NCBI GenBank assembly: GCA_002281755.1
Contig: NCHB01000005.1
Coordinates: 1 to 64,000, forward strand
Reading direction: 5' to 3'
Length of the DNA: 64,000 nucleotides
Source: Sulfurovum sp. 16-42-52
GTDB lineage: Bacteria > Campylobacterota > Campylobacteria > Campylobacterales > Sulfurovaceae
The position numbers and the translations under genes were made by a program. Under the pieces are notes generated by a model. The model did not search any database, was not told the origin of the DNA, and saw only the letters and a list, made by a program, of their open reading frames with translations. How positions within the stretch are numbered: position 1 is the first letter of the stretch; each line of letters starts with the position of its first letter. Positions 1-64,000 of the stretch are shown here, in pieces.

Positions 1-115
1 GATTTCAAAGAAAAATAGCTAAAAATTAGAGAGTTTATTTTTTAGATGCTACAATATTTGAAATCAGATGGATTCTTTGGGTTTTTCAGAGGGTTCAATC
101 ATAAAGAGAAAGGTT

Positions 116-670
116 TTAAAGCATACCTGTATGCTCAAGAAGTATCTTACAGCCTAAGCCGATGAGGATGAATCCGCCAAGCATTTCAGCTTTTGTCTCA
201 AGAAAAGAGCCGAGTTTTTTGCCGACATACACTGCGACAAAACACAGCCCGAATGTCACCACTCCTATCATCCCCACAGCTAACATCAACTCTGTTTTTA
301 AAAACACAAAGGTGACACCCACAGCCATCGCATCGATACTGGTTGCGATAGCAAGCGTGATGAGCGTTTTGTGCGAAAGGTCGGTTACCTCTTCGTCAAA
401 TTCATCTTTATACGCTTCGTAGAGCATCTTCGCTCCCAGTCCCGCAAGCAGCACAAAAGCGATCCAGTGGTCATACGCTTGAACATAGTCGGCAAATGTG
501 ATGCCAAGCAGATACCCCGCCAAAGGCATCACACCCTGAAAAAATCCAAAAACCGCTGCGATCCATACGATCTTGGGGAAAAGAAGCATTTTGTATTTTG
601 AACCTATAGCAATGGAGACCGCCACAGAGTCCATCGCCAACGCAACAGCAAGAATAAAAAGCATTTCCAT
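116..670 (-). CDS. mntP: MntP-type manganese efflux pump
   Basis: 184 residues, the usual MntP length, and almost entirely hydrophobic with about six membrane segments. The two halves carry related motifs, AMDSVAVSIAIG near residue 12 and SIDAMAVGVTF near residue 110, matching the internal duplication with membrane-embedded Asp residues known in MntP/YebN. The family exports Mn(II) across the inner membrane. The start follows an AGGA box, and a TATAAT lies on the minus strand about 30 bases upstream (697-702). The leader is only about 20 bases, so it cannot hold the yybP-ykoY manganese riboswitch found before mntP in some bacteria. Stands alone. Confidence 0.88.
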   Translation of the reverse strand: MEMLFILAVALAMDSVAVSIAIGSKYKMLLFPKIVWIAAVFGFFQGVMPLAGYLLGITFADYVQAYDHWIAFVLLAGLGAKMLYEAYKDEFDEEVTDLSHKTLITLAIATSIDAMAVGVTFVFLKTELMLAVGMIGVVTFGLCFVAVYVGKKLGSFLETKAEMLGGFILIGLGCKILLEHTGML

Positions 671-696
671 AAATGTATCCTGTAAAAAAGTGTGGG

Positions 697-702
697 ATTA
701 TA
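697..702 (-). promoter_or_regulatory. Putative -10 box of mntP
   Basis: On the minus strand this reads TATAAT within GCGCTATAATCC, about 27 bases before the mntP start. No convincing -35 box is visible, as is common in Campylobacterota. Inferred from sequence only. Confidence 0.45.
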
Positions 703-754
703 GCGCAGGGTTGTGTAGGGCTAGGGTTTGTTGTCTATTTTACTCACCATCTCG

Positions 755-976
755 TTAATGACTTTTTAAAATCTCATCTTGCAGTTTTTGTATATCGCTT
801 AAGATTGTTTGATGAACAACCACATCTCTTTCTAGGAGTTTTTCTTGTGCTGTTTTAAATTTTTCGGTAGTCGCTATCGTGAGGATTTCCCTATATTTTG
901 ATGAAGATTTAAATTCGTTTGATTTTTGTAAAAATTCTGCATTTATATTTTGCTGTAAATACTCTTCAACACTCAT
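755..976 (-). CDS. Small hypothetical protein after zeta-like kinase
   Basis: 73 residues, mainly charged and predicted helical, with no recognised domain. Its start overlaps the stop of the upstream zeta-toxin-like gene by 4 bases, so the two are surely co-translated. That position suggests a partner or antitoxin, but classical epsilon antitoxins precede zeta and are not similar to this protein, so this is inference only. Last gene of the operon type IIG enzyme - kinase - small protein. Confidence 0.6.
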   Translation of the reverse strand: MSVEEYLQQNINAEFLQKSNEFKSSSKYREILTIATTEKFKTAQEKLLERDVVVHQTILSDIQKLQDEILKSH

Positions 977-1623
977 ACTATTTCCTTTTCAAGTAGCTCT
1001 AAAAATCTATTTTCATCAATATTTTTGTGTATTTTACCATTTTCTCTATCCAAAAGATTTAAAATGATTGCGTCTTTGAATGTTGATTTTATATAGAGTG
1101 TAGTATCAAAAGATCCTTTCATCGTCCTCTTTACTACCTCCATAGGCACTTTTCTTTTTGTTACAGATTCTCTTTTTTGAGCAAACACATAACACGCTTC
1201 AAGTTTCCTAAAAATATAGTTTATCTCTATGACATACTCTTTGTCTAGGAGTCTTTGAATATTACTTTGAGCCATGGTTGGCTCTGCAAAATTTGAGTCC
1301 ATAATAAGCGAATAACCATTTTTGGTAGCTTTATCGAAGACCCAATTCACACCTTTAGAAGCTGGTTTTTGATACTCACTGGCGTTTGTTCCATTGTATC
1401 CGATAGGTGCAAAATAATCTCTTACGTCATCTATGTCGATATGAAGCAAAAAATGCTCTTTTGTTTTTCGGCTAATTGCATACTCTGTTTTACCTGCACC
1501 ACTTGCACCTGCGGTGAATATAGCCGTTTTAATATCCTGAACTTGATACCCAAAAGTATGTGCATTTAAAAACTTTTTTTTATTTACTTTTAAATACTCA
1601 AGCGCTTTTTCCTGGGTATTCAT
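973..1623 (-). CDS. Zeta-toxin family P-loop kinase
   Basis: About 216 residues from the chosen ATG. A Walker A loop GASGAGKT lies near residue 40, followed by the IDIDDVRDYF segment and DSNFAEP, an order typical of zeta toxins and related polynucleotide or sugar kinases. Zeta toxins phosphorylate UDP-N-acetylglucosamine; whether this one does is unknown. The start at 1623 is preferred over the upstream in-frame ATG because GGAGGGG sits just before it. It begins one base after the stop of the type IIG gene and overlaps the next small gene, so all three form one operon. No classical epsilon antitoxin is present. Confidence 0.75.
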   Translation of the reverse strand: MNTQEKALEYLKVNKKKFLNAHTFGYQVQDIKTAIFTAGASGAGKTEYAISRKTKEHFLLHIDIDDVRDYFAPIGYNGTNASEYQKPASKGVNWVFDKATKNGYSLIMDSNFAEPTMAQSNIQRLLDKEYVIEINYIFRKLEACYVFAQKRESVTKRKVPMEVVKRTMKGSFDTTLYIKSTFKDAIILNLLDRENGKIHKNIDENRFLELLEKEIV

Positions 1624-1624
1624 A

Positions 1625-4540
1625 TCATTTCCCCTCCACAACCGCTATCTCATCCTCACTCAACCCATAAAGCGCATACACTCTTCCATCTATCTCTTTT
1701 TCATACTCAATGAGCCGATTTTCCATAGTTTCTATCTCTTTTTTGAGTTTGATTTCACGGTCGAAGTTGTTGTTTTTGATGGCATCTTCTAGGAGAGTTT
1801 TATACTCTTTGATTTTTGGTTTTATTTCTAGGATTTCATCGACGAGATTGATGAATGGTGTTTCATCGTCTGCTATAGCTATGGGTAAAAGTTCGAGTTT
1901 ATACTTTTTCCATAATATTGTACCCTGTCCAGTTGTCACAGATATTTTAGAAAAGTACCATTCTGAAAGTTTTGAATTAAGTATTGCAAGCAAATATTTT
2001 GGTTTTTCACCCGTCATAATAAATATTTTGTCATTTCCATAGAGGTTGTTTTCTTCATAAGCAAAATTTGGTTTATCCGATATTTCGCCCCAAACGATTT
2101 TTGGCTTTTCAAAATCTTGCCAATAGGCAGTTTTGTCTTGTGTTTCAAACCAAGCATTTGTTGTTTTTTTACGACTTCCTATTTCTCCACTTTGGTCAAG
2201 TCTAGCTCCAAAACTTTCCAAATACGTTCTAACGGCTGGATATTCTTCAATCAAAACATTCAAGGATGGAAGTGTTGTCACCATCCATTGTTCTGCCCAA
2301 TTCGTCGCATATTTTTGTACATCCCGACCACGCAAGATAGGCTTGATAATCTCGGCTGATTTTGCATCTCGTGCAACCAATTCATCTCTTTTTGCTGTGT
2401 CGATGATAAACGCTTCATTAAAACCCGTTAAAATGCCTCGGTTTATAGATATATCCCACTCTTTGAGCGGTTTACCGATGGTCTCGATACGATGCATCAA
2501 CAGCTCTTCACTATTATCACCTTTACTATTTTCTATAGCTTCTATGATGCTGTCTGCACTGGCTGATTGTGTTTTAAAATTGCGAATATGCACCGTAGAA
2601 ATGGGCATCGACTCGTTATCTGGTCTGGAATGACGGATAACATTCACGATGCAACTCTCTACCGTTGCATCTTCAAACAGTTGCGTCCCTACAAAATTAA
2701 GCACTTCCGTTTGTCCGTTATTCTCCAAAAATCGCTTTAACGGTTCGCCGTACTTGGTTTTGAGCCAACTATTGGAGACTATAAACGAAAAGTGTTTGCC
2801 CTTAGCAGTGAGCCGTAACCCTTTTTCGATAAACAATGCCAATAAATCACCCGTTTTCTCAAAGACTTCAAACCCTGCATGAGCGTAATCAACATCTTTG
2901 ATTTTGTTAAGCGCAACATACGGCGGATTACCAATCACCACATCAAAACTACCTTCTTCAAACGGCATCGCCAAAAGTGAATTGGCACACACTATCTTAT
3001 CGGACAGATTTGTCAGTGTTCTGCCACTTTGCGCCGTGCGTAGCCACAAAGAGAGCCGTGCTATCTCCACGGCATCTTCGTTGATGTCCACACCATAAAG
3101 ATTGTGCTCCAAGATGTTGGTCTCGATGTCATAGAGGCTCAAGGCTTCGTTTTCGTAGGCGCGACGATACACATCGACATGCTCATGCTCGCGGATGAGA
3201 AACTCCAACGCTTGGTTGAGAAAGGCACCGCTCCCACACGCTGGGTCGAGGATCTTGAGGCTGAGTAGATAGTCTCTATATTTATAAATATTGTCTAAAA
3301 TTTGTTTCTCTTGTGCGGTGAGTTTTTTGGGGTTTGCGGGGTTTGGTACAGTGTGCAAGTCAAGTTCTGTTTTTTTCTCAGCACAAAGTTTGCCCAAAGT
3401 GTTTTCGACGATGTAGCGGGTGATGTACTCAGGGGTGTAAAACACGCCGTCTTTTTTACGTTTGGACTTTTTCTTGTCAAACGCCGTGTCGTTGATGGAG
3501 GCGTTCATCTCTTCAAGGTCAGTCAGAGACTGCTCGAAGATGTGCCCGAGGATGTTCACCGATATATCACTCACAAAGTCAAAATCGGAGAGCTTTTGTG
3601 CTTCCATGTCCAAGTACGCATCATCGATGATGAGCGAGTCGAGTAGGGCATCGCTGGCAAACAGTCCACCGTTGTAACGCGGTATGCTGAGTTTGCTGTT
3701 TCCTTCGTTGATGGCGTTGAAGTAAAACCTGTAGATGTCGTACAGCGTGTAAGAGGTAAACGCCTGATTTTGAAAATGCTCGCGTATCTCTTTGATGGTG
3801 TTGGCTCGCAGCAGACCTCTGTCTTCGGCAAAGAGTATGAAGATGATGCGGTCACAGAGCTTTTGGGTCAGACGAAGTAGGGTTTGCTTGTCTGTATCTA
3901 GGTTGTTTTGGACGATGTTCTCAAAGAGGTGGGTACGAAAGGCACTAAAGTCACGGTACAGGGCTTTGGAGATGGTCTGCTCAAAAGTGGATGATTTTTC
4001 TTTGAGTGTGAGCGGGATGTCTGCTTGGATGCTCTCGTAGCTTAGGAGCAGGTGCAGCGTCTTAAATGCTTCATAGGTGAGACTAAAAAGGCTAAACTTC
4101 TCATACGAGGTTTTTTTGTCGATGTAAAAACGCAGTTCATCAAAGTTGGAGATGATGATGTACTTCGAGTTGGCGTGTGAGTTGTGGTAGTTAAAGGCTT
4201 GAGCTTCTACCGCATCGAGATTTTTAGTCTTTTGGTCTTTGAGTTCGATGATGCCTCTGATCTCACCGTTAATAATGATGGCACCATCAGCTTTTTTACC
4301 GTCGGTTTCATTTTTCTTTTCTCGCTCAAGGTTGAAGTTTGATGGGTTGGTGCTGTCTAGCGTGTAGCCCAAACAGTTTTCAAAGACATCTTTGAGGAAA
4401 CCATCTTGGTACTTTTCTTCTTTGACAGTTTGGATGAAGTCTGTTTTGGCAAGGTAGTTTTGGTACGCTGCCCAACGGGGTGCGATGAGTGCTTCATCTT
4501 GTGTGTAAGTTTTCAGTACCGAGGGTGAAATGAGAGACAT
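1625..4540 (-). CDS. Type IIG restriction-modification enzyme (Eco57I-like)
   Basis: About 971 residues: one polypeptide that methylates adenine in a recognition site and cuts nearby DNA. N-terminal nuclease motif of PD-(D/E)xK type near residues 80-105 (KADGAI...IIELKDQK). SAM-binding motif DPACGSGAF is near residue 430, catalytic NPPY near 536, and the C-terminal half is the target-recognition part. The start at 4540 has an AAGGA box; the upstream in-frame ATG lacks one. The gene ends in LYGLSEDEIAVVEGK, and the codons for its last Glu-Gly (GAGGGG) also form the ribosome site of the zeta-like kinase. The recognition site cannot be read from sequence. Confidence 0.87.
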   Translation of the reverse strand: MSLISPSVLKTYTQDEALIAPRWAAYQNYLAKTDFIQTVKEEKYQDGFLKDVFENCLGYTLDSTNPSNFNLEREKKNETDGKKADGAIIINGEIRGIIELKDQKTKNLDAVEAQAFNYHNSHANSKYIIISNFDELRFYIDKKTSYEKFSLFSLTYEAFKTLHLLLSYESIQADIPLTLKEKSSTFEQTISKALYRDFSAFRTHLFENIVQNNLDTDKQTLLRLTQKLCDRIIFILFAEDRGLLRANTIKEIREHFQNQAFTSYTLYDIYRFYFNAINEGNSKLSIPRYNGGLFASDALLDSLIIDDAYLDMEAQKLSDFDFVSDISVNILGHIFEQSLTDLEEMNASINDTAFDKKKSKRKKDGVFYTPEYITRYIVENTLGKLCAEKKTELDLHTVPNPANPKKLTAQEKQILDNIYKYRDYLLSLKILDPACGSGAFLNQALEFLIREHEHVDVYRRAYENEALSLYDIETNILEHNLYGVDINEDAVEIARLSLWLRTAQSGRTLTNLSDKIVCANSLLAMPFEEGSFDVVIGNPPYVALNKIKDVDYAHAGFEVFEKTGDLLALFIEKGLRLTAKGKHFSFIVSNSWLKTKYGEPLKRFLENNGQTEVLNFVGTQLFEDATVESCIVNVIRHSRPDNESMPISTVHIRNFKTQSASADSIIEAIENSKGDNSEELLMHRIETIGKPLKEWDISINRGILTGFNEAFIIDTAKRDELVARDAKSAEIIKPILRGRDVQKYATNWAEQWMVTTLPSLNVLIEEYPAVRTYLESFGARLDQSGEIGSRKKTTNAWFETQDKTAYWQDFEKPKIVWGEISDKPNFAYEENNLYGNDKIFIMTGEKPKYLLAILNSKLSEWYFSKISVTTGQGTILWKKYKLELLPIAIADDETPFINLVDEILEIKPKIKEYKTLLEDAIKNNNFDREIKLKKEIETMENRLIEYEKEIDGRVYALYGLSEDEIAVVEGK

Positions 4541-4612
4541 AAAAGGTTTTTCCTTACTAAAATGAGTAAAAGAGTGTAGCCAAAACACCATTAAACTCTT
4601 TTGCTTTGCCTG

Positions 4613-4621
4613 TGCTATAAT
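4613..4621 (+). promoter_or_regulatory. Extended -10 promoter of comF operon
   Basis: TGCTATAAT, a perfect extended -10, 27 bases before the comF start. A weak TTAAAC at 4591 could act as -35. It is divergent from the type IIG operon. Confidence 0.6.
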
Positions 4622-4647
4622 CTGTGTTATTTTAAAGGAAATGCAGG

Positions 4648-5223
4648 ATGCGTTGCTACAGTTGTTCGCGGTTTAGTGTGCCTGTCATCTGTAAAACCTG
4701 CAGGGAAAATCTCTTTGCACCTACCATGGGTACACGCAAAGTAGGGACGCTGGATGTGATCAGCTTTTATAAGTACAGCAGCCTTGAAGCACTGCTTCAC
4801 ACCAAACACAAAGCTGAGGGTTACCGCATCTACAAAACATTGGCGAAGATGACGATGAAGCCGTTCATCGAAGAGTTCACTGAAGCCGATGACAGGATGG
4901 TCTACATCATAGGCATCGATGAGTACGTAAAAAGCGGGTACTCACACGTGGCACTGCTCACACGGGCGATGAAGACCAAACACTCTAAGCCTTTGCACGG
5001 GGCGTTGTTGGCGCAAAACAGAGTAAACTACGCAGGTAAGAGTTTGCAGTTTAGGCTGGAAAATCCCAGAGATTTTCACTATACAGGCAAAGCGGGCATT
5101 GATGTCATACTGGTTGATGACATCATCACCACGGGCATCACCCTGCAAGAGGCACAGAGTGTGTTGCTCTCGTATGGGGTCAATGTGCTTTTTGCCTTAA
5201 CGCTAGCCGATGTACAGGAGTAA
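4648..5223 (+). CDS. comF: ComF-family phosphoribosyltransferase-like protein
   Basis: 191 residues. An N-terminal zinc ribbon (CYSC near residue 3, CKTC near 16) is followed by a phosphoribosyltransferase fold whose PRPP-binding loop VILVDDIITTGIT is near residue 155. This is the standard ComF layout. In naturally competent bacteria ComF supports uptake or processing of transforming DNA; its biochemical reaction is not settled. An AAGGA box precedes the start. It is followed after 5 bases by the LRR gene, so the two are probably co-transcribed. Confidence 0.83.
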   Translation: MRCYSCSRFSVPVICKTCRENLFAPTMGTRKVGTLDVISFYKYSSLEALLHTKHKAEGYRIYKTLAKMTMKPFIEEFTEADDRMVYIIGIDEYVKSGYSHVALLTRAMKTKHSKPLHGALLAQNRVNYAGKSLQFRLENPRDFHYTGKAGIDVILVDDIITTGITLQEAQSVLLSYGVNVLFALTLADVQE

Positions 5224-5228
5224 AAAAG

Positions 5229-6128
5229 GTGAAAACAGATGTTTGGATGGAGAGACTTTGGGAATGGGCGGAGCAGAAACAGATAGATGAGCGTGCTTTA
5301 CCCAGAGAAAAAGAGGCACTCAGCACACTTTCTAAACTGGTACTCATCGGTCACACACTGCATGAACTACCACCCGAACTGGGGCAGCTCAAAAGCCTCA
5401 AGTATCTGCACATAGAAGATAAAACCCTGACTTCTCTTCCACCTCAGATAGGACAGCTTCTGCATCTGGAAACACTCATACTCGAAGAGTGCAGGCTTAG
5501 CGCTTTGCCACAAGAGATAGGCGCGTTAAAGCAACTCCAGGAGCTTCATCTTGGAGACAATGCACTTACTTTTCTGCCTCAAGAGATAGGAGCGTTACAC
5601 TCTCTCAAAACACTTGACTTGCATGGTAATGCACTCTTGGCATTGCCACAAGAAATAGGGCAGTTGAAACATCTTGAACGACTGGACATCGCAAACAATG
5701 GACTAAAAACGTTACCCCATGAGATAGGGCATTTGAAAGCATTGAGAGAGCTTGACGTACGAGGTAATGCACTTACGCAGCTACCTAAAGAGATAGGGCT
5801 TTTAAACCATCTTGCCTATCTGGTGTGTCGTAAAAATGAGCTCACAAGCCTACCCAAAGAGACAGGAGAACTTCACAGGCTTGAGATACTCGATGCAGCA
5901 GACAACAACATCCAAGCTTTACCAAACGAGATAGGAGGGCTAGAGCGTCTTACGGTGCTTGTGCTCAGCGGTAATGCATTGATGGAACTGCCCAAAGAGT
6001 TGACACAGCTGACACAGCTTCGTGAGCTTGATCTGCGCCATACGCCGATTTTGGAAGTTCCACGTGAAATTCAAGCGCTTTCAAGCCTTACTAAGCTTCG
6101 ATTGGATATAAAAAAAGATACACACTAA
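5229..6128 (+). CDS. Leucine-rich repeat protein
   Basis: 299 residues. After about 45 residues the protein consists of roughly ten 23-residue leucine-rich repeats of pattern LPQEIGxLxxLxxLDLxxN. The repeats form a curved solenoid that usually binds a protein. There is no signal peptide, membrane segment, kinase or GTPase domain, so it is probably cytoplasmic and its partner is unknown. The start is GTG, chosen because AGGAG lies 8 bases before it. It sits between comF and the metal exporter with short gaps (5 and 9 bases), suggesting one transcript. Confidence 0.8.
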   Translation: MKTDVWMERLWEWAEQKQIDERALPREKEALSTLSKLVLIGHTLHELPPELGQLKSLKYLHIEDKTLTSLPPQIGQLLHLETLILEECRLSALPQEIGALKQLQELHLGDNALTFLPQEIGALHSLKTLDLHGNALLALPQEIGQLKHLERLDIANNGLKTLPHEIGHLKALRELDVRGNALTQLPKEIGLLNHLAYLVCRKNELTSLPKETGELHRLEILDAADNNIQALPNEIGGLERLTVLVLSGNALMELPKELTQLTQLRELDLRHTPILEVPREIQALSSLTKLRLDIKKDTH

Positions 6129-6137
6129 GGAAAGACC

Positions 6138-7214
6138 ATGGAACACCTCACACTTTACATCGAAGCACTCATAGAGCTGAGCAATGCGATGGCACCGTAT
6201 ATACTCTTTGGTTTGCTGTTTGCAGGGCTGTTGCATGTATGGGTTCCCCAAACGCTGGTGACAAAACATCTAGGCAAAGAGAGCATCTCTTCTGTCATCA
6301 AAGCAACGCTTTTTGGCATCCCTTTGCCTGTGTGTTCGTGTGGGGTCATCCCTTTGGCTACAAGCATCAAAAAAAGCGGTGCCAGCAAAGGCGCAACACT
6401 CTCTTTTCTCATCTCTACACCCATCACCGGAGTGGATTCTATCTTGGCAACGTACGGGATATTTGGATGGGTATTTACCCTGTACCGCGTCTTTTCTTCG
6501 ATGGTCATCGCCATGGCAGCAGGCATCTTGACAAACTTGTTTGACAGTGAAGAAAAACCCTTACCCAAAACCGGTTTTAGCACAACAAAACCCCTTCAGA
6601 CATTCTCAGCCGTCTTACCTATGCAGAGCAAAGAAGAGGTAAGTTGTTGCAGCACCGGATCTTGCGCGGACGAGAAAAAACCATTTTGGCTCACTGCTGC
6701 ACTACGCTATGCATTTATCACTTTGCTCGGTGACATCGCCAAACCACTTCTGTGGGGACTGCTGATTGGCGCACTTATCACTGTTGCCATTCCTCAAAAC
6801 ATTTCAGATATTCTTGTGGAGTACAGTTGGCTTTCGTATCTTATCGTGGTAGCCATTGCCGTGCCGATGTATGTGTGCGCGACTGCTTCTTTGCCCATCG
6901 CTGCGGGGTTGATGCTCTCAGGTGTGAGCGCGGGTGCAGCTTTTGTGTTTTTGTGCGCAGGACCGGCTACCAACACCGTTACCATCGGTGTAGTCAAAAA
7001 GATGCTTGGAACACGTTCACTTGTGATTTACCTAGGCAGTATCATCATAGGGAGTGTACTTTTTGGTTTGGGTTTGGATGCCGTGTTTTTGGCTTCTGAC
7101 ATCAACCCTGCAAGCTTGGTGCACCTGCACGAAGAAGGAGGACTTCTTTCTATGCTGAGTTCAGTGGTGTTGTGGGGTCTTGTTGTGTATCTGCTGACTA
7201 GAAAAAAAGCTTAG
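6138..7214 (+). CDS. SO_0444-family Cu/Zn efflux permease
   Basis: 358 residues with about eight to ten membrane segments. Signature features are PVCSCGVIPLA near residue 60, the STPITGVDS segment near 100, and a cytoplasmic loop with a Cys cluster (SCCSTGSC) near residue 175. Family knowledge assigns these permeases to export of soft metals (Cu or Zn). The gene converges on znuB and the two coding regions overlap by 4 bases at their stops. Metal specificity is inferred from family and from the neighbouring zinc importer. Confidence 0.8.
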   Translation: MEHLTLYIEALIELSNAMAPYILFGLLFAGLLHVWVPQTLVTKHLGKESISSVIKATLFGIPLPVCSCGVIPLATSIKKSGASKGATLSFLISTPITGVDSILATYGIFGWVFTLYRVFSSMVIAMAAGILTNLFDSEEKPLPKTGFSTTKPLQTFSAVLPMQSKEEVSCCSTGSCADEKKPFWLTAALRYAFITLLGDIAKPLLWGLLIGALITVAIPQNISDILVEYSWLSYLIVVAIAVPMYVCATASLPIAAGLMLSGVSAGAAFVFLCAGPATNTVTIGVVKKMLGTRSLVIYLGSIIIGSVLFGLGLDAVFLASDINPASLVHLHEEGGLLSMLSSVVLWGLVVYLLTRKKA

Positions 7215-8014
7215 TTTTTAGACCTGTAAACAAGCAAAAACACCCCCAAAGAAAGTGCGGATACCATGATAATCGAAGCACCTGAGGTGAGGTTGTAGGT
7301 GTAGGAGAGCCACAGTCCTGCAAGGGTAAATAGCGTTGCGATGAGACCTGAGACAAACATCATCGAAAAAAGAGACTTGGAGAGCTTCTCCGCGATATAC
7401 ACGGGGATAGTCAGCATCGCGATGACCAAGATGAGACCCACCACTTTGATGGCGATGACCACTGTCAGCGCAGAGAGTATGAGAATCAGCGTATAAAAAA
7501 AGGTGACATTGACCCCGCGAAGGCTAGCATACTCAGAGTCATAAGAGACAGCCAATATATCTCTGTACCACACTGTCACCACTGCCAGGATGATGGCTAA
7601 GAGTGCTCCCATAAACCAAAGATCTTCAGAACTTACCGCCAAGATAGAGCCAAAAAGGTACGACATCAGATCGACATTGTACCCAGGGGTAAGGTCAACC
7701 AAGATGACCCCGATTGCCATACCCACTGCCCAGATAAGCCCAATGAAAGTGTCCATGCGATGGCGTTTTTTGAGCGTGAGTGCGGCGATGAGCAAGGCTG
7801 ACCCCACGGCAAACAACGATGCACCCAAAAAGATAGGCAATCCAAAATAAACCGCCATCCCGATGCCGCCGTAAGAGGTATGCGCGATGCCTCCGGCTAA
7901 AAATACCATACGGTTGACCACGATGAGTGAACCGATAATCCCCGCTGCAAAAGAGACCAAGATGCCAGCAAGCAGGGCATGCTGCATAAAGTCAAAACTT
8001 AAGGCTTCTATCAT
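7211..8014 (-). CDS. znuB: Zinc ABC transporter permease
   Basis: About 267 residues with seven or more membrane segments, the ABC-3 (ZnuB/MntB) permease type. The start at 8014 is chosen because its ATG overlaps the znuC stop as ATGA and a GGAGG lies 9 bases upstream; an in-frame ATG 15 bases earlier lacks this spacing. It forms the membrane channel with ZnuC and ZnuA. Translationally coupled to znuC. Its last codons overlap the end of the convergent metal exporter. Confidence 0.88.
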   Translation of the reverse strand: MIEALSFDFMQHALLAGILVSFAAGIIGSLIVVNRMVFLAGGIAHTSYGGIGMAVYFGLPIFLGASLFAVGSALLIAALTLKKRHRMDTFIGLIWAVGMAIGVILVDLTPGYNVDLMSYLFGSILAVSSEDLWFMGALLAIILAVVTVWYRDILAVSYDSEYASLRGVNVTFFYTLILILSALTVVIAIKVVGLILVIAMLTIPVYIAEKLSKSLFSMMFVSGLIATLFTLAGLWLSYTYNLTSGASIIMVSALSLGVFLLVYRSKN

Positions 8015-8805
8015 GGCTTTAGCCTCCATTTGGGTTCAGTCTCACAGCTGTCACAACTCTTAGGTGCTAACATTTGCAGCAGTTCTATCTCACAGAAATG
8101 CTCTTTGTCACCATGCGTATGGAAAGTACTTTGTTTATCTGAGATGTCATGGTAAGAGAGGGTTTTGTTGACATGGGCTGCTTTGTTTGCGTACTCAAGT
8201 ACGACAGAGATATCATGACTTACTACGATGATGGTAATCTGTTTATTGAGTTCTCTAAGTAACTCATAGATGCTTCTTTGTCCTGTGATGTCGATGCTTG
8301 AAGTGGGTTCGTCCAGTATGAGGATGCTGGGGTTGGCGCAGAGTGCACGAGCTATCATGACACGTTGGCGTTGTCCGCCTGAGAGTGAACCGATCTTGGT
8401 TTGGGCAAACTCCTGCATGCCCACCTGCGCTAAGGCACCCATCGCACAGGACATTTCATCTTTGCCGTAGCCAAAAAGCGGTCTTTTGCCTTCTATGTGC
8501 CCCATCATGACCACCTCTATGACTTTGATGGGAAAATCAGTGTTGATGTTGGTGTTTTGCGGTACATAACCGATGTGTTTGAGGCTTTGGGAAGGTTTTT
8601 TACCTTCTATGATGATAGTGCCTGATTGAAGAGGGTTGATGCCAAGGATGAGTTTAAGTAAAGTGGATTTTCCGCCGCCGTTTGGGCCGATGATGGCTAG
8701 AAAATCTTTTGCTTCAACACTAAGATTGATATTTTCAAGTATGATCTGCTTATCATACGCAAAACTAAGGTCTTTAATTTCTATGACAGGATTTTGAACA
8801 GACAT
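8011..8805 (-). CDS. znuC: Zinc ABC transporter ATP-binding protein
   Basis: 264 residues. Walker A GPNGGGKST near residue 39, signature LSGGQRQRVMIARAL near 140 and Walker B LILDEPTSS near 162 define the ABC ATPase. It powers uptake through ZnuB. The C-terminal tail holds several His and Cys residues (HTHGDKEH, CDSCE) that could bind metal; this is an observation, not a known regulator. Starts one base after the znuA stop. Confidence 0.9.
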   Translation of the reverse strand: MSVQNPVIEIKDLSFAYDKQIILENINLSVEAKDFLAIIGPNGGGKSTLLKLILGINPLQSGTIIIEGKKPSQSLKHIGYVPQNTNINTDFPIKVIEVVMMGHIEGKRPLFGYGKDEMSCAMGALAQVGMQEFAQTKIGSLSGGQRQRVMIARALCANPSILILDEPTSSIDITGQRSIYELLRELNKQITIIVVSHDISVVLEYANKAAHVNKTLSYHDISDKQSTFHTHGDKEHFCEIELLQMLAPKSCDSCETEPKWRLKP

Positions 8806-8806
8806 C

Positions 8807-9670
8807 TTACTCTTTGCCTGCGATGGCTTTTGCCATACCGATAAGATTTTCCGACCAGTTGGGTGCGAGCGGACTTATCTTTTTTACTGGTATCTGTAAC
8901 TCTTTAGCTATGACTTGTGACACTGCATCAGAAAATTCTGGTTGTGTAAAGATGGCGCTTACACGTTCTTCTTTTGCTTCAGAGAGCAAATGCATCAGCA
9001 CTTTGGGTTTGGGCTCTTTGCCTTCTACTTCAACAGCTATCTGCTCCAAATCATAAGCCTTCGCAAAATACCCCCATGAAGGATGAAAAACCATAAACTT
9101 CCGCTGATTTCCCAGCGTTGAAAGTATCTGTTTTATTTGGGTATCGGTCTCTTCGACAGTAAGCAAAAAAGCCTCAAGATTTGTTTTATAAAAGCCTGCA
9201 TTGGCAGGGTCTTTCTGTGCCAATGCTTTATAAATAGTTTGAGCGATATGTTTTACATTTGCAGGTGAAGTCCAAATATGCGGATCGCTGCCTGTGTGGT
9301 TGTGTCCCTCATGATGGGCTTCGTGTTCGTCGTCGTCATGCGCTTTTGGCATCTCGATTTTTGTTATCCCTTCAGCAAGATCGACGATTTGCATCTTGGG
9401 GTTGAGACTTTTAAACTTGCCAAGCCAAGCTGCTTCAAACTCTACACCGATAGCAAAATAGAGTTCAGCTTTAGAGATCTCTACCATTTGGCTCGGTTTG
9501 GGTTCGTAGTTGTGGGGTGAGTTGCCGGGTTGTACCATCACTGCCACATTTACCTTCTCTTTGCCGATGGCTTTGACGAATGTCTGTTCAGGCAAGTTGC
9601 TCACTATGGTGTTGATATTTGCAAATAGCATCGTGTTAAGGGTCAGTAAAATTAGGGTCATTTTCATCAT
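8807..9670 (-). CDS. znuA: Zinc ABC transporter substrate-binding protein
   Basis: 287 residues with an N-terminal signal peptide (about 17 residues, ending LFA). It is a cluster A-I metal-binding protein: GNSPHNYEPKPSQ carries the first His ligand, DPHIWTSP the second, and HPSWGYFAKAY the third. Between them is the His/Asp-rich loop DDDEHEAHHEGHNH, typical of ZnuA rather than manganese proteins. First gene of znuACB. The start is uncertain: three Met codons lie within the first four residues and no strong ribosome site is seen. A Zur operator could not be identified. Confidence 0.9.
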   Translation of the reverse strand: MMKMTLILLTLNTMLFANINTIVSNLPEQTFVKAIGKEKVNVAVMVQPGNSPHNYEPKPSQMVEISKAELYFAIGVEFEAAWLGKFKSLNPKMQIVDLAEGITKIEMPKAHDDDEHEAHHEGHNHTGSDPHIWTSPANVKHIAQTIYKALAQKDPANAGFYKTNLEAFLLTVEETDTQIKQILSTLGNQRKFMVFHPSWGYFAKAYDLEQIAVEVEGKEPKPKVLMHLLSEAKEERVSAIFTQPEFSDAVSQVIAKELQIPVKKISPLAPNWSENLIGMAKAIAGKE

Positions 9671-9901
9671 AAATAATTATAGCCAAAGAATGATTACAAA
9701 AGACCTTAGTTTTAGCAACTAAGTCGCATTTGCAGAAAGTCATCATTACTTGATTTAAAAAATGCATAAAACTTAAGCAGTCAAACTATCTACTTAGGCA
9801 AGGATGCGTGCTATAATCATTAGCATATCGATACTTTACCAAAATGTGTTTATTTTACGGTAGAAATAGATGCGAAGAATAGACAAACCAAAGGAAAAAC
9901 G
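9671..9901. other. Divergent intergenic region znuA / transglutaminase cluster
   Basis: 231 bases without a gene. It holds a TATAAT on the minus strand at 9676-9681, very close to the znuA start, and the extended -10 of the rightward cluster at 9809-9817. No inverted repeat clear enough to call a Zur or Fur box was found. Confidence 0.5.
9809..9817 (+). promoter_or_regulatory. Extended -10 promoter of transglutaminase/ATP-grasp operon
   Basis: TGCTATAAT, identical to the comF box, with an expected leader of about 75 bases before the first gene, whose ribosome site is AAAGGA. No good -35. Confidence 0.55.
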
Positions 9902-12900
9902 ATGGCACTTAAAGTTGTACTCTCCCACAAGACGCATTACAAATACGATAAATACATTTCGCTCTCTCCACATAGTATCAGATTGCGTCCTGCACCACAC
10001 TGTAGAACACCGATTGATGCGTATTCGCTGAAGATTACGCCTGAAAACCATTTTATCAACTGGCAGCAGGATCCTTACGGCAACTATGTGGCGCGTATTG
10101 TCTTCCCTGACAAAGTCAAAGAGTTTGGCATCGATGTAGAGGTCATCGCCGATCTGGTTTCTATCAATCCCTTTGATTTTTTTGTTGAATCCTACGCGGA
10201 GCATTTTCCTTTTGTCTATAAAAAAGAACTCTTGGATGAACTGATACCTTATCTTGAAGTGACAGAAAAAGGCAAAAAGCTTACAAAGTTCATCAAGTCA
10301 TTGGATCTTAAAGAGCAAAAGATTAACGACTTTTTGGTTTATCTCAATATGGAAATCTACAAATACCTAAACTATACGGTACGGCTTGAGGCGGGTGTGC
10401 AGACCTGTGAAGTCACACTCGATAAAAAGTTGGGAAGCTGCAGGGATTATGCCTGGCTTTTTGTGCAGGTACTGAGATCTCTGGGTCTTGCGGCGCGTTT
10501 TGTCTCAGGCTATTTGGTACAGCTCAAAGCCGATGAAAAATCACTCGATGGCCCAAGCGGACCAGAAGATGACTTCACCGATTTGCATGCATGGACAGAA
10601 GTCTATTTACCGGGGGCAGGTTGGGTCGGGCTAGATGCAACCAGCGGTCTTTTTGCAGGAGAAGGGCACATACCTCTTGCCTGTACGGCACACTATGAAA
10701 GTGCCCATGCCATCGAAGGGTTTAGCGACAAATGTAAAACCGAATTTGAATTTTCCAATACCGTCACACGGCTCTTTGAGTCACCCAGAGTCACCAAACC
10801 CTACAGGGATGACCAGTGGGATGCCATCTATCAACTCGGATTTGATGTCGATGAAGAGTTGGAAAAAAATGATGTCAGACTCTCCATGGGAGGAGAGCCA
10901 ACCTTTGTCTCCATAGACGACATGGAGTCAGCACAGTGGAATACTGCTGCGGATGGTCCCGAAAAAAGAGCCCTTGCAGATACACTCTCAAGAAAGCTGC
11001 TAGGCTCTTTTGGCAAAGGCGGTATGCTCCATTATGCACAGGGAAAATGGTACCCGGGTGAGCCTGTGCCGCGCTGGCAGACCTCCATCATCTGGAGAAA
11101 AGACGGCAAAAAAATCTGGAAAAACCCCGATCTTTTTGCCAGCATGAACGAAACCTACAGCTATACCCACGAAGATGCTCTAAAGTTCCTCAGTACCTTG
11201 TCTTTAACTTTGGGTATCAGCACCGACTACATAGAAGAGGCTTTTGAAGACCCTGTGCACTACATCATCAAAGAAGCCTCTTTGCCTATCGATATCGACC
11301 CCACAGCCTTTGATCTCACAAGTGCCACCGAGCGAAAAACCATTGCTAGGGTACTCAGTCAGGGGCTTGATAAACCTGTGGGCTTTGTACTACCGCTCAA
11401 CTACTCACAGGAGACCTGGGTCAGTTCAAGTTGGGAGTTTAAGCGGGGAAGATTGCTTCTGATTCCGGGAGATTCACCTCTGGGGCTTAGACTTCCGATG
11501 GACTCACTCATAGAAAACCCAGAATTTGAACTTGGACTTCATCCTGAGCCAGATCTCTTTGCCAAAGTACCCAAACTTGCCAAGTTTCGCAAAAAAGCCA
11601 AAAAGCAATGTGCCAAAACCGAAACGCTGAGACTCACCACCGATCCAGGCGGTATGTTTGTGCGTACGGCGCTCAATTGTGAGATCAGAAGCGGGAAACT
11701 TTACATCTTTTTACCGCCGCTCAACCATACCGAAGCCTTTTTGAAACTCATCGCCGCCATAGAAGCCGTGGCAGCAAAACTAGACATCAAAGTGGTGCTT
11801 GAAGGCTATGAGCCTGCACACGATTTGCGTCTTGATACCATCAAAGTGACACCGGATCCCGGCGTTATCGAAGTCAACATCCAGCCTGTGACTTCATGGC
11901 GTGAACTCACCGATAACTTTTTTACACTCTATCAGGATGCCAAAGAGTCAAGACTGGGGACAGAGAAGTTTATGCTCGATGGTAAACACACCGGTACAGG
12001 GGGAGGCAATCATGTCACTATCGGTGCGATGAAGCCTGCGGATAGTCCATTGCTCAGACGCCCAGAACTGCTTAGAAGTCTCATCACCTTTTGGCAACAT
12101 CATCCGGGGCTTTCGTATCTATTCTCAGGCGCATTCATCGGACCGACTTCTCAGGCACCGCGTGTGGATGAGGGTAGGGCTGAAAACCTCTATGAACTTG
12201 AGATAGCCTTTTCTCAGATACCACAAGATGAAGAGGTGCCGTTTTGGCTCACCGACAGGCTTTTTAGACATATGCTGACCGATATTACGGGCAACACGCA
12301 CCGTTCTGAGTTTTGTATCGACAAGCTTTACTCACCTGATTCGAGTTCAGGGAGGTTGGGCATCTTGGAGCTTCGTGCTTTTGACATGCCGCCACACCCC
12401 AAAATGGCACTGATGCAAAATCTGCTCATACGGACTTTAGTCTCTTTGTTTTGGCGCAAACCCTACAAACATAAACTGGTTCGCTGGGGTACACAGCTGC
12501 ATGATAAGTTTTTGCTTGAGCATTATGTCAAAGAAGACATCAAAGATATCGTGTCGTTTTTAAATAATGAAGGGTATAATTTTGAATTAGACTGGTTTGA
12601 TCCTTTCTTTGAGTTTAGGTTTCCGCTTTATGGCATGGCAACAGTGGAAAACATCCATCTTGAGTTGCGTGCTGCGATAGAGCCTTGGCATGTGCTTGGC
12701 GAAGAGAGCGGTTCGCAAGGGACATCACGTTATGTGGACTCTTCTTTGGAACGGGTGCAGATAAAAGTGAGTAACTTTACGGCTGAACGCTACGTGCTGA
12801 CCTGTAATGCTGTCGTGATACCGCTCAGTCCTACCGCGGTTGAAGGCGAGTTTGTGGCGGGCGTCAAATACAAAGCATGGCAACCGTGGTCTGCACTGCA

Positions 12901-13270
12901 TCCGACTATCGGGGTAGATACCCCTTTGGTCTTTGATATTGTCGATAAATGGAACCAACGATCCATCGGCGGGATGACCTATTTTGTCTCTCACCCAGGA
13001 GGCAGAACCTATGAGACCTTCCCTGTCAACAGCAATGAAGCTGAATCCAGACGGGTCAATCGGTTCTGGGACTTTAACCATACACAAGGCGGGGTGGATT
13101 ATGTTGCCGCATCGATCATCAAACAGAGTATAAGTGAAGTAAACGGTGCCAAAAGAGCTGTGATGCATAAAGAGAAAACAGGAGATAAAGTGTTTATTTA
13201 CCAAGATGTGCTATCAAGCCTTGAGTACCCCAATACACTGGATCTTAGACGAAAGTGGGCGAAACAGTAA
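9902..13270 (+). CDS. Transglutaminase-like / DUF2126 fusion protein
   Basis: 1122 residues. The N-terminal third is a bacterial transglutaminase-like protein: an N-terminal beta region, then Cys180 in GSCRDYAW, His229 in LHAWTEVY and Asp245 in GLDATSG, a complete Cys-His-Asp triad. The remainder matches DUF2126 (COG4196), with a glycine-rich motif HTGTGGGNH near residue 695; this domain has been proposed to be a carboxylate-amine ligase. Such fusions normally sit with circularly permuted ATP-grasp and alpha-E proteins, as here. The likely role is forming or cleaving peptide-like amide bonds in the cytoplasm, product unknown. Next gene starts immediately after the stop. Confidence 0.87.
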   Translation: MALKVVLSHKTHYKYDKYISLSPHSIRLRPAPHCRTPIDAYSLKITPENHFINWQQDPYGNYVARIVFPDKVKEFGIDVEVIADLVSINPFDFFVESYAEHFPFVYKKELLDELIPYLEVTEKGKKLTKFIKSLDLKEQKINDFLVYLNMEIYKYLNYTVRLEAGVQTCEVTLDKKLGSCRDYAWLFVQVLRSLGLAARFVSGYLVQLKADEKSLDGPSGPEDDFTDLHAWTEVYLPGAGWVGLDATSGLFAGEGHIPLACTAHYESAHAIEGFSDKCKTEFEFSNTVTRLFESPRVTKPYRDDQWDAIYQLGFDVDEELEKNDVRLSMGGEPTFVSIDDMESAQWNTAADGPEKRALADTLSRKLLGSFGKGGMLHYAQGKWYPGEPVPRWQTSIIWRKDGKKIWKNPDLFASMNETYSYTHEDALKFLSTLSLTLGISTDYIEEAFEDPVHYIIKEASLPIDIDPTAFDLTSATERKTIARVLSQGLDKPVGFVLPLNYSQETWVSSSWEFKRGRLLLIPGDSPLGLRLPMDSLIENPEFELGLHPEPDLFAKVPKLAKFRKKAKKQCAKTETLRLTTDPGGMFVRTALNCEIRSGKLYIFLPPLNHTEAFLKLIAAIEAVAAKLDIKVVLEGYEPAHDLRLDTIKVTPDPGVIEVNIQPVTSWRELTDNFFTLYQDAKESRLGTEKFMLDGKHTGTGGGNHVTIGAMKPADSPLLRRPELLRSLITFWQHHPGLSYLFSGAFIGPTSQAPRVDEGRAENLYELEIAFSQIPQDEEVPFWLTDRLFRHMLTDITGNTHRSEFCIDKLYSPDSSSGRLGILELRAFDMPPHPKMALMQNLLIRTLVSLFWRKPYKHKLVRWGTQLHDKFLLEHYVKEDIKDIVSFLNNEGYNFELDWFDPFFEFRFPLYGMATVENIHLELRAAIEPWHVLGEESGSQGTSRYVDSSLERVQIKVSNFTAERYVLTCNAVVIPLSPTAVEGEFVAGVKYKAWQPWSALHPTIGVDTPLVFDIVDKWNQRSIGGMTYFVSHPGGRTYETFPVNSNEAESRRVNRFWDFNHTQGGVDYVAASIIKQSISEVNGAKRAVMHKEKTGDKVFIYQDVLSSLEYPNTLDLRRKWAKQ

Positions 13271-15766
13271 ATGCCGATGTTTGACAGCTATGCTTCTGAA
13301 TCTTCTTTTGATGAAGTCTATGACACAGATTTGCATCCAAGACCTCGTTGGAAAAAGATCATTGAGAGCATCCAATCCTCAGGCTTGGATGCTCTCAAAC
13401 AGAAACAGGCAGAAATCGACTGGCACCTTGAAGACAACGGGGTAACGTACAACATCTATGATGATTACGATAAACCCGCACACCGTTCATGGAGTCTGGA
13501 TCCCATCCCTTTTGTCATCGAAGCCAAAGAGTGGAATGAAGTCAAAAAAGGCTTAAAACAACGCGCTAAACTGTTAAATCTCATCTTAAAAGATCTCTAC
13601 GGCGAACAAAAACTCATCAAAGAAAATATCGTCCCTGCTGAAGTCATTTTCGGTCATAGGGGATTTTCTACCGAAGTGTTTGATTTTGGTGCAAAAGAGG
13701 ATTTCAATCTCTACTTTTATGCCACCGATATCGCCAGAGGACCCGATGGTAAAATGTGGGTCATTTCGGATAAAACACAGGCACCCTCAGGACTTGGCTA
13801 CGCTATAGAGAACAGACTGACCATGAATGTCATCTCTCAGGATCTCTATCCTGAAGTCCAGACCAAAAAGCTCTCTCCTTTTTTGTATGCTTTTAAAGAT
13901 GTACTCAAGGATCTCACAGGCGGTGATCTCTCCAAAGCAGCACTTTTGACACCCGGACCTTACAATGAAACCTATTTTGAACATGCCTATTTGAGTTCTT
14001 ATCTGGAAGTTAGCCTTGTTCAGGGACAAGATTTGCTGAGCAAGAACGGTTCATTGTGGATGAAGAGTCTGGGTGGTCTCAAACAAATCAATACGCTTCT
14101 TAGACGGGTCGATGACCGTTTTGCTGATCCGCTTGAACTTAAAGATGACTCCAGACTGGGAGTTGCAGGTTTGGTTGAGTCGATGCGTCAAAACAACCTC
14201 CATATGATCAACCCCATTGGTTCAGCCATACTTGAAAATATCGGGCTCAATCCTTTTATGTCAAAAATAGCCCAATACTTTTTACATGAAGATCTCATAC
14301 TGCCCCAGATAGCAACATGGTGGTGTGGTCAGAAAAAAGAACTTGACTATGTACTTGAAAATATGGAAACACTGGTCATCAAAAAAATAGACCGCACCAC
14401 TGAGATACAAGTCTATTTTGGCAAAAGCATGACGCAGGAAGAGCGGGAAAATCTGGGTGAACTGTTACAAAAAGACCCCTACAAATATGTGGCGCAGGAA
14501 GATGTGGATTTTTCCACTGTGCCGTATTATCATAAAGGAAAGATTGAGCCCCGAAATGCCGTTATCAGGTCGTTTGCTTTGCGAAAAAATGATGACTATA
14601 CTGTCATGAATGGCGGCTTGGTTCGCATGGCTTCAAGTAAGGATTCTCTAGTCGTCTCCTCAAATTCCGGTGGCATCAGTAAGGACCTTTGGATACTAGG
14701 AAAAGACAAATCAATGCCCTTGTTTCCTTCCCAGCCCAATCCGACACCCTACGTTGAAACCTCAATCCACACCATCTCAACGCTCAAAGCAGAAAATCTT
14801 TTTTGGCTGGGAAGATACCTTTCACGCTCAGTCTCAACAGCCAGACTGATATCCCATGTTATCAAAAAGATAACAAACTTTTATCGATATGAGGTTGCTA
14901 CTTCAAAAGAGTCTCAAGTCATTTTGCAAAATGCCTTAACCCATATGACGATGACATACCCTGGATTTATGGATCCGGACAATCAGAAAAATCTCGATGT
15001 ATTTCCGATGAGAGAGCTGACCTCGGTGATAAAAGATGTTCATCGTTCCGGCTCTTTAACACTTACCCTGATGATGCTTGCCAATGCCAACATCAACCTA
15101 AAAGATCTTTTGACTTTGGAGTCTTGGAAGCTTTTTGACAGAATCCAAAAAGAGTGGGGTGCATTTGCCAACAGAAAAGGGGATACCACCTTGGTCGTTG
15201 CCAGTGAACTTGACAATCTGCTCATCTACCTCATGGCGTACAAAAAACTTGTAGAAGACAGTATCTTTAAAGAGCAGGGACTTATCTTGTACCATATAGG
15301 CTACAAAATAGAAGATGCCCTGCTGCTCATCTCAAAAGCAAAATCGATGTTATGCCTCAAGCTGGACAAATCGGTGGGGCACGATGTGCTTGAAGGTATG
15401 CTCAACTCGATGGAAAGTTTTAATGCGTACAGAGCACACTACAAAAGTTCTTTGACACTTGAACATGTCGTTGATTTTCTCATTTTCAATACCCAGTTCC
15501 CAAAGTCACTGCATCACACCATACGTACCTTGCTTAGTGAATTTAAACTCTTGCCCAAAGCAAAAGAGACTTGTACTTCCTATGAAGAAATGATGATGAA
15601 AGCAAAATCCCTCCTGCATGATGTTGACTTAAAAACACTCTTGCTGACTGAAGAGAGTGAGGGGATATACCTCAGGCTTGATGAATTGCTTACAACACTT
15701 TCTGATCTTTTTTTGGCTTGCTCCAACGAGTTTTCCAATACCTACTTTGCACATTACGGTGAATAA
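13271..15766 (+). CDS. Circularly permuted ATP-grasp / alpha-E fusion protein
   Basis: 831 residues. Residues 1 to about 480 form a circularly permuted type 2 ATP-grasp ligase (DUF404/DUF407), with LTPGPYNETYFEHAYLS near residue 220 and a DDRF segment near 285. From about residue 505 an alpha-E helical domain (DUF403) starts with ENLFWLGRYLSR. In many genomes the two are separate proteins, and this same window has the separate versions at 16.7-18.8 kb. ATP-grasp enzymes activate a carboxylate as acyl phosphate and join it to an amine. Start immediately follows the previous stop; the next gene begins one base after its own stop. Confidence 0.87.
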   Translation: MPMFDSYASESSFDEVYDTDLHPRPRWKKIIESIQSSGLDALKQKQAEIDWHLEDNGVTYNIYDDYDKPAHRSWSLDPIPFVIEAKEWNEVKKGLKQRAKLLNLILKDLYGEQKLIKENIVPAEVIFGHRGFSTEVFDFGAKEDFNLYFYATDIARGPDGKMWVISDKTQAPSGLGYAIENRLTMNVISQDLYPEVQTKKLSPFLYAFKDVLKDLTGGDLSKAALLTPGPYNETYFEHAYLSSYLEVSLVQGQDLLSKNGSLWMKSLGGLKQINTLLRRVDDRFADPLELKDDSRLGVAGLVESMRQNNLHMINPIGSAILENIGLNPFMSKIAQYFLHEDLILPQIATWWCGQKKELDYVLENMETLVIKKIDRTTEIQVYFGKSMTQEERENLGELLQKDPYKYVAQEDVDFSTVPYYHKGKIEPRNAVIRSFALRKNDDYTVMNGGLVRMASSKDSLVVSSNSGGISKDLWILGKDKSMPLFPSQPNPTPYVETSIHTISTLKAENLFWLGRYLSRSVSTARLISHVIKKITNFYRYEVATSKESQVILQNALTHMTMTYPGFMDPDNQKNLDVFPMRELTSVIKDVHRSGSLTLTLMMLANANINLKDLLTLESWKLFDRIQKEWGAFANRKGDTTLVVASELDNLLIYLMAYKKLVEDSIFKEQGLILYHIGYKIEDALLLISKAKSMLCLKLDKSVGHDVLEGMLNSMESFNAYRAHYKSSLTLEHVVDFLIFNTQFPKSLHHTIRTLLSEFKLLPKAKETCTSYEEMMMKAKSLLHDVDLKTLLLTEESEGIYLRLDELLTTLSDLFLACSNEFSNTYFAHYGE

Positions 15767-15767
15767 A

Positions 15768-16712
15768 ATGATTTATGATATTTTCCACAAAACAGAGTTT
15801 GTCTATCAGCACAATGTGACTTTCAGCCATAACCTTGCACGACTCAAACCCAAAACAACATCCTGCCAAAAACTTTTGGATTTTTCGATGGAGATTTCTC
15901 CCTCAGTGTTTGAGACCTACGAATTTACAGATATGTTTGGCAACAATACAACCCATATGCTCATTAGAGAGCCTCATCACACATTGACCGTTACAGGCAA
16001 ATCAAAGGTAGAGCTTTTCCCTGAGCGTATGGAAAAACACATCGAACACATTAAACTCCAAAGTATCACCTATGCTAAAGCGCTCGATAGACTCTCGCAT
16101 TTTCAAATCGATGATGTCTTTGCTAAACAATATCTTTTTGAATCTGCCCTGATTCCCTATGCTTCAGAGTCCATCAAGGCGTATGCTCTCAAGTCTTTTG
16201 CCAAGAACAGAGATCTTTTTGAAGCAGCACAGGAGTTTATGGAGCGTATCTATACTGATTTTGACTTTGTTTCGGGTTTTTCAGATATCACAACACCCGT
16301 AGAAGAGATCTTTGAAGCCAAAAAAGGTGTCTGTCAGGATTTTGCCCAGTTTGCCATCTCTGCGTTACGCAGCATCGGTTTGCCTGCACAATACAGAAGC
16401 GGTTACATCGAAACACTGCCGCCGGAGGGAAAAGAGAAGCTTTTTGGTGCAGATGCCTCACATGCATGGTTCAGCCTTTACATTCCCAACGCCGGCTGGA
16501 TAGATTTTGACCCGACGAACAATCTCATCCCCAAAGAGCAACATATACTTTTGGGTTCAGGAAGAGATTACCACGATATCTCACCACTTAAAGGTGTGGT
16601 CATGAGCAGCGGTGAGAGTAAATTGTCTGTGATGGTAGATGTCAGAAAAGAAGAGACACAGAAGCAAAAGCTTGACGGTGCCATACAACGCCAAATGCAA
16701 AGCCAGCAATAA
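15768..16712 (+). CDS. Transglutaminase-like protein
   Basis: 314 residues from the ATG at 15768, which lies one base after the preceding stop; the longer frame starting within the previous gene is rejected. Beta-rich N-terminal domain, then the catalytic triad Cys189 (GVCQDFAQ), His232 (SHAWFSLY) and Asp248 (DFDPTNN). No signal peptide, so cytoplasmic. It is a second, stand-alone transglutaminase-like enzyme of the cluster; bacterial members act as peptidases or amide exchangers. Ends the rightward block and converges on the alpha-E gene. Confidence 0.86.
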   Translation: MIYDIFHKTEFVYQHNVTFSHNLARLKPKTTSCQKLLDFSMEISPSVFETYEFTDMFGNNTTHMLIREPHHTLTVTGKSKVELFPERMEKHIEHIKLQSITYAKALDRLSHFQIDDVFAKQYLFESALIPYASESIKAYALKSFAKNRDLFEAAQEFMERIYTDFDFVSGFSDITTPVEEIFEAKKGVCQDFAQFAISALRSIGLPAQYRSGYIETLPPEGKEKLFGADASHAWFSLYIPNAGWIDFDPTNNLIPKEQHILLGSGRDYHDISPLKGVVMSSGESKLSVMVDVRKEETQKQKLDGAIQRQMQSQQ

Positions 16713-16733
16713 TGCTGAGCGATGCGCTCTAAA

Positions 16734-17411
16734 CTACTCTTCTATAATAAGCTTATCGATTGTAGCGTAGATACACTCCATCATAGCATAGGGTAGCTCA
16801 TCGATGTACTCTTGGGGACAATTATCAAATATATCCAATTCAGGATTGAGCATTTTAATCGCCACATTGATCTCTTTAAGTATCAAATCGGTCATTGATT
16901 TTTCTTTCCCCAGCCTCAGACGTAAATCAACCTCTTCCACCAGTTTGCCCAGTTTGAAAAAATAATCACTGCTTTTTCTGTGACCCCTGTGTGCATGGGC
17001 ACCCCAAATAATCATAATTAAAGAGAGTGCTTTGTCCAAATCATTATAATCAATATGGCTGCGCTTGGTTTGCATGCTTTGAAAGAGTTCATTCAATGCG
17101 ATAATCTCACCAAAAGCAACACTGTCGATGTAGGCACGTGAGATGATGGCATTTTCTCTGGCTTGAAGCATCAGATTCCCAAAGTTGGCTGCATGTTTTC
17201 CTCTGATGGCTTTGTGCAGAAAATCCATCGCACTCACATACTTGATGTCAATGTCAAACTTTTTATACAACAAGGTTCCGGCTTTTCTATCGACATCGAT
17301 GATCAGATCATAAGCTTTGTTGATTTCATACAAGGTACCCTCCATTCGCTGAAGATATCTACCCAGCCAGTACATACTACTGGCTACATTTGCTGTCAAT
17401 AACTGTTCCAT
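16734..17411 (-). CDS. Alpha-E domain protein (DUF403)
   Basis: 225 residues, all helical, beginning with the signature SSMYWLGRYLQRMEG near residue 11, the same as the alpha-E half of the fusion at 13271-15766. Function unknown; alpha-E proteins invariably accompany circularly permuted ATP-grasp proteins. The gene starts one base after the stop of the ATP-grasp gene upstream (17413-18777), so the pair is co-translated. Converges on the transglutaminase gene with 21 bases between the stops. Confidence 0.85.
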   Translation of the reverse strand: MEQLLTANVASSMYWLGRYLQRMEGTLYEINKAYDLIIDVDRKAGTLLYKKFDIDIKYVSAMDFLHKAIRGKHAANFGNLMLQARENAIISRAYIDSVAFGEIIALNELFQSMQTKRSHIDYNDLDKALSLIMIIWGAHAHRGHRKSSDYFFKLGKLVEEVDLRLRLGKEKSMTDLILKEINVAIKMLNPELDIFDNCPQEYIDELPYAMMECIYATIDKLIIEE

Positions 17412-17412
17412 C

Positions 17413-18777
17413 TTATAACTCCATTACCCAAGTATCTTTAAAACCGCCGCCTTGTGAAGAGTTCACCAGATAATTACCCTCTTGCAGCGCATAGCGTGTT
17501 AAACCGCAATTCCACACTTTGACATCTTTACCCATCACCACATAAGCTCTAAAATCCGCTTTTCTGTCTTGAAGCTTTCTGTCAAGAAAACACTTTTCAT
17601 CATAAAATTCTATCAATTCCTGTGCGATAAACCGTCTTGGTTCAGCTTTGATGGTCGCTTTAAGATCTTTGATTTGTATCGCCGTGAGTGAGTGCCCAAA
17701 TAACACACCATACCCACCGGCTTCAGCAACATCTTTAATAACCAGTTTTTCCATATTGTCCATCACATAGTCCATATCTTCTTTAAAATACGGCAAATAG
17801 GTCGGTGCATTTTTCAAGATGGGCTTTTCATTCAAATAATACTCTATCATCTTTGGCACAAAATAATAAATACCTTTGTCATCAGAAACACCATTACCAA
17901 TCGCATTCATCAGTGCCACGTTACCAGCCAAATACGCTTCAACCAAACCTGGAACACCAATCAGACTGTCAGGATTGAAGAATTTCGGATCTAAAAATTC
18001 ATCATCAAGACGTTTATAAATCGCTCCGACTTGTATTTTCTTGCCATTGTAGTTTTTAAAATAGACTTTTTTATCTATGACGACTAATTCATGGGCACGA
18101 ACAAGCTGCGCACCAATCTCCTGAGCAAGATAGCTGTGCTCATAATAGGCTGAGTTGAACCTTCCGGGCGTCAGTACCACATTAATCCCTCCCGTATTGA
18201 CATACTCCATGGCATCAGTGATTATCTTTGGATAATTTTTAATCGGTTCGATTTTCAAATTTTCAAAAAAATCTGGAAAGATTTTTCTATAGGTATCGCG
18301 TATGGAGAGAGGATAACTCGCTCCGCTTGGAACACGCAAGTTGTCTTCGAGGATGACCCACTCATCATCTGAAGAATCTTTGACTAGGTCTATACCATTG
18401 ATGTGTGTTCTGACTTTTTTTGAGGGTGAAAATCCGACAAATTCTTTAAGAAAACCACTGGCACTCTCTATAAACTCTTTGGGGATAATACCGTCTTTGA
18501 CGATCTTGGCATCGGTGTAAAGATCTTCAAGAAAAAGATTTAACGCAGTGACTCTTTGGATCAATCCTTTTTCAATCTTGCTAAACTCTTTTTTTGAAAT
18601 AATTCTTGGAATCACATCAAAAGGCAGAGACTGTTCAATAAAATTGCCGTCTTTATAGAGATTGAAGTTTACAGCAAACTTATCCATATAACTTTGAAAT
18701 TCATTGATTTTATGTCTATCCTGCTGTGCAAAAATATCCCAAAATTTTTTATGAAGTTTTGTCGATTTTTCTAACAT
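17413..18777 (-). CDS. Circularly permuted type 2 ATP-grasp protein
   Basis: 454 residues, one ATP-grasp unit (DUF404/DUF407). It shows LTPGRFNSAYYEHSYLA near residue 225, KRLDDEF near 275 and the glycine-rich end NSSQGGGFKDTWV. It is clearly paralogous to the N-terminal half of the fusion at 13271-15766 but not near-identical, so not a recent duplication. GGAGGA lies 9 bases before the start, and a minus-strand TATAAT is at 18817-18822. Predicted to be a peptide or amide ligase; substrate unknown. Confidence 0.86.
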   Translation of the reverse strand: MLEKSTKLHKKFWDIFAQQDRHKINEFQSYMDKFAVNFNLYKDGNFIEQSLPFDVIPRIISKKEFSKIEKGLIQRVTALNLFLEDLYTDAKIVKDGIIPKEFIESASGFLKEFVGFSPSKKVRTHINGIDLVKDSSDDEWVILEDNLRVPSGASYPLSIRDTYRKIFPDFFENLKIEPIKNYPKIITDAMEYVNTGGINVVLTPGRFNSAYYEHSYLAQEIGAQLVRAHELVVIDKKVYFKNYNGKKIQVGAIYKRLDDEFLDPKFFNPDSLIGVPGLVEAYLAGNVALMNAIGNGVSDDKGIYYFVPKMIEYYLNEKPILKNAPTYLPYFKEDMDYVMDNMEKLVIKDVAEAGGYGVLFGHSLTAIQIKDLKATIKAEPRRFIAQELIEFYDEKCFLDRKLQDRKADFRAYVVMGKDVKVWNCGLTRYALQEGNYLVNSSQGGGFKDTWVMEL

Positions 18778-19136
18778 TTGATCATCTTCCTCCCCTTGTT
18801 TACTATCGCATAGTTAATTATAGCCTTAAATTTACACTTTTGGCATTGCGTTGATTGTCTATTTTGTAATCAATTTATAGTAAAGCAGTAGGTGAAGGGT
18901 TAAACAAGGAGGGGTTAAAGGTTACATTTGAACAGAAATAGAAAATTTAAAAGAAGCAACAAACATGAAAAGTGCTTCTTCTAAAAAAGTCGGACTTAGC
19001 CTGGATAAACATGAAATTTTACAATTTTTGGACAAGGAGTAAAAAATTCCAGAGCAGTCCCGAAAGAACACCTCTTTCTTAATTAAATTATAACTACTGA
19101 CTATAAATCATTGGAAAATAAATAATTAACCAACAA
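18778..19136. other. Intergenic region with minus-strand promoter and a tiny ORF
   Basis: 359 bases. The left part holds the minus-strand TATAAT (18817-18822) of the ATP-grasp gene. The right part holds only a 25-codon frame at 18965-19042 and AT-rich sequence. Confidence 0.5.
18965..19042 (+). CDS. Possible 25-residue ORF, perhaps a gene remnant
   Basis: ATG to TAA frame of 25 codons, hydrophilic, containing KKVGLSLDKHEILQFLDKE-like sequence with normal codon use. No good ribosome site directly upstream. It could be the tail of a decayed gene or chance. Reported because it looks more protein-like than the surrounding DNA. Confidence 0.2.
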   Translation: MKSASSKKVGLSLDKHEILQFLDKE

Positions 19137-20207
19137 CTAACACAAAGAGACTCCCAAACCCGAACCATCACTGAGGATAATCTCGCTTTCGTTAAACACA
19201 ATAGAAGTTTGTACAGGATGTGAAGCCAACAGACTCACCGCATCCAGATCCAGCATCGTAATCACATCTGCCTTCGCCGAAGCTACATGCACACCAGCAG
19301 CCACAGCGATAGGTCCTTCAAGCATACAGCCCATCATACACTTCACGCCAAACTCTTTTGCGAGGTCTGCAAGCTTGAGCGCTTCTGTGATGCCCGCTGT
19401 TTTGGCAAGTTTGATGTTTACATAGTCGATAGCCTGCATCTCAAGAAGTTTTTTGGCATCTTTGAGACTAAAGATACTCTCATCTGCCAGCAGGGGGGTC
19501 TGCACCCTTTCTTTGATGTATTTTAGTCCCTCAATGTCATCTGCAGGTACAGGTTGTTCTATAAACTCAGCAACGATATCTTTGTTCTCTATGGTATGCA
19601 ACAGTTTCACTGCATCCTCAGCACGCCAGCCCTGATTGGCATCGAGCCTAAGTGTGATGTCTTTACCTAGAGCTTCATGCAGCGCGATGATACGCTCCGC
19701 ATCTTTTTGCGGATTCTCACCTATCTTTATCTTTAAAGTCTTGTACCCAAGTCCCACCGCGTGAAGGCTGTCTGTTATCATCTGTTGTGTATCGCCCATA
19801 CTGATGGTAATATCGGTCGTAAACACCGTTTGAGAACCGCCCAACATACGAAAAAGCGGGAGTTTTTGTGCTTTAGCCTTTAAATCATACAAGGCTATCT
19901 CAAGTGCTGATTTGGCCGTGGTATTTTTAACAATTAAGGTATGTACAACTTTAAGTAACCCATCAAAATCTTCTATCTCTCGACCGAGCAGATGGGGCTT
20001 GATGAACTCAATCGTCGCCATCATCGACCCTATGGTCTCCCCAGTTATCTGTGGTGTAGGCGCTCCCTCACCATACCCCACCAATCCATTGTCGCACTCT
20101 ATAATGACAACCAGATCTTCCAATGCTTCAACACGGCGCAAGGCAGTAACAAAAGGCGTTTTGAGCGGGGCTTTGAGTAGGGTAGTACGGATGGCGGTTA
20201 TTTTCAT
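19137..20207 (-). CDS. Dipeptide epimerase (enolase superfamily)
   Basis: 356 residues. Muconate-lactonizing-subgroup layout: N-terminal capping domain, then the barrel with LKIKIG (Lys-x-Lys near 160), metal ligands Asp in LRLDANQGW, Glu in EFIEQP and Asp in LLADES, and Lys in VNIKLAKTAG. This matches L-Ala-D/L-Glu epimerases such as YkfB/YcjG, which interconvert peptidoglycan-derived dipeptides. The exact dipeptide cannot be read. It lies near the ATP-grasp cluster, which may or may not be meaningful. The ParE-like toxin gene begins upstream on the same strand. Confidence 0.83.
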   Translation of the reverse strand: MKITAIRTTLLKAPLKTPFVTALRRVEALEDLVVIIECDNGLVGYGEGAPTPQITGETIGSMMATIEFIKPHLLGREIEDFDGLLKVVHTLIVKNTTAKSALEIALYDLKAKAQKLPLFRMLGGSQTVFTTDITISMGDTQQMITDSLHAVGLGYKTLKIKIGENPQKDAERIIALHEALGKDITLRLDANQGWRAEDAVKLLHTIENKDIVAEFIEQPVPADDIEGLKYIKERVQTPLLADESIFSLKDAKKLLEMQAIDYVNIKLAKTAGITEALKLADLAKEFGVKCMMGCMLEGPIAVAAGVHVASAKADVITMLDLDAVSLLASHPVQTSIVFNESEIILSDGSGLGVSLC

Positions 20208-20219
20208 CTGGAAGTCCTA

Positions 20220-20510
20220 TTAATTTCTGTCTTTCCAGTAGTTTGGTTTTCTGTTTAGTTGCATGACAGCTAAAATAATTATTGCATTATCTCTTTGATA
20301 ATAAATTACTCCAAATGGAAATCTATTGGTTAAACATCTTCTTATATCTCCATCTAACTTTTGCCAAGCAGTTGGATATTCTAAAATTCTCTGGATTGTT
20401 TTATGAACTTCATAGGCAAACTCTAAGCCAAGTCCATCTTGACATTCTTGATAATAATTAACCGAGGCATTTAATTCTAGTTCTGCATCTGGGTGGAAAG
20501 AGTAGGTCAT
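20220..20510 (-). CDS. ParE/RelE-superfamily toxin
   Basis: 96 residues. HPDAELELNASVNYYQE and the C-terminal RFPFGVIYYQRDNAIIILAV are typical of ParE toxins (gyrase poisons) of the type II class. Its ATG directly abuts the antitoxin stop, so the pair is co-translated. Whether the target is gyrase or mRNA is not readable from sequence. Confidence 0.82.
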   Translation of the reverse strand: MTYSFHPDAELELNASVNYYQECQDGLGLEFAYEVHKTIQRILEYPTAWQKLDGDIRRCLTNRFPFGVIYYQRDNAIIILAVMQLNRKPNYWKDRN

Positions 20511-20744
20511 CTATGATTGAAGTCTTTGAGATATTTTTTGAAAAACTTCATCTCCATCAATCAGAGAGACTTGATTCGATTCGATTTCATATTTTCTTTT
20601 ATGCGCTTCATTTATCCATAGTGCATCTATTGAACTGTTCACCGGTGTAATGCTAGCCAATATCCTATCAACAATCTTAGTTTTTAAATCTATGGGTAAA
20701 AGATCAATCTCATCAAAGAGTTCTTCTTGATTTAAAGCTAACAT
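20511..20744 (-). CDS. Addiction-module antidote (TIGR02574-like)
   Basis: 77 residues, helical and acidic, with the N-terminal pattern LPIDLKTKIVDRILASI and a middle IDALWINEAHKRKYEIE typical of the small addiction-module component family that pairs with ParE-type toxins. First gene of the pair; probably binds and neutralises the toxin and represses the operon. Confidence 0.8.
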   Translation of the reverse strand: MLALNQEELFDEIDLLPIDLKTKIVDRILASITPVNSSIDALWINEAHKRKYEIESNQVSLIDGDEVFQKISQRLQS

Positions 20745-20814
20745 AATAAAATCCTTTTTATGAATATATATGATTTTATCAAAATAATGTAAATTTTTGA
20801 TAAGTTTATTTTTA

Positions 20815-20843
20815 CTCGTTTCCCATCGGGACGTTGAAACGAG
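20815..20843. repeat. Solitary 8-bp inverted repeat between antitoxin and DUF819 gene
   Basis: CTCGTTTC at 20815-20822 pairs perfectly with GAAACGAG at 20836-20843 around a 13-base loop. It lies 18 bases beyond the DUF819 stop, so it could end that transcript, but no U-tract follows on either strand. The GTTTC...GAAAC ends resemble CRISPR repeats, yet there is only one copy. Confidence 0.45.
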
Positions 20844-20860
20844 AAAGATATATAATGATA

Positions 20861-22027
20861 CTACACCCCACCCATCATCTCCAAAATCTTACCCACCATC
20901 AAACCACCAAAAGTTCCGATGATGTAGCCCATCATTGCCATGAGTACACCGATGGGGATAAGGGCTTTGGAGTAAGCTGAAGCCAAGATGGGGGCGGAGG
21001 CGACACCACCGATGTTTGCCAAAGAGGCTACACCGATGCTAAAGAGGTCGAGCTTGAACAGTTTGGCAAAAAGTATCATGAGTGTGGCATGGATGGCAAG
21101 TACGATGACCCCTGCAAATATGTACAACGGTGCTTGTGTAAGCTCTGCAAAATTAGCACGGCTGGCGATGAGTGCCACTATGAGGTAGAGCATACTGTTT
21201 GAGACGATGTCCGCACCTCCTATCTTGGCTAGGGGGGTCATGGCAAGGAGTATGCCACCCAGTGTCGCGATGATGATTACCCATGTCTGCTCGTCAAGAA
21301 AAGAAGTTACGGGAAGCACAGAAGCGCCATACTGTGACAAGGTAGAGACAAGTAAAGAGACCGAAAGCAAGAAAAATACAGAAGGAAAATCAACACTTTC
21401 TTTTTGGGCATCTTTCTTTATGAGTCTTGTGCCAACTTCATCTATGATGGAGGTATCTGCTTTACTCCAAACATTGAAACGCTTAGCAAAAGGTACGAGC
21501 GCCAACAGTATCATCACCCATAACGCGTAGTCTATGGAGTCTATTAGCAAGGTGTATCCCATTGCTGAATCAGGTACATCAAGAGCACCTTGTATGGCTA
21601 TCATATTGCCCGTACCGCCCATCCAAGAGCCACAGAGTGCGGCAAAGGGTTTCCATGCTTCAGGTGGAAAATAGGTTTGAAAAAGAGCAAACATCCCGAT
21701 AAATCCGATCGCGATACTGAATGAAGCCAAAAAAAACGTGGCTAACATTTTTTTACCCATTTTCACGATCTCTCTTAGGTCTGCACTAAGAAGCATTAGA
21801 AAAATCATTGCAGGCAAAAGGTTGGTTTTGAGTGCCACATAAGTGTTGGTAATTGATGCGTTTTTTTGCCACAAACCAAAAGTGGAAAAGAGCATCACAA
21901 CAAAATAGAGTATCACTATGGCAGGAAGATAGGCAAAGATCTTGGAATGTGTCTTTTTCTCCAAAAATACAAGAGAAGCTGCTGTCACCATTAACACGGC
22001 AACATAGACAAATCCGTTTTCTATCAT
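20861..22027 (-). CDS. DUF819 family membrane protein
   Basis: 388 residues with about ten to eleven membrane segments. The family (YjcL-like) resembles secondary transporters with two inverted halves; GSWMGGTGNMIAIQ near residue 130 and a similar Gly-rich ANIGGVASAPI in the second half fit that. Substrate unknown. Single gene preceded by AAGGA. Confidence 0.78.
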   Translation of the reverse strand: MIENGFVYVAVLMVTAASLVFLEKKTHSKIFAYLPAIVILYFVVMLFSTFGLWQKNASITNTYVALKTNLLPAMIFLMLLSADLREIVKMGKKMLATFFLASFSIAIGFIGMFALFQTYFPPEAWKPFAALCGSWMGGTGNMIAIQGALDVPDSAMGYTLLIDSIDYALWVMILLALVPFAKRFNVWSKADTSIIDEVGTRLIKKDAQKESVDFPSVFFLLSVSLLVSTLSQYGASVLPVTSFLDEQTWVIIIATLGGILLAMTPLAKIGGADIVSNSMLYLIVALIASRANFAELTQAPLYIFAGVIVLAIHATLMILFAKLFKLDLFSIGVASLANIGGVASAPILASAYSKALIPIGVLMAMMGYIIGTFGGLMVGKILEMMGGV

Positions 22028-22140
22028 AATATTCCTTAATATTAAAGCAATGCATCTCTGTTTTGGGATGTATTATATATTAAAAAACGATTAACCTTGA
22101 TTTTTTACAATTTCACTATACCATTTATAGCAAGGAGCAC

Positions 22141-22746
22141 ATGATGTTCGGTCAAAAACTATCATTTTTACTCTTGCCTTTGATGCTTGGAGGCACTTTG
22201 CAGGCAAATGATCCTTTTGGTGATGATATCTTTAGAGAAATGTACCAGATGCAAAAAGAGATGGACAAACTCTTTGAACGGATGCATCAACGCGCACAAG
22301 ATCGTACACAGCACTTTAGCAATACGCCGCATGCTTCTTTGAGTGGCACTTCTGCTCTACTTGAGGATAAAGGCGGATATTATGAATACAATACACAGAT
22401 TAAAGAAAACCAAGACAGTCAAATCTCTGTCACTATCGAAAATGGTATCTTACACATGAAAGTTAGTACAGACTCAAGCAAAAAAGAAAATCAAACCCAA
22501 GAGCATTTTGTCAGTATGATACAGCGAAGCCAATCGTTACCAAGTGATGCAGATGCCGGTACGCTTAAAAGTGAATTTAAAAATGGCTTTCTTATCATAA
22601 CCCTGCAGAAAAAACAGCAAGAAGTAAACACAAGTGCACAGCCTCTACCAGTACCACAAACAAACAATGAGTCAAAAGGTAAGAACTCAAGTCAAGAAAA
22701 CAACACTACAAAAATAACAGTGCCCCACACCAGTTCTCATGCTTGA
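22141..22746 (+). CDS. Exported Hsp20/alpha-crystallin-like protein
   Basis: 201 residues. A signal peptide of about 22 residues ends LQA. Next comes a Met-rich helix (DDIFREMYQMQKEMDKLFER), as in the N-terminal arm of small heat-shock proteins, then an alpha-crystallin-like beta core (residues 80-160) ending in the ADAGTLKSEFKNGFLIITL pattern, and a Ser/Asn-rich tail. Hsp20 proteins are normally cytoplasmic holdases; this one is predicted periplasmic. AAGGAG precedes two adjacent ATG codons, so the start may be 22141 or 22144. Transcribed alone. Confidence 0.72.
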   Translation: MMFGQKLSFLLLPLMLGGTLQANDPFGDDIFREMYQMQKEMDKLFERMHQRAQDRTQHFSNTPHASLSGTSALLEDKGGYYEYNTQIKENQDSQISVTIENGILHMKVSTDSSKKENQTQEHFVSMIQRSQSLPSDADAGTLKSEFKNGFLIITLQKKQQEVNTSAQPLPVPQTNNESKGKNSSQENNTTKITVPHTSSHA

Positions 22747-22785
22747 AAAAAATAGGATTCAAGTGTACAGTATGTTTTAAATTTT

Positions 22786-22794
22786 TGCTACAAT
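22786..22794 (+). promoter_or_regulatory. Extended -10 promoter of aqpZ
   Basis: TGCTACAAT, one change from the TGCTATAAT boxes elsewhere in the window, 37 bases before the aquaporin start, which has an AAAGGA site. Confidence 0.45.
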
Positions 22795-22831
22795 AACCTG
22801 TTTTATCAACTTAATTGCACAAAGGAAGAAC

Positions 22832-23524
22832 ATGACATTGGGTAAAAAATTGGGTGCTGAATTTTTCGGTACATTTTGGTTGGTTTTAGGTGGGTGTGGT
22901 TCAGCGGTTTTGGCTGCAGGATTTCCAGAACTGGGCATCGGTTTTATGGGTGTTGCTTTTGCTTTTGGTCTGACGGTGCTTACAATGGCGTACGCAGTAG
23001 GGCACATATCAGGCGGTCATTTTAACCCAGCAGTTTCTTTTGGACTTTGGTCAGCAGGCAGATTTGAAACCAAAGAACTCCTTCCGTACATCGCCGCACA
23101 AGTCATAGGCGGTGCAACCGGTGCGTTTGTACTCTATATGATCGCTTCAGGGCAGGCAGGTTTTGAAGCAGGTGGTTTTGCAAGCAATGGTTACGGTGAA
23201 CTTTCTCCGGGTAAATATAGCCTTGTCTCAGTCATCATTGCTGAAGTAGTACTCACATTTATGTTTTTGTTTATCATTTTGGGTGCGACTGACGAAAAAG
23301 CACCAGCAGGGTTTGCACCTATCGCGATTGGGCTTGGATTGACACTGATTCACCTTATCTCTATCCCTGTGTCTAACACTTCAGTAAACCCTGCACGTAG
23401 TACGGCTGCTGCACTCTTTGCCGATACTGCAGCACTTTCCCAAGTTTGGGTATTTTGGGCTGCACCTATTGCTGGGGCACTCTTGGCGGGTATCGTATGG
23501 AAATTTTTCGCAAGCTCTAAATAA
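22832..23524 (+). CDS. aqpZ: Aquaporin Z-type water channel
   Basis: 230 residues, six membrane segments. Both half-helix motifs are intact: NPAVSFGLW near residue 67 and [10 protein letters not shown] near 187. The selectivity-filter region is AqpZ-like (SVNPARS) rather than glycerol-channel-like. Conducts water across the inner membrane. Followed by a strong hairpin and then the cardiolipin synthase gene with its own promoter. Confidence 0.9.
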
Positions 23525-23536
23525 AATACTCCTCTT

Positions 23537-23568
23537 AGAAAGTCAAGTCGTAACCGCATTGACTTTCT
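23537..23568 (+). terminator. Terminator hairpin after aqpZ
   Basis: AGAAAGTCAA at 23537 pairs perfectly with TTGACTTTCT at 23559, a 10-bp stem with a 12-base loop, then a C/T-rich run. It lies just past the aqpZ stop and before a new promoter. Confidence 0.65.
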
Positions 23569-23581
23569 CCCTCTTGCTTTG

Positions 23582-23590
23582 TGTTATAAT
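23582..23590 (+). promoter_or_regulatory. Extended -10 promoter of cardiolipin synthase gene
   Basis: TGTTATAAT, consensus extended -10, 24 bases before the coding start; GTAAGGA is the ribosome site. Confidence 0.55.
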
Positions 23591-23613
23591 CACTGTTATT
23601 GTAAGGATCTTAA

Positions 23614-25020
23614 ATGGATATAACACCTTTATCTATTGTATTTACCTATGTTTTGGTACTGCTTGGGGGGATTCTTATCTTCTCTGCAGTGGGTCACATA
23701 CTCTATCAGAAACGTTCACCCACAAGTATGCTCTCGTGGATGCTTTCCATTTTTATACTTCCCTATATTGTTGCACCTTTGTACTTTCTCATCGGCATAC
23801 GAAAACGTGAATCCAAAACCAAAAAAGAGTATGTCACCTTTGATGACAGAGAACAGACTGCCTCTTACGAATCAAACGATCCGCATCATGCGCTGCAAAA
23901 TCTCTTACACCAAAACGGCATCCCTCCTGCGACCAAAGGCAATACCTTTACACTGATTACCGATAGTACAGAAGCGTATAGGTTCATGCTTGAACAGATA
24001 AAACGTGCAGAATATGAGATCGATTTTTGTACCTATGTTTTTGAGTTTGATGTCACAACAAAAGTGTTGCTTGAAGCATTGACCCAAAAAGCCAAAGAGG
24101 GTGTCAAAGTCAGGCTTCTTTTAGATCTGGTGGGTTCTTTGGCTGCCAATTTTAGTCAAAAAGGCTTTAAAGCCCTGAGGGATGCTGGCGGTGAGGTCGC
24201 TTTTTTTACCCCCATGCTCAAAAGACCGTTTCAAAACTATGTCAATCTTAGAAACCACCGTAAAATTTATCTTTTTGACCAAAAAATACTACTCAGCGGC
24301 GGTATGAATCTGAGTAACGACTATATGGGTGAAGAGGAGCAAACGAAACGCTGGGAAGATTTGCTCTATTGTCTCGAAGGTCCGTCTGTGTACCATTTTT
24401 ATCATATCTTTCAAAACGACTGGGCATTTGCAACCAAAGAAGAACTCAGTAGCCAACTGCGCTGTGTGGAAGTCTTTGAAGGAGATACCACTGCGCAGGT
24501 TGTACCCTCAGGACCGGATATCCAAAGGGATGCCCTGTATGAAGCACTTTTAAATGCCATATACAATGCCAAAGAACGAATTTGGATTGTCACTCCGTAT
24601 TTTGTTCCCGATGAAAACATGATACAAGCGCTCATCATCGCGCATCATAAAGGGGTGGACGTCAAACTTATCACGCCTAAAGATTCGGATCATCTGCTGG
24701 CTGATATGGGAAGAAGCCCGTATATGCGTGAGCTTGATGAGATCGGTGCAGATGTGGTACTGTATGAAGGCAAGATGCTCCACGCCAAAGCCATACTCTT
24801 TGACCACACCGGCGGTATGGTAGGCTCGGTCAATTTTGACAACCGCAGTCTTTTTCTCAACTATGAAGTGGTCACTTTTGTCTATTCTGCAGCCTTCATC
24901 CAGAGCATGGAGACTTGGATGAAAGGTTTGATGGCACAATCAACTAGAGGCATAAACAAACCATCTAAACTGCGTGAAGCACTGGAAAACATCATGAAAG
25001 TATTTGCGCCGTTGCTGTAA
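23614..25020 (+). CDS. cls: Cardiolipin synthase
   Basis: 468 residues. Two N-terminal membrane helices (residues 5-25 and 40-60), then a phospholipase D superfamily enzyme with two HxKx4D motifs: HRKIYLFD near residue 215 and HAKAILFD near 390, each followed by a G-x-N stretch. It joins two phosphatidylglycerol molecules to make cardiolipin at the inner membrane. Length and layout are standard for bacterial Cls. Single gene with its own promoter. Confidence 0.9.
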   Translation: MDITPLSIVFTYVLVLLGGILIFSAVGHILYQKRSPTSMLSWMLSIFILPYIVAPLYFLIGIRKRESKTKKEYVTFDDREQTASYESNDPHHALQNLLHQNGIPPATKGNTFTLITDSTEAYRFMLEQIKRAEYEIDFCTYVFEFDVTTKVLLEALTQKAKEGVKVRLLLDLVGSLAANFSQKGFKALRDAGGEVAFFTPMLKRPFQNYVNLRNHRKIYLFDQKILLSGGMNLSNDYMGEEEQTKRWEDLLYCLEGPSVYHFYHIFQNDWAFATKEELSSQLRCVEVFEGDTTAQVVPSGPDIQRDALYEALLNAIYNAKERIWIVTPYFVPDENMIQALIIAHHKGVDVKLITPKDSDHLLADMGRSPYMRELDEIGADVVLYEGKMLHAKAILFDHTGGMVGSVNFDNRSLFLNYEVVTFVYSAAFIQSMETWMKGLMAQSTRGINKPSKLREALENIMKVFAPLL

Positions 25021-25185
25021 CAGTATTTTGTTTTAGTCATTTTATTGTTCAGTTTATTTGATTGTTTTTCTAAAAAACATCTATTTTTCTTATTTTTTAT
25101 TGTTATTTTGCTCAAAAAAAGCACTATTTTTTTAAGATTGAACACTTAAAGGTTATACTTTAATCGTTCAAATGAAAGGAGAAGC

Positions 25186-26529
25186 GTGAAAAAAATATTA
25201 TTATCAACAATAGTATTTACACTCTGTGCGCATCCTGCCGACTCTTTGGAAGAGATGTTCAAAGAGGGTGTGGCGCATGGCGATATACGGTACTATTATA
25301 TACACACAGACAAGGAAAATGCAGCTAAAGAGAGTTCTGCCCATGCCAATTCGTTGGGCGGGACACTCAGTTATACCACTGCGCAGTACAATGGTTTCAA
25401 GACGGGTGTCACAGCCATGACCACAAACGGTTTTTTGCTTCCTGACTCGGTAGATGCGTCCATCATCGGAAGAGATAACGGTGTGCGATTGGAAAATGAC
25501 CCAAGCGGTGATGTAGCTCAAGAGAGTTTTACGGTTTTAGGTGAAGCGTTTATCGCGTATGCCTATCAAGATCTTGACTTGCAGTACGGAAGAAAAGTTC
25601 TTAAAACACCCCTCATAGATGCCAAAGATGTGCGCATGCTACCCTCAGCTGTTCAAGGTGCATTTGGAGACTACAAGGCTTCAGACACGCTCAAACTGGG
25701 TGCTTTGTACTTAACGGACTTTAAACAGCGTACCTCTAGTGAATTTATCAATATCATTGAGCATGCACTGGGTGCTTACACCCAAGCAGTCACCGGTCAC
25801 ACCAAAGGGGATGTGGTCGCTTTGGATGCACAGTATCAACAAGAGGGACTCACTGCCTCGGTTTATGACTATTATGCACAAGATTTTCTTAACTCAGTTT
25901 ATCTTGAAGCAGGGTATAAATCAACATTGAATGATGAATGGTCTTATGGGCTTTCGGGTCAGTATATCCATCAGTCCAGCATCGGCAATGCGCAAAACAA
26001 TTTAGCACAGGCTGTTTCAGTGACCGGCGGCGAAAAGATTGGCTCAAACGCTTTGGGTGCAAACTTCGTGGCAGGGCATGGTGAATCGAATTTTGGCTTA
26101 GCCCTCACTAAAGTACTGAGTGATGATGCAAAACATGATTCATTGGTGCTGGCATGGGATGGAACACCACTCTACACCAACATGATTACCTCCAATGACC
26201 TTTTCCAGTCAAACTACGGAAAATCACTCACAGCAGACAGTGTCTATATCGGCGGTACAAGAGGGATTAGGTTGGTTTATGCGCAAGGCTATGATTTTAC
26301 GGGTTACACAGGGTTTAAATCTGAACTCTCTTACCTTAATGCAGCCAACAGCCAATTTGCTCACGACCAAAACGATTTGAATGCCGTTGTCTCTTACGCA
26401 GTAGGTCATTTCTCTTTGGCACTCAAAGGCATTTGGGTCAATAACCCAGTTTCACAGTCGGCTACAGGCTCAATCACACAGGATGATTCACTGACACAAT
26501 ACCGCGTCATTGCAAACTATACATTTTAA
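25186..26529 (+). CDS. OprD-like outer-membrane porin
   Basis: 447 residues with a signal peptide of about 20 residues. The mature part has alternating beta-strand character, a strand ending in aromatic residues (YRVIANYTF) at the C-terminus as needed for BAM assembly, and QDLDLQYGRKVLKTPLI near residue 130, which resembles the OprD family. It forms a diffusion channel; substrate unknown. Followed after 14 bases by carbonic anhydrase, so possibly co-transcribed. Confidence 0.75.
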   Translation: MKKILLSTIVFTLCAHPADSLEEMFKEGVAHGDIRYYYIHTDKENAAKESSAHANSLGGTLSYTTAQYNGFKTGVTAMTTNGFLLPDSVDASIIGRDNGVRLENDPSGDVAQESFTVLGEAFIAYAYQDLDLQYGRKVLKTPLIDAKDVRMLPSAVQGAFGDYKASDTLKLGALYLTDFKQRTSSEFINIIEHALGAYTQAVTGHTKGDVVALDAQYQQEGLTASVYDYYAQDFLNSVYLEAGYKSTLNDEWSYGLSGQYIHQSSIGNAQNNLAQAVSVTGGEKIGSNALGANFVAGHGESNFGLALTKVLSDDAKHDSLVLAWDGTPLYTNMITSNDLFQSNYGKSLTADSVYIGGTRGIRLVYAQGYDFTGYTGFKSELSYLNAANSQFAHDQNDLNAVVSYAVGHFSLALKGIWVNNPVSQSATGSITQDDSLTQYRVIANYTF

Positions 26530-26543
26530 ATAAAGGAAATACT

Positions 26544-27266
26544 ATGAAAAAAACACTTCTCATCACAAGCTCACTTGCACTTTTAAGCATCATGTCACAT
26601 GCATCTGAGCATGAAAAACACTGGGATTATGCACAAAATGGACCGACACACTGGCAAGAGTTTTCAAAAACCTGTGGAGAGGGGCATGCACAATCCCCCA
26701 TCAACATCGTACCGGGTAAAACCGTTCAGGTAAACCCTAAGTATAAACTGCATTTGCATGAAGATGTGCATACTACAGCCGATGTCATCGACAATGGACA
26801 CTCCATTCAGGTGACTCCAAAAGTAGGGGGTACGGTTGACTTTAACGGTGAAGTTTTTCACCTCACGCAGTTTCACTTTCATGGAAAAAGCGAACACACC
26901 ATCAATGGAAAACGTTATGACCTCGTAGCACACCTTGTGCACCAAAACCCCAAAACCAAACAGTTGGCTGTCATCGCAGTTTTCTTTGAAGAGGGAAAAA
27001 ACAATCCAATCTTAGATAATATCTTGGGCAACATAGGTCAAACCATCAAAGTAGACCCACAAGATATCTTACCTGCAGACACGGCGCATTACTATCATTA
27101 TGTTGGCTCATTGACTACGCCTCCATGTAGTGAAAATGTTCAGTGGTATCTACTCAAAACACCGATGACTGCCTCCAAAGAGCAGATTGAAGCGTTTAGA
27201 AAATATTATGTTGACAACGAGCGTCCGGTACAAAAACTATTTGATCGTCCTGTTGAGGCACTCTAG
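26544..27266 (+). CDS. cah: Alpha-class carbonic anhydrase, periplasmic
   Basis: 240 residues with a signal peptide of about 20 residues. The sequence HWDYAQNGPTHW, AQSPINI, the zinc ligands in QFHFHGKSEHT and the third His in HLVH, and the LTTPPCSENVQW segment are all typical alpha-CA. It interconverts CO2 and bicarbonate in the periplasm, useful for acid adaptation or carbon supply in an autotroph. Two-gene unit with the porin. Catalytic residues look complete. Confidence 0.92.
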   Translation: MKKTLLITSSLALLSIMSHASEHEKHWDYAQNGPTHWQEFSKTCGEGHAQSPINIVPGKTVQVNPKYKLHLHEDVHTTADVIDNGHSIQVTPKVGGTVDFNGEVFHLTQFHFHGKSEHTINGKRYDLVAHLVHQNPKTKQLAVIAVFFEEGKNNPILDNILGNIGQTIKVDPQDILPADTAHYYHYVGSLTTPPCSENVQWYLLKTPMTASKEQIEAFRKYYVDNERPVQKLFDRPVEAL

Positions 27267-27273
27267 TAGCATT

Positions 27274-27302
27274 GCAAAGAAAAGTTTTTACTTTTTCTTT
27301 GC
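27274..27302 (+). terminator. Shared hairpin at convergent ends of cah and helicase gene
   Basis: GCAAAGAAAAGT at 27274 pairs with ACTTTTTCTTTGC ending 27302 (one bulged T). A T-rich stretch follows on the plus strand. The hairpin overlaps the last lysine codons and stop of the convergent DEAD-box helicase, so the helicase Lys-rich tail is partly dictated by it. Confidence 0.55.
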
Positions 27303-28559
27303 TGTTTCCTGTTTTTTCTTTTTTTGAGCAGCGTATGTATATTTGCGTATCTTGTCGTAGTCTATCTTGCCTTTTTTCTCACTCAGTTTCTTTTTGATCT
27401 GGCGTTTTTGTCTGGGCTGTTTGTCGGTGAGTTCAAAACCTTCATAAATGTCTCGTTTGATGTTCAGCTTCAAGTGTTTTTCCATCGTCGTAAAAAAATC
27501 ATAGTCATGTATCGTTAAAAGCGAGATACTTTCTCCCTTATGATTGGCTCTGCCTGTTCTGCCGACTCTGTGCGTAAAGTCATCCGTGCTCTCAGGCATA
27601 TCGTAGTTGATGACCATCGCGAGCTCTTTGATGTCTATGCCACGTGCCGCGATGTCTGTGGCAACCAAAACCTGCGTTTTACCACTTTTAAGCAGTGCAA
27701 GTGATTTGGCTCTGGCACCCCTGTTGATGTCACCGTGAATGATAGAGGTACGGATATGTTGGGATTTGAGATACTCATAGATGGTATTGGCAGACTCTTT
27801 AGTGGTCGTAAACAAAAGCACCTGTTCTAGTCCCATGTCAGTGATGAGTCGCGCAGTGAGTTCAGCTTTTCTTTTTTTATCTACTTTGTAAGCACGGTGC
27901 GCGATGAACTCCACAACATCACGTCTATGACTGACTTCCACTACTGCTACATCATGCATGAACTCTTTGGCAAGTTTTTTGATGTTTTGTGAGATGGTTG
28001 CAGAAAACATCATCATTTGTTTGGGTTTTTTGCACTGTGAGAGTATGGCTTTTATCTCACCCAAAAAACCAAGTTCGAGCATCGTATCTGCCTCATCGAG
28101 AATGATGGTGTTGATGTACTCAAGGTTGATTTTTTTATCATCTATAAAATTTTGCAGCCGTCCAGGAGTTGCCACGATGATATCTGCACCCTCTGCAAGC
28201 CTGCCTAACTGTGTCGCTTTAGGAATGCCGCCTTGTATCTTGACATTTTTGATAGGCAGATACTTGCTTAACTCCGAGATAGTACGTGAAACCTGATCCA
28301 CGAGCTCAATCGTGGGTACAATAATTAGTGCCCGCACCACCTTCTCTTCTTTTTTGACAATCTTTTGTAACTTGTTAAGCAGAGGAAGCACATACGCCAC
28401 CGTTTTACCTGTACCAGACTTCGATGCACCCAGTACATCCAAACCTTTCATGGCAGCGGGTATGACCTTTGCTTGTATGGCTGTCGTCTCTTCGTACTTC
28501 AAGCCGGCAATCGCTCTAAGGATGTCAGGATGTAGATTTAATTTTTCAAATGCTTTGAT
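27288..28559 (-). CDS. DEAD-box RNA helicase, apparent AUC start
   Basis: About 423 residues if read from the ATC at 28559. Motifs: Q-motif residues FEKLNLHPDILRAI...TAIQ, Walker A ASKSGTGKT, LDEAD, SAT, and HRVGRTGR; basic C-terminal tail rich in Lys. The first standard codon in frame is a TTG at 28502, but that start removes the aromatic residue of the Q motif and most of the first helix. The in-frame sequence upstream is clearly conserved protein back to the ATC, which has AGGA 6 bases before it, and a TAA lies five codons further upstream. So either AUC is used or the original ATG was lost. A toxin-antitoxin pair lies directly upstream on the same strand. Confidence 0.82.
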   Translation of the reverse strand: MKAFEKLNLHPDILRAIAGLKYEETTAIQAKVIPAAMKGLDVLGASKSGTGKTVAYVLPLLNKLQKIVKKEEKVVRALIIVPTIELVDQVSRTISELSKYLPIKNVKIQGGIPKATQLGRLAEGADIIVATPGRLQNFIDDKKINLEYINTIILDEADTMLELGFLGEIKAILSQCKKPKQMMMFSATISQNIKKLAKEFMHDVAVVEVSHRRDVVEFIAHRAYKVDKKRKAELTARLITDMGLEQVLLFTTTKESANTIYEYLKSQHIRTSIIHGDINRGARAKSLALLKSGKTQVLVATDIAARGIDIKELAMVINYDMPESTDDFTHRVGRTGRANHKGESISLLTIHDYDFFTTMEKHLKLNIKRDIYEGFELTDKQPRQKRQIKKKLSEKKGKIDYDKIRKYTYAAQKKKKQETAKKK

Positions 28560-28589
28560 GGGATGTCCTTGTTTTTATTACTGTGTACT

Positions 28590-28841
28590 TCAATACACTT
28601 CTTTTTTATGAGCTATTCTAATCAACGTGATAACTAAAATATCATTTTCTTTCAAATAAACGATTCTGTAATCACCCGCTCTTTTTCGAAACTTCCCTTT
28701 GTGCTTACCTTTAAGGGATTTATCTGTTTCAAATAAGCCTTTCTCTAAGTCTCGTATCTTGGTATACACAAGCTTTTGGTTTTGGAGGTCAATCTTTTCC
28801 AATTCTTTAAACGCAGCTTTTGGAATAATGATTTTGAACAT
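28590..28841 (-). CDS. relE: RelE-family toxin
   Basis: 83 residues with the RelE pattern IPKAAFKELEKIDLQ, LKGKHKGKFRKRAGDYRIVY and IRIAHKKEVY. RelE toxins cut mRNA in the ribosome A site. Its start overlaps the antitoxin stop by one base. The stop lies only 30 bases before the apparent start of the DEAD-box helicase, so the helicase may be transcribed from this pair. Confidence 0.86.
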   Translation of the reverse strand: MFKIIIPKAAFKELEKIDLQNQKLVYTKIRDLEKGLFETDKSLKGKHKGKFRKRAGDYRIVYLKENDILVITLIRIAHKKEVY

Positions 28842-29068
28842 TAACTAAGACCAAGTCTTTGTGCTACTTCCTCAAGTGAATACACTTCAGTTTTTCCCGC
28901 TTTGAGTTCATCAATGCGTTTATCTGCAATCATCTCATCCAAAGTGTCAAAATAGGTACTCACCGCTTTTTCAATAATATAAGTCCTTGAACGCTCCAAC
29001 TCATGAGCATAAGAGTCCAAATCTGTCAATAAATCCTCATCAATACGGATATTAATCGCTTTTTTCAT
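28841..29068 (-). CDS. Ribbon-helix-helix antitoxin
   Basis: 75 residues. An N-terminal ribbon-helix-helix DNA-binding fold (INIRIDEDLLTDLDSYA, then RSRTYIIEKAVSTYF) is followed by an acidic tail that would wrap the toxin. RelB/StbD-like. First gene of the pair, expected to autorepress. AAAGGA precedes the start. Confidence 0.85.
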   Translation of the reverse strand: MKKAINIRIDEDLLTDLDSYAHELERSRTYIIEKAVSTYFDTLDEMIADKRIDELKAGKTEVYSLEEVAQRLGLS

Positions 29069-29148
29069 AGTGTATCCTTTTGTATCTACATTGTACTACA
29101 ATTAGTGATTAAAAGCAAGCAGTTGTCTATAGCGTAAAATTTGAAACA

Positions 29149-30006
29149 TCAATCCAACAACCCATAAAACTCCCTAGGCGCGTCCACCTCCAAACATATC
29201 TCTTTTTTCGTCACAGGATGCACAAACTTGAGTCTCATGGCGTGTAGTCCCATCTTATCGCCTTTTTTGCCGTAGCGTTCGTCGCCTACTATGGGATGTC
29301 CTAGCCATGACATATGGGCGCGGATTTGGTGTTGTCTACCTGTTTCGATGCTGACTTCAAGTAAGGTGCGTGTAGTGGTACTTTTTAGAAGTCTGTAGTG
29401 GGTGAGGGCGGGTTTGGCGTCTTTGTGCTTGCCTACGTGCATGCGGTAGAGTTTTTCATCCATACGCAAAGGCTCGTTGATGCTTCCATTTTCTGCTTTA
29501 GGTATACCTTCCACGACGGCAAGGTAGGTTTTTTGGGAAATTCCCCATTTGTCCATCACCGCTTCACGGAGTTCTTTGGATGTGGCAAAAAGTAGGATGC
29601 CTGAAGTGTCTCTGTCTAGTCTGTGTACAGGCCAGAGTTTGACTTGGTTTTTACCGCGTGAGAGTTGATGCCTCAGTAGTGCCAGCGCGTGGTTTTTGTT
29701 TTCACTCTCAGTACTGACGGACAAAAGTCCTGCGGGTTTGTTGATGGCGATGACTTCTTTGTCTTGGTAGAGTATGTGCAGTTTTTCTGGTGTTTTGTCC
29801 TGAGTGGAAGCTTTTTGAGTGACACCCACTTCCACTACATCGCCCACTTTCAAAGATGCGTCATGTTGGGTCGTGACCGTACCGTTAACTGCAACAGAGC
29901 GTCCTTGCAGGCGTTGTTTGACGGTTTTTTTGGGCCATGTACTTAGTGTTGTAAAAAGGTAAGGCAAGAGCGTTGTCTCTTGGGTTACGGTAAATTTTTC
30001 TGCCAT
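29149..30006 (-). CDS. RluA-family pseudouridine synthase
   Basis: 285 residues. An N-terminal S4-like RNA-binding part (VKQRLQGRSVAVNGTV near residue 35) is followed by the catalytic domain with HRLDRDTSGILLFA, holding the catalytic Asp, and ETGRQHQIRAHM. It isomerises uridine to pseudouridine in RNA; whether the target is 23S rRNA positions (RluC/D type) or another RNA is unclear. Gap of 29 bases to the helicase gene upstream, same strand. Confidence 0.85.
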   Translation of the reverse strand: MAEKFTVTQETTLLPYLFTTLSTWPKKTVKQRLQGRSVAVNGTVTTQHDASLKVGDVVEVGVTQKASTQDKTPEKLHILYQDKEVIAINKPAGLLSVSTESENKNHALALLRHQLSRGKNQVKLWPVHRLDRDTSGILLFATSKELREAVMDKWGISQKTYLAVVEGIPKAENGSINEPLRMDEKLYRMHVGKHKDAKPALTHYRLLKSTTTRTLLEVSIETGRQHQIRAHMSWLGHPIVGDERYGKKGDKMGLHAMRLKFVHPVTKKEICLEVDAPREFYGLLD

Positions 30007-30035
30007 CAGGACTCCAGGTGATATTTACAAATATC

Positions 30036-32852
30036 TTACTTTTTTCTTCGTCCTCGGTAACCGCCAAAACTGGTCGTGCCACCACGTTTGCTTTGGGTAT
30101 GACACTCGTCACAGATGGAGAACCGGTAGGAGAAATCAAGCACTTTGCCGCACTTTCGGCACTGTTTGGTGAACATCCCTTGGCGGAGAGAGTTTTCGAT
30201 GAAGTTGTTCAGGCGCACTCTGGCCGCGATGGCTTGTTGGGTGTCTTGGAAGATGTCGGGGAATTTAAACGAAAGCCACAGATACAGAGAGATTTCTCTT
30301 ACTCTGTCTTCGGCGTTGAGCAACATGTCGTTGGTCTGAGCAAACGAGGGCAGGTCACGCGGTGGGATGTAGAGCACTTTGCCGCCTGCTTCTATCTGCC
30401 TGACATAACGGTGAAACACAGACTCAAGATAGGCTGAAGAGATACTTGCAGGTGCGCAGGAGAGATAAAACCGTGTTCGTAAGTCCAGTTTGTATTCGCT
30501 CACGATGGCAGCCACTTCGAGCATAGAGTCGATGTTGGCAGCCACAAAAGGCCCTTCAAACTCCATGTTTTCTGCAAAAAAAGCCAAGATTTCCAAGATG
30601 TTTTCTGTCTCCAGTATCTCACCGATGAGCATGACATGCTCCAAGCTAGCCATGACCGAGACGGGCAGTTTGATGTCTGGAAGCGGTGCATGAAAGGCAG
30701 CACCTATGACCTCCAGTGCATTTTCATCCAGAGCGCCCACATAACCTTTTTCTTCAAACCCGTACCGTCCTGCACGACCTGCTATCTGCTGTACTTCTGT
30801 GGCGAGCAGTTCGCGTCTTCGCAGACCGTCAAATTTGTTATCTTTAGAAAAGAGCAGGGTTTTGATGGGCAGGTTAAGCCCCATCGCGATGGCATCGGTG
30901 GCAACAAGTATCTGGCTTTCACCTTCTCTAAATCGTCTTGCTTCTTCACGTCTGACTTCAGGAGAGAGATTGCCATAGACCACTGAGACGGAGTACATCT
31001 CGCCCAACTGCTGCTTGAGGGAGAGCACATCACGTCTGGAAAATGCCACCACAGCGGTTTGGGGTTCTATCTTTTTAAGAGGAGTCGCGTACTCAAGCAT
31101 CACCAGCTCATTTTTACGCGCAAAATGCACCACTTCCAAAGGCTCTTCAAGGTACTCACACAGCTCTTCTACGGCTTTGAGTGCATCGATGGAGCCTGTG
31201 AGGATGACTTTTTTTGCAGGCACACCTATGAGTGCGTTTGCCCATGCCCAGCCTCTATCCCTGTCGCTTATCATCTGTATCTCGTCGATGACGCAGACAT
31301 CCACATCCACTGAAGCGTTCATCATCTCGATAGTAGAAGAGATATGCGTGGACTCTTCATCGATGATTTCCTCTTCACCCGTGATGAGCGAGACGTGCAC
31401 CCCGACACTTTTAAGGTTCTCGTAGCCTTCAAGTGCCAAAAGACGCAAGGGAGCCAAGTAGTATCCTGTAGTAGCAGATTCGAGTTGCTTGAGGGCTTGG
31501 TAGGTTTTGCCGGAGTTGGTTGGTCCCACATGAAAAACGATACTGCGTTTAAGTTCACGGGCAAGCGGAAAGAGGTTTTTAAAGTCACGGATTGTTTTAG
31601 CCAACAGCTCTTCTTGTTTGTACTTCTCAAGTAGCGGCTTGAGGTATTCACCAAAGTGAAACAAGATGCGTCGTTTGCTTTTTTCTTTGAGTTTGAGTAA
31701 GCCCGTAGAGCGTATCTGCGGTTCTACAAAACGCACGATAAATTCATGGATTTTCTCTTTGGCAATTCCCAGTTTTTGGCTCTCTTCTTCCATCTCTTCG
31801 ATGATGTCATCCACCGCAACTCTGAAGTGCGCCAACAAATCATCATTGACCCTGTTGATGTCCTCTTTGACGGGAAGCTCTTTGCCTCTCCAGAGCAGGT
31901 TATACAAAAACGGTTTTTCATACGAGACTGAAGTCATGTATCGGATTTCTGTACCAAAGAGTGTGTCAAACTTCTCTTTTTCTATCATGATATGATCGGT
32001 GCTCTCATAAACATCATACTTGTCGCTGATATCTGTCAGTACCCTTTCTACCGTCTCAAACGAGATCGGCGCATGATAGAGCAGGGTCTCAGGTGTCATC
32101 CCCCTGAGTGCGGTGTTGATCTCTTTTTCATTGAGGTAAGGATGTTTGGCGGTGTTAAGAGCTGTGAGAAACTCTTCTATCTCTACTCTTTTTTTCTGGA
32201 TTGCTTCATCTTTGATGGCTTGTAGTTTTGTCAGTATGGCATCTTTCTCTAACCCCCAGAGTTCATCCATGCTAAGCGTTGGAGTCGTACACAGAAGCAG
32301 TTTGTTAAAATCAAAACTAGGAAGCGCAAAGGTAAAACTGTGGTAAAACTCCATCTCATTCAGTGCATTAAAAACAACATCAAGCTCTTTTTCTAAAGCA
32401 TGCAGCTTCTCTTTCATGCGAAGGTAGCTCAGTTTTGCAAGCACTTTCTCTTCGGTAATCTTTGCACTCTTTACTTCGATGAACGCTTCAAGCAGTTGGT
32501 TTTCTTCCTGTCTGCTGTGGGGTATGTCGGCTAAGATTTGAAGGACGGTGTCGACTTTATCGGTAGGGCGTTTGTTGATGCCTCCTGAATAGGGGATGGC
32601 TTTGTAGCTTTGTGTCAGATAAGAGACTATCATCTCCCGCGGTCTGGCATCCGCTTCACTCCAAACGCGTCTTAGTGCGCGTATCATCTCTTCTTTGGTG
32701 TGTGAAGGAAGGCTCAGTTCAAGCAGCATCACCAGCTCGATGAGTTTGTCTTCACTCAGTGTAGCTACCCCTTCTTCAAAAGGCATGCCGTTAAAATAGG
32801 TTCGGATTTTGTTATTGAGTTTAATGAAGTATTTTTTCTTTTTCTTTGCCAT
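30036..32852 (-). CDS. SUV3-like superfamily 2 RNA helicase
   Basis: 938 residues. About 430 N-terminal residues are helical without a known domain. The helicase core follows with Walker A VGPTNSGKTYQ near residue 447, DEIQM near 525, an ATDAIAMGLNLP motif and AGRAGR near 690. This is the SUV3/mitochondrial degradosome helicase type, with a SUV3-like C-terminal region and a final zinc ribbon (CRKCG...CDECH near 900-918), then a basic tail. Homologues are common in Campylobacterota. Likely ATP-dependent RNA unwinding in RNA decay or ribosome work. Co-directional with the RluA gene, suggesting an RNA-related operon. Confidence 0.8.
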   Translation of the reverse strand: MAKKKKKYFIKLNNKIRTYFNGMPFEEGVATLSEDKLIELVMLLELSLPSHTKEEMIRALRRVWSEADARPREMIVSYLTQSYKAIPYSGGINKRPTDKVDTVLQILADIPHSRQEENQLLEAFIEVKSAKITEEKVLAKLSYLRMKEKLHALEKELDVVFNALNEMEFYHSFTFALPSFDFNKLLLCTTPTLSMDELWGLEKDAILTKLQAIKDEAIQKKRVEIEEFLTALNTAKHPYLNEKEINTALRGMTPETLLYHAPISFETVERVLTDISDKYDVYESTDHIMIEKEKFDTLFGTEIRYMTSVSYEKPFLYNLLWRGKELPVKEDINRVNDDLLAHFRVAVDDIIEEMEEESQKLGIAKEKIHEFIVRFVEPQIRSTGLLKLKEKSKRRILFHFGEYLKPLLEKYKQEELLAKTIRDFKNLFPLARELKRSIVFHVGPTNSGKTYQALKQLESATTGYYLAPLRLLALEGYENLKSVGVHVSLITGEEEIIDEESTHISSTIEMMNASVDVDVCVIDEIQMISDRDRGWAWANALIGVPAKKVILTGSIDALKAVEELCEYLEEPLEVVHFARKNELVMLEYATPLKKIEPQTAVVAFSRRDVLSLKQQLGEMYSVSVVYGNLSPEVRREEARRFREGESQILVATDAIAMGLNLPIKTLLFSKDNKFDGLRRRELLATEVQQIAGRAGRYGFEEKGYVGALDENALEVIGAAFHAPLPDIKLPVSVMASLEHVMLIGEILETENILEILAFFAENMEFEGPFVAANIDSMLEVAAIVSEYKLDLRTRFYLSCAPASISSAYLESVFHRYVRQIEAGGKVLYIPPRDLPSFAQTNDMLLNAEDRVREISLYLWLSFKFPDIFQDTQQAIAARVRLNNFIENSLRQGMFTKQCRKCGKVLDFSYRFSICDECHTQSKRGGTTSFGGYRGRRKK

Positions 32853-32928
32853 AGGTTTCTTATTCTTTGTGTATTTGTCTAGGTGTTAGTATAGCAGGAA
32901 ATGAGAGCATAAGAGCAATATTTTACGC

Positions 32929-32953
32929 TGGTGTCCCCACGAGGACTCGAACC
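32929..32953 (-). repeat. attL: copy of tRNA-Arg 3' end
   Basis: 25 bases identical to the 3' end of the tRNA-Arg gene including its CCA, followed by unrelated sequence; it is not a functional tRNA. Marks the left junction of the integrative element. Confidence 0.85.
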
Positions 32954-33061
32954 CTGTTTTATATCTATGCCATAGGTTCACAACTCCCACTATAGCGTTA
33001 CTTTATTGGATTGTCATATTACCACAAACTCCCATAATTAACCATGATTTAACACATTTTG

Positions 33062-33082
33062 TAGTAACATACAGTAGTAACA
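33062..33082 (+). repeat. Left integrase arm-type sites
   Basis: TAGTAACA at 33062 and again at 33075, 13 bases apart, just before the integrase gene. The right end of the element has the same pair with the same spacing at 41654-41674. Probable arm-type binding sites of the recombinase, which could also let it repress its own gene. Confidence 0.55.
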
Positions 33083-33093
33083 AAGGAGACTCC

Positions 33094-34248
33094 ATGCCAT
33101 TGATTAGAAAAGCAAAAGGTATTTACGGACTGTACCGAGGCAATACCAAGAAGACTGTACGCAGCAGCGAGATAGTAGGGTACTACATTAACTATCGTGA
33201 TGAAAATGGTAACCCCATTAAAGAACGTGTGGAGGCAAGCACTATTGCCGAGGCACAACTGGCCCTTAAACAGCGAATAGTGGAACGAGACAGGCATCGA
33301 GTCCATACTGATATAAAAAAGCGTGATATCGTAAAGGGCAAAGCGACTATTGCCATGATAGCAACCAAGTATTTTGACACCAGGGCCAACTCACTACGTG
33401 ACAAACAGGCCTTTGATAAGTATCTCTTGGCTGCCGTAGGAGACAAGCGTGAAGTTAAAGCAGAGGACATCAAGATGCTACAGAAGAACCTATCAGCAAC
33501 AGGACTTGGAAATAAGACTGTAAACAATCATACCGACCTGCTGCGTACCATACTTAATTTTGGTGTAGATAATAATTATTTGTATGGCGATGCCTACATC
33601 ATGAGAAGATATAAAAAGCTGGATACAGATAATATCGTTGAGAAGTATCTGAACCCGACAGAAGTAAGAGAACTGTTTGAAAAATCATTATTACCGGATA
33701 AGGTACTGAGTGGAAAAGAAGAAGTCAGCGAGGACTATGAACCATCATATACCAAAAAAAGATTGCAGTTCTTTTTGAAGATGTTGTACTACACAGGTCA
33801 AAGACCAATCTCTATATTACGCCTACAGGCTAAGGACATACAGGGGAATGCCATAGATGTTGCACCTGTAAAAAAACAGGACAGACATAGAATACCTATA
33901 AGTGAACATCTTATGGATGATTTAATGGCATGGGTTAAAAAGCTAAACCCAAACGACTACTTATTCCACAGCGAGAACACTCCTTCAAAACCTATCAATA
34001 GATTTACGATGATTGAACAGGGCAAGCCTCTATTTGACCATTACAACCAAGGGCTGGACTTCAAGACAGACCGTAAGCATTGGGTTAGTTTTTATACTAT
34101 GAGGCATTCAGCAGCTACAAATATCCTTGCTGCAACAGGCAGTGAAAAATATGCAGGTGAACTGCTTAACCACAGTGACCCCAAAATGACAAAACGATAT
34201 GCCAAAGTGCTTAAAGATAAAATGCAAGGGGCAGTGGATGGGCTATAA
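33094..34248 (+). CDS. int: Tyrosine recombinase / integrase
   Basis: 384 residues. N-terminal arm-binding and core-binding regions, then the catalytic domain with Arg237 in TGQRP, Arg337 in YTMRHSAATN, His360 in LLNHSDP and the nucleophile Tyr369 in KRYAKV. The usual first His of HxxR is Tyr334 here. Drives site-specific integration into tRNA-Arg and, with a directionality factor, excision. GGAG lies before the start, and the gene is oriented inward from attL. Next gene overlaps it by 11 bases. Confidence 0.92.
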   Translation: MPLIRKAKGIYGLYRGNTKKTVRSSEIVGYYINYRDENGNPIKERVEASTIAEAQLALKQRIVERDRHRVHTDIKKRDIVKGKATIAMIATKYFDTRANSLRDKQAFDKYLLAAVGDKREVKAEDIKMLQKNLSATGLGNKTVNNHTDLLRTILNFGVDNNYLYGDAYIMRRYKKLDTDNIVEKYLNPTEVRELFEKSLLPDKVLSGKEEVSEDYEPSYTKKRLQFFLKMLYYTGQRPISILRLQAKDIQGNAIDVAPVKKQDRHRIPISEHLMDDLMAWVKKLNPNDYLFHSENTPSKPINRFTMIEQGKPLFDHYNQGLDFKTDRKHWVSFYTMRHSAATNILAATGSEKYAGELLNHSDPKMTKRYAKVLKDKMQGAVDGL

Positions 34249-34801
34249 AACCTCAGAAGAACAAAGAAATGCTTTAACATTAAGGGCTAAAGAAATAGGG
34301 CTTGATGATGCTATAGCACACGAGTGTCGCAGCGAAGAACAGCAGGATGCTATGCTTGAACTGCAAAAGCAAATAGGAGTTCAAACGATAATATATAGTG
34401 ATATGTCAAAAAGGTCTCCACAAAAGCCAACACGGGATTATGAAGCAGCACAGCAAAAGCTTGATGACCTCATCGAATATGCAAGAGGTCTTGGCGATAA
34501 AGACGCATGGGTATTACTCAGCCAGGTAAAAATAGAAAAAGCATCATCTAGTAGAAATTATTATAGAAACTATGTGAAAGACTCGGTAGAAAAAAAACTC
34601 AGCACAATAGACGCATCCAAGACTAGAATAGAGATACTTATTAAAGCTATGATGCAGTATTTTGATAGTTACGAACCAACCAAAATGTACTATGACAACA
34701 TAAATGGATTTAGTGACTACCTAGAAGAGTGTGCAGAACATGAACGGGATTCACTAGAATATGAACATGACAACCTTCCACTAAAAAAACGAGACTTTTA
34801 A
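34238..34801 (+). CDS. Hypothetical element protein, 187 residues
   Basis: Hydrophilic, helical, no recognised domain. The start at 34238 lies inside the end of the integrase gene, where AAGGGG gives a ribosome site; an earlier in-frame ATG lies deeper in the integrase and is rejected. The overlap implies co-translation with the integrase, so it may act in integration or excision, which is inference only. Confidence 0.6.
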   Translation: MGYKTSEEQRNALTLRAKEIGLDDAIAHECRSEEQQDAMLELQKQIGVQTIIYSDMSKRSPQKPTRDYEAAQQKLDDLIEYARGLGDKDAWVLLSQVKIEKASSSRNYYRNYVKDSVEKKLSTIDASKTRIEILIKAMMQYFDSYEPTKMYYDNINGFSDYLEECAEHERDSLEYEHDNLPLKKRDF

Positions 34802-34898
34802 CTACTCAAATTAATCTCCAAATATGGAGATTAATCTCTATTTTATAACTTCCCCCATTCTCATATACTACCTCTATCAAAACCAAAGGAGTCAAAAA

Positions 34899-35102
34899 AT
34901 GACTGCAAAAGAATACATAGAACAAGTAAGAGAAGAGTACGGCACATTGATGCTAGACAAAAAACAGACAGCAAGGGAACTTGGTATCTCAGTGAACGGA
35001 CTAGATAATCTTAGAACCGATGGTGAAATCAAATTCATCACTATAGGTAATCGCATTAAATTCAATGCATCCGATATAGCAAAGATGATGAGGTTAGCGT
35101 AA
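34899..35102 (+). CDS. Small HTH DNA-binding protein, possible excisionase
   Basis: 67 residues. MLDKKQTARELGISVNGLDNL followed by GEIKFITIGNRIKF matches the winged-helix pattern of MerR/Xis/AlpA-like proteins, which bind DNA through one small domain and often control excision or transcription of integrative elements. The ATG at 34899 is chosen for its AAAGGAG box; an in-frame upstream ATG would add an unrelated hydrophobic stretch. Its stop overlaps the next start by one base. Confidence 0.7.
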   Translation: MTAKEYIEQVREEYGTLMLDKKQTARELGISVNGLDNLRTDGEIKFITIGNRIKFNASDIAKMMRLA

Positions 35103-35353
35103 TGAAAAAGGACATAAGAATAGTGGAGAGTGCTGAAGCATTTTTCGCTGAGACGATAATTCACAGTGAACTGTTCCAGGATGAGGTGATAGAGGTGACA
35201 GCCAATGGTAAGAGTGTGGCTGTCAGTTTTAGTGATAGAAATACCACTACAGTATTTACATATACCTCCAACAGTATAGCCAATGCGAACCGCATAGCCA
35301 CTGACCTTGGATTGATATTCACAGGGGAGGCAAAGCATGAGAAAGCTAACTGA
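35102..35353 (+). CDS. Hypothetical element protein, 83 residues
   Basis: No recognised domain; mixed alpha/beta character. Overlaps both neighbours (1 base upstream, 17 bases downstream), so it belongs to the same translated unit as the HTH protein and the 226-residue protein. Confidence 0.6.
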   Translation: MKKDIRIVESAEAFFAETIIHSELFQDEVIEVTANGKSVAVSFSDRNTTTVFTYTSNSIANANRIATDLGLIFTGEAKHEKAN

Positions 35354-36017
35354 TGATGAATTGATACTACTTGGCACAGGTGCCTATACATTGAGGCATT
35401 TCACCTTGGATGAGATGGAAGACTACATAAGTGGCAGTGTAAGCTTTGAGACTGAAATGGGTGAGAATAATTATGCAAACAAACAATTCAGTCAATGGAA
35501 TAAATCAGGACAAGAAGCACTAAATATAGTGTATAAATATCCGTGTACTGCATTTGCATTTTCACTGCTTATTCATAGACATGTAGGAGTGCCAAAACAG
35601 CTATGGGCATACGAGAGTATGGGTTACAACTGTGAAGTCTTCACGGACTATATGCTGACGTTCCTGGAGGTCATAGGAAAATCACACAGCTACGGTAAAT
35701 ACATATGGGTAAAATCTGTAGAATATTTCATAGCCAACGGCTATGATGCACCCAAGTTGAGGGTGTTCCTAGAGGATATCAAGGACATAAATTTCACCAA
35801 ACTTATAGGTTTAAAGAAAGAAGAGTTGAGAATACTACTCAAAGAAATGAAGAGTGGTAAATATCCTGAACTTGCATCAGGAATTGCACTTGGAATAGAC
35901 AGCATAATATTCTCAAAAGAAGCGTTCAATTTCCCTAACAATGAAGATACATATGACATGTTGGAAGTATTGATAGGTAAAGCTAGAGAAGGCTTGAATA
36001 CAGCGAGAGGTGCATGA
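35337..36017 (+). CDS. Hypothetical element protein, 226 residues
   Basis: No recognised domain, mostly helical, no signal or membrane segment. It overlaps the gene before it by 17 bases and the ParB-like gene after it by 4 bases (ATGA), so it is translated with them. Function unknown; context suggests maintenance or regulation of the element. Confidence 0.6.
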   Translation: MRKLTDDELILLGTGAYTLRHFTLDEMEDYISGSVSFETEMGENNYANKQFSQWNKSGQEALNIVYKYPCTAFAFSLLIHRHVGVPKQLWAYESMGYNCEVFTDYMLTFLEVIGKSHSYGKYIWVKSVEYFIANGYDAPKLRVFLEDIKDINFTKLIGLKKEELRILLKEMKSGKYPELASGIALGIDSIIFSKEAFNFPNNEDTYDMLEVLIGKAREGLNTARGA

Positions 36018-36937
36018 TGACTATTGATAATTTAAAGTTTGATATGTCAATCAAACCAGAATACCATCCAATTGCCAACCAAGAACCCCTGATGCTTGAC
36101 ACAGTAAAGAAGATAGCAGAGTCTATGCTTGCCGTAGGCTACAGGGCTGATATGCCAATAGTAATGTTTGAAGAAAAGTATTTGGATGGCAGGAATAGGG
36201 CAATAGCTGCAGCAGCATTGGGACTGACACCAACCTACAGAATCTTTGAAGGTACATATGCAGAAGCACAGGCTGAGTCTGATAGACTAAATAATGACAG
36301 AAGGCATAGAAGCAAGAGTCAAAGTGCGATGATGGCAGCATACATCGTAGTAGAAAACAGAGAGAAAGTAGCACTGTTAAAGGCAGAAATCAGAGAGAAG
36401 AATCCTAAGATATTGAAAGATGCACTCTCTCGAGAAATGCGAAAACACCACATTTATGTGGAGATTTCGCACTTTCTAACTGCAGAACAAGTAGCCAAAA
36501 AGTATGATGTTTCAAAAAATTATGTTGAAAAGTGTATCAAGTATCTAACATATAGAGAGATAGATTTCTCTGAGATGTGTAGAAATATATTCGATGGCAC
36601 ACTTGAAATGTACCAGGCAGAAAATAAATATCAGACAGCAAGGCTTGCCCTTGATGCTGCAAACAGACCAGCCAAGGAGTGCAGTGAAGAACAGGCTTTA
36701 CTCTATGAAAAGATTGACCTTGCAAAGAACCATCCTGAGAGTGCAGCCAGAGAAATCATATCCTATATGCAGGAGGCAGAAAACAAAGAAGAAGAGAATG
36801 ATGAGTTGGTTGAAAAGATTGAAGACCTCACTGCCACAATAGATGATTTGATGATTGAGTTATCTGTCATGCATAGCACACTTAACGATGTAGAAGGTAA
36901 AGGTATTTCTGTGCCAACCAAGGTGGCAGCTGCATAG
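36014..36937 (+). CDS. ParB/Srx-like nuclease-fold protein
   Basis: 307 residues. The N-terminal 100 residues resemble the ParB N-terminal domain: HPIANQEPLMLDTVKKIAESM, PIVMFEEKYLDGRNRAIAA (the DGRNR is the typical DGxHR-like motif) and RHRSKSQSAMMAA. A middle HTH follows (LTAEQVAKKYDVSKNYVEKCIKYL near residue 155), then a C-terminal coiled coil rich in Glu. No ParA partner is seen, so it may regulate transcription or replication rather than partition. Last of four overlapping genes. Confidence 0.7.
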   Translation: MMTIDNLKFDMSIKPEYHPIANQEPLMLDTVKKIAESMLAVGYRADMPIVMFEEKYLDGRNRAIAAAALGLTPTYRIFEGTYAEAQAESDRLNNDRRHRSKSQSAMMAAYIVVENREKVALLKAEIREKNPKILKDALSREMRKHHIYVEISHFLTAEQVAKKYDVSKNYVEKCIKYLTYREIDFSEMCRNIFDGTLEMYQAENKYQTARLALDAANRPAKECSEEQALLYEKIDLAKNHPESAAREIISYMQEAENKEEENDELVEKIEDLTATIDDLMIELSVMHSTLNDVEGKGISVPTKVAAA

Positions 36938-36943
36938 GCATAT

Positions 36944-36964
36944 TTGAAAAATAAATATTTTCAA
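36944..36964. repeat. Short AT-rich inverted repeat after ParB-like gene
   Basis: TTGAAAA pairs with TTTTCAA 7 bases later. It lies just past the ParB-like stop; could be a weak terminator or a protein site. Confidence 0.3.
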
Positions 36965-37032
36965 CATGTCGATGTAATTATTTTGGTATAAAATCCTAAT
37001 ATAATATAGAGTTTCAGAGATTGGAGATAAAT

Positions 37033-37764
37033 ATGTCAGAAGAAATTGTAGAAAATATCACCGAGAATAAAAATAAAAAAATACAAACACTATTCTATAT
37101 TTCGATACTTATTGTAGTACTGATTGCGGTTTTTAAGATAGTTAATTATCAAGTTCCTGTTCAAGTTGAAAAGGTAAATAATAAATATTTTGAAGGTGCT
37201 TTTGGCTTGAAACTAGGTGACACATATGATGTAAGCAAAAATTCACTTTCTCGTGTCGAAGTAGAAGACATAATAAAAAAAAATTTACCTTTTTATGACG
37301 AAGAAGAATACATAAAATCTTATTATATTGTTCCACCAAAACCATTGGAATATTTTAGTCAATACAGTATTTCCATTGATCCACAAAGTCATAAAATTTT
37401 TGAGATTATAGGTTCTAAAGATTATCAAACTTATGAGGAATGCCGTAGCAAATATAAAATACTAGAACAAGTAATTGAAAATAAATACTGCAAAGTTATA
37501 ACACCTCTGAAAAATATATTTCAAATGACCAAAGAAGAAATAGAAGAAGCATCAAAGCCGAAAGATTGTGAAGCAAAATCAACTGATTATGGTATACATA
37601 TTGTTGTTGCTGACAGGGAGATATTTTTAGGGTGTGATAACCTCACATTAAGCATAAAGTACAGTACTACAAACGGTTATAAGGTAGCATACGAAGCATA
37701 TCTCGAATTAATTCAAACAAAGAGAAATTTAGAAGCTAGAAAAATTGATAATTCATCTTTATAG
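37033..37764 (+). CDS. Membrane-anchored hypothetical protein
   Basis: About 243 residues. One membrane helix at about residues 22-40 (TLFYISILIVVLIAVFKIV) after a short acidic N-terminus, then a soluble part, probably periplasmic, containing four Cys residues. No known domain. The ATG at 37033 with GGAG 7 bases upstream is preferred over an upstream TTG. Very AT-rich codon use. It converges on the leftward operon, the stops 7 bases apart. Confidence 0.6.
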   Translation: MSEEIVENITENKNKKIQTLFYISILIVVLIAVFKIVNYQVPVQVEKVNNKYFEGAFGLKLGDTYDVSKNSLSRVEVEDIIKKNLPFYDEEEYIKSYYIVPPKPLEYFSQYSISIDPQSHKIFEIIGSKDYQTYEECRSKYKILEQVIENKYCKVITPLKNIFQMTKEEIEEASKPKDCEAKSTDYGIHIVVADREIFLGCDNLTLSIKYSTTNGYKVAYEAYLELIQTKRNLEARKIDNSSL

Positions 37765-37771
37765 TGGTATT

Positions 37772-38287
37772 TTACATAGCCTCACAATACCCATGAGACA
37801 ATCTCCATTTATAAGACTCAACATACCGTTCTGCAAGCAACCATAGATACTCATTTTCACAGAGGTCAGAAATGAGTCTCTCTAATTTAGCTTTGGATAT
37901 TTGACGTCTTGTCTTGGTTGGTAATTTATGTCCTGCCCTGAATCTATAGATACGACCTGAGAAGGCATTGACTGAGGCAGCCAAGATATTACGTACGTTA
38001 TGCCCGTAACGCTGCGGTACAATGGCATACACAGCCATTCTACGTGTAAGAAACATTACTACCTCTACACGAAAGTGTGTAAGATTTTTGATACTTATAT
38101 TCGCATCAAGAATATCACAATGACCAAGACGACAAAGAATCCTGTCAGCCAAGTTATAAATCGTATCATCCTTTTTATGAATACGATAGGCATCTTTACT
38201 AAAATAGCCCTTTATCTCATCAACAGTGGGACAGTAATAATCATTACATGCTTTATTTGTTTTCCGTCCATATCTAGGATTTGTCAT
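37772..38287 (-). CDS. Hypothetical element protein, 171 residues
   Basis: Basic protein with several Cys and many Arg/Lys residues (RRMAVYAIVPQRYGHN in the middle), no recognised domain. Start at 38287 chosen for GGAAGATA just before it; it lies 14 bases inside the preceding gene. Last gene of the leftward operon. Confidence 0.55.
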   Translation of the reverse strand: MTNPRYGRKTNKACNDYYCPTVDEIKGYFSKDAYRIHKKDDTIYNLADRILCRLGHCDILDANISIKNLTHFRVEVVMFLTRRMAVYAIVPQRYGHNVRNILAASVNAFSGRIYRFRAGHKLPTKTRRQISKAKLERLISDLCENEYLWLLAERYVESYKWRLSHGYCEAM

Positions 38288-38495
38288 TATCTTCCAAAGG
38301 CAAATAAAACTCTTCACCATCCAAATACATTTCACAAATCATGCACGCAGCATAGTATGGCTGCTGCTTCATCTCATTTATCAGCGTAGTAGGCAGGTCT
38401 TCTGCTTCGATCCAAGCATCTTCATGATTCCATTGAAGTTTAGTTCCAACAAGTTTTGCACCCATACCATCCTCAAAGCGTTCTGTATTGGTCAT
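38274..38495 (-). CDS. Hypothetical element protein, 73 residues
   Basis: Acidic, contains a CMICE motif and an EFYLPLEDNDKS tail. No recognised domain. Overlaps both neighbours, so it is translated within the leftward operon. Confidence 0.55.
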   Translation of the reverse strand: MTNTERFEDGMGAKLVGTKLQWNHEDAWIEAEDLPTTLINEMKQQPYYAACMICEMYLDGEEFYLPLEDNDKS

Positions 38496-38782
38496 TTCTT
38501 CCCTCCATTGTGCATATTCAGATTAAGCAGCTTTGCCAACTCAGTAAATAATAAAGTATCTCCACGCACAACCGTTGATGACATGACCGGTACTTGATAC
38601 ACATATTTTGTTTTTTTTGGCTTCTGCCATGCTACTTCATTTTCACTAAGCATGATATTGCCACTCTTTTTGATAGTCAGTGCCACTGCTTCTTGTATGT
38701 CAAAGCCTAATTCAGCACTACAGATATCAAATGGAACCCACTCACCATATTTTTTGAGTATGTAGGCTTCAAGATTACTCAT
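38492..38782 (-). CDS. Hypothetical element protein, 96 residues
   Basis: No recognised domain; VPFDICSAELGFDIQEAVALTIKK might be a helix-turn-helix, but this is weak. Overlaps the neighbours by 4 and 8 bases. Confidence 0.55.
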   Translation of the reverse strand: MSNLEAYILKKYGEWVPFDICSAELGFDIQEAVALTIKKSGNIMLSENEVAWQKPKKTKYVYQVPVMSSTVVRGDTLLFTELAKLLNLNMHNGGKK

Positions 38783-39122
38783 TGTTAAACTCTATCTCTG
38801 CATGACGGTCTCTGCGTGACATTCCACTGAGGTCAGCATTATCTTGCTTCACCGTTGTTTCATTGAGTGGAAAGACAATATCCCTAAAGTGTTTACGTAC
38901 GGCTATACCATCACTAGCATATCGCAGGGCAAGGGCATCCAAGGATACTTCCTGTCCTGGATGGTCAATCCTGGCTACCTGTGGGCTATTCTCATTGTGT
39001 TCACGTATAATCGCAGGGTTTAGAAGTGCAGCAGGTATCTTTCCCTGTTTCAGCAATCTTTTTATCTCATTAAATAGTTGCGTCTGATGACGTGGCATAT
39101 CTTGAAGTCGTGGTTGATTCAT
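38775..39122 (-). CDS. Hypothetical element protein, 115 residues
   Basis: Hydrophilic; contains IKRLLKQGKIPAALLNPAIIRE and DALALRYASDGIAVRKHFRD, helical, no recognised domain. AGGAG lies 6 bases before the ATG. Overlaps the next gene by 8 bases. Confidence 0.58.
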   Translation of the reverse strand: MNQPRLQDMPRHQTQLFNEIKRLLKQGKIPAALLNPAIIREHNENSPQVARIDHPGQEVSLDALALRYASDGIAVRKHFRDIVFPLNETTVKQDNADLSGMSRRDRHAEIEFNNE

Positions 39123-39135
39123 GGCATTCTCCTGC

Positions 39136-39558
39136 TTATTTTATGCCTCTGTAGTGAACCCCTTCTACGGGACCAGTTGCCTCTTTTTTAAAAGCCTCAT
39201 CCTGTGCATGTGCCAGTCGTGTCTCAGGTAGCTGATTATGATAAGCTTGCATATTCTCTTCTTTTGTTGTTGCTGCATATGACTCACGTTCTTTACGTCT
39301 ATTAGTATCATTATGCCTATTTGCCTCGGCAATGGCTTTGTCTCTATCTGATAGTGCATCTACACCCATACCACCTATCAGCCCTTCATTTAACGACCAT
39401 GACTCGATAGTGTTCTTTTGTAACTGACGCACACCACCTGCCTTTGTCTTGATGATATACCCATCTGCCGTCTCACCCATTACCTGTACTTCACCTGCGA
39501 AGTTTCTTGAAACGTATGCTGCTAAATGTATCTCATTTGTCATATATCTTCTTGCCAT
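39136..39558 (-). CDS. Hypothetical element protein, 140 residues
   Basis: The N-terminal half looks like a small beta barrel (FAGEVQVMGETADGYIIKT, then a Leu-Asn-Glu stretch); the C-terminal half is a charged helix. No recognised family. An AAGGA that overlaps the end of the upstream ribbon-helix-helix gene is its ribosome site. Confidence 0.58.
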   Translation of the reverse strand: MARRYMTNEIHLAAYVSRNFAGEVQVMGETADGYIIKTKAGGVRQLQKNTIESWSLNEGLIGGMGVDALSDRDKAIAEANRHNDTNRRKERESYAATTKEENMQAYHNQLPETRLAHAQDEAFKKEATGPVEGVHYRGIK

Positions 39559-39561
39559 TTG

Positions 39562-39708
39562 TTAATCCTTTTGATTGGTTTTTTGTTTGATAAGCATTTG
39601 AACAATGCTTGATGGTGTGGTCTTTCTTTTATGGGCAAGCTTCTCTAATCGTAGCTTGTCTATCTCGGGTAGTCTTACTGTGATAGTTGAATCTTTTTTC
39701 TGTTCCAT
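39562..39708 (-). CDS. 48-residue ribbon-helix-helix protein
   Basis: Short gene with the CopG/Arc-like pattern STITVRLPEIDKLRLEKLA, then KRKTTPSSIVQMLIKQK: one beta strand and two helices, the minimal ribbon-helix-helix DNA-binding fold. GGAG precedes the ATG by 7 bases. It heads the six-gene leftward operon and lies next to repeated ATACTGAT sequences (39722-39799), so it probably represses this operon. The gene is easily missed because of its size. Confidence 0.75.
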   Translation of the reverse strand: MEQKKDSTITVRLPEIDKLRLEKLAHKRKTTPSSIVQMLIKQKTNQKD

Positions 39709-39721
39709 GGGTTCTCCTATT

Positions 39722-39799
39722 CATCAGTATAATTGATGTTGTCTTACATATTGATTAATAATACTGATTAATATGTATATCTTGATAAATAATACTGAT
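39722..39799. promoter_or_regulatory. Repeated operator-like motifs before the ribbon-helix-helix gene
   Basis: TTGATTAATAATACTGAT (39751-39768) and TTGATAAATAATACTGAT (39782-39799) differ at one base and start 31 bases apart, three helical turns. A third half-site in reverse, ATCAGTAT, lies at 39722-39729. Position just upstream of the leftward operon suggests binding by its first gene product; iterons for replication are an alternative. Confidence 0.6.
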
Positions 39800-39883
39800 G
39801 ATGTTAGATATACAAAACATATCACTTTTACTTATAGGGTTCAAAAATTGGAATATACAAATGAGGGGGTATCCCCTCCATAC

Positions 39884-40153
39884 TCACTTAAGACTTCCCC
39901 CATAGGGTACCTCTGCAACACACACATAGACAGACAAAGAAACTACACAATTCAGTGTATAGCTATGGGGTAGCATAGTTCTATAGCAGGTTACAGTGGC
40001 AAGGGAGTCCGCACAGTCATCACAATGGTCAGAGTTGCTAAGAGGGATTAAATCATCACCATACTTATGATGAACACCATTAACGATAACACCACACCTC
40101 ACAGCGTACACTCCTTGGGTGCAATAGCTGTACACTCTTCTGCTTATCTCCAC
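39884..40153 (-). CDS. Doubtful 89-residue ORF with Cys pair
   Basis: Open frame from GTG with sequence HKYGDDLIPLSNSDHCDDCADSL, which could be a small zinc-binding motif. Ribosome site is weak and no family is recognised. It points the same way as the downstream operon. May be chance. Confidence 0.25.
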   Translation of the reverse strand: MEISRRVYSYCTQGVYAVRCGVIVNGVHHKYGDDLIPLSNSDHCDDCADSLATVTCYRTMLPHSYTLNCVVSLSVYVCVAEVPYGGSLK

Positions 40154-40206
40154 ACAAATATGCTGATAAAAAACATTACATAAATCTAATCATCCACCTC
40201 TGCAAC

Positions 40207-40232
40207 CCAGCCCGACCGTAAGGGAGGGCTGG
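40207..40232. repeat. GC-rich hairpin in element intergenic region
   Basis: CCAGCCC pairs with GGGCTGG over a 12-base loop; unusually GC-rich for this AT-rich element. No T-tract follows, so terminator, origin structure or RNA element are all possible. Confidence 0.4.
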
Positions 40233-40534
40233 CATTACTAACAAACATATACACTAACAAAACTTGCATAACAGAGTCCTATTGGCTACAAAGGCGACTA
40301 ATCCTGCATGACCAACTCTTCGAGTTACTCACACAGTCTGTCAAACATCACAGCAAAGACTTCTTTCCAAGAACAATATAAATATCCATATTTGTTACAC
40401 GACAAAAATATGCTAGTTGTATAATTGCTGTTTATGAAAGAAAAGGTTGTGGTATTGTGTACTACAATATATCATAAATAATATACACAGAGTGAAAGCA
40501 AATAACACGCCAAAGCCATCAAGGGAGGCAACCA

Positions 40535-40735
40535 ATGCAATTCGAATATTATGAAGACAATGATATGTCACAGAAAGCACAAGACTATCGAATGAAAAGA
40601 TTAATAAAACAAGAGAGAAAAGAGTTTATAGGAGAAGCGGGAGAGTGGATTATAACACACGGTATCGTTTATGCAATGATAGCATCTATACCAATATCAC
40701 TTGTATATCATTTTATATCATGGATAATAAACTAA
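40535..40735 (+). CDS. Small membrane protein of the element
   Basis: 66 residues: a charged N-terminal half and one membrane helix at residues 44-64. A strong GGGAGG lies 8 bases before the ATG. No family recognised. Confidence 0.6.
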   Translation: MQFEYYEDNDMSQKAQDYRMKRLIKQERKEFIGEAGEWIITHGIVYAMIASIPISLVYHFISWIIN

Positions 40736-40821
40736 CCATAATAAGACCATTAAGCACTGTTTGAAAAGACAGCCAAGAGTTATTACCTAAAAACCACATC
40801 TTATAAATAAGAGGCAACGCT

Positions 40822-41436
40822 ATGATTTACAGACTACTAATACTACTAGCACTACTGACAATCAATGCACAGGCAGACGACTATTATAAGAATATAACAG
40901 ATGAAGCTTTATCAGAAATGATGCAAGACAAAAGCATACCGAAGGAAACAAAAAAAGGAATAGTGAAAGAATTCTCACGTAGGTCATTACAAAATATTAA
41001 AGTAGCAGTAGATGATTACAAAAAAGCAAAACAAAAAAGAGAAGCAACACAAAAAGAATATGAAGAAGCAGTAAAAAAACACGAAGCATTAGTAAAACAA
41101 GAAGCAATAAAACAAGAACTCTTGGCTGCACAGGAAGAAGCAGTAAAACAAGGGTTTTTAAAAAAGTTAGATGCACACTATAGACAACAGCACTTGGAGG
41201 AACAGCAGCAGCAGAACAGCCAATTGAGATACAATCGAGTATCTAGTCATTCTTATGATGAAGCAAATAATGCAATAGCAGAACTTGACATGGAACAAAG
41301 ACTAAATAGACAAGAACAAGAGTTCAATGATCATAAAGCAGAACAAGCAAGACAAAGGGCAACAGACAAACAAAATGAAATATTTGACAATGCTATGGAA
41401 CATATACATGGTGATAGTTACAGAAAAGGATATTGA
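40822..41436 (+). CDS. Exported coiled-coil protein of the element
   Basis: 204 residues. A signal peptide of about 18 residues ends AQA. The mature protein is almost entirely a Lys/Glu/Gln-rich coiled coil (residues 50-190) with a poly-Gln patch (HLEEQQQQN). No enzyme motif. GAGG precedes the ATG. Last gene before the right junction. Confidence 0.6.
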   Translation: MIYRLLILLALLTINAQADDYYKNITDEALSEMMQDKSIPKETKKGIVKEFSRRSLQNIKVAVDDYKKAKQKREATQKEYEEAVKKHEALVKQEAIKQELLAAQEEAVKQGFLKKLDAHYRQQHLEEQQQQNSQLRYNRVSSHSYDEANNAIAELDMEQRLNRQEQEFNDHKAEQARQRATDKQNEIFDNAMEHIHGDSYRKGY

Positions 41437-41653
41437 GAGGAGATTTAGGCGTCTTTCTCTTGGCTACACATACGAATGTATGCCTAAATGGATTCTACAG
41501 CCAATGGATTCGTTAGCACTATATTTAAAATACTCCGCTTGGCAGTATATATTATAACATATCAAAATCATAATACATTTTATTGTTTCCTGAACAGCAA
41601 GCAACCTTGGTTGGGAGAAATGCATAGCATTTCGGTGGTTAGAATACATGTTG

Positions 41654-41674
41654 TAGTAACACTATGTAGTAATA
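41654..41674 (+). repeat. Right integrase arm-type sites
   Basis: TAGTAACA at 41654 and TAGTAATA at 41667, 13 bases apart, same orientation and spacing as the left pair at 33062-33082. They lie 36 bases from the right att copy. Confidence 0.55.
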
Positions 41675-41709
41675 AATAGAAGAGATGCCCACTGTAGCGT
41701 GCATTGTAG

Positions 41710-41734
41710 TGGTGTCCCCACGAGGACTCGAACC
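41710..41734 (-). repeat. attR: att repeat within the intact tRNA-Arg
   Basis: 25 bases shared exactly with 32929-32953; here they are the 3' end of the functional tRNA gene. Right junction of the integrative element. Confidence 0.85.
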
Positions 41735-41785
41735 TCGAGCTAGGCCTTAGGAGGGCCCTGCTTTATCCTGTTAAGCGATAAGGAC
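41710..41785 (-). tRNA. tRNA-Arg (anticodon CCU)
   Basis: 76 bases including encoded CCA. Acceptor GTCCTTA pairs with TGGGGAC; D-stem GCTT/AAGC; anticodon stem GGGCC/GGCCT with loop CTCCTAA, anticodon CCT; T-stem CGAGG/CCTCG with loop TTCGAGT. Reads AGG codons. It is intact despite the element because the inserted DNA carries the 3' end sequence. Confidence 0.93.
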
Positions 41786-41842
41786 AGATTTGAAGAGTCG
41801 CATTTTAGCCTAAATTGACTATCGGAGGGTTTAAATACACTG

Positions 41843-41851
41843 TGATATAAT
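41843..41851 (+). promoter_or_regulatory. Extended -10 promoter of second type IIG gene
   Basis: TGATATAAT, extended -10, 29 bases before the GTG start of the restriction-modification gene and divergent from tRNA-Arg. Confidence 0.5.
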
Positions 41852-41879
41852 CTATCTAAATATATCGAATTGGAAAAAT

Positions 41880-44800
41880 GTGAAATCAGATATCAAAACA
41901 CCGAGAGATTTTCTCAATCCACTACTGGCAAAAAAGAGCATAGATAAAACAAAGTTTGATGCATTTAATTCAAATTTGCAAATTTATGTTAATGGCATAC
42001 ATTCTCAACATACCTCAGGGCAATCAGAACCAAATATTGTATCAAATACACTACAGCCATTTATCCAAAGTCTCAACTATATAGCTGAAGTTCATTCTCA
42101 AAAAGGTCAAAGCGGAATTGATTTGGCTATTAAAAAAGAGCATAAAGTCTCTGTTGTTATCGAGGCAAAGAAATATCAAGATAGAGACATGATAACCAAA
42201 GAGGATTTGCATAAAAAATCTTTTTATGAATCAATTTTGTATTTTATGAGAGAACGACACCAAGGCAATCAAAACATCTATCATGTCATCATAACAGATT
42301 TTTACAGTTGGTTTGTGTTTGATGCAAAAGATTTTGATAAACTTTTTTGGCAAAATAAACAGATAAAAAAGATATTTGAAAGCATAAACAACAACTCTCT
42401 TTTGGGAGACAGGACGACTGATTTTTACGATTTGGTTGCAAAAGAACTTCCAAATCTTAAAGTAAATTTATTTGATGACTTAAGCATAGAGTGTGCCTAC
42501 TTTAATCTCAAAAATGATAACACAGAAAAAGAGTTAGTTGCCATCTACAAACTCCTAAGTCCAGATAGTTTGCTAAAAGAGTTTAATCCAAACGATGCCA
42601 ATAGCCTCAATCGTGAGTTTTATAGTGAATTGCTCTATATATTGGGGCTAGAAGAAGTGAAAAATGGCAGTAAAAAACTCATCTCACGAAGCCTAAAACC
42701 TCAAAATGGATCTTTTTATGAAAATATAGCCGACAAACTCTCACAAAGAGGAAAACAGAGCGACTTTGAGACTATCATCCGTCTGATTATCATCTGGGTG
42801 AACAGGATACTTTTTTTAAAACTTTTAGAGTCCCAAATCGTGAGTTGGAATAAAAATAGTGACTATAAGTTTTTAACCCAAGACAAAATAGTGGATTTTG
42901 ATGCTTTGGAAAATCTCTTTTTTGATGTATTGGCAAAAAAATTATCACAGAGAAAACATAAAGAGTTTGACTACATCCCCTATCTCAACAGTTCGCTTTT
43001 TGAATTTAGTCCCATAGAAGATGACAATCTCTCTGTATCAAATCTAAGCGATGATGCAGTGATGGAGTACTACGCCAAAACTGTCATCAAAGACGAAAAA
43101 ACAAACCGTAAAAGCGGAACTGTATCTACACTGGTGTATCTTTTTGAGTTTTTAGATGCGTATGATTTTGGTTCTATAGGTAGTGACGATATGTTTGCTT
43201 CAACCAATAAAACCCTTATCAATGCTTCTGTACTTGGGCTGATATTTGAAAAGATAAACGGATACAAAGATGGCAGTTTTTACACGCCGAGTTTCATCAC
43301 GATGTATATGGCAAGAGAGTCTATTAGCAAATCAATACTAGATAAATGCAAAGATACATTCGACATAGAAGCAAATGATATAACTACCCTCAATCGTGAA
43401 CTTATCAGACAAAACATATCTATAGATGTCATAGATACTATCATAAACTCCATCACCATTTGTGACCCTGCTGTAGGGAGTGGGCATTTTTTGGTCTCTG
43501 CACTCAATGAGATTATTTATATCAAATACCAGTTAGGACTCTATAGCATCAGAGGGCTAAACATCAAACTAGCCAATGATGAGCTTATAGTCTCTCTACA
43601 TGATGAGTGGTTTGAATATATTAAGCCAAAAAGTTATGACAGCGACAATCATCTCGTTCAAAAACTCCTCTTTGAAGAGAAACAGCGCATCATCGAAAAC
43701 CAACTCTTCGGTGTGGACATCAACCCAAACTCTACACAGATAACCAAACTACGCCTTTGGATAGAACTACTGAAAAACAGCTATTACGCTCAGAGTGGTG
43801 AGCTGGTCACTTTGCCAAACATCGACATTAACATCAAAACAGGCAATAGCCTCATCAGCAGGTTTGATTTAAAAGATGAGATAAAAATCAAAAATATCAA
43901 GCAAGAGATAAAAAACTATAAGCAGATAGTAAAAGATTACAAAGAAAATCTAGGAACAAAAAAAGAAGTCTTAGCCTCCATAGAAAACCTCAAAGACAAA
44001 TTTCGACTTACGCTTAAAGCAGAGTACAAAGTACAAAAAGAGCTAAATGATAAACTTTTGGCGTATTATCAAGAGTTTAGTTTTGACAAGCTTAACGATG
44101 CACTGAGCCTTAAATGCTTAAGTTGGAGAAATAGCAATTATCAACAGCAACTTTTTGGAGAGATAGATGAAAAAAAACAAAATAAATCACTCTCAGAACT
44201 CAATAAGCTACTACTACAAATTGACGAGATAGAAAAAGGAAAGATTTACGAAGATGCTTTTGAGTGGCGGTTTGAGTTTCCTGAAGTGTTGGATGAAAAT
44301 GGGGAATTTGTAGGGTTTGATATTGTGATAGGCAATCCGCCGTATGGCGTAAATTTGAGCGAAGCAGATAAAAAGTATTTTCAAAATAGCTTTTATAGTG
44401 CAAGAACAGAAAATGGATTGAAAGGCTCAACTGATACATATAGTCTGTTTATAGACAGAGGAATGGAGATTTTAAATAGAGGTTATTTGCATTATATCGT
44501 TCCTCTTGCTGTAACATCAAGCGAATCAATGTCAAAGCTTCATAGTTTAATTTATAAATCTTGTGAAGATGTCAAGATATCTTCATATTCAAATAGACCT
44601 AAACAAATATTTGACGAAGCAGACCAAAGAGTAGCAATTGTTGAGCTTCATAAAAATAACAAATCTATAAAAAATCTAATGACAACAAAAATAAATAAAA
44701 GATATGCAGATACACAGCCTGATGAGATTATCAAAAATCTTGCATTTGCGAATGCTGTAAAATTTACGAAATATGGCAGGATTCCAAAAATTGGCACTCA

Positions 44801-45329
44801 ACTAGAAGAAAATGTTTTGAGTAAACTTTTTGCCTTGCCAAAAACACTTAAAGAGTATTATCAAAAAGATGGTTTAGATGTATATTATAGGACTTCTGGC
44901 GGTAGATATTATAATATTATCACAAACTTTTCTACCGGCTCAACTCAAGAAAAATCAATCAAAGTCAAGCCAGAATATCGTAATTTGATAGGAGCTATCC
45001 TTTCTAGCAATCTGTATTATTGGTTTTATCAAATGTATTCAGATACCTTACATATTAAATCTTTTGATTTAGATGAACTTCCTTGCAGTTTAGAAAAATT
45101 TACTGATGAGCAGATAGTAGAGATTGGCAAAATATATAATGAGTATATGATTGATTTAGAATCAAACTCAAGAATTGTAAATAATAGTTTCAAAGAGTAT
45201 CGTGCAAGACTTTCGAAACATTTGATTGATAAGTTGGATAGAGCTATATATAGTGGATTTGGATTAACAGAAGAAGAGTGTGAATTTTTGATAAATTATG
45301 ATTTGATTTTTAGAACAGATGAAGAGTAG
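41880..45329 (+). CDS. Type IIG restriction-modification enzyme, second
   Basis: 1149 residues, GTG start with a GGA box. Nuclease-like motif near residues 78-100 (GIDLAIKK...VVIEAKKYQ), SAM-binding motif CDPAVGSGHF near 528, catalytic IGNPPYG near 818, then a target-recognition region. It ends in FGLTEEECEFLINYDLIF, the usual end of one type IIG group. The frame is closed by a TAG; reading through it would add a 40-residue tail belonging to another type IIG group (45333-45452). Only distantly like the enzyme at 1625-4540. AT-rich codon use differs from core genes, suggesting transfer. Confidence 0.86.
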   Translation: MKSDIKTPRDFLNPLLAKKSIDKTKFDAFNSNLQIYVNGIHSQHTSGQSEPNIVSNTLQPFIQSLNYIAEVHSQKGQSGIDLAIKKEHKVSVVIEAKKYQDRDMITKEDLHKKSFYESILYFMRERHQGNQNIYHVIITDFYSWFVFDAKDFDKLFWQNKQIKKIFESINNNSLLGDRTTDFYDLVAKELPNLKVNLFDDLSIECAYFNLKNDNTEKELVAIYKLLSPDSLLKEFNPNDANSLNREFYSELLYILGLEEVKNGSKKLISRSLKPQNGSFYENIADKLSQRGKQSDFETIIRLIIIWVNRILFLKLLESQIVSWNKNSDYKFLTQDKIVDFDALENLFFDVLAKKLSQRKHKEFDYIPYLNSSLFEFSPIEDDNLSVSNLSDDAVMEYYAKTVIKDEKTNRKSGTVSTLVYLFEFLDAYDFGSIGSDDMFASTNKTLINASVLGLIFEKINGYKDGSFYTPSFITMYMARESISKSILDKCKDTFDIEANDITTLNRELIRQNISIDVIDTIINSITICDPAVGSGHFLVSALNEIIYIKYQLGLYSIRGLNIKLANDELIVSLHDEWFEYIKPKSYDSDNHLVQKLLFEEKQRIIENQLFGVDINPNSTQITKLRLWIELLKNSYYAQSGELVTLPNIDINIKTGNSLISRFDLKDEIKIKNIKQEIKNYKQIVKDYKENLGTKKEVLASIENLKDKFRLTLKAEYKVQKELNDKLLAYYQEFSFDKLNDALSLKCLSWRNSNYQQQLFGEIDEKKQNKSLSELNKLLLQIDEIEKGKIYEDAFEWRFEFPEVLDENGEFVGFDIVIGNPPYGVNLSEADKKYFQNSFYSARTENGLKGSTDTYSLFIDRGMEILNRGYLHYIVPLAVTSSESMSKLHSLIYKSCEDVKISSYSNRPKQIFDEADQRVAIVELHKNNKSIKNLMTTKINKRYADTQPDEIIKNLAFANAVKFTKYGRIPKIGTQLEENVLSKLFALPKTLKEYYQKDGLDVYYRTSGGRYYNIITNFSTGSTQEKSIKVKPEYRNLIGAILSSNLYYWFYQMYSDTLHIKSFDLDELPCSLEKFTDEQIVEIGKIYNEYMIDLESNSRIVNNSFKEYRARLSKHLIDKLDRAIYSGFGLTEEECEFLINYDLIFRTDEE

Positions 45330-45332
45330 TTA

Positions 45333-45452
45333 ATGAAAATAGGCAAAGACCCAAAATCGGACATTTCAGAACTAGAAAACCAAATAGATATGATGGTCTT
45401 TAAGCTCTATGATTTAAGCGATGAAGAGATAGCTGTGGTGGAGGGGAGATAA
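45333..45452 (+). pseudogene. Remnant of a type IIG C-terminus, in frame after the stop
   Basis: 39-codon frame whose end, KLYDLSDEEIAVVEGR, matches the end of the enzyme at 1625-4540 (ALYGLSEDEIAVVEGK). It begins 3 bases after the TAG of the second type IIG gene and in the same frame. It is either a leftover tail of a replaced gene, a small translated ORF, or a nonsense-separated extension. Its GGAGGGG is the ribosome site of the next gene. Confidence 0.7.
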
Positions 45453-45453
45453 A

Positions 45454-47097
45454 ATGAGTTTGAAACAATTTGAAAATAGCACGATAGAATATAAAAGTTT
45501 AAAAAAAGCAATCGGCAAAAGTGCTGATTTAAAAGATTTGGCTAAAACTTGCGTATGTTTGGCAAATACCCAAGGTGGATATTTATTTATAGGCATCGAA
45601 GACAAAGACAAGCAACCTCCCATTGATCAAAAAATAAATCAAGAAGAGATGAACGGTGTAATTAAGAAATTGAGAAGCTTAACCGATAGTGTGGGACTTG
45701 TAAATCCTGAATTACTCACTCATGATAATGGTGGTGAATATTTTGTGATACACATTTATCCTTCCATGAAAACCATAGCAATCACAAGTGATGGAAAAGT
45801 TTATATAAGAGTGGGAGATGAATGTACTGGCATAAAAGGTGAAGAACTTACTAGACTTGCCCATGAAAAAGGTGCTTTTCAATGGGAACTTGTAGTGACA
45901 AAAACGCATATTTCACAAATAGAACAGGCTAATATTAGTAAATTCACAAATGAAATAAGAAATTCTGATAGGGTCAGCGAATTTATAAAGAATCTTATAG
46001 ATGAAGATATTTTAGAATATTACAAATTAATCGATGAAGGCTACTTGACCAATTTAGGGATATTGTGGCTTGGAAATTTTAAACAAAGAGCAAAATTAAA
46101 TTACCCAATAACAGTACAATATATTGTTTATGATGAAAATGAAAAGAAAATAAGAAAAGTTGATTGGAATCTAAATCAATTAAATCCTAAAGAACTTTTG
46201 CTTGATATTGAAAAAGAAACAGTTGAGTTAAATTATAGTTTTGAACTACCTGATGGAATGTTTAGAAAACAAATAAGGCACTACGCAAAAGATGTAGTCA
46301 GAGAATTACTTGTAAATGCTTTTGTTCATAAATCTTTTACAATTTCAGGAGATATTTTTATATCACTATTTAAAGATAGATTGGAGATAAAAAATCCTGG
46401 TGGCTTACCTCTTGGAGTCACAAAAGATAATATCTTACATCAAGTTCAAAGGAGAAATCCACATCTTATTGATACTTTTAAGGCATTAAAATTAATGGAA
46501 AGTGAAGGCAGTGGTTATGACTTAATCTATGAAAAATTGAGTCTTGATGGCAAGCTATATCCTAAAATAGATAGCGATATAAATTATGTACAAGTTACGA
46601 TTTACTCAAATATTATTGATAATGATATTTTGCAATTTATAGATTATCTAAACAAGCATTATCAATTGAATCAAAAAGAAATCATTACAGTTGGAGCGGT
46701 CGCAAGAAATAAAAAAATATCAGGATTTGATTTGTCAAAAATATTGCAACTTGGAGATGATAGATTAAGACAATGGATTGATAATTTATTGAAGAAAAAT
46801 ATACTTGTTACGGAGGGTAAAACAAAAGGATTAATGTATATGATTAATCCAAAAATTTTATCATCTGTCGAACACGATTTAAAGCCAAGCTTAAAAACGA
46901 TGGAAGAACCACAGCTTAAAGCCCTTATCAAAGAAGATTTAAAACTGCATCCAAATAGTAAAATTTCTGAAATACATAAAAGAATGGGGGATTTTGATAT
47001 CAATTATCTTAGAAGAGTTATTTATAAAATGGCCAAAAATGGAGAAATTTATAAAGATGGTAAAAAGAAAAATATGGTTTATTTTCTTGGTCAATAA
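45454..47097 (+). CDS. AlbA/Schlafen-like ATP-binding protein
   Basis: 547 residues. The N-terminal AlbA_2 (Schlafen-like) domain reads ENSTIEYKS, DLAKTCVCLANTQGGYLFIGI and VYIRVGDE. A GHKL-type ATP-binding domain follows (VVRELLVNAFVHKSF near residue 285, LEIKNPGGLP near 313), then two winged-helix segments. Such proteins are annotated as transcriptional regulators or putative DNA-binding ATPases and often sit beside restriction systems. GGAGGGG inside the tail remnant is the ribosome site, linking it to the type IIG gene. Confidence 0.8.
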   Translation: MSLKQFENSTIEYKSLKKAIGKSADLKDLAKTCVCLANTQGGYLFIGIEDKDKQPPIDQKINQEEMNGVIKKLRSLTDSVGLVNPELLTHDNGGEYFVIHIYPSMKTIAITSDGKVYIRVGDECTGIKGEELTRLAHEKGAFQWELVVTKTHISQIEQANISKFTNEIRNSDRVSEFIKNLIDEDILEYYKLIDEGYLTNLGILWLGNFKQRAKLNYPITVQYIVYDENEKKIRKVDWNLNQLNPKELLLDIEKETVELNYSFELPDGMFRKQIRHYAKDVVRELLVNAFVHKSFTISGDIFISLFKDRLEIKNPGGLPLGVTKDNILHQVQRRNPHLIDTFKALKLMESEGSGYDLIYEKLSLDGKLYPKIDSDINYVQVTIYSNIIDNDILQFIDYLNKHYQLNQKEIITVGAVARNKKISGFDLSKILQLGDDRLRQWIDNLLKKNILVTEGKTKGLMYMINPKILSSVEHDLKPSLKTMEEPQLKALIKEDLKLHPNSKISEIHKRMGDFDINYLRRVIYKMAKNGEIYKDGKKKNMVYFLGQ

Positions 47098-47217
47098 AAA
47101 ATAAATTTTTAATAAAAAAGAAATAAAATATTATTAAGTTCCATAAAATAGGACTTTATTAAGATGTTTTTTTATTTTTTATTTGAAAATAAAAAATAAA
47201 AAAATAGATAATCGTTG

Positions 47218-47262
47218 TTAAGCTCTACGGTCTTAGATAAACTATGGTGGAGGGAGGATAAT
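47218..47262 (+). pseudogene. Second remnant of the type IIG 3' end
   Basis: TTAAGCTCTACGGTCTTAG aligns to TTAAGCTCTATGATTTAAG at 45400, followed after a short deletion by TGGTGGAGGGAGGATAA, like GTGGTGGAGGGGAGATAA. It encodes KLYGL, then a stop. It is too short to be functional. With the copy at 45400-45452 it flanks the AlbA gene as an imperfect direct repeat. Confidence 0.6.
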
Positions 47263-47304
47263 TATGTCATAATCTATTCATTCACTATTTTAAAGGCAAA
47301 CACC

Positions 47305-48393
47305 ATGAGAGAAAACTATTTTTTACGCTGGGTTGGATTTGTGGTATTTGTGCTGGTTATTTGGCTTTTTTTCCCTTTTTTAAAAAGTTTTTTTGTAGCA
47401 TTGCTGATGGCGATGGCTACGTTTTCCATATACCATCCACTGGAAACAAAACTAAAACAGAGTAAAAAACTAAAAACGCTTGCTCCACTATTTGCAGCCG
47501 GTATGGTTACCTTACTGTTTTCATTGATTGTTTTCATACCCATTACACTATTACTTTATTATTTCTTTAGTCACCCTTCAGATAGTATCGCTATGATTCA
47601 CACCTTTTTGAATGAAGTTGAGACCTTGAGTGAAAACCTCCCGAACTATTTGGATTGGCTTAAAACTCCCATCGATACGATTAATTCATTACTCGAAACA
47701 CGCAAAGAGGATATTGTGACGTTTATCGCAGGATGGCTTGGCAATGGATTGAAAAATTTCATGCAAATGCTGGGTAATATGATAATGGTTATTGTATTTT
47801 TCTTCTTTTTAACCTTGTACGGTCGAAAGCTTTTATTATTTTTTGTTCCCATTATTCCGTTGGCACGTTCGGTTAAGCGTGACTTTTTAAGAGAGATGAC
47901 GATTATGGTGTCGGTTGTTTTTTATACCCTGATGGGTGTCATGATCACGCAAGGTTTGGCATTTGGCATTTTTATTGCATTTTTTGATGGATACAACCCT
48001 GTATTGCTTGGATTTTTAGTCGGCATTGTGTCGGTTATTCCTATTATTGGTACTGCACTGGTTTGGGTTCCACTGGCGGTAAATGAGTATCTTCATGGCA
48101 ACGTCATTCATGCGCTCATTATCTCACTTTATTCTTATGCGATGATGGCGGTTTTCATTGACAATATTATCAAGCTAGTGATTTTAAATTTTATCAATCG
48201 TAAAGTAGGTAAAAACAGGCATCGTATCAATGATTTTATTATATTTTTTGCTGTCGTAGGAGGATTGGCAACTTTTGGATTCTGGGGATTTATCTTAGGA
48301 CCTGCTATCGTAGCGCTTGCTGCTACCACGCTCATCACTTTACGCAAAGCCAATCGATCGAGCCTTGCGCATGAGGGTGACACACTTAGATAA
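47305..48393 (+). CDS. AI-2E family transporter
   Basis: About 362 residues from the ATG at 47305 (AAAGG upstream); a TTG 30 codons earlier lies in remnant sequence and is rejected. About eight membrane segments with paired N-terminal helices, a cytoplasmic/periplasmic helical loop near 110-160, and the conserved C-terminal GFWGFILGPAIVALAATTL. Family members have been linked to autoinducer-2 export or Na+/H+ antiport; substrate unknown here. Converges on the coiled-coil gene with 3 bases between stops. Confidence 0.83.
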   Translation: MRENYFLRWVGFVVFVLVIWLFFPFLKSFFVALLMAMATFSIYHPLETKLKQSKKLKTLAPLFAAGMVTLLFSLIVFIPITLLLYYFFSHPSDSIAMIHTFLNEVETLSENLPNYLDWLKTPIDTINSLLETRKEDIVTFIAGWLGNGLKNFMQMLGNMIMVIVFFFFLTLYGRKLLLFFVPIIPLARSVKRDFLREMTIMVSVVFYTLMGVMITQGLAFGIFIAFFDGYNPVLLGFLVGIVSVIPIIGTALVWVPLAVNEYLHGNVIHALIISLYSYAMMAVFIDNIIKLVILNFINRKVGKNRHRINDFIIFFAVVGGLATFGFWGFILGPAIVALAATTLITLRKANRSSLAHEGDTLR

Positions 48394-48396
48394 AAA

Positions 48397-49047
48397 TCAA
48401 CTCTTTATACTGAATGATTCAATTTCTTTTTGCAGTTTATCGAGTTTTTTGACGAGTTGCTTGATTTCGTTCTCTTTGATTTCATCCACTGTTCCACCAT
48501 GTAAAAATTCTTGTGCCGTAGATTGAAATGTTATGACTAATTCTTCAAGCTTCTCTTTTGCTTTGCCGACCAGTACCCCATAATCATCAACAAGCGTTTC
48601 CTCTAAGGCGTTGATTTTTTTTTCAATTTCATCTTTATTCTTGAAAACATAATAGGCACTAATGCCTGTAATGGCTGCACCGAGTGTGAAACTGAGTAGA
48701 TTGTTGTTGTTCATGTTGTCCTCTTTTATTGTTGGATTTTTTTTAAAAAACTGAGAAAATGCCTTCATCGCAAGAGAGGCATTGGTTAATTTAGTGATAC
48801 CGTTAGAAGCCCTAAATGTTAAGAATTGGCTTTCATTACCTAGCTTCTGCAACAAATCACTACTTTCTTGCGTGATTACATTAAGATTGTTAGTAAGCGT
48901 AGTAAGCCCATCTTGACCAAGGGTTATAAAGGTATTTACTTTATGCATGGTTCTAGTATGTTGAATGGCAGAGAAAATAATTATCACAGTCATGATAACC
49001 ATACATAGTGCAATAATCCCTAAAAACAGAAGTTGTTGATCAATCAT
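48397..49047 (-). CDS. Membrane coiled-coil protein, possible two-gene fusion
   Basis: 216 residues in two similar-sized parts. Residues 1-110: one membrane helix (6-27) and a coiled coil, like DUF948 proteins. Residues 112-216: a new Met, a second membrane helix (about 117-134) and a coiled coil, like YtxH-type proteins. The internal ATG at 48714 has its own AGAGGA box, so a 105-residue protein may also be made. Function unknown; such proteins are often envelope- or stress-associated. Confidence 0.6.
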   Translation of the reverse strand: MIDQQLLFLGIIALCMVIMTVIIIFSAIQHTRTMHKVNTFITLGQDGLTTLTNNLNVITQESSDLLQKLGNESQFLTFRASNGITKLTNASLAMKAFSQFFKKNPTIKEDNMNNNNLLSFTLGAAITGISAYYVFKNKDEIEKKINALEETLVDDYGVLVGKAKEKLEELVITFQSTAQEFLHGGTVDEIKENEIKQLVKKLDKLQKEIESFSIKS

Positions 49048-49149
49048 TTTATAAAACTTTCACCACTGGGATTTTACATTATACTCTTCATTCTGATTTC
49101 TACAGCTTAACTAATCTAAATGTGTGTTTCGATTCAAGATTTTGGATTT

Positions 49150-50544
49150 TTACTGTAGTGCTTTTGATTTTATCACCATGAGTTTCTCTTTGCTCATCTC
49201 TTCCATGGAGTAGGGGATGCCACCTAGTCCAAGCCCTGAAGCTTTAGCCCCTCCAAATGGCATCCAGTCTACTCTGAAAGCGGTGTGGTCGTTGACCATG
49301 ACCGCGGTTGCATTGAGTCGTCTTACTGCGTGTAGGGCGGTGTCGATGTTTTTGGTAAACACAGAGGCTTGAAAGGAAAACTCTAAACTGTTAGCGGCAT
49401 CCAAAGCTTCTTCGATGTCTGTGTAGGTGTAGATGCACGCAACAGGTCCAAAGACTTCTTTGGTGCTGACTTTAGCCTCTTTGCTTGGATTGAGCAAAAG
49501 TGTAGCCGCGTAACAACTCTCACCCACTCTCTCACCGCCACACACCAGTGTTGCGCCACTTTCTACGGCTTCCTGTACCCATGTATGGATGCGGTTTACT
49601 TCGTTATGGCTGATGAGCGGGCCGACCTCGGTTTTAGGGTCAAGCGGGTCACCCACTACCATCTTTTGTGCGGCAGTACTTAGACGTTGTGTCACCTCTT
49701 GTACAATGCTCTCATGCACATAGATGCGCTGCACCGAAACACACACTTGCCCAGCATGGTAAAACGCTCCTTTGGCTAGAGCAGGGATGAGCTCATCCAA
49801 GTTGGCATCTGGTTCTACGATGACAGGCGCAACACCACCATGCTCAAGCCCCACGCGTGTACCTGCGGCTACTTTGGAGTTCAAAAACCATCCGACTTTG
49901 GCTGAACCGATGAATGTAAGGTAGTCTACTTTAGGGTGTGTGGCGAGGTATTGGCTCTCTTCATTTTCGCACAACAGTACCTGACACCATGCTTTGGGCA
50001 GACCTGCTTCGTAGAGGATGTTGACAAAGTTCAGTGTGGACATCGGAGTAAGCAAAGAGGGTTTGATGATGACAGGTGAACCCACGGCGATGGCAGGCAC
50101 AGTTTGATGCACACAGAGGTTGAGCGGATGGTTAAAGGCTGAAATGGCAGCCACTACACCGATGGGCTCTTTCATCGTGTAGGCGATGCGACCCGCAGAA
50201 CTTTTGGTGTGTCCCATGGCGATTTCTTTGCCCTCAAACGCTCCCAAATGTTCTATGGCAAGTTTCACCCCGTTAATGGCGCGTTCGACTTCGACTTTTG
50301 AGTCCATGTAGGGTTTACCGCCTTCATTGGCTGCGATGAGTGTCAACTCTTCGATGCGTGAGGTCATAATCTCAACGGTTTTTTGCAAGATGGCGACGCG
50401 TTCGTACTTAGGTAGCCATTGGCTCTGCTCATCAAACACTTCTCTTGCGAGGCTTAGAGCTTGCTCTACATCTTCTTGGGTATGGAGTGGCAGTTCGTCT
50501 AAAAGATGTCCGTCGTAGGGCGATGTTACTTGTATCATATTCAT
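49150..50544 (-). CDS. Aldehyde dehydrogenase family protein
   Basis: 464 residues, NAD(P)-dependent aldehyde oxidation. Visible motifs: SAFNHPLN, FIGSAKVGWF (NAD-binding), the Glu-containing GLEHGGVAP segment and the catalytic Cys in HAGQVCVSVQR near residue 275. The subgroup resembles succinate-semialdehyde/lactaldehyde-type enzymes; substrate not readable. GGAG precedes the start. Follows the acetolactate-synthase-like gene by 16 bases, so both probably act in one pathway. Confidence 0.86.
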   Translation of the reverse strand: MNMIQVTSPYDGHLLDELPLHTQEDVEQALSLAREVFDEQSQWLPKYERVAILQKTVEIMTSRIEELTLIAANEGGKPYMDSKVEVERAINGVKLAIEHLGAFEGKEIAMGHTKSSAGRIAYTMKEPIGVVAAISAFNHPLNLCVHQTVPAIAVGSPVIIKPSLLTPMSTLNFVNILYEAGLPKAWCQVLLCENEESQYLATHPKVDYLTFIGSAKVGWFLNSKVAAGTRVGLEHGGVAPVIVEPDANLDELIPALAKGAFYHAGQVCVSVQRIYVHESIVQEVTQRLSTAAQKMVVGDPLDPKTEVGPLISHNEVNRIHTWVQEAVESGATLVCGGERVGESCYAATLLLNPSKEAKVSTKEVFGPVACIYTYTDIEEALDAANSLEFSFQASVFTKNIDTALHAVRRLNATAVMVNDHTAFRVDWMPFGGAKASGLGLGGIPYSMEEMSKEKLMVIKSKALQ

Positions 50545-50560
50545 AAATATTTCTCCTTGA

Positions 50561-52201
50561 TTAAATTAAACAGCTTTTGTTTTCGAGTAACTCATTGAGT
50601 ATGGTGTGGTTGAGCGAGTAGTCTATGGCTACATCAATCAGATGCACCCCCTTAGCACCCAAAGCCTCTTCAAGCATCAGCATAAACTCAGACGCTGAAG
50701 CAGGGCGGTACCCCTTGGCACCATAGGCTTGTGCATACTGAACAAAGTCGGGGTTTTTAAAATCCAGTCCGAAGTCTGTAAACCCCATCCCTTCTTGTTT
50801 CCACTTGATCATCCCATAGCCGCCGTCATTGATGACAATCACAACCAAGTCAATGCCCAAGCGCACCGCCGTTTCAAGCTCTTGTGCGTTCATCATGAAA
50901 CCACCGTCACCACAGACGCAAATGACTTTTTTGAGAGGGTACACGAGTTTCGCCGCAATAGCAGAGGGAAGCCCTGCGCCCATGGTTGCCAAAGCGTTGT
51001 CAAGCAGAAGGGTGTTGGGCTCGAAACATTTGTAGTTGCGTGCAAACCAAATCTTATACATCCCATTATCAAGTGCAACAATCCCGTCTTGGGGCATCAA
51101 ATCTCGGATGCCTTTGAGTAGCCGTTGCGGTAAAAGCGGGAAACGGTCATCTTTAAAATAAGAGGTGATATGTGACTGTGCTTCAGTGATGACGCGTATA
51201 TAGTAGCTAAAATCCCAGTGTTCGGGTACGACAAGCGCTTTTGTTAAAGCAACAACGGTACTGGCAATGTCACCCACTACATCCATTTGTGGAAAATAGG
51301 TCGCATCAACACTTGAAGCGTTAAAGTTGATATGAATCACTTTGGTGCCGTCTTTTTCCATCAAAAATGGCGGTTTTTCCACACTGTCATGCCCCACGTT
51401 GATGATGAGATCGGCTCTTTCGATGGCACAATGCAGATAGTCATTTTGTGAAAGTGCCGCCGTGCCCAAACACAGAGGATGAAACTCACTCACGACCCCT
51501 TTGCCCATCTGTGTCATAAAAAAGGGGATACCCGAAGTGTTAATGAACTCTACCAAAGCGGTCTGGATGCGTGTTCTGTTAGCTCCTGCACCGATGAGTA
51601 GGAGTGGGTGTTTGGCAGCATACATCATCTTGAGCGCCGAATCAATACTCCCCTTTGATGCCACAGGATAATAGTGTTCATGCACGGCAAATATATCACA
51701 CTCACAGGCTTCCCTCGCGATGTCTTCGGGCAGCTCAAGATGCACAGCCCCTGGGCGTTCCTCTTTGGCGCACTTAAAACTCTCTCGCACCATGGAAGTG
51801 ATGAGATTGGCATCGACGATGGTTTTGGTGTACTTGGTCAAAGGTTTCATCATCTGGACGACATCGATAATCTGAAAACGACCCTGTTTGCTTTTTTTGA
51901 TAGGTTTTTGCCCTGTGATCATCATCATCGGCATCGCACCTAAGTTCGCATAGGCTGCAGGCGTGACAAGGTTGCTCGCTCCTGGTCCCAGTGTGGACAT
52001 GCAGACACCCACTTTACCCGTAAGCCTTCCATAAGTAGCTGCCATAAATCCTGCGCCCTGCTCATGGCGAGTCACAATAAGCTTGATGGAAGAGTCTTTT
52101 AAGGAGTTCAAAAAATCCAGATTTTCTTCACCGGGGATACCGAAAATATATTCTACGCCTTCATTTTCGAGCGCTTTGATGAATAGATCTGAAGCTTTCA
52201 T
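50561..52201 (-). CDS. Acetolactate synthase-like ThDP enzyme
   Basis: 546 residues, a full-length thiamin-diphosphate enzyme. The active-site Glu is in RHEQGAGFMA near residue 47, followed by the central FAD/ADP-like domain and the ThDP-Mg motif GDGGFMMNAQE...NDGGYGM near 430-460. It is closest in style to catabolic acetolactate synthase (AlsS/large subunit); no regulatory small-subunit gene is adjacent. It condenses two pyruvates or a related 2-oxoacid. Paired with an aldehyde dehydrogenase gene 16 bases downstream. Confidence 0.83.
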   Translation of the reverse strand: MKASDLFIKALENEGVEYIFGIPGEENLDFLNSLKDSSIKLIVTRHEQGAGFMAATYGRLTGKVGVCMSTLGPGASNLVTPAAYANLGAMPMMMITGQKPIKKSKQGRFQIIDVVQMMKPLTKYTKTIVDANLITSMVRESFKCAKEERPGAVHLELPEDIAREACECDIFAVHEHYYPVASKGSIDSALKMMYAAKHPLLLIGAGANRTRIQTALVEFINTSGIPFFMTQMGKGVVSEFHPLCLGTAALSQNDYLHCAIERADLIINVGHDSVEKPPFLMEKDGTKVIHINFNASSVDATYFPQMDVVGDIASTVVALTKALVVPEHWDFSYYIRVITEAQSHITSYFKDDRFPLLPQRLLKGIRDLMPQDGIVALDNGMYKIWFARNYKCFEPNTLLLDNALATMGAGLPSAIAAKLVYPLKKVICVCGDGGFMMNAQELETAVRLGIDLVVIVINDGGYGMIKWKQEGMGFTDFGLDFKNPDFVQYAQAYGAKGYRPASASEFMLMLEEALGAKGVHLIDVAIDYSLNHTILNELLENKSCLI

Positions 52202-52288
52202 GAGTCACCCTTGTAATAAGATTTTAAATGATTGTTTAAAGTATAGCATCCTGAAGGTTAAGGGATAAACAAAAGAGAAAAAGTACGC

Positions 52289-52294
52289 TATAAT
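52289..52294 (+). promoter_or_regulatory. -10 box of RhlE-like helicase gene
   Basis: TATAAT 120 bases before the coding start, leaving a leader of about 114 bases. The leader includes TCGGTC (52316) and GACCGA (52368), able to pair. Long structured leaders are known for cold-induced helicases, but this is inference. Confidence 0.4.
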
Positions 52295-52414
52295 ACTGCA
52301 TAATTAAAGCGTATATCGGTCAACGACTTCTATTACTTCATCAAATAAAACACTTAACTTAGCCTAAGACCGACCTCATACTAAAGATGGTAGGCTCGTT
52401 CATAAAGGTTACAC

Positions 52415-53686
52415 ATGTCATTTACACACTTGGGGTTATCTGAACCTCTTTTAAAAGCAATCAAAGCACAAGGCTACGATACACCCACACCCATACAAGA
52501 AAAAGCCATACCTGTGGTCATAGAAGGCAGAGATGTTTTGGCTGCAGCACAAACCGGTACAGGAAAAACAGCAGGCTTTACCCTTCCGTTACTTGAAAGA
52601 CTTTCTCAAAAACAACCACACATGCATGCCAAACAGATACGTGCACTGGTACTCACACCCACGCGTGAACTTGCCGCACAAGTAGCGCAAAGTATTGAGA
52701 ATTATGGTAAATATACGCCTTACCGTTCTACCGTTATCTTTGGCGGCGTGGGCATCAACCCTCAACTCTCAGCCATCCGAAAGGGTATTGACATCGTGAT
52801 CGCTACTCCGGGAAGACTCTTGGATATTGCTGGGCAAAAAGGTATAGACTTCTCCAAACTCGAATGTCTCATCCTCGATGAAGCCGATCGTATGCTGGAC
52901 ATGGGTTTCATCCACGACATTAAAAAACTGATGAAACTCATGCCGCCCAAAAAACAAACACTGCTCTTTTCTGCAACCTTTTCGCCAGAGATCAAAACCT
53001 TGGCTTCAAGCTTGCTCCATAACCCTGTACTGGTTGAAGTGGCACGCGAAAATGAAACCGCAAATCAGATATCTCAAGTCGTACACTATGTCGATAAAGC
53101 ACGCAAAAGAGAATTGCTTTCTCAGCTCATCAAAACCAAAGGCTGGAAACAAGTTTTAGTCTTTACCCGTACCAAACACGGTGCAAACAAACTCACCCAG
53201 CAGCTTGAAGAGTACGGTATCACCGCTGCTGCCATACATGGAAACAAAAGCCAAGGTGCCAGAACCAAAGCATTGGCTTCTTTTAAAGCCAATGAAATCC
53301 GCGTACTGGTCGCTACAGATATCGCCGCAAGAGGCATCGACATCGACCAACTGCCGCATGTGGTCAACTATGAACTGCCCAATGTCCCTGAAGATTATGT
53401 GCACCGTATAGGTAGAACCGGACGGGCAGGGCAGAGTGGTGAAGCCATTTCACTGGTCTGTGTAGATGAGCATAAATTATTGTTTGATATTGAAAAATTT
53501 ATCAAGGCTGAGATACCCAAAGTGGAGATAGAAGCCTTCAGACCGGACCCAAATATCAAAGCTGAACCCATCGAAAACGGTAGAGGACAAAATAGAGGCG
53601 GCAAACCGAACAAAGCGCGAAATAACGCACCGCATGCACAGAGTCACAATAACCGCAAGCCAGCTACAAACAAAAATAAATCATAA
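52415..53686 (+). CDS. rhlE: DEAD-box RNA helicase, RhlE type
   Basis: 423 residues. Complete motif set: Q motif ([14 protein letters not shown]...TPIQ), [49 protein letters not shown], and a basic Asn/Lys-rich tail (about residues 385-423). Unwinds short RNA duplexes in ribosome assembly or mRNA decay. Separate promoter and long leader. Followed after 12 bases by the DUF6172 gene. Confidence 0.9.
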
Positions 53687-53698
53687 GGAACGCATACA

Positions 53699-54019
53699 AT
53701 GAAAAAAATATACAAACTTACCGATGAAAAAAAACATGAAGACCGCGTGCTTGAAGCGGTTAAAAATGATATTCGCAAATATGTAAAACGGGAAAAGAAA
53801 AAAGAGTTACCCGATAAAAAATCAATGTATTGGGATTTTGACTGTAAAATAGGCTCTAATGCTGCGACAGCAAAAGCGGTCGATTTTGAGGTACTCATCA
53901 AAGAACTTGATAGTATCAAAAGTACAGGTGCAACGGAGTGTTATGTTGAGATACTGGCTAAACCCGTAAACAAACCACTTAAAGACTCAGAGACAAACGA
54001 AGAAGCAGACGTCAAATAG
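53699..54019 (+). CDS. DUF6172 family protein
   Basis: 106 residues. The KNDIRKYVKREKKKELPDK and YWDFDCKIGSNAATA segments and the VEILAKP motif match my memory of DUF6172, a small cytoplasmic family with unknown role. AAGGA precedes the start; likely co-transcribed with the helicase. Confidence 0.72.
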   Translation: MKKIYKLTDEKKHEDRVLEAVKNDIRKYVKREKKKELPDKKSMYWDFDCKIGSNAATAKAVDFEVLIKELDSIKSTGATECYVEILAKPVNKPLKDSETNEEADVK

Positions 54020-54038
54020 CACCTGTACGATAGACTTT

Positions 54039-54047
54039 TGATATAAT
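54039..54047 (+). promoter_or_regulatory. Extended -10 promoter of entericidin-like gene
   Basis: TGATATAAT, 21 bases before the start of the small lipoprotein gene. Confidence 0.5.
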
Positions 54048-54068
54048 TTCAATAAAAAGGAGTAGAGG

Positions 54069-54191
54069 ATGAAAAAAATTTTGTTATTGGTAGCACTGCT
54101 ACTATTTACAGGTATGAGTTTGAACGGATGCTCAACATGGCATGGTGTTAAAAAAGATGCAAATCGTACGTGGGATGTTGTAACGGCATAA
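54069..54191 (+). CDS. Entericidin-like small lipoprotein
   Basis: 40 residues. The signal sequence ends in a lipobox-like LNGC, so Cys21 would be lipidated, followed by STWHGVKKDANRTWD, the hallmark of the entericidin A/B family. These tiny lipoproteins are linked to envelope stress and to bacteriolysis in E. coli; role here unknown. Ribosome site is AGTAGAGG. Followed by a strong hairpin. Confidence 0.82.
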   Translation: MKKILLLVALLLFTGMSLNGCSTWHGVKKDANRTWDVVTA

Positions 54192-54199
54192 TATCCATA

Positions 54200-54224
54200 G
54201 CTACTTTCCCTATGGGGAAGTAGC
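54200..54224 (+). terminator. Terminator hairpin after entericidin-like gene
   Basis: GCTACTTTCCC pairs with GGGGAAGTAGC over a 3-base loop: an 11-bp stem with one G-U. The T-tract is poor, but it sits 9 bases past the stop and between convergent genes. Confidence 0.6.
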
Positions 54225-54239
54225 GTCTAAAATTGCTAT

Positions 54240-54449
54240 TTACAGAGTGATAGATTTTTCTTCGATAATTTTAAGATTGAGCCATGAGGGAGGATTGTAA
54301 AAGCACAGTTCGCTTTGATTCCAATCACTTCTTTCACTATGGCGACTATGCAAGATATTATTAATGAGTGTGTATTGCAATCCTGTAATACCGCTAATAA
54401 GATTTTTGCCTTCTTGTAACGCTTCTAAAACAGCTTCTTTGCTTTTCAT
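54240..54449 (-). CDS. Small hypothetical protein, 69 residues
   Basis: No recognised domain; the N-terminal helix SKEAVLEALQEGKNLISGI is amphipathic, then an aromatic-rich part. AAGGA lies 8 bases before the start, supporting a real gene. Downstream of the cold-shock gene on the same strand, separated from it by a terminator. Confidence 0.55.
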   Translation of the reverse strand: MKSKEAVLEALQEGKNLISGITGLQYTLINNILHSRHSERSDWNQSELCFYNPPSWLNLKIIEEKSITL

Positions 54450-54472
54450 ATGTGTTCCTTCTAAGGCTTTAT

Positions 54473-54490
54473 AAAAAAACCCGTGGGTTT
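54473..54490 (-). terminator. Terminator after cold-shock gene
   Basis: On the minus strand: a short hairpin AAACCCACGGGTTT followed by a run of Ts. Located 50 bases past the cold-shock stop. Confidence 0.55.
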
Positions 54491-54539
54491 CTTTACAAAA
54501 CTGTTTATAGCGGGCAGAAAAATCTGCTCACAAAGAGTC

Positions 54540-54758
54540 TTAGAGACCCGTTACATTTTCAGCTTGTAGACCTTTTTCGCCTTTTCCGATTTCAAAAGTT
54601 ACTTTTTGACCTTCGTTAAGGGAAACACGTCCGTACCCACTGCTGTTAATCTGACGATAGTGTACAAATACATCATCTCCGCCTTGTTCTTGTTCGATAA
54701 ATCCGAAACCTTTTTCACTGTTGAACCATTTTACTGTTCCGTTTACTACTGTTGCCAT
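54540..54758 (-). CDS. csp: Cold-shock domain protein
   Basis: 72 residues, a single cold-shock domain with both RNA-binding motifs intact: KGFGFIE near residue 16 and DVFVHY near 29. CspA-type RNA chaperone that melts mRNA structure. AAGGA lies 7 bases before the start. Single gene between a long leader region and its terminator. Confidence 0.93.
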
Positions 54759-55016
54759 TGTTATTCCTTTTGTTGTGTGTACACATCATTGCTGAAGTGT
54801 TTAAAATATAAAGTGGAGTGTTCTTTCGGGAGGAAAATACTGGAAACTAAAGGTTATCAATACAAGTCAAGCCAAAGATGAAACTCTAAATCATCTTTCA
54901 ATAACGTATTATAACTGAATAGTCCAATAATAGCAAACAATTATTCTACATCAAAATATTGGACTTTATTCCCCTTTGAGCAAAGGGGCTTCGTTAATGC
55001 TCTCTGGATGAAATTT
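54759..55016. other. Intergenic region csp / pilT-like gene
   Basis: 258 bases with no gene seen. It should hold the cold-shock promoter and leader. An 8-bp palindromic hairpin (CCCCTTTG/CAAAGGGG, 54971-54988) lies past the pilT-like stop and may end that transcript. Confidence 0.4.
54971..54988 (-). terminator. Hairpin after pilT-like gene
   Basis: Perfect 8-bp inverted repeat with a 2-base centre, 29 bases past the stop of the minus-strand ATPase gene. The following minus-strand sequence is AT-rich but lacks a clear T-run. Confidence 0.4.
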
Positions 55017-56108
55017 TTACTCATAGGCTGTGCTCATCGTAAACATGAGTTTCAAATCAGCAGGGCTACTCGCGTACTGATAGGCTTGTTCTTCGGTTAT
55101 TTTTTCTGCTAAGGTGAGATCAAAGAGTGCCCTATTGAAGCTGATAGAGTCAAAACTGATACCTTCTTTTTCAAGCGCATCAGGAATCTCATTGTCACGT
55201 TTGGTACGGATGAGTTCTTGTATCTGGGGGCTTTTAAACATCATTTCCACAGCAGGAATCATGTTGCCTGATATGCCTCGTATCAAACGCTGTGCTATCA
55301 CTGCTTCAAGGGTTCCGGCAAGGGTTGCACGTACGCGGTTTTGCTCCTCCGAGGGAAAGATACCTATCAGCCTATCTACTGTTTCTCGTGCATCTAAAGT
55401 ATGTACGGTTGAGAAAACAAGATGCCCTGTATTGACGGCTTGTAAGATACTTTCAGCTGTTGCAAAATCACGTATCTCACCGACTACGATGATGTCAGGA
55501 TCTTCACGCATGGCTGCTCGCAAAGCTCTGGAAAAACTACTCGTATGCAAGCCCAGTTCTCGCTGTTCTACAATCGAAAGTGCATCATGATGGACATACT
55601 CTACAGGGTCTTCAATGGTAATAATGTGGCGAGGATAGTTTTGGTTGATCTCTTCAATCAAACTGGCAAGTGTGGTGGACTTACCGCTTCCTGTAGTCCC
55701 TGTAACAAGCACAAGTCCACGTCTAAGTTGTGTCAACTTATGTAATGCGCTTGGAAGATTGAGTGCTTCAATCGTTTGAATAGCATAAGGAATAAGCCGC
55801 ATAGCGATGGCATATCCTCCCAGATGCATATTGATATTGACCCTGAAACGATATTTTTCATCCAGTCCGTAAGCACCGTCAAACTCTTTGTTTAGGATGA
55901 AGTCATCATAACGATTTCCCGTTAACAGTTGAACCAGCGACTCCATTGTTTTAGTGTCAATTTGTTCTTGTGACAACAGAACGATTTCACTTTTTACCCG
56001 TGCGCGAATTGCACTGTTATTTTTAAGGTGCAAATCTGCTCCACCCACATCAATCAGCAGATGTAACCATGCATTTAACTTCTGTTCTATTGTTTGTACT
56101 GAAGGCAT
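55017..56108 (-). CDS. pilT: PilT-type pilus retraction ATPase
   Basis: 363 residues. An N-terminal PAS-like part is followed by the secretion-ATPase core: Walker A GTTGSGKSTTL near residue 138, Asp box (ITIEDPVEYVH), Walker B-like REDPDIIVVGEIRD near 205 and the His box HTLDARETVDR. The REDPD...GEIRD form and AIAQRLIRG-like segment are typical of PilT/PilU, which depolymerise type IV pili. No other pilus gene is adjacent, so it is an isolated copy and might be a PilT paralogue. Confidence 0.82.
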   Translation of the reverse strand: MPSVQTIEQKLNAWLHLLIDVGGADLHLKNNSAIRARVKSEIVLLSQEQIDTKTMESLVQLLTGNRYDDFILNKEFDGAYGLDEKYRFRVNINMHLGGYAIAMRLIPYAIQTIEALNLPSALHKLTQLRRGLVLVTGTTGSGKSTTLASLIEEINQNYPRHIITIEDPVEYVHHDALSIVEQRELGLHTSSFSRALRAAMREDPDIIVVGEIRDFATAESILQAVNTGHLVFSTVHTLDARETVDRLIGIFPSEEQNRVRATLAGTLEAVIAQRLIRGISGNMIPAVEMMFKSPQIQELIRTKRDNEIPDALEKEGISFDSISFNRALFDLTLAEKITEEQAYQYASSPADLKLMFTMSTAYE

Positions 56109-56171
56109 TTAGATTTCCTTTGGTATTTATTTTACTTATATTGTACTACAGATTATGATTTTTTATTCTAA

Positions 56172-57188
56172 TTATCCCATCGGATAGAGTATCTCAGCAT
56201 GTACTTTGTCACAAGCCCGCAAAATCTCATCGCTCAATGTAAGATTCATCCCTGCGAGTGAAGCATCAAGCTGTGAAACATCTGTGGCGCCTATGATGGT
56301 TGAAGCCACAAAATCAAACTGTTTTGACCACGCTGTTGCCAAAGTGACGGGATGAAGTCCTGCATCAGCCGCTATCTTGAGATATTTTTGTGTTGAAGCC
56401 AGGGTTTTATCGTTCATAAAACGTTGTGCCATGAGGCGTTGTCTTTGATTGGGTGATTTGAGGTAGGTAGCAAATCTTCCCTGTGCCTCTTGGGCTTGAT
56501 TGTACTTGCCTGAGAGGACACCACCGCCAAGTGGTGAGTAGGGCAGGAGCGAAATCTGCTCTTTTTGACACAGCGTTGAAAGTTCATCCAAAAATCTTCG
56601 ATTGAGCAAGGAGAAATTGTTTTGGATGGACTCAAAGCGTGCATAGCCTTTAAACTGTGAGGTCATCAAGGCTTTTGTTGTTCCATAAGCTGTGTCGTTG
56701 GAAGTACCGATGTAGCGGACTTTTCCTGCCCTAACCAAACGATCAAAGGCTTCAAGTGACTCTTCTATGGGCACGATGGTATCGGGCCAATGCATCTGGT
56801 AAAGGTCGATATAGTCTGTCCTCAGTCGTTTAAGACTGCCTTCTATGGCTTTTTCGATGTGAAATCGGTCTATGGCAGTCAAACCATGACGAATCGGTGG
56901 GACAAACCAACCGCTTGCCGCTCCTGCTACTTTAGTTGCAAGGATGATGGCATCACGCGGCTTGGTCTGTAGCCATTCACCCACCCATTCTTCGGTGATG
57001 CCTGCTAGTTTACCATCTGGTGGGACAGGGTAGAGCTCGGCGGTATCATAGAAATTGACTCCATGATCATACGCTTTATCCATGATGGCAAAAGCTTCTT
57101 TTTTGTTGCACTGTGTACCAAATGTCATCGTTCCCATACAAATAGGGGAGACACGAAGACCTGTTTTTCCTATATATCGATAGTGCAT
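56172..57188 (-). CDS. Aldo/keto reductase
   Basis: 338 residues, a TIM-barrel NADP(H) oxidoreductase. Catalytic tetrad visible: Asp and Tyr in NFYDTAELYP, Lys in ILATKVAG, His in LYQMHWPD. The NADPH-binding end TIIGATDVSQL is present. Resembles the Tas/YajO group; physiological substrate unknown. Single gene with GGAG near the start. Confidence 0.87.
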   Translation of the reverse strand: MHYRYIGKTGLRVSPICMGTMTFGTQCNKKEAFAIMDKAYDHGVNFYDTAELYPVPPDGKLAGITEEWVGEWLQTKPRDAIILATKVAGAASGWFVPPIRHGLTAIDRFHIEKAIEGSLKRLRTDYIDLYQMHWPDTIVPIEESLEAFDRLVRAGKVRYIGTSNDTAYGTTKALMTSQFKGYARFESIQNNFSLLNRRFLDELSTLCQKEQISLLPYSPLGGGVLSGKYNQAQEAQGRFATYLKSPNQRQRLMAQRFMNDKTLASTQKYLKIAADAGLHPVTLATAWSKQFDFVASTIIGATDVSQLDASLAGMNLTLSDEILRACDKVHAEILYPMG

Positions 57189-57242
57189 CCAACGCTCCTT
57201 AGAACTTTTAATCCTCTAAGTGTAGCTTACATTCTATAAGGC

Positions 57243-58382
57243 TTAAATAGAAAAATGCAAATAGGTATTCTCTTCATCTGCTTTTGGATACTTGAGCACA
57301 CTGTCTTTGGCACGGATGCACGAGATTCTGTTTCGTCCTTCATTTTTTGCTTTATAGAGTGCCATATCTGCACGGAACAGAATATCATCAAACTCATTAT
57401 CGGTTTTATGGCTTTGACTGATACCGATTGAAGTGGTGACACTCAGATAATGTCCCTCATATTCTATCATGAGTCCTTCAATGGTATTGCGTATTTTTTC
57501 TGCAAAAATGAGGGCATCATCTTTGTGCATTTTGGAGACCAAAATGGCAAACTCTTCACCTCCGATACGCGCAAAGATATCACTGGCTCTAAGCGTGTTT
57601 TCAACGGTTTGAACAAAATATTTCAACAGTTTGTCTCCTGCCTGATGCCCATAGGTGTCATTGATATTTTTAAAATGATCCAGATCAAGTACAAAGAGAG
57701 TCAGTTTAAACCCGTCACGCTGTGCAGTTTTAAAATACCGTTTTGATAACTCGCTAAACATACGTTTATTCATGATGCCCGTGAGATAATCGGTAGAGGC
57801 AAGCAGACTAAGAGAATTGTTTTTTTGTTTCAGATTTGTCTGGTATTGCGTGATGATTTTGGCATGAGACCAAAACATGGCGCTACTTGCGAGTAGTGCA
57901 ATAATACTAGCGTTGATTGATATTTGTGAAAGATGCAAATCTGACACAACATGCAAGACGATGATGATACCGACTGAGAGTGTCGTGTAGATAAGCCCCC
58001 CTTTGCTGTCAGTAACAATATAGGCAAATACAATCAAAAGAAAAAACCATATGGTACGGGCTTCATTGGTAGGTAGATAAACCAATATATAAGTAAACAA
58101 TAAGAACGTCATACTAAGTAAAAAATAGGCTATCTTTTTAAAATGCTGTTTTGAAATCCTCAATATGAATATAAAGCTTATCATCATTACACCATAAGCA
58201 AAGTCAATGATGGCTTGTTTTAATCCAATATCATGCAAACCGACAAAAGCCAACAGACTGATGAGTATACTAAAAAAAGCAGTCACCATTAACATAGTGT
58301 TAAGCATTTTAAATTTGAACTGCAAAAGATACTCTTCTTCAGAAAACTTAAAACCGCTGCTAAGATAATCATTTAGAGTCAT
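57243..58382 (-). CDS. Membrane diguanylate cyclase (GGDEF)
   Basis: 379 residues. About six N-terminal membrane segments (residues 25-190), then a GGDEF domain with LDLDHFKNINDTYGHQAGD and the active-site GGEEF near residue 277; an inhibitory RxxD five residues before it is not obvious. Makes cyclic di-GMP from two GTP, controlling motility and biofilm. The membrane part resembles MASE-type sensors but is not assignable. Single gene. Confidence 0.87.
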   Translation of the reverse strand: MTLNDYLSSGFKFSEEEYLLQFKFKMLNTMLMVTAFFSILISLLAFVGLHDIGLKQAIIDFAYGVMMISFIFILRISKQHFKKIAYFLLSMTFLLFTYILVYLPTNEARTIWFFLLIVFAYIVTDSKGGLIYTTLSVGIIIVLHVVSDLHLSQISINASIIALLASSAMFWSHAKIITQYQTNLKQKNNSLSLLASTDYLTGIMNKRMFSELSKRYFKTAQRDGFKLTLFVLDLDHFKNINDTYGHQAGDKLLKYFVQTVENTLRASDIFARIGGEEFAILVSKMHKDDALIFAEKIRNTIEGLMIEYEGHYLSVTTSIGISQSHKTDNEFDDILFRADMALYKAKNEGRNRISCIRAKDSVLKYPKADEENTYLHFSI

Positions 58383-58491
58383 TTATTGGTACAACTTTCT
58401 AATCATTTACTTTGATTATAAAACAATAATGTCATAAAAATGTGATATATTCGTATTTTTGATACTAAACATACCCTAATGGAAAATGCAA

Positions 58492-58878
58492 ATGAAGTCT
58501 ATAACGTCTCAATTTCTCTTATTTTTGCTTGTCTCACACTGTTTATATGCAGAAGTGACCATGCACCAAACCAATCCTGATGACTTTCCCGTAGAGATAC
58601 CGATATTGGACGACGAAAGACCTGTTAGACCGACCAGACCCGTTGTAGTTCCGCCTGTGATACAGTATGGTGAACAATACAATACAACGGTCTACAGTAC
58701 TCCAGAGTCTACATGCACCCAATACATCAATACTATTAAAGAAAAGGATGCACAGATAGAAGTCTTGAAAAAGGAAATTGCCCAATTGAAAGATGTTGAG
58801 CAAAAAAAGCTGCAAAAAAGCCTGAAAGAAGAGTATGAAAGACAATTAAAAGAGTTTGATGAGAGAAGAGGTAACTAA
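58492..58878 (+). CDS. Exported coiled-coil protein, 128 residues
   Basis: A signal peptide (about 20 residues, ending LYA) is followed by a Pro-rich stretch (ERPVRPTRPVVVPPV) and a C-terminal coiled coil (residues 85-128). No known domain. The second of two close ATG codons (58492) is better spaced from the GGA. Periplasmic; may share a role with the L,D-transpeptidase 66 bases downstream, which also has a coiled coil. Confidence 0.62.
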   Translation: MKSITSQFLLFLLVSHCLYAEVTMHQTNPDDFPVEIPILDDERPVRPTRPVVVPPVIQYGEQYNTTVYSTPESTCTQYINTIKEKDAQIEVLKKEIAQLKDVEQKKLQKSLKEEYERQLKEFDERRGN

Positions 58879-58944
58879 TCAAAACCATTTTTCAGTAATT
58901 TTTATTATAATTGCAAAAAATAATACAGAAAGTTATAAAAAACG

Positions 58945-59643
58945 ATGAAAAAATACGCTTTTTTAAAAACATCATTGTGTTTAATGCCTTTGTACTTCTC
59001 CACGGCAGTGATGGCAAATATACAAGATGACAGAAAACAATTGGCTGATGCCAAGATGCAGCTTTATATTGTGCAAAAACAAAATATCCTTCTTAAAGAC
59101 AAACTTGCCAAAGAGAAGAAAAAATCTTTTAACATTACCAGTATTCGTGCACACGAAAAACTCCTTAAAGAGTATCAGCAAAAAGAGGTTAGACTCTACG
59201 AAGAGTACAATAGGGTGATGCAAGAACAAGCACGAAAAGATGCCAAGATGAAAGCCTTGGAAAATCAAATACCTTCACTGCACGGAGATATCTATGTGCA
59301 TGTTGATCTCTCAGATCAGATCATGAACATCTACAAAGGTGACACGCTGGTGTACTCTTGGTTTGTCTCCACAGCAACAGAGGGGCTTGTCACACCTACG
59401 GGTAAATACAGACCATACCATACTGAAAAAATGCATTTTTCAAAACAGTTTGATAATTCTCCGATGCCATGGTCGGTCTTTTTTAAAGACGGATTTGCGA
59501 TTCACGGTACTGAGTATGTAAGAAGTCTTGGATACAAAGCATCCCACGGCTGCGTGAGACTGCATCCTGAAAATGCGCATAAACTGTATGGTTTGGTACA
59601 CCAACATGGTTACGATGGTGTAAAAATCCATATCACAGACTAA
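58945..59643 (+). CDS. L,D-transpeptidase (YkuD domain), periplasmic
   Basis: 232 residues. The signal peptide (about 24 residues, ending VMA) is followed by a long coiled coil (residues 30-110) and the YkuD catalytic domain (115-232), with HG in FAIHGTEY and the active-site Cys in SHGCVRLHPEN near residue 202. It cross-links peptidoglycan 3-3 or attaches proteins to it. The coiled-coil arm could bind a partner. Confidence 0.85.
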   Translation: MKKYAFLKTSLCLMPLYFSTAVMANIQDDRKQLADAKMQLYIVQKQNILLKDKLAKEKKKSFNITSIRAHEKLLKEYQQKEVRLYEEYNRVMQEQARKDAKMKALENQIPSLHGDIYVHVDLSDQIMNIYKGDTLVYSWFVSTATEGLVTPTGKYRPYHTEKMHFSKQFDNSPMPWSVFFKDGFAIHGTEYVRSLGYKASHGCVRLHPENAHKLYGLVHQHGYDGVKIHITD

Positions 59644-59655
59644 ACACTTCATAAA

Positions 59656-59689
59656 GTATTGTATGAGCTAATATATGCTCTTACAATAC
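59656..59689 (+). terminator. Hairpin after L,D-transpeptidase gene
   Basis: GTATTGTATGAGC pairs with GCTCTTACAATAC (one mismatch) over an 8-base loop, 12 bases after the stop. No T-run follows, so termination strength is uncertain. Confidence 0.45.
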
Positions 59690-60107
59690 CAAACTACAAA
59701 CAATCTTCCTACAAGCACACAAATGTAAGCAATTCCTTTCAATACAATTAGTTTTATATTTTGATTAACATAATATAAATTCTATCAAAAATAAAATAAC
59801 GTGCCTTTCTGCACTACCGCAAATCTATCTCAGCTATTATTTTTTACATTTATAAATATACATTACACCCAGATACTTCATATTTATATCTATCAAATCA
59901 AAGCCATTTCAGATCCTCAATGTTCATATTAAACAATAAAACTGAAACTATGAAGACAAAAGTTTAAACGAGAAGCAAAAACATTGTCAAATTAATATTT
60001 ATAAGTATCTAATTACTGTCTGATTCGCTTATCTTCATGTAGTAATGTTTATTCAGATTGCACTGAGCTAAAACCATACGTATTTAAGGGCACCCATTGA
60101 GATATAT

Positions 60108-60119
60108 GAACAATCGTTC
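60108..60119. promoter_or_regulatory. TetR operator-like palindrome 1
   Basis: GAACAATCGTTC, near-perfect palindrome; first of four, 42 bases before the next. Confidence 0.7.
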
Positions 60120-60149
60120 TCTAAAATAATTTTACCATATCGAATATAT

Positions 60150-60161
60150 GAACAAATGTTC
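60150..60161. promoter_or_regulatory. TetR operator-like palindrome 2
   Basis: GAACAAATGTTC, same half-sites GAACA/TGTTC, 42 bases after the first. Confidence 0.7.
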
Positions 60162-60191
60162 TTTTATTTAATTTGTCGTAATTCAGTATAT

Positions 60192-60203
60192 GAACAATCG
60201 TTC
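60192..60203. promoter_or_regulatory. TetR operator-like palindrome 3
   Basis: GAACAATCGTTC, identical core to palindrome 1, extended as TATATGAAC...GTTCATATA, 42 bases after the second. Confidence 0.72.
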
Positions 60204-60225
60204 ATATACACATGCAAGTAGATTC

Positions 60226-60254
60226 TTGACAAATGAACAAATGTTCATTATAAT
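60226..60254 (+). promoter_or_regulatory. Consensus promoter of tetR with embedded operator
   Basis: TTGACA (60226-60231), a 17-base spacer and TATAAT (60249-60254): a perfect sigma-70 promoter, rare in this window. Operator palindrome 4, GAACAAATGTTC (60235-60246), fills the spacer, so a bound repressor would block polymerase. The leader is only about 12 bases before the ribosome site AAAGGAG. Confidence 0.85.
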
Positions 60255-60272
60255 ACCGTTAAAGGAGTAACT

Positions 60273-60926
60273 ATGCACGAGCAGAGCGTCATTTCACCCC
60301 CTTCTAAGGGAAGTAAAACAAAAGAAAAAATACTCAAAACGGCGCTTGGGCTATTTGCCGTCAAAGGATACAGTGCCACTACGGTACGAGACATAGCTGG
60401 AGCCATGGATGTCAAACAAAGTGCGCTTTATAATCACTTTAAAAATAAAGATGAGATACTTGAAACGCTGGTGAGTGAACTGACCACTTCTGCGATTGTG
60501 ACACTTTTTGCAGACAAAGAGTCTGTAGGGCTACACAGACAAGGTAAATCCCTTTTGATGTCCATCGCAACCACCTTTAAACTCATAGGCTTTGATGGAC
60601 CCAATGAAGCATTAGTGAAGCTCCTGATGCAAGAGATATTTCGTAATGAACGCATACGTGAAATCTATAACGAATATTTCTATCAGGAAAACGTCAAAAA
60701 GCTCTCAGGCATCTTTTTTGCGATGATGCAGGATGAGATGATAAAGTCTTCTGACCCGCTGTTGCTTGCCAATGAATTTTTCTCACCGCTTTTTTTCTAT
60801 CAGATGCAAGTTTCTTTGCTAAAATTAGATAAAAAATCCACTTCTTCAGTCGTTTCTCTGTTCGAAAAACATGTGGATTATTTCTGGGATACGATCAAAC
60901 TAGAAAAACAGCAAACACTGTTTTAG
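60273..60926 (+). CDS. TetR-family transcriptional repressor
   Basis: 217 residues. Typical N-terminal HTH: KTALGLFAVKGYSATTVRDIA, then MDVKQSALYNHFKNKDEIL (residues 20-70); the C-terminal ligand-binding domain is helical and specific to the group. Four palindromes precede it, one inside its own promoter, so it very likely autorepresses and controls the two genes downstream. Ligand unknown. Confidence 0.88.
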   Translation: MHEQSVISPPSKGSKTKEKILKTALGLFAVKGYSATTVRDIAGAMDVKQSALYNHFKNKDEILETLVSELTTSAIVTLFADKESVGLHRQGKSLLMSIATTFKLIGFDGPNEALVKLLMQEIFRNERIREIYNEYFYQENVKKLSGIFFAMMQDEMIKSSDPLLLANEFFSPLFFYQMQVSLLKLDKKSTSSVVSLFEKHVDYFWDTIKLEKQQTLF

Positions 60927-60958
60927 TATTATGCTAAAAAATATTAAGGAATGAGACA

Positions 60959-61567
60959 ATGGAAAATACAATCGATCACTTTGTAAACAAATCAAAAACA
61001 TGGGATATGAGTTCTGAACGGGTTCAAAATGCCAAAGAGATAGCAGAACTCATCGTAAGTAATATTAAATTAGAGAGGTCCATGGAAATTATGGATTTTG
61101 GTGCGGGGACTGGGTTGCTTAGTTATTTTGTCGCGCCTTATGTCAAAAAAATCGTTGCTGTGGATAATTCTCCTTCCATGTTACGTGAATTTGAAAACAA
61201 ATGTGATGAATTTGTTTGCGAGACGGAAGTGCTGGAGATGGATTTGAGTTACCAAACTTTAGATAAAAAGTTTGACGGCATCATCTCATCAATGACACTA
61301 CATCACATTGAAGATACTACCGCCCTCTTTTCCAAACTCTATGCCATGCTTCCTGAACACGGATTTATCGCCATAGCAGATCTTGACTCTGAAGACGGCA
61401 CATTTCATGGGGACAATACAGGAGTATTTCATTACGGATTTGATCGTCACGTACTTACAGCGTCTGCCCAAAAAGCTGGATTTAGAGATGTTGCATTCTC
61501 ATTGGCAAACACGATTAAGAAACCTCAAGCAACTTTTTCTGTATTTTTGATGACAGCCGTGAAGTAA
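60959..61567 (+). CDS. Class I SAM-dependent methyltransferase
   Basis: 202 residues. Rossmann-type fold with motif I IMDFGAGTGLLS near residue 43, the acidic residue of VAVDNSPSML near 65 and ISSMTLHHIED near 115. Substrate not readable; the small size and lack of extra domain suggest a small molecule. Located 32 bases after tetR and directly followed by the DUF2238 gene, so in the TetR operon. Confidence 0.83.
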   Translation: MENTIDHFVNKSKTWDMSSERVQNAKEIAELIVSNIKLERSMEIMDFGAGTGLLSYFVAPYVKKIVAVDNSPSMLREFENKCDEFVCETEVLEMDLSYQTLDKKFDGIISSMTLHHIEDTTALFSKLYAMLPEHGFIAIADLDSEDGTFHGDNTGVFHYGFDRHVLTASAQKAGFRDVAFSLANTIKKPQATFSVFLMTAVK

Positions 61568-62170
61568 ATGATGCGTACACTTTGGCTTCTTGTTTTTTTG
61601 ACTGTACTTATCTGGTCGGCTGTCAATCCAAAAGATACACTCACGTGGTTTTTGGAGGTTCTGCCAGCACTCATAGGTTTTGCACTGATGGCACTCAGTT
61701 ACAAAAAGTTTCCGCTTACACCCCTGCTCTCCGTACTAATATTAATACATATGATTATTTTGATGGTCGGTGGACACTATACCTATGCCGAAGTTCCTTT
61801 CTTTGACTGGATGAAAGAAGTATTTGATCAGACTCGAAACAATTATGACAAAGTGGGACATTTTGCACAAGGTTTTGTACCTGCCATCCTTGCCAGAGAG
61901 ATTTTGCTTCGCAAACATGTCATACAAGGCTCAAAGATTTGGCTCAACTATAGTATCGTGAGTATCGTTTTGGCATTTTCTGCTTTTTATGAACTGGTAG
62001 AGTGGTGGGTTGCGCTTGCATCCAAAGAGAGTGCTGAAGCATTTTTGGGCACGCAGGGGTATATTTGGGATACCCAGTCAGACATGGCATACGCCCTACT
62101 TGGCGCTGCACTGGCACTTTTTCTACTTTCAAAAATACATGACACACAACTACAGACACTTAAGTCCTAA
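61568..62170 (+). CDS. DUF2238 (YjdF-like) membrane protein
   Basis: 200 residues with about five to six membrane segments. Family-typical conserved stretches are HYTYAEVPFFDWMK, NNYDKVGHFAQGF, FSAFYELVEWW and GTQGYIWDTQSDM; the conserved His, Asp and Glu residues in the membrane hint at an enzyme or metal site. Role unknown. Starts directly after the methyltransferase stop. Converges on copB with 4 bases between. Confidence 0.8.
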   Translation: MMRTLWLLVFLTVLIWSAVNPKDTLTWFLEVLPALIGFALMALSYKKFPLTPLLSVLILIHMIILMVGGHYTYAEVPFFDWMKEVFDQTRNNYDKVGHFAQGFVPAILAREILLRKHVIQGSKIWLNYSIVSIVLAFSAFYELVEWWVALASKESAEAFLGTQGYIWDTQSDMAYALLGAALALFLLSKIHDTQLQTLKS

Positions 62171-62174
62171 ATTA

Positions 62175-62870
62175 TTAGAACCAAATCCTTACCCCTAGCA
62201 ACAGATTGGTTTCATCGATGGGCATATAGTCTCGTGTATTGCCAAAAGTTTTTTCCCATGTCACACCAATGTAGGGTGCAAATTCACGTTGTATCTCATA
62301 GCGTAACCGCAACCCAGCTTCTATGTTTGAGAGTCCTGAACCTACTCTCATCTTGGCATCATTGGCTGTATAAAAATCTGCTTCCAAAGAGGGTGTGAGT
62401 ATGAGTTTTTGGGTCAACAGTGCTTCGTACTCTGCATCAAAACGAAACCCGACAGTTCCCTCTTTGCCAACAAGCAGTGCCGCTCTTGTCTCAAAATAGT
62501 AAGGTGCCAAACCTGCCAGCGCAATCTCAGCCCATGTTTTGGAGGCGTCATCGTTTTTATCATAGGCAAAACCCATTTGCACATCCCAATAAGGAGCGAT
62601 GGCGTGTGAGTAAACGATATCATTTTGACTACTATTAAGACCATCTGAAGTGGCTTCTGTTTCACTATAAAAGTAAATTTTATGAAGGTCATACCCCAAC
62701 CAAAAACTGCCTTCAAACATTTTTGTCTGCTCTGTGTCATCATGAACTTCCAGCCTGTCTATGATGACCATACTTATCAGGGGGTCATCTTCCATATGTC
62801 CCATGTGTTTCATATCAGCATAAAGGTTTTGAGTAATGCCTATTATCAAAAAGAAAAGTGTCTGTTTCAT
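62175..62870 (-). CDS. copB: Copper resistance protein B, outer membrane
   Basis: 231 residues. A signal peptide of about 18 residues is followed by a short Met/His segment (MKHMGHMEDDP) and a beta-barrel of the CopB/PcoB family (FEGSFWLGYDLHKIYFYSE, EAGLRLRYEIQREFAPYIGV) ending in Phe. Works with CopA to tolerate copper. AAGGAGG lies just after the copA stop, so it is translated right behind copA. Confidence 0.87.
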   Translation of the reverse strand: MKQTLFFLIIGITQNLYADMKHMGHMEDDPLISMVIIDRLEVHDDTEQTKMFEGSFWLGYDLHKIYFYSETEATSDGLNSSQNDIVYSHAIAPYWDVQMGFAYDKNDDASKTWAEIALAGLAPYYFETRAALLVGKEGTVGFRFDAEYEALLTQKLILTPSLEADFYTANDAKMRVGSGLSNIEAGLRLRYEIQREFAPYIGVTWEKTFGNTRDYMPIDETNLLLGVRIWF

Positions 62871-62879
62871 TTTGCCTCC

Positions 62880-64000
62880 TTAGACCACATGCACTTCTCT
62901 AAACATACCTGCCATATGGTAAAGCATATGACAATGAAATGCCCATCTGCCTTTGGCATCGACGGTTACCCTGTAGCTTATCTTTGCCCCTGGTTGTACA
63001 ATGACGGTATGTTTTCTGACTAGATGCGCATCATCTCCCGTTTCCACATCACTCCACATCCCATGTAGATGCATGGGATGGTTCATCATCGTATCATTGA
63101 TGAAGGTAATGCGTATGCGTTCACCATAGGCAAATGCCAAAGGTTCGGCATCAGCATATTTGATGCCGTTAATCGACCACATAAAGCGTTCCATATTGCC
63201 TGTGAGATGCAAGATAATCTCCCTGTCTGGTTTTTTCGCATTCCGTGTGGAGTATCTGTTCTTCAAATCAGCATAACTGAGCACTTTTCTACCGTTATTT
63301 CTCAACCCTACTCCTGGGTCATCCAGTCTGTACTGGGGTGAAGTAGCCCTCATATCTATCTGAACTCCCTCAGCCATAGGTAAGGGAGTGATGGGATAGT
63401 GTTGCGATTCCATGTGAGCATACTTGCTTTTTTTCATATTTTTTTTAGAAGGCATGCTCATCCCAGCACCGCACTTCATGCCTCCATCGTGATCCATCTC
63501 ATCCATCGCCATACCCATGTCCGCATGTGTTAAAATAGGTTTAGGATCCATAGGAGGGGGTGTTGCCAGCATCGATGTATTTGGTGTCAGTGAACCTAAA
63601 GTATACCCAGAACGGTCGATACTTTGGGCAAATATCGCATAGGCTTGGTGTTTTTTAGGTTCCACGATAACATCATAGGTTTCAGCCACCCCAATGCGAA
63701 ACTCCTCAATGTTCACAGGCAAAACATGGTTACCATCAGCAGCCACCACCTGCATGGTTAGTTCAGGGATACGCACATCAAAAAAGGTCATCGCAGCCGC
63801 ATTGACAAAACGCAGTCGTATCTTTTCTCCTTTTTCAAAAAGAGCTTTAAAGTGTGTGGTGGGATTTTTCCCATTCATTAAGTAAGTATAGGTCGCACCC
63901 GATACATCAGAGATATCTCTGTCACTCATACGCATCTCATTCCACATTTTTCTATCAGAAGATGCCGTCATAAACCCTTTTTCTTTTACTTCATCCATAA
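62880..64000 (-). CDS. copA: Multicopper oxidase CopA, C-terminal part (runs off window)
   Basis: At least 373 residues of a CopA/PcoA-type periplasmic cupredoxin oxidase; the N-terminus with the Tat signal lies beyond 64000, so the first visible Met is not the start. Middle domain with Met/His-rich insert (HADMGMAMDEMDHDGG, GMSMPSKKNMKKSK) as in copper-tolerance oxidases. The C-terminal cupredoxin has HPMHLHGMW and the type 1 copper motif HCHMLYHMAGM, complete. Oxidises Cu(I) or sequesters copper. Operon copA-copB. Confidence 0.9.
   Translation of the reverse strand, partial: MDEVKEKGFMTASSDRKMWNEMRMSDRDISDVSGATYTYLMNGKNPTTHFKALFEKGEKIRLRFVNAAAMTFFDVRIPELTMQVVAADGNHVLPVNIEEFRIGVAETYDVIVEPKKHQAYAIFAQSIDRSGYTLGSLTPNTSMLATPPPMDPKPILTHADMGMAMDEMDHDGGMKCGAGMSMPSKKNMKKSKYAHMESQHYPITPLPMAEGVQIDMRATSPQYRLDDPGVGLRNNGRKVLSYADLKNRYSTRNAKKPDREIILHLTGNMERFMWSINGIKYADAEPLAFAYGERIRITFINDTMMNHPMHLHGMWSDVETGDDAHLVRKHTVIVQPGAKISYRVTVDAKGRWAFHCHMLYHMAGMFREVHVV

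Follow-up and report, generated by a model that had tools for sequence, protein, structure and literature searches.

Features of the tetR locus

The window, that is, the whole stretch of 64,000 nucleotides of Sulfurovum DNA that was analyzed, carries a gene for a TetR-family protein preceded by four palindromes of the type GAAC-N4-GTTC, starting at 60108, 60150, 60192 and 60235, and by a dif site 317 bp upstream of the first of them. The features, with operator centers given relative to the inferred transcription start, are:

59763-59790, minus strand: dif, chromosome-dimer resolution site; GATTAACATAATATAAATTCTATCAAAA on the plus strand, TTTTGATAGAATTTATATTATGTTAATC in the published sense
60107-60120, unstranded: operator 1, TGAACAATCGTTCT; center at about -147.5; kept in relatives
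60149-60162, unstranded: operator 2, TGAACAAATGTTCT; center at about -105.5
60191-60204, unstranded: operator 3, TGAACAATCGTTCA; center at about -63.5
60226-60254, plus strand: sigma-70-type promoter, TTGACA-17-TATAAT; overlaps operator 4; consensus match 12/12
60234-60247, unstranded: operator 4, TGAACAAATGTTCA; within the promoter spacer; center at about -20.5
60273-60926, plus strand: tetR, 217-aa TetR-family DNA-binding protein (Pfam TetR_N); presumed ligand of the array
60959-61567, plus strand: class I SAM-dependent methyltransferase (Pfam Methyltransf_25, E=4.3e-14); likely co-transcribed with tetR
61568-62170, plus strand: DUF2238 membrane protein (Pfam DUF2238, E=2.3e-58); third gene of the presumed operon

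In order, the palindromes read GAACAATCGTTC, GAACAAATGTTC, GAACAATCGTTC and GAACAAATGTTC, spaced by 42, 42 and 43 bp, exactly as an earlier note on this DNA had described them. Its further claim that the last palindrome fills the spacer of a perfect promoter is confirmed as well, the -35 element (TTGACA, 60226-60231) and the -10 element (TATAAT, 60249-60254) being 17 bp apart. It was also right that no divergent gene lies upstream, where the neighbor is a co-directional L,D-transpeptidase gene ending at 59643. The four-site array is not a chance occurrence: GAACNNNNGTTC is found 5 times in the whole window against 0.88 expected (Markov-1), with an expectation of 0.003 per 200 bp, and the exact pattern GAACAWWYGTTC has no further match in the source genome (1.99 Mb, 66 contigs). 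An Rfam match to tsr32 over 60165-60271 was disregarded because its 29.9 bits fell short of the gathering score, 98.

The tetR product has the N-terminal helix-turn-helix of the family (PF00440, E=3.8e-15, 55.8 bits against a cut-off of 24) and an all-helical TetR fold in its AlphaFold model (pLDDT 84), with 429 PDB matches at E<=0.001, the best of them TetR-family proteins. Its C-terminus (60905-60923) reads ...EKQQTLF, and a Q-x-(T/S)-L-F tail (QETLF, QSTLF, QTTLF) ends many Sulfurovaceae orthologs, including some among loci L035-L059. This tail resembles the QxxLF motif that binds the beta sliding clamp; the Q is substituted in some Sulfurovaceae, and the Sulfurimonadaceae orthologs have no such tail. 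Beyond the presumed operon, genes for CopB and a CopA-type multicopper oxidase (62175-63998, minus strand) form a copper-resistance cluster.

Conservation of the array with tetR

Orthologs of the TetR protein occur in 106 of the 175 family genomes and in records named Sulfurovum, Nitratifractor, Sulfurimonas and Nitratiruptor, and nearly all of them are accompanied by the array. Conversely, a tandem pair of sites was found in 95 of the 175 family genomes, every one of which encodes the TetR protein; the array was found in none of the 69 family genomes without it (0/69), and a reversed control pattern gave no match in the 175. Another 11 TetR-positive family genomes had no detected array, several of them being interrupted by a contig end. 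Across the order, the pattern matched 95 of 399 sampled genomes, the system being absent from many Campylobacterales. Sampling of genomes is uneven throughout, and kinship among them was handled with a tree and a set of representatives. The earlier note had held that relatives without the upstream palindromes would speak against its reading; in the event, both the number and the phase of the sites are kept across family and order.

Distinct loci with at least 250 bp of upstream sequence have exactly four sites in 125 of 164 cases and three in 24 of 164. The palindromes are almost invariant among 56 Sulfurovum arrays and the mid-spacer positions are near random, which argues that each site is under selection. 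By these comparisons, the array is evidently ancient and conserved. The alternation of cores to which the earlier note had drawn attention is real in the source genome but has not been conserved, the central four bases being patternless in relatives, and is a coincidence of that genome. There are also losses. One locus (L099) has no palindromes, and its dif lies within the tetR promoter region; another (L096) has a single degenerate site left in the promoter; and in a third (L168 in G091), where tetR is truncated and off the terminus, the array is gone.

What lies downstream of tetR is more variable. The methyltransferase gene adjoins tetR in about 77 Sulfurovaceae loci and the DUF2238 gene is kept in part of the family, whereas neither is found there in Sulfurimonadaceae; operon content is thus less conserved than the array. 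Since the gene after tetR is convergent in Sulfurimonadaceae, tetR itself is the sole gene left for the array to control in that family.

Helical phasing of the operators

Why are the operators spaced as they are? The 444 gaps examined fall into three classes, 24 at 20-24 bp, 161 at 31-34 bp and 259 at 41-45 bp, or roughly 22, 32 and 42 bp, corresponding to two, three and four helical turns, and none of the 444 is a half-turn gap of 25-30 or 35-40 bp. The best zero-phase period for these gaps is about 10.6-10.7 bp, and among 29 representatives with less than 70% identity the mean deviation from multiples of 10.6 bp is 0.58 bp, against 2.65 bp expected. In most Sulfurovaceae the gaps measure 42-43 bp and in Sulfurimonadaceae 31-33 bp, while 21-22 bp is found in other lineages, as are mixtures such as 22-33-42, 32-22-42, 33-31-22, 43-43-33 and 22-22-22. 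On a FastTree phylogeny, whole-turn changes occurred at least five, at least eight and at least five times at the first, second and third gap, or at least 18 times independently. In effect, evolution has performed a natural experiment, repeatedly inserting or deleting whole helical turns between the operators.

The same-face placement of the sites, proposed in the earlier note from the window, is therefore borne out in relatives, where gaps are always whole turns. Since whole-turn gaps of different length are interchangeable, the constraint on spacing must be rotational rather than one of fixed distance, as far as can be judged from the genomes compared. The whole-turn changes are strong sequence evidence for same-face assembly by the TetR protein. 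Of the arrangements that the earlier note had suggested, cooperative or bent-DNA repression gains support, the phasing favoring a bent or wrapped cooperative complex, but a filament with one fixed repeat does not. The equal 42-bp spacing of most Sulfurovum arrays is what a TetR protein forming a regular filament along the DNA would produce; however, gaps of 22, 32 and 42 bp coexist and change places within a single array (as in the first three mixtures above), a rotational constraint without a translational one is not that of a lattice, and the arrays end at four sites. A filament is accordingly the least credible of the explanations considered here.

Promoter layout and the search for other targets

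One of the operators coincides with the core promoter in both main families. In the 56 Sulfurovum arrays, cTTGACA and TATAAT are conserved around site 4; a cTTGACA-17-TATAAT promoter is conserved in Sulfurovaceae, with site 4 filling its spacer. The Sulfurimonadaceae instead have TATAAT after site 3, with site 4 farther downstream. A site inside the core promoter in both layouts fits autorepression. Binding of the protein to the array is deduced from their co-occurrence, the type of palindrome and its position. That TetR dimers would attach cooperatively along a single DNA face and so repress tetR is a well-supported reading, in which the cooperativity itself and any bending of the DNA are presumed.

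Little points to a wider regulon, near-matches elsewhere in the source genome and strict sites outside the array in relatives both being few. Almost all of the outside sites examined are within unrelated coding genes. In several Sulfurimonas-type genomes, sites seemed to cluster close to oriC, but they proved to be in differing coding genes, and the cluster was rejected. Among the genomes searched, the array thus appears to be the only conserved target of the protein.

Related palindromes do occur elsewhere. At three Arcobacteraceae-type loci (L214-L216, in G420, G413 and G485, respectively), the same palindrome occurs in pairs with a spacing of 20-22 bp; a distant TetR protein (about 40%) goes with L215 and L216, and no tetR match was detected for L214. 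The pair in G420 is at about 0.25 of the circle, away from the terminus; a related operator thus seems to serve a different system there. In family f6 (L239-L241 and L283), two AACATATGTTC-type sites lie 33 bp apart, with no tetR of this TetR family detectable nearby.

Association with dif and the replication terminus

The earlier note had recognized neither dif nor where on the chromosome the array is located. Measured from dnaA, the position of the array is 0.463-0.545 of the circle in all 26 closed genomes (26/26), which places it at the replication terminus, and in the window dif is close by, in the intergenic region between an ORF ending at 59643 and the ORF starting at 60273. The 21-base core of this dif is identical to a motif at -772 from tetR in G066 and is the single match without mismatches in the 77-kb contig; the -772 motif lies within positions 1186909-1186948 of G066, which are the dif 40-mer given for Sulfurovum sp. 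NBC37-1 in the published dif survey (PMC2731167). The array of G483 likewise has, at a distance of about 0.9 kb, the dif published for Sulfurimonas denitrificans. The cumulative GC skew has its maximum in the same bin as dif in G066 and about 10 kb from dif in G483; the skew of the source contig is weak. Two Xer-like recombinases in the source genome (214.5 and 148.3 bits, against a XerD cut-off of 329.6) mirror those of G066, and the difH pattern is not found in the window, as expected for a lineage with classical dif. A further tyrosine recombinase gene (33388-34233, plus strand; 54.9 bits to the XerD model) borders a stretch of lower G+C, at about 34000-48000, that is possibly an integrated element, some 12-26 kb from dif.

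Other genomes have the same association. Upstream sequence of 1.45 kb or more was available for 116 array loci, of which 98 have dif or difH within 2.1 kb (92 within about 1.2 kb and 6 more up to 2.1 kb); in the other 18, neither was detected in the sequence covered. The orientation of classical dif is the same in 98 of 101 cases. Lineages with XerH instead have xerH and difH next to the array, with xerH, difH, array and tetR packed within a few hundred bp. At three loci (L093, L097 and L186), a classical dif beside the array is accompanied by an XerH-like gene, or a fragment of one, some 520-590 bp upstream of tetR, which suggests that these lineages are passing from one Xer system to the other.

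Might the array, then, be an accessory sequence for Xer recombination, where a TetR complex wraps the DNA by dif and biases or times dimer resolution, like ArgR and PepA at cer? The constant vicinity of dif or difH, the single orientation and the compact arrangement in XerH lineages would all fit. However, systems like cer require a fixed geometry, whereas the distance from dif to the array ranges from 43 to 1190 bp (median 409) and has no helical phase (R 0.07-0.15). A distance that is both variable and unphased does not imply a rigid complex of dif and array, and the accessory role is improbable. The position at the terminus would also suit a replication roadblock, bound TetR dimers stalling forks by dif in a trap like Tus-Ter, and dense arrays of TetR-bound operators can indeed block forks. 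But blocking has no need of phasing, which is the strongest constraint seen, and symmetric palindromes confer no fork polarity, making a roadblock more doubtful still. With the distance to dif free and phase of no use to a roadblock, neither role fits as well as the explanation favored below. Nor is it at all probable that the upstream sites belong to some other gene, for instance one reading divergently. Such a gene exists in XerH lineages, where xerH is divergent with the array in between and could be acted on by TetR; however, in the window and most relatives nothing divergent lies close to the array, and the neighbor upstream of it is not conserved.

A more serious alternative is that the array is purely autoregulatory and that its location is passive, an ancestral position kept by inversions that are symmetric about the axis from origin to terminus. 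The presence of site 4 (Sulfurovum) or site 3 (Sulfurimonas) in the core promoter, the lack of a further conserved target and the restriction of the downstream unit to tetR in Sulfurimonadaceae are all in its favor. On the other hand, the array stays within 0.04-2 kb of dif, much closer than preservation of distance from the origin would account for; this linkage persists beside two unrelated Xer/dif systems and, in the families compared, has been kept by no other gene. When the roughly 80 kb around dif was compared in four genomes from three families, each region with 67-75 ORFs, all four shared tetR and no other gene; tetR is also the only reciprocal best match between the source contig and the corresponding Sulfurimonas region. 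The OGOR gene, which is the neighbor of tetR in Sulfurimonadaceae and is present in nearly all genomes, ranges from 0.18 to 0.75 of the circle elsewhere; outside Sulfurimonadaceae its mean distance from 0.5 is 0.139, compared to 0.023 for the array. A passive origin of the location consequently looks less likely on this gene-order evidence, with pure autoregulation somewhat less probable than not.

A proposed function for the array

The explanation to which we lean, with slightly better than even confidence, is that of a dedicated four-operator array for the TetR protein encoded downstream, located at dif, which serves cooperative autorepression and most likely a job at the terminus. TetR dimers would sit on the four palindromes, all facing the same side of the helix, and cooperative assembly, with bending or wrapping of the spacer DNA, would join them into a single nucleoprotein complex. 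By covering the tetR promoter, where site 4 lies between the -35 and -10 elements, the complex would cause steep repression of its own gene; it might also mark or organize the dif region for segregation or division. A terminus job is likely because the array stays by dif despite unrelated Xer systems and appears to be the only conserved target of TetR, but whether the complex has such a function we regard as about an even question. The fuller proposal, that this is an undescribed terminus factor of Campylobacterales, in which TetR on a phased four-site array by dif marks or organizes the terminus while controlling its own level, is tentative and falls somewhat short of even.

No paper connecting a TetR protein with dif was found in the open-access literature searched, nor anything relevant on TetR proteins with the terminus, with same-face operators or with Sulfurimonas. 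We know of no MatP, SlmA or Noc in Campylobacterota. Of the genes compared, tetR alone was found to have kept its place by dif in several families whose Xer systems are unrelated, and terminus organization in this phylum becomes directly testable through a single small gene and a 150-bp array.

Comparison with known systems

As an autorepressor, the protein resembles other multi-operator members of the family such as EthR and QacR, which likewise have palindromic operators over their own promoter and several dimers per region. It differs from them in having four separate operators, with a whole-turn spacing that is kept over an order and gaps of two, three and four turns that are interchangeable, and in its location at dif. 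No array of this kind, with four phased operators at dif, was found in the open-access literature searched. The window dif is of the classical type described for Sulfurovum and Sulfurimonas in the survey of dif/XerCD and difH/XerH in epsilonproteobacteria, which, in the part of its text available, describes dif as being without a specific genetic environment and mentions no associated TetR protein or operator array (PMC2731167).

MatP with matS and Tus with Ter are likewise dedicated DNA-binding proteins that act at the replication terminus. Their folds are unrelated to TetR, however, and matS sites are spread over the macrodomain and Ter sites are polar, whereas the present array is a single phased cluster by dif.

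Closer in fold are SlmA and RefZ, TetR-family proteins by which the septum is positioned in relation to the nucleoid. SlmA, the nucleoid-occlusion factor of E. coli and Vibrio, shares the TetR fold, occupies palindromes on the chromosome with several dimers at each, and has a function that depends on location. Its sites are scattered and, according to the abstract of PMC4117426, commoner toward the origin, in contrast to the one terminus array found here, and the similarity in sequence is at the level of the fold only (26.3 bits to the SlmA model PRK09480, cut-off 120). RefZ, which positions the septum in B. subtilis, also has a TetR fold and nearly palindromic motifs at a conserved distance from oriC; there are five of these RBMs around oriC, compared to a single array at dif. 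The best NCBIfam match of the TetR protein is the RefZ equivalog NF037937, at 60.1 bits and thus below the cut-off of 180. Homology to RefZ or SlmA, hinted at weakly by NCBIfam and by single-sequence PDB matches, was not upheld by profile searches or Foldseek, which did not single out nucleoid-binding TetR proteins. Membership in either group is not supported, but the protein could possibly work like RefZ or SlmA, by analogy. Should the terminus proposal be correct, the TetR protein would be a functional counterpart of MatP, SlmA or RefZ in which the same array also sets the level of its own TetR.
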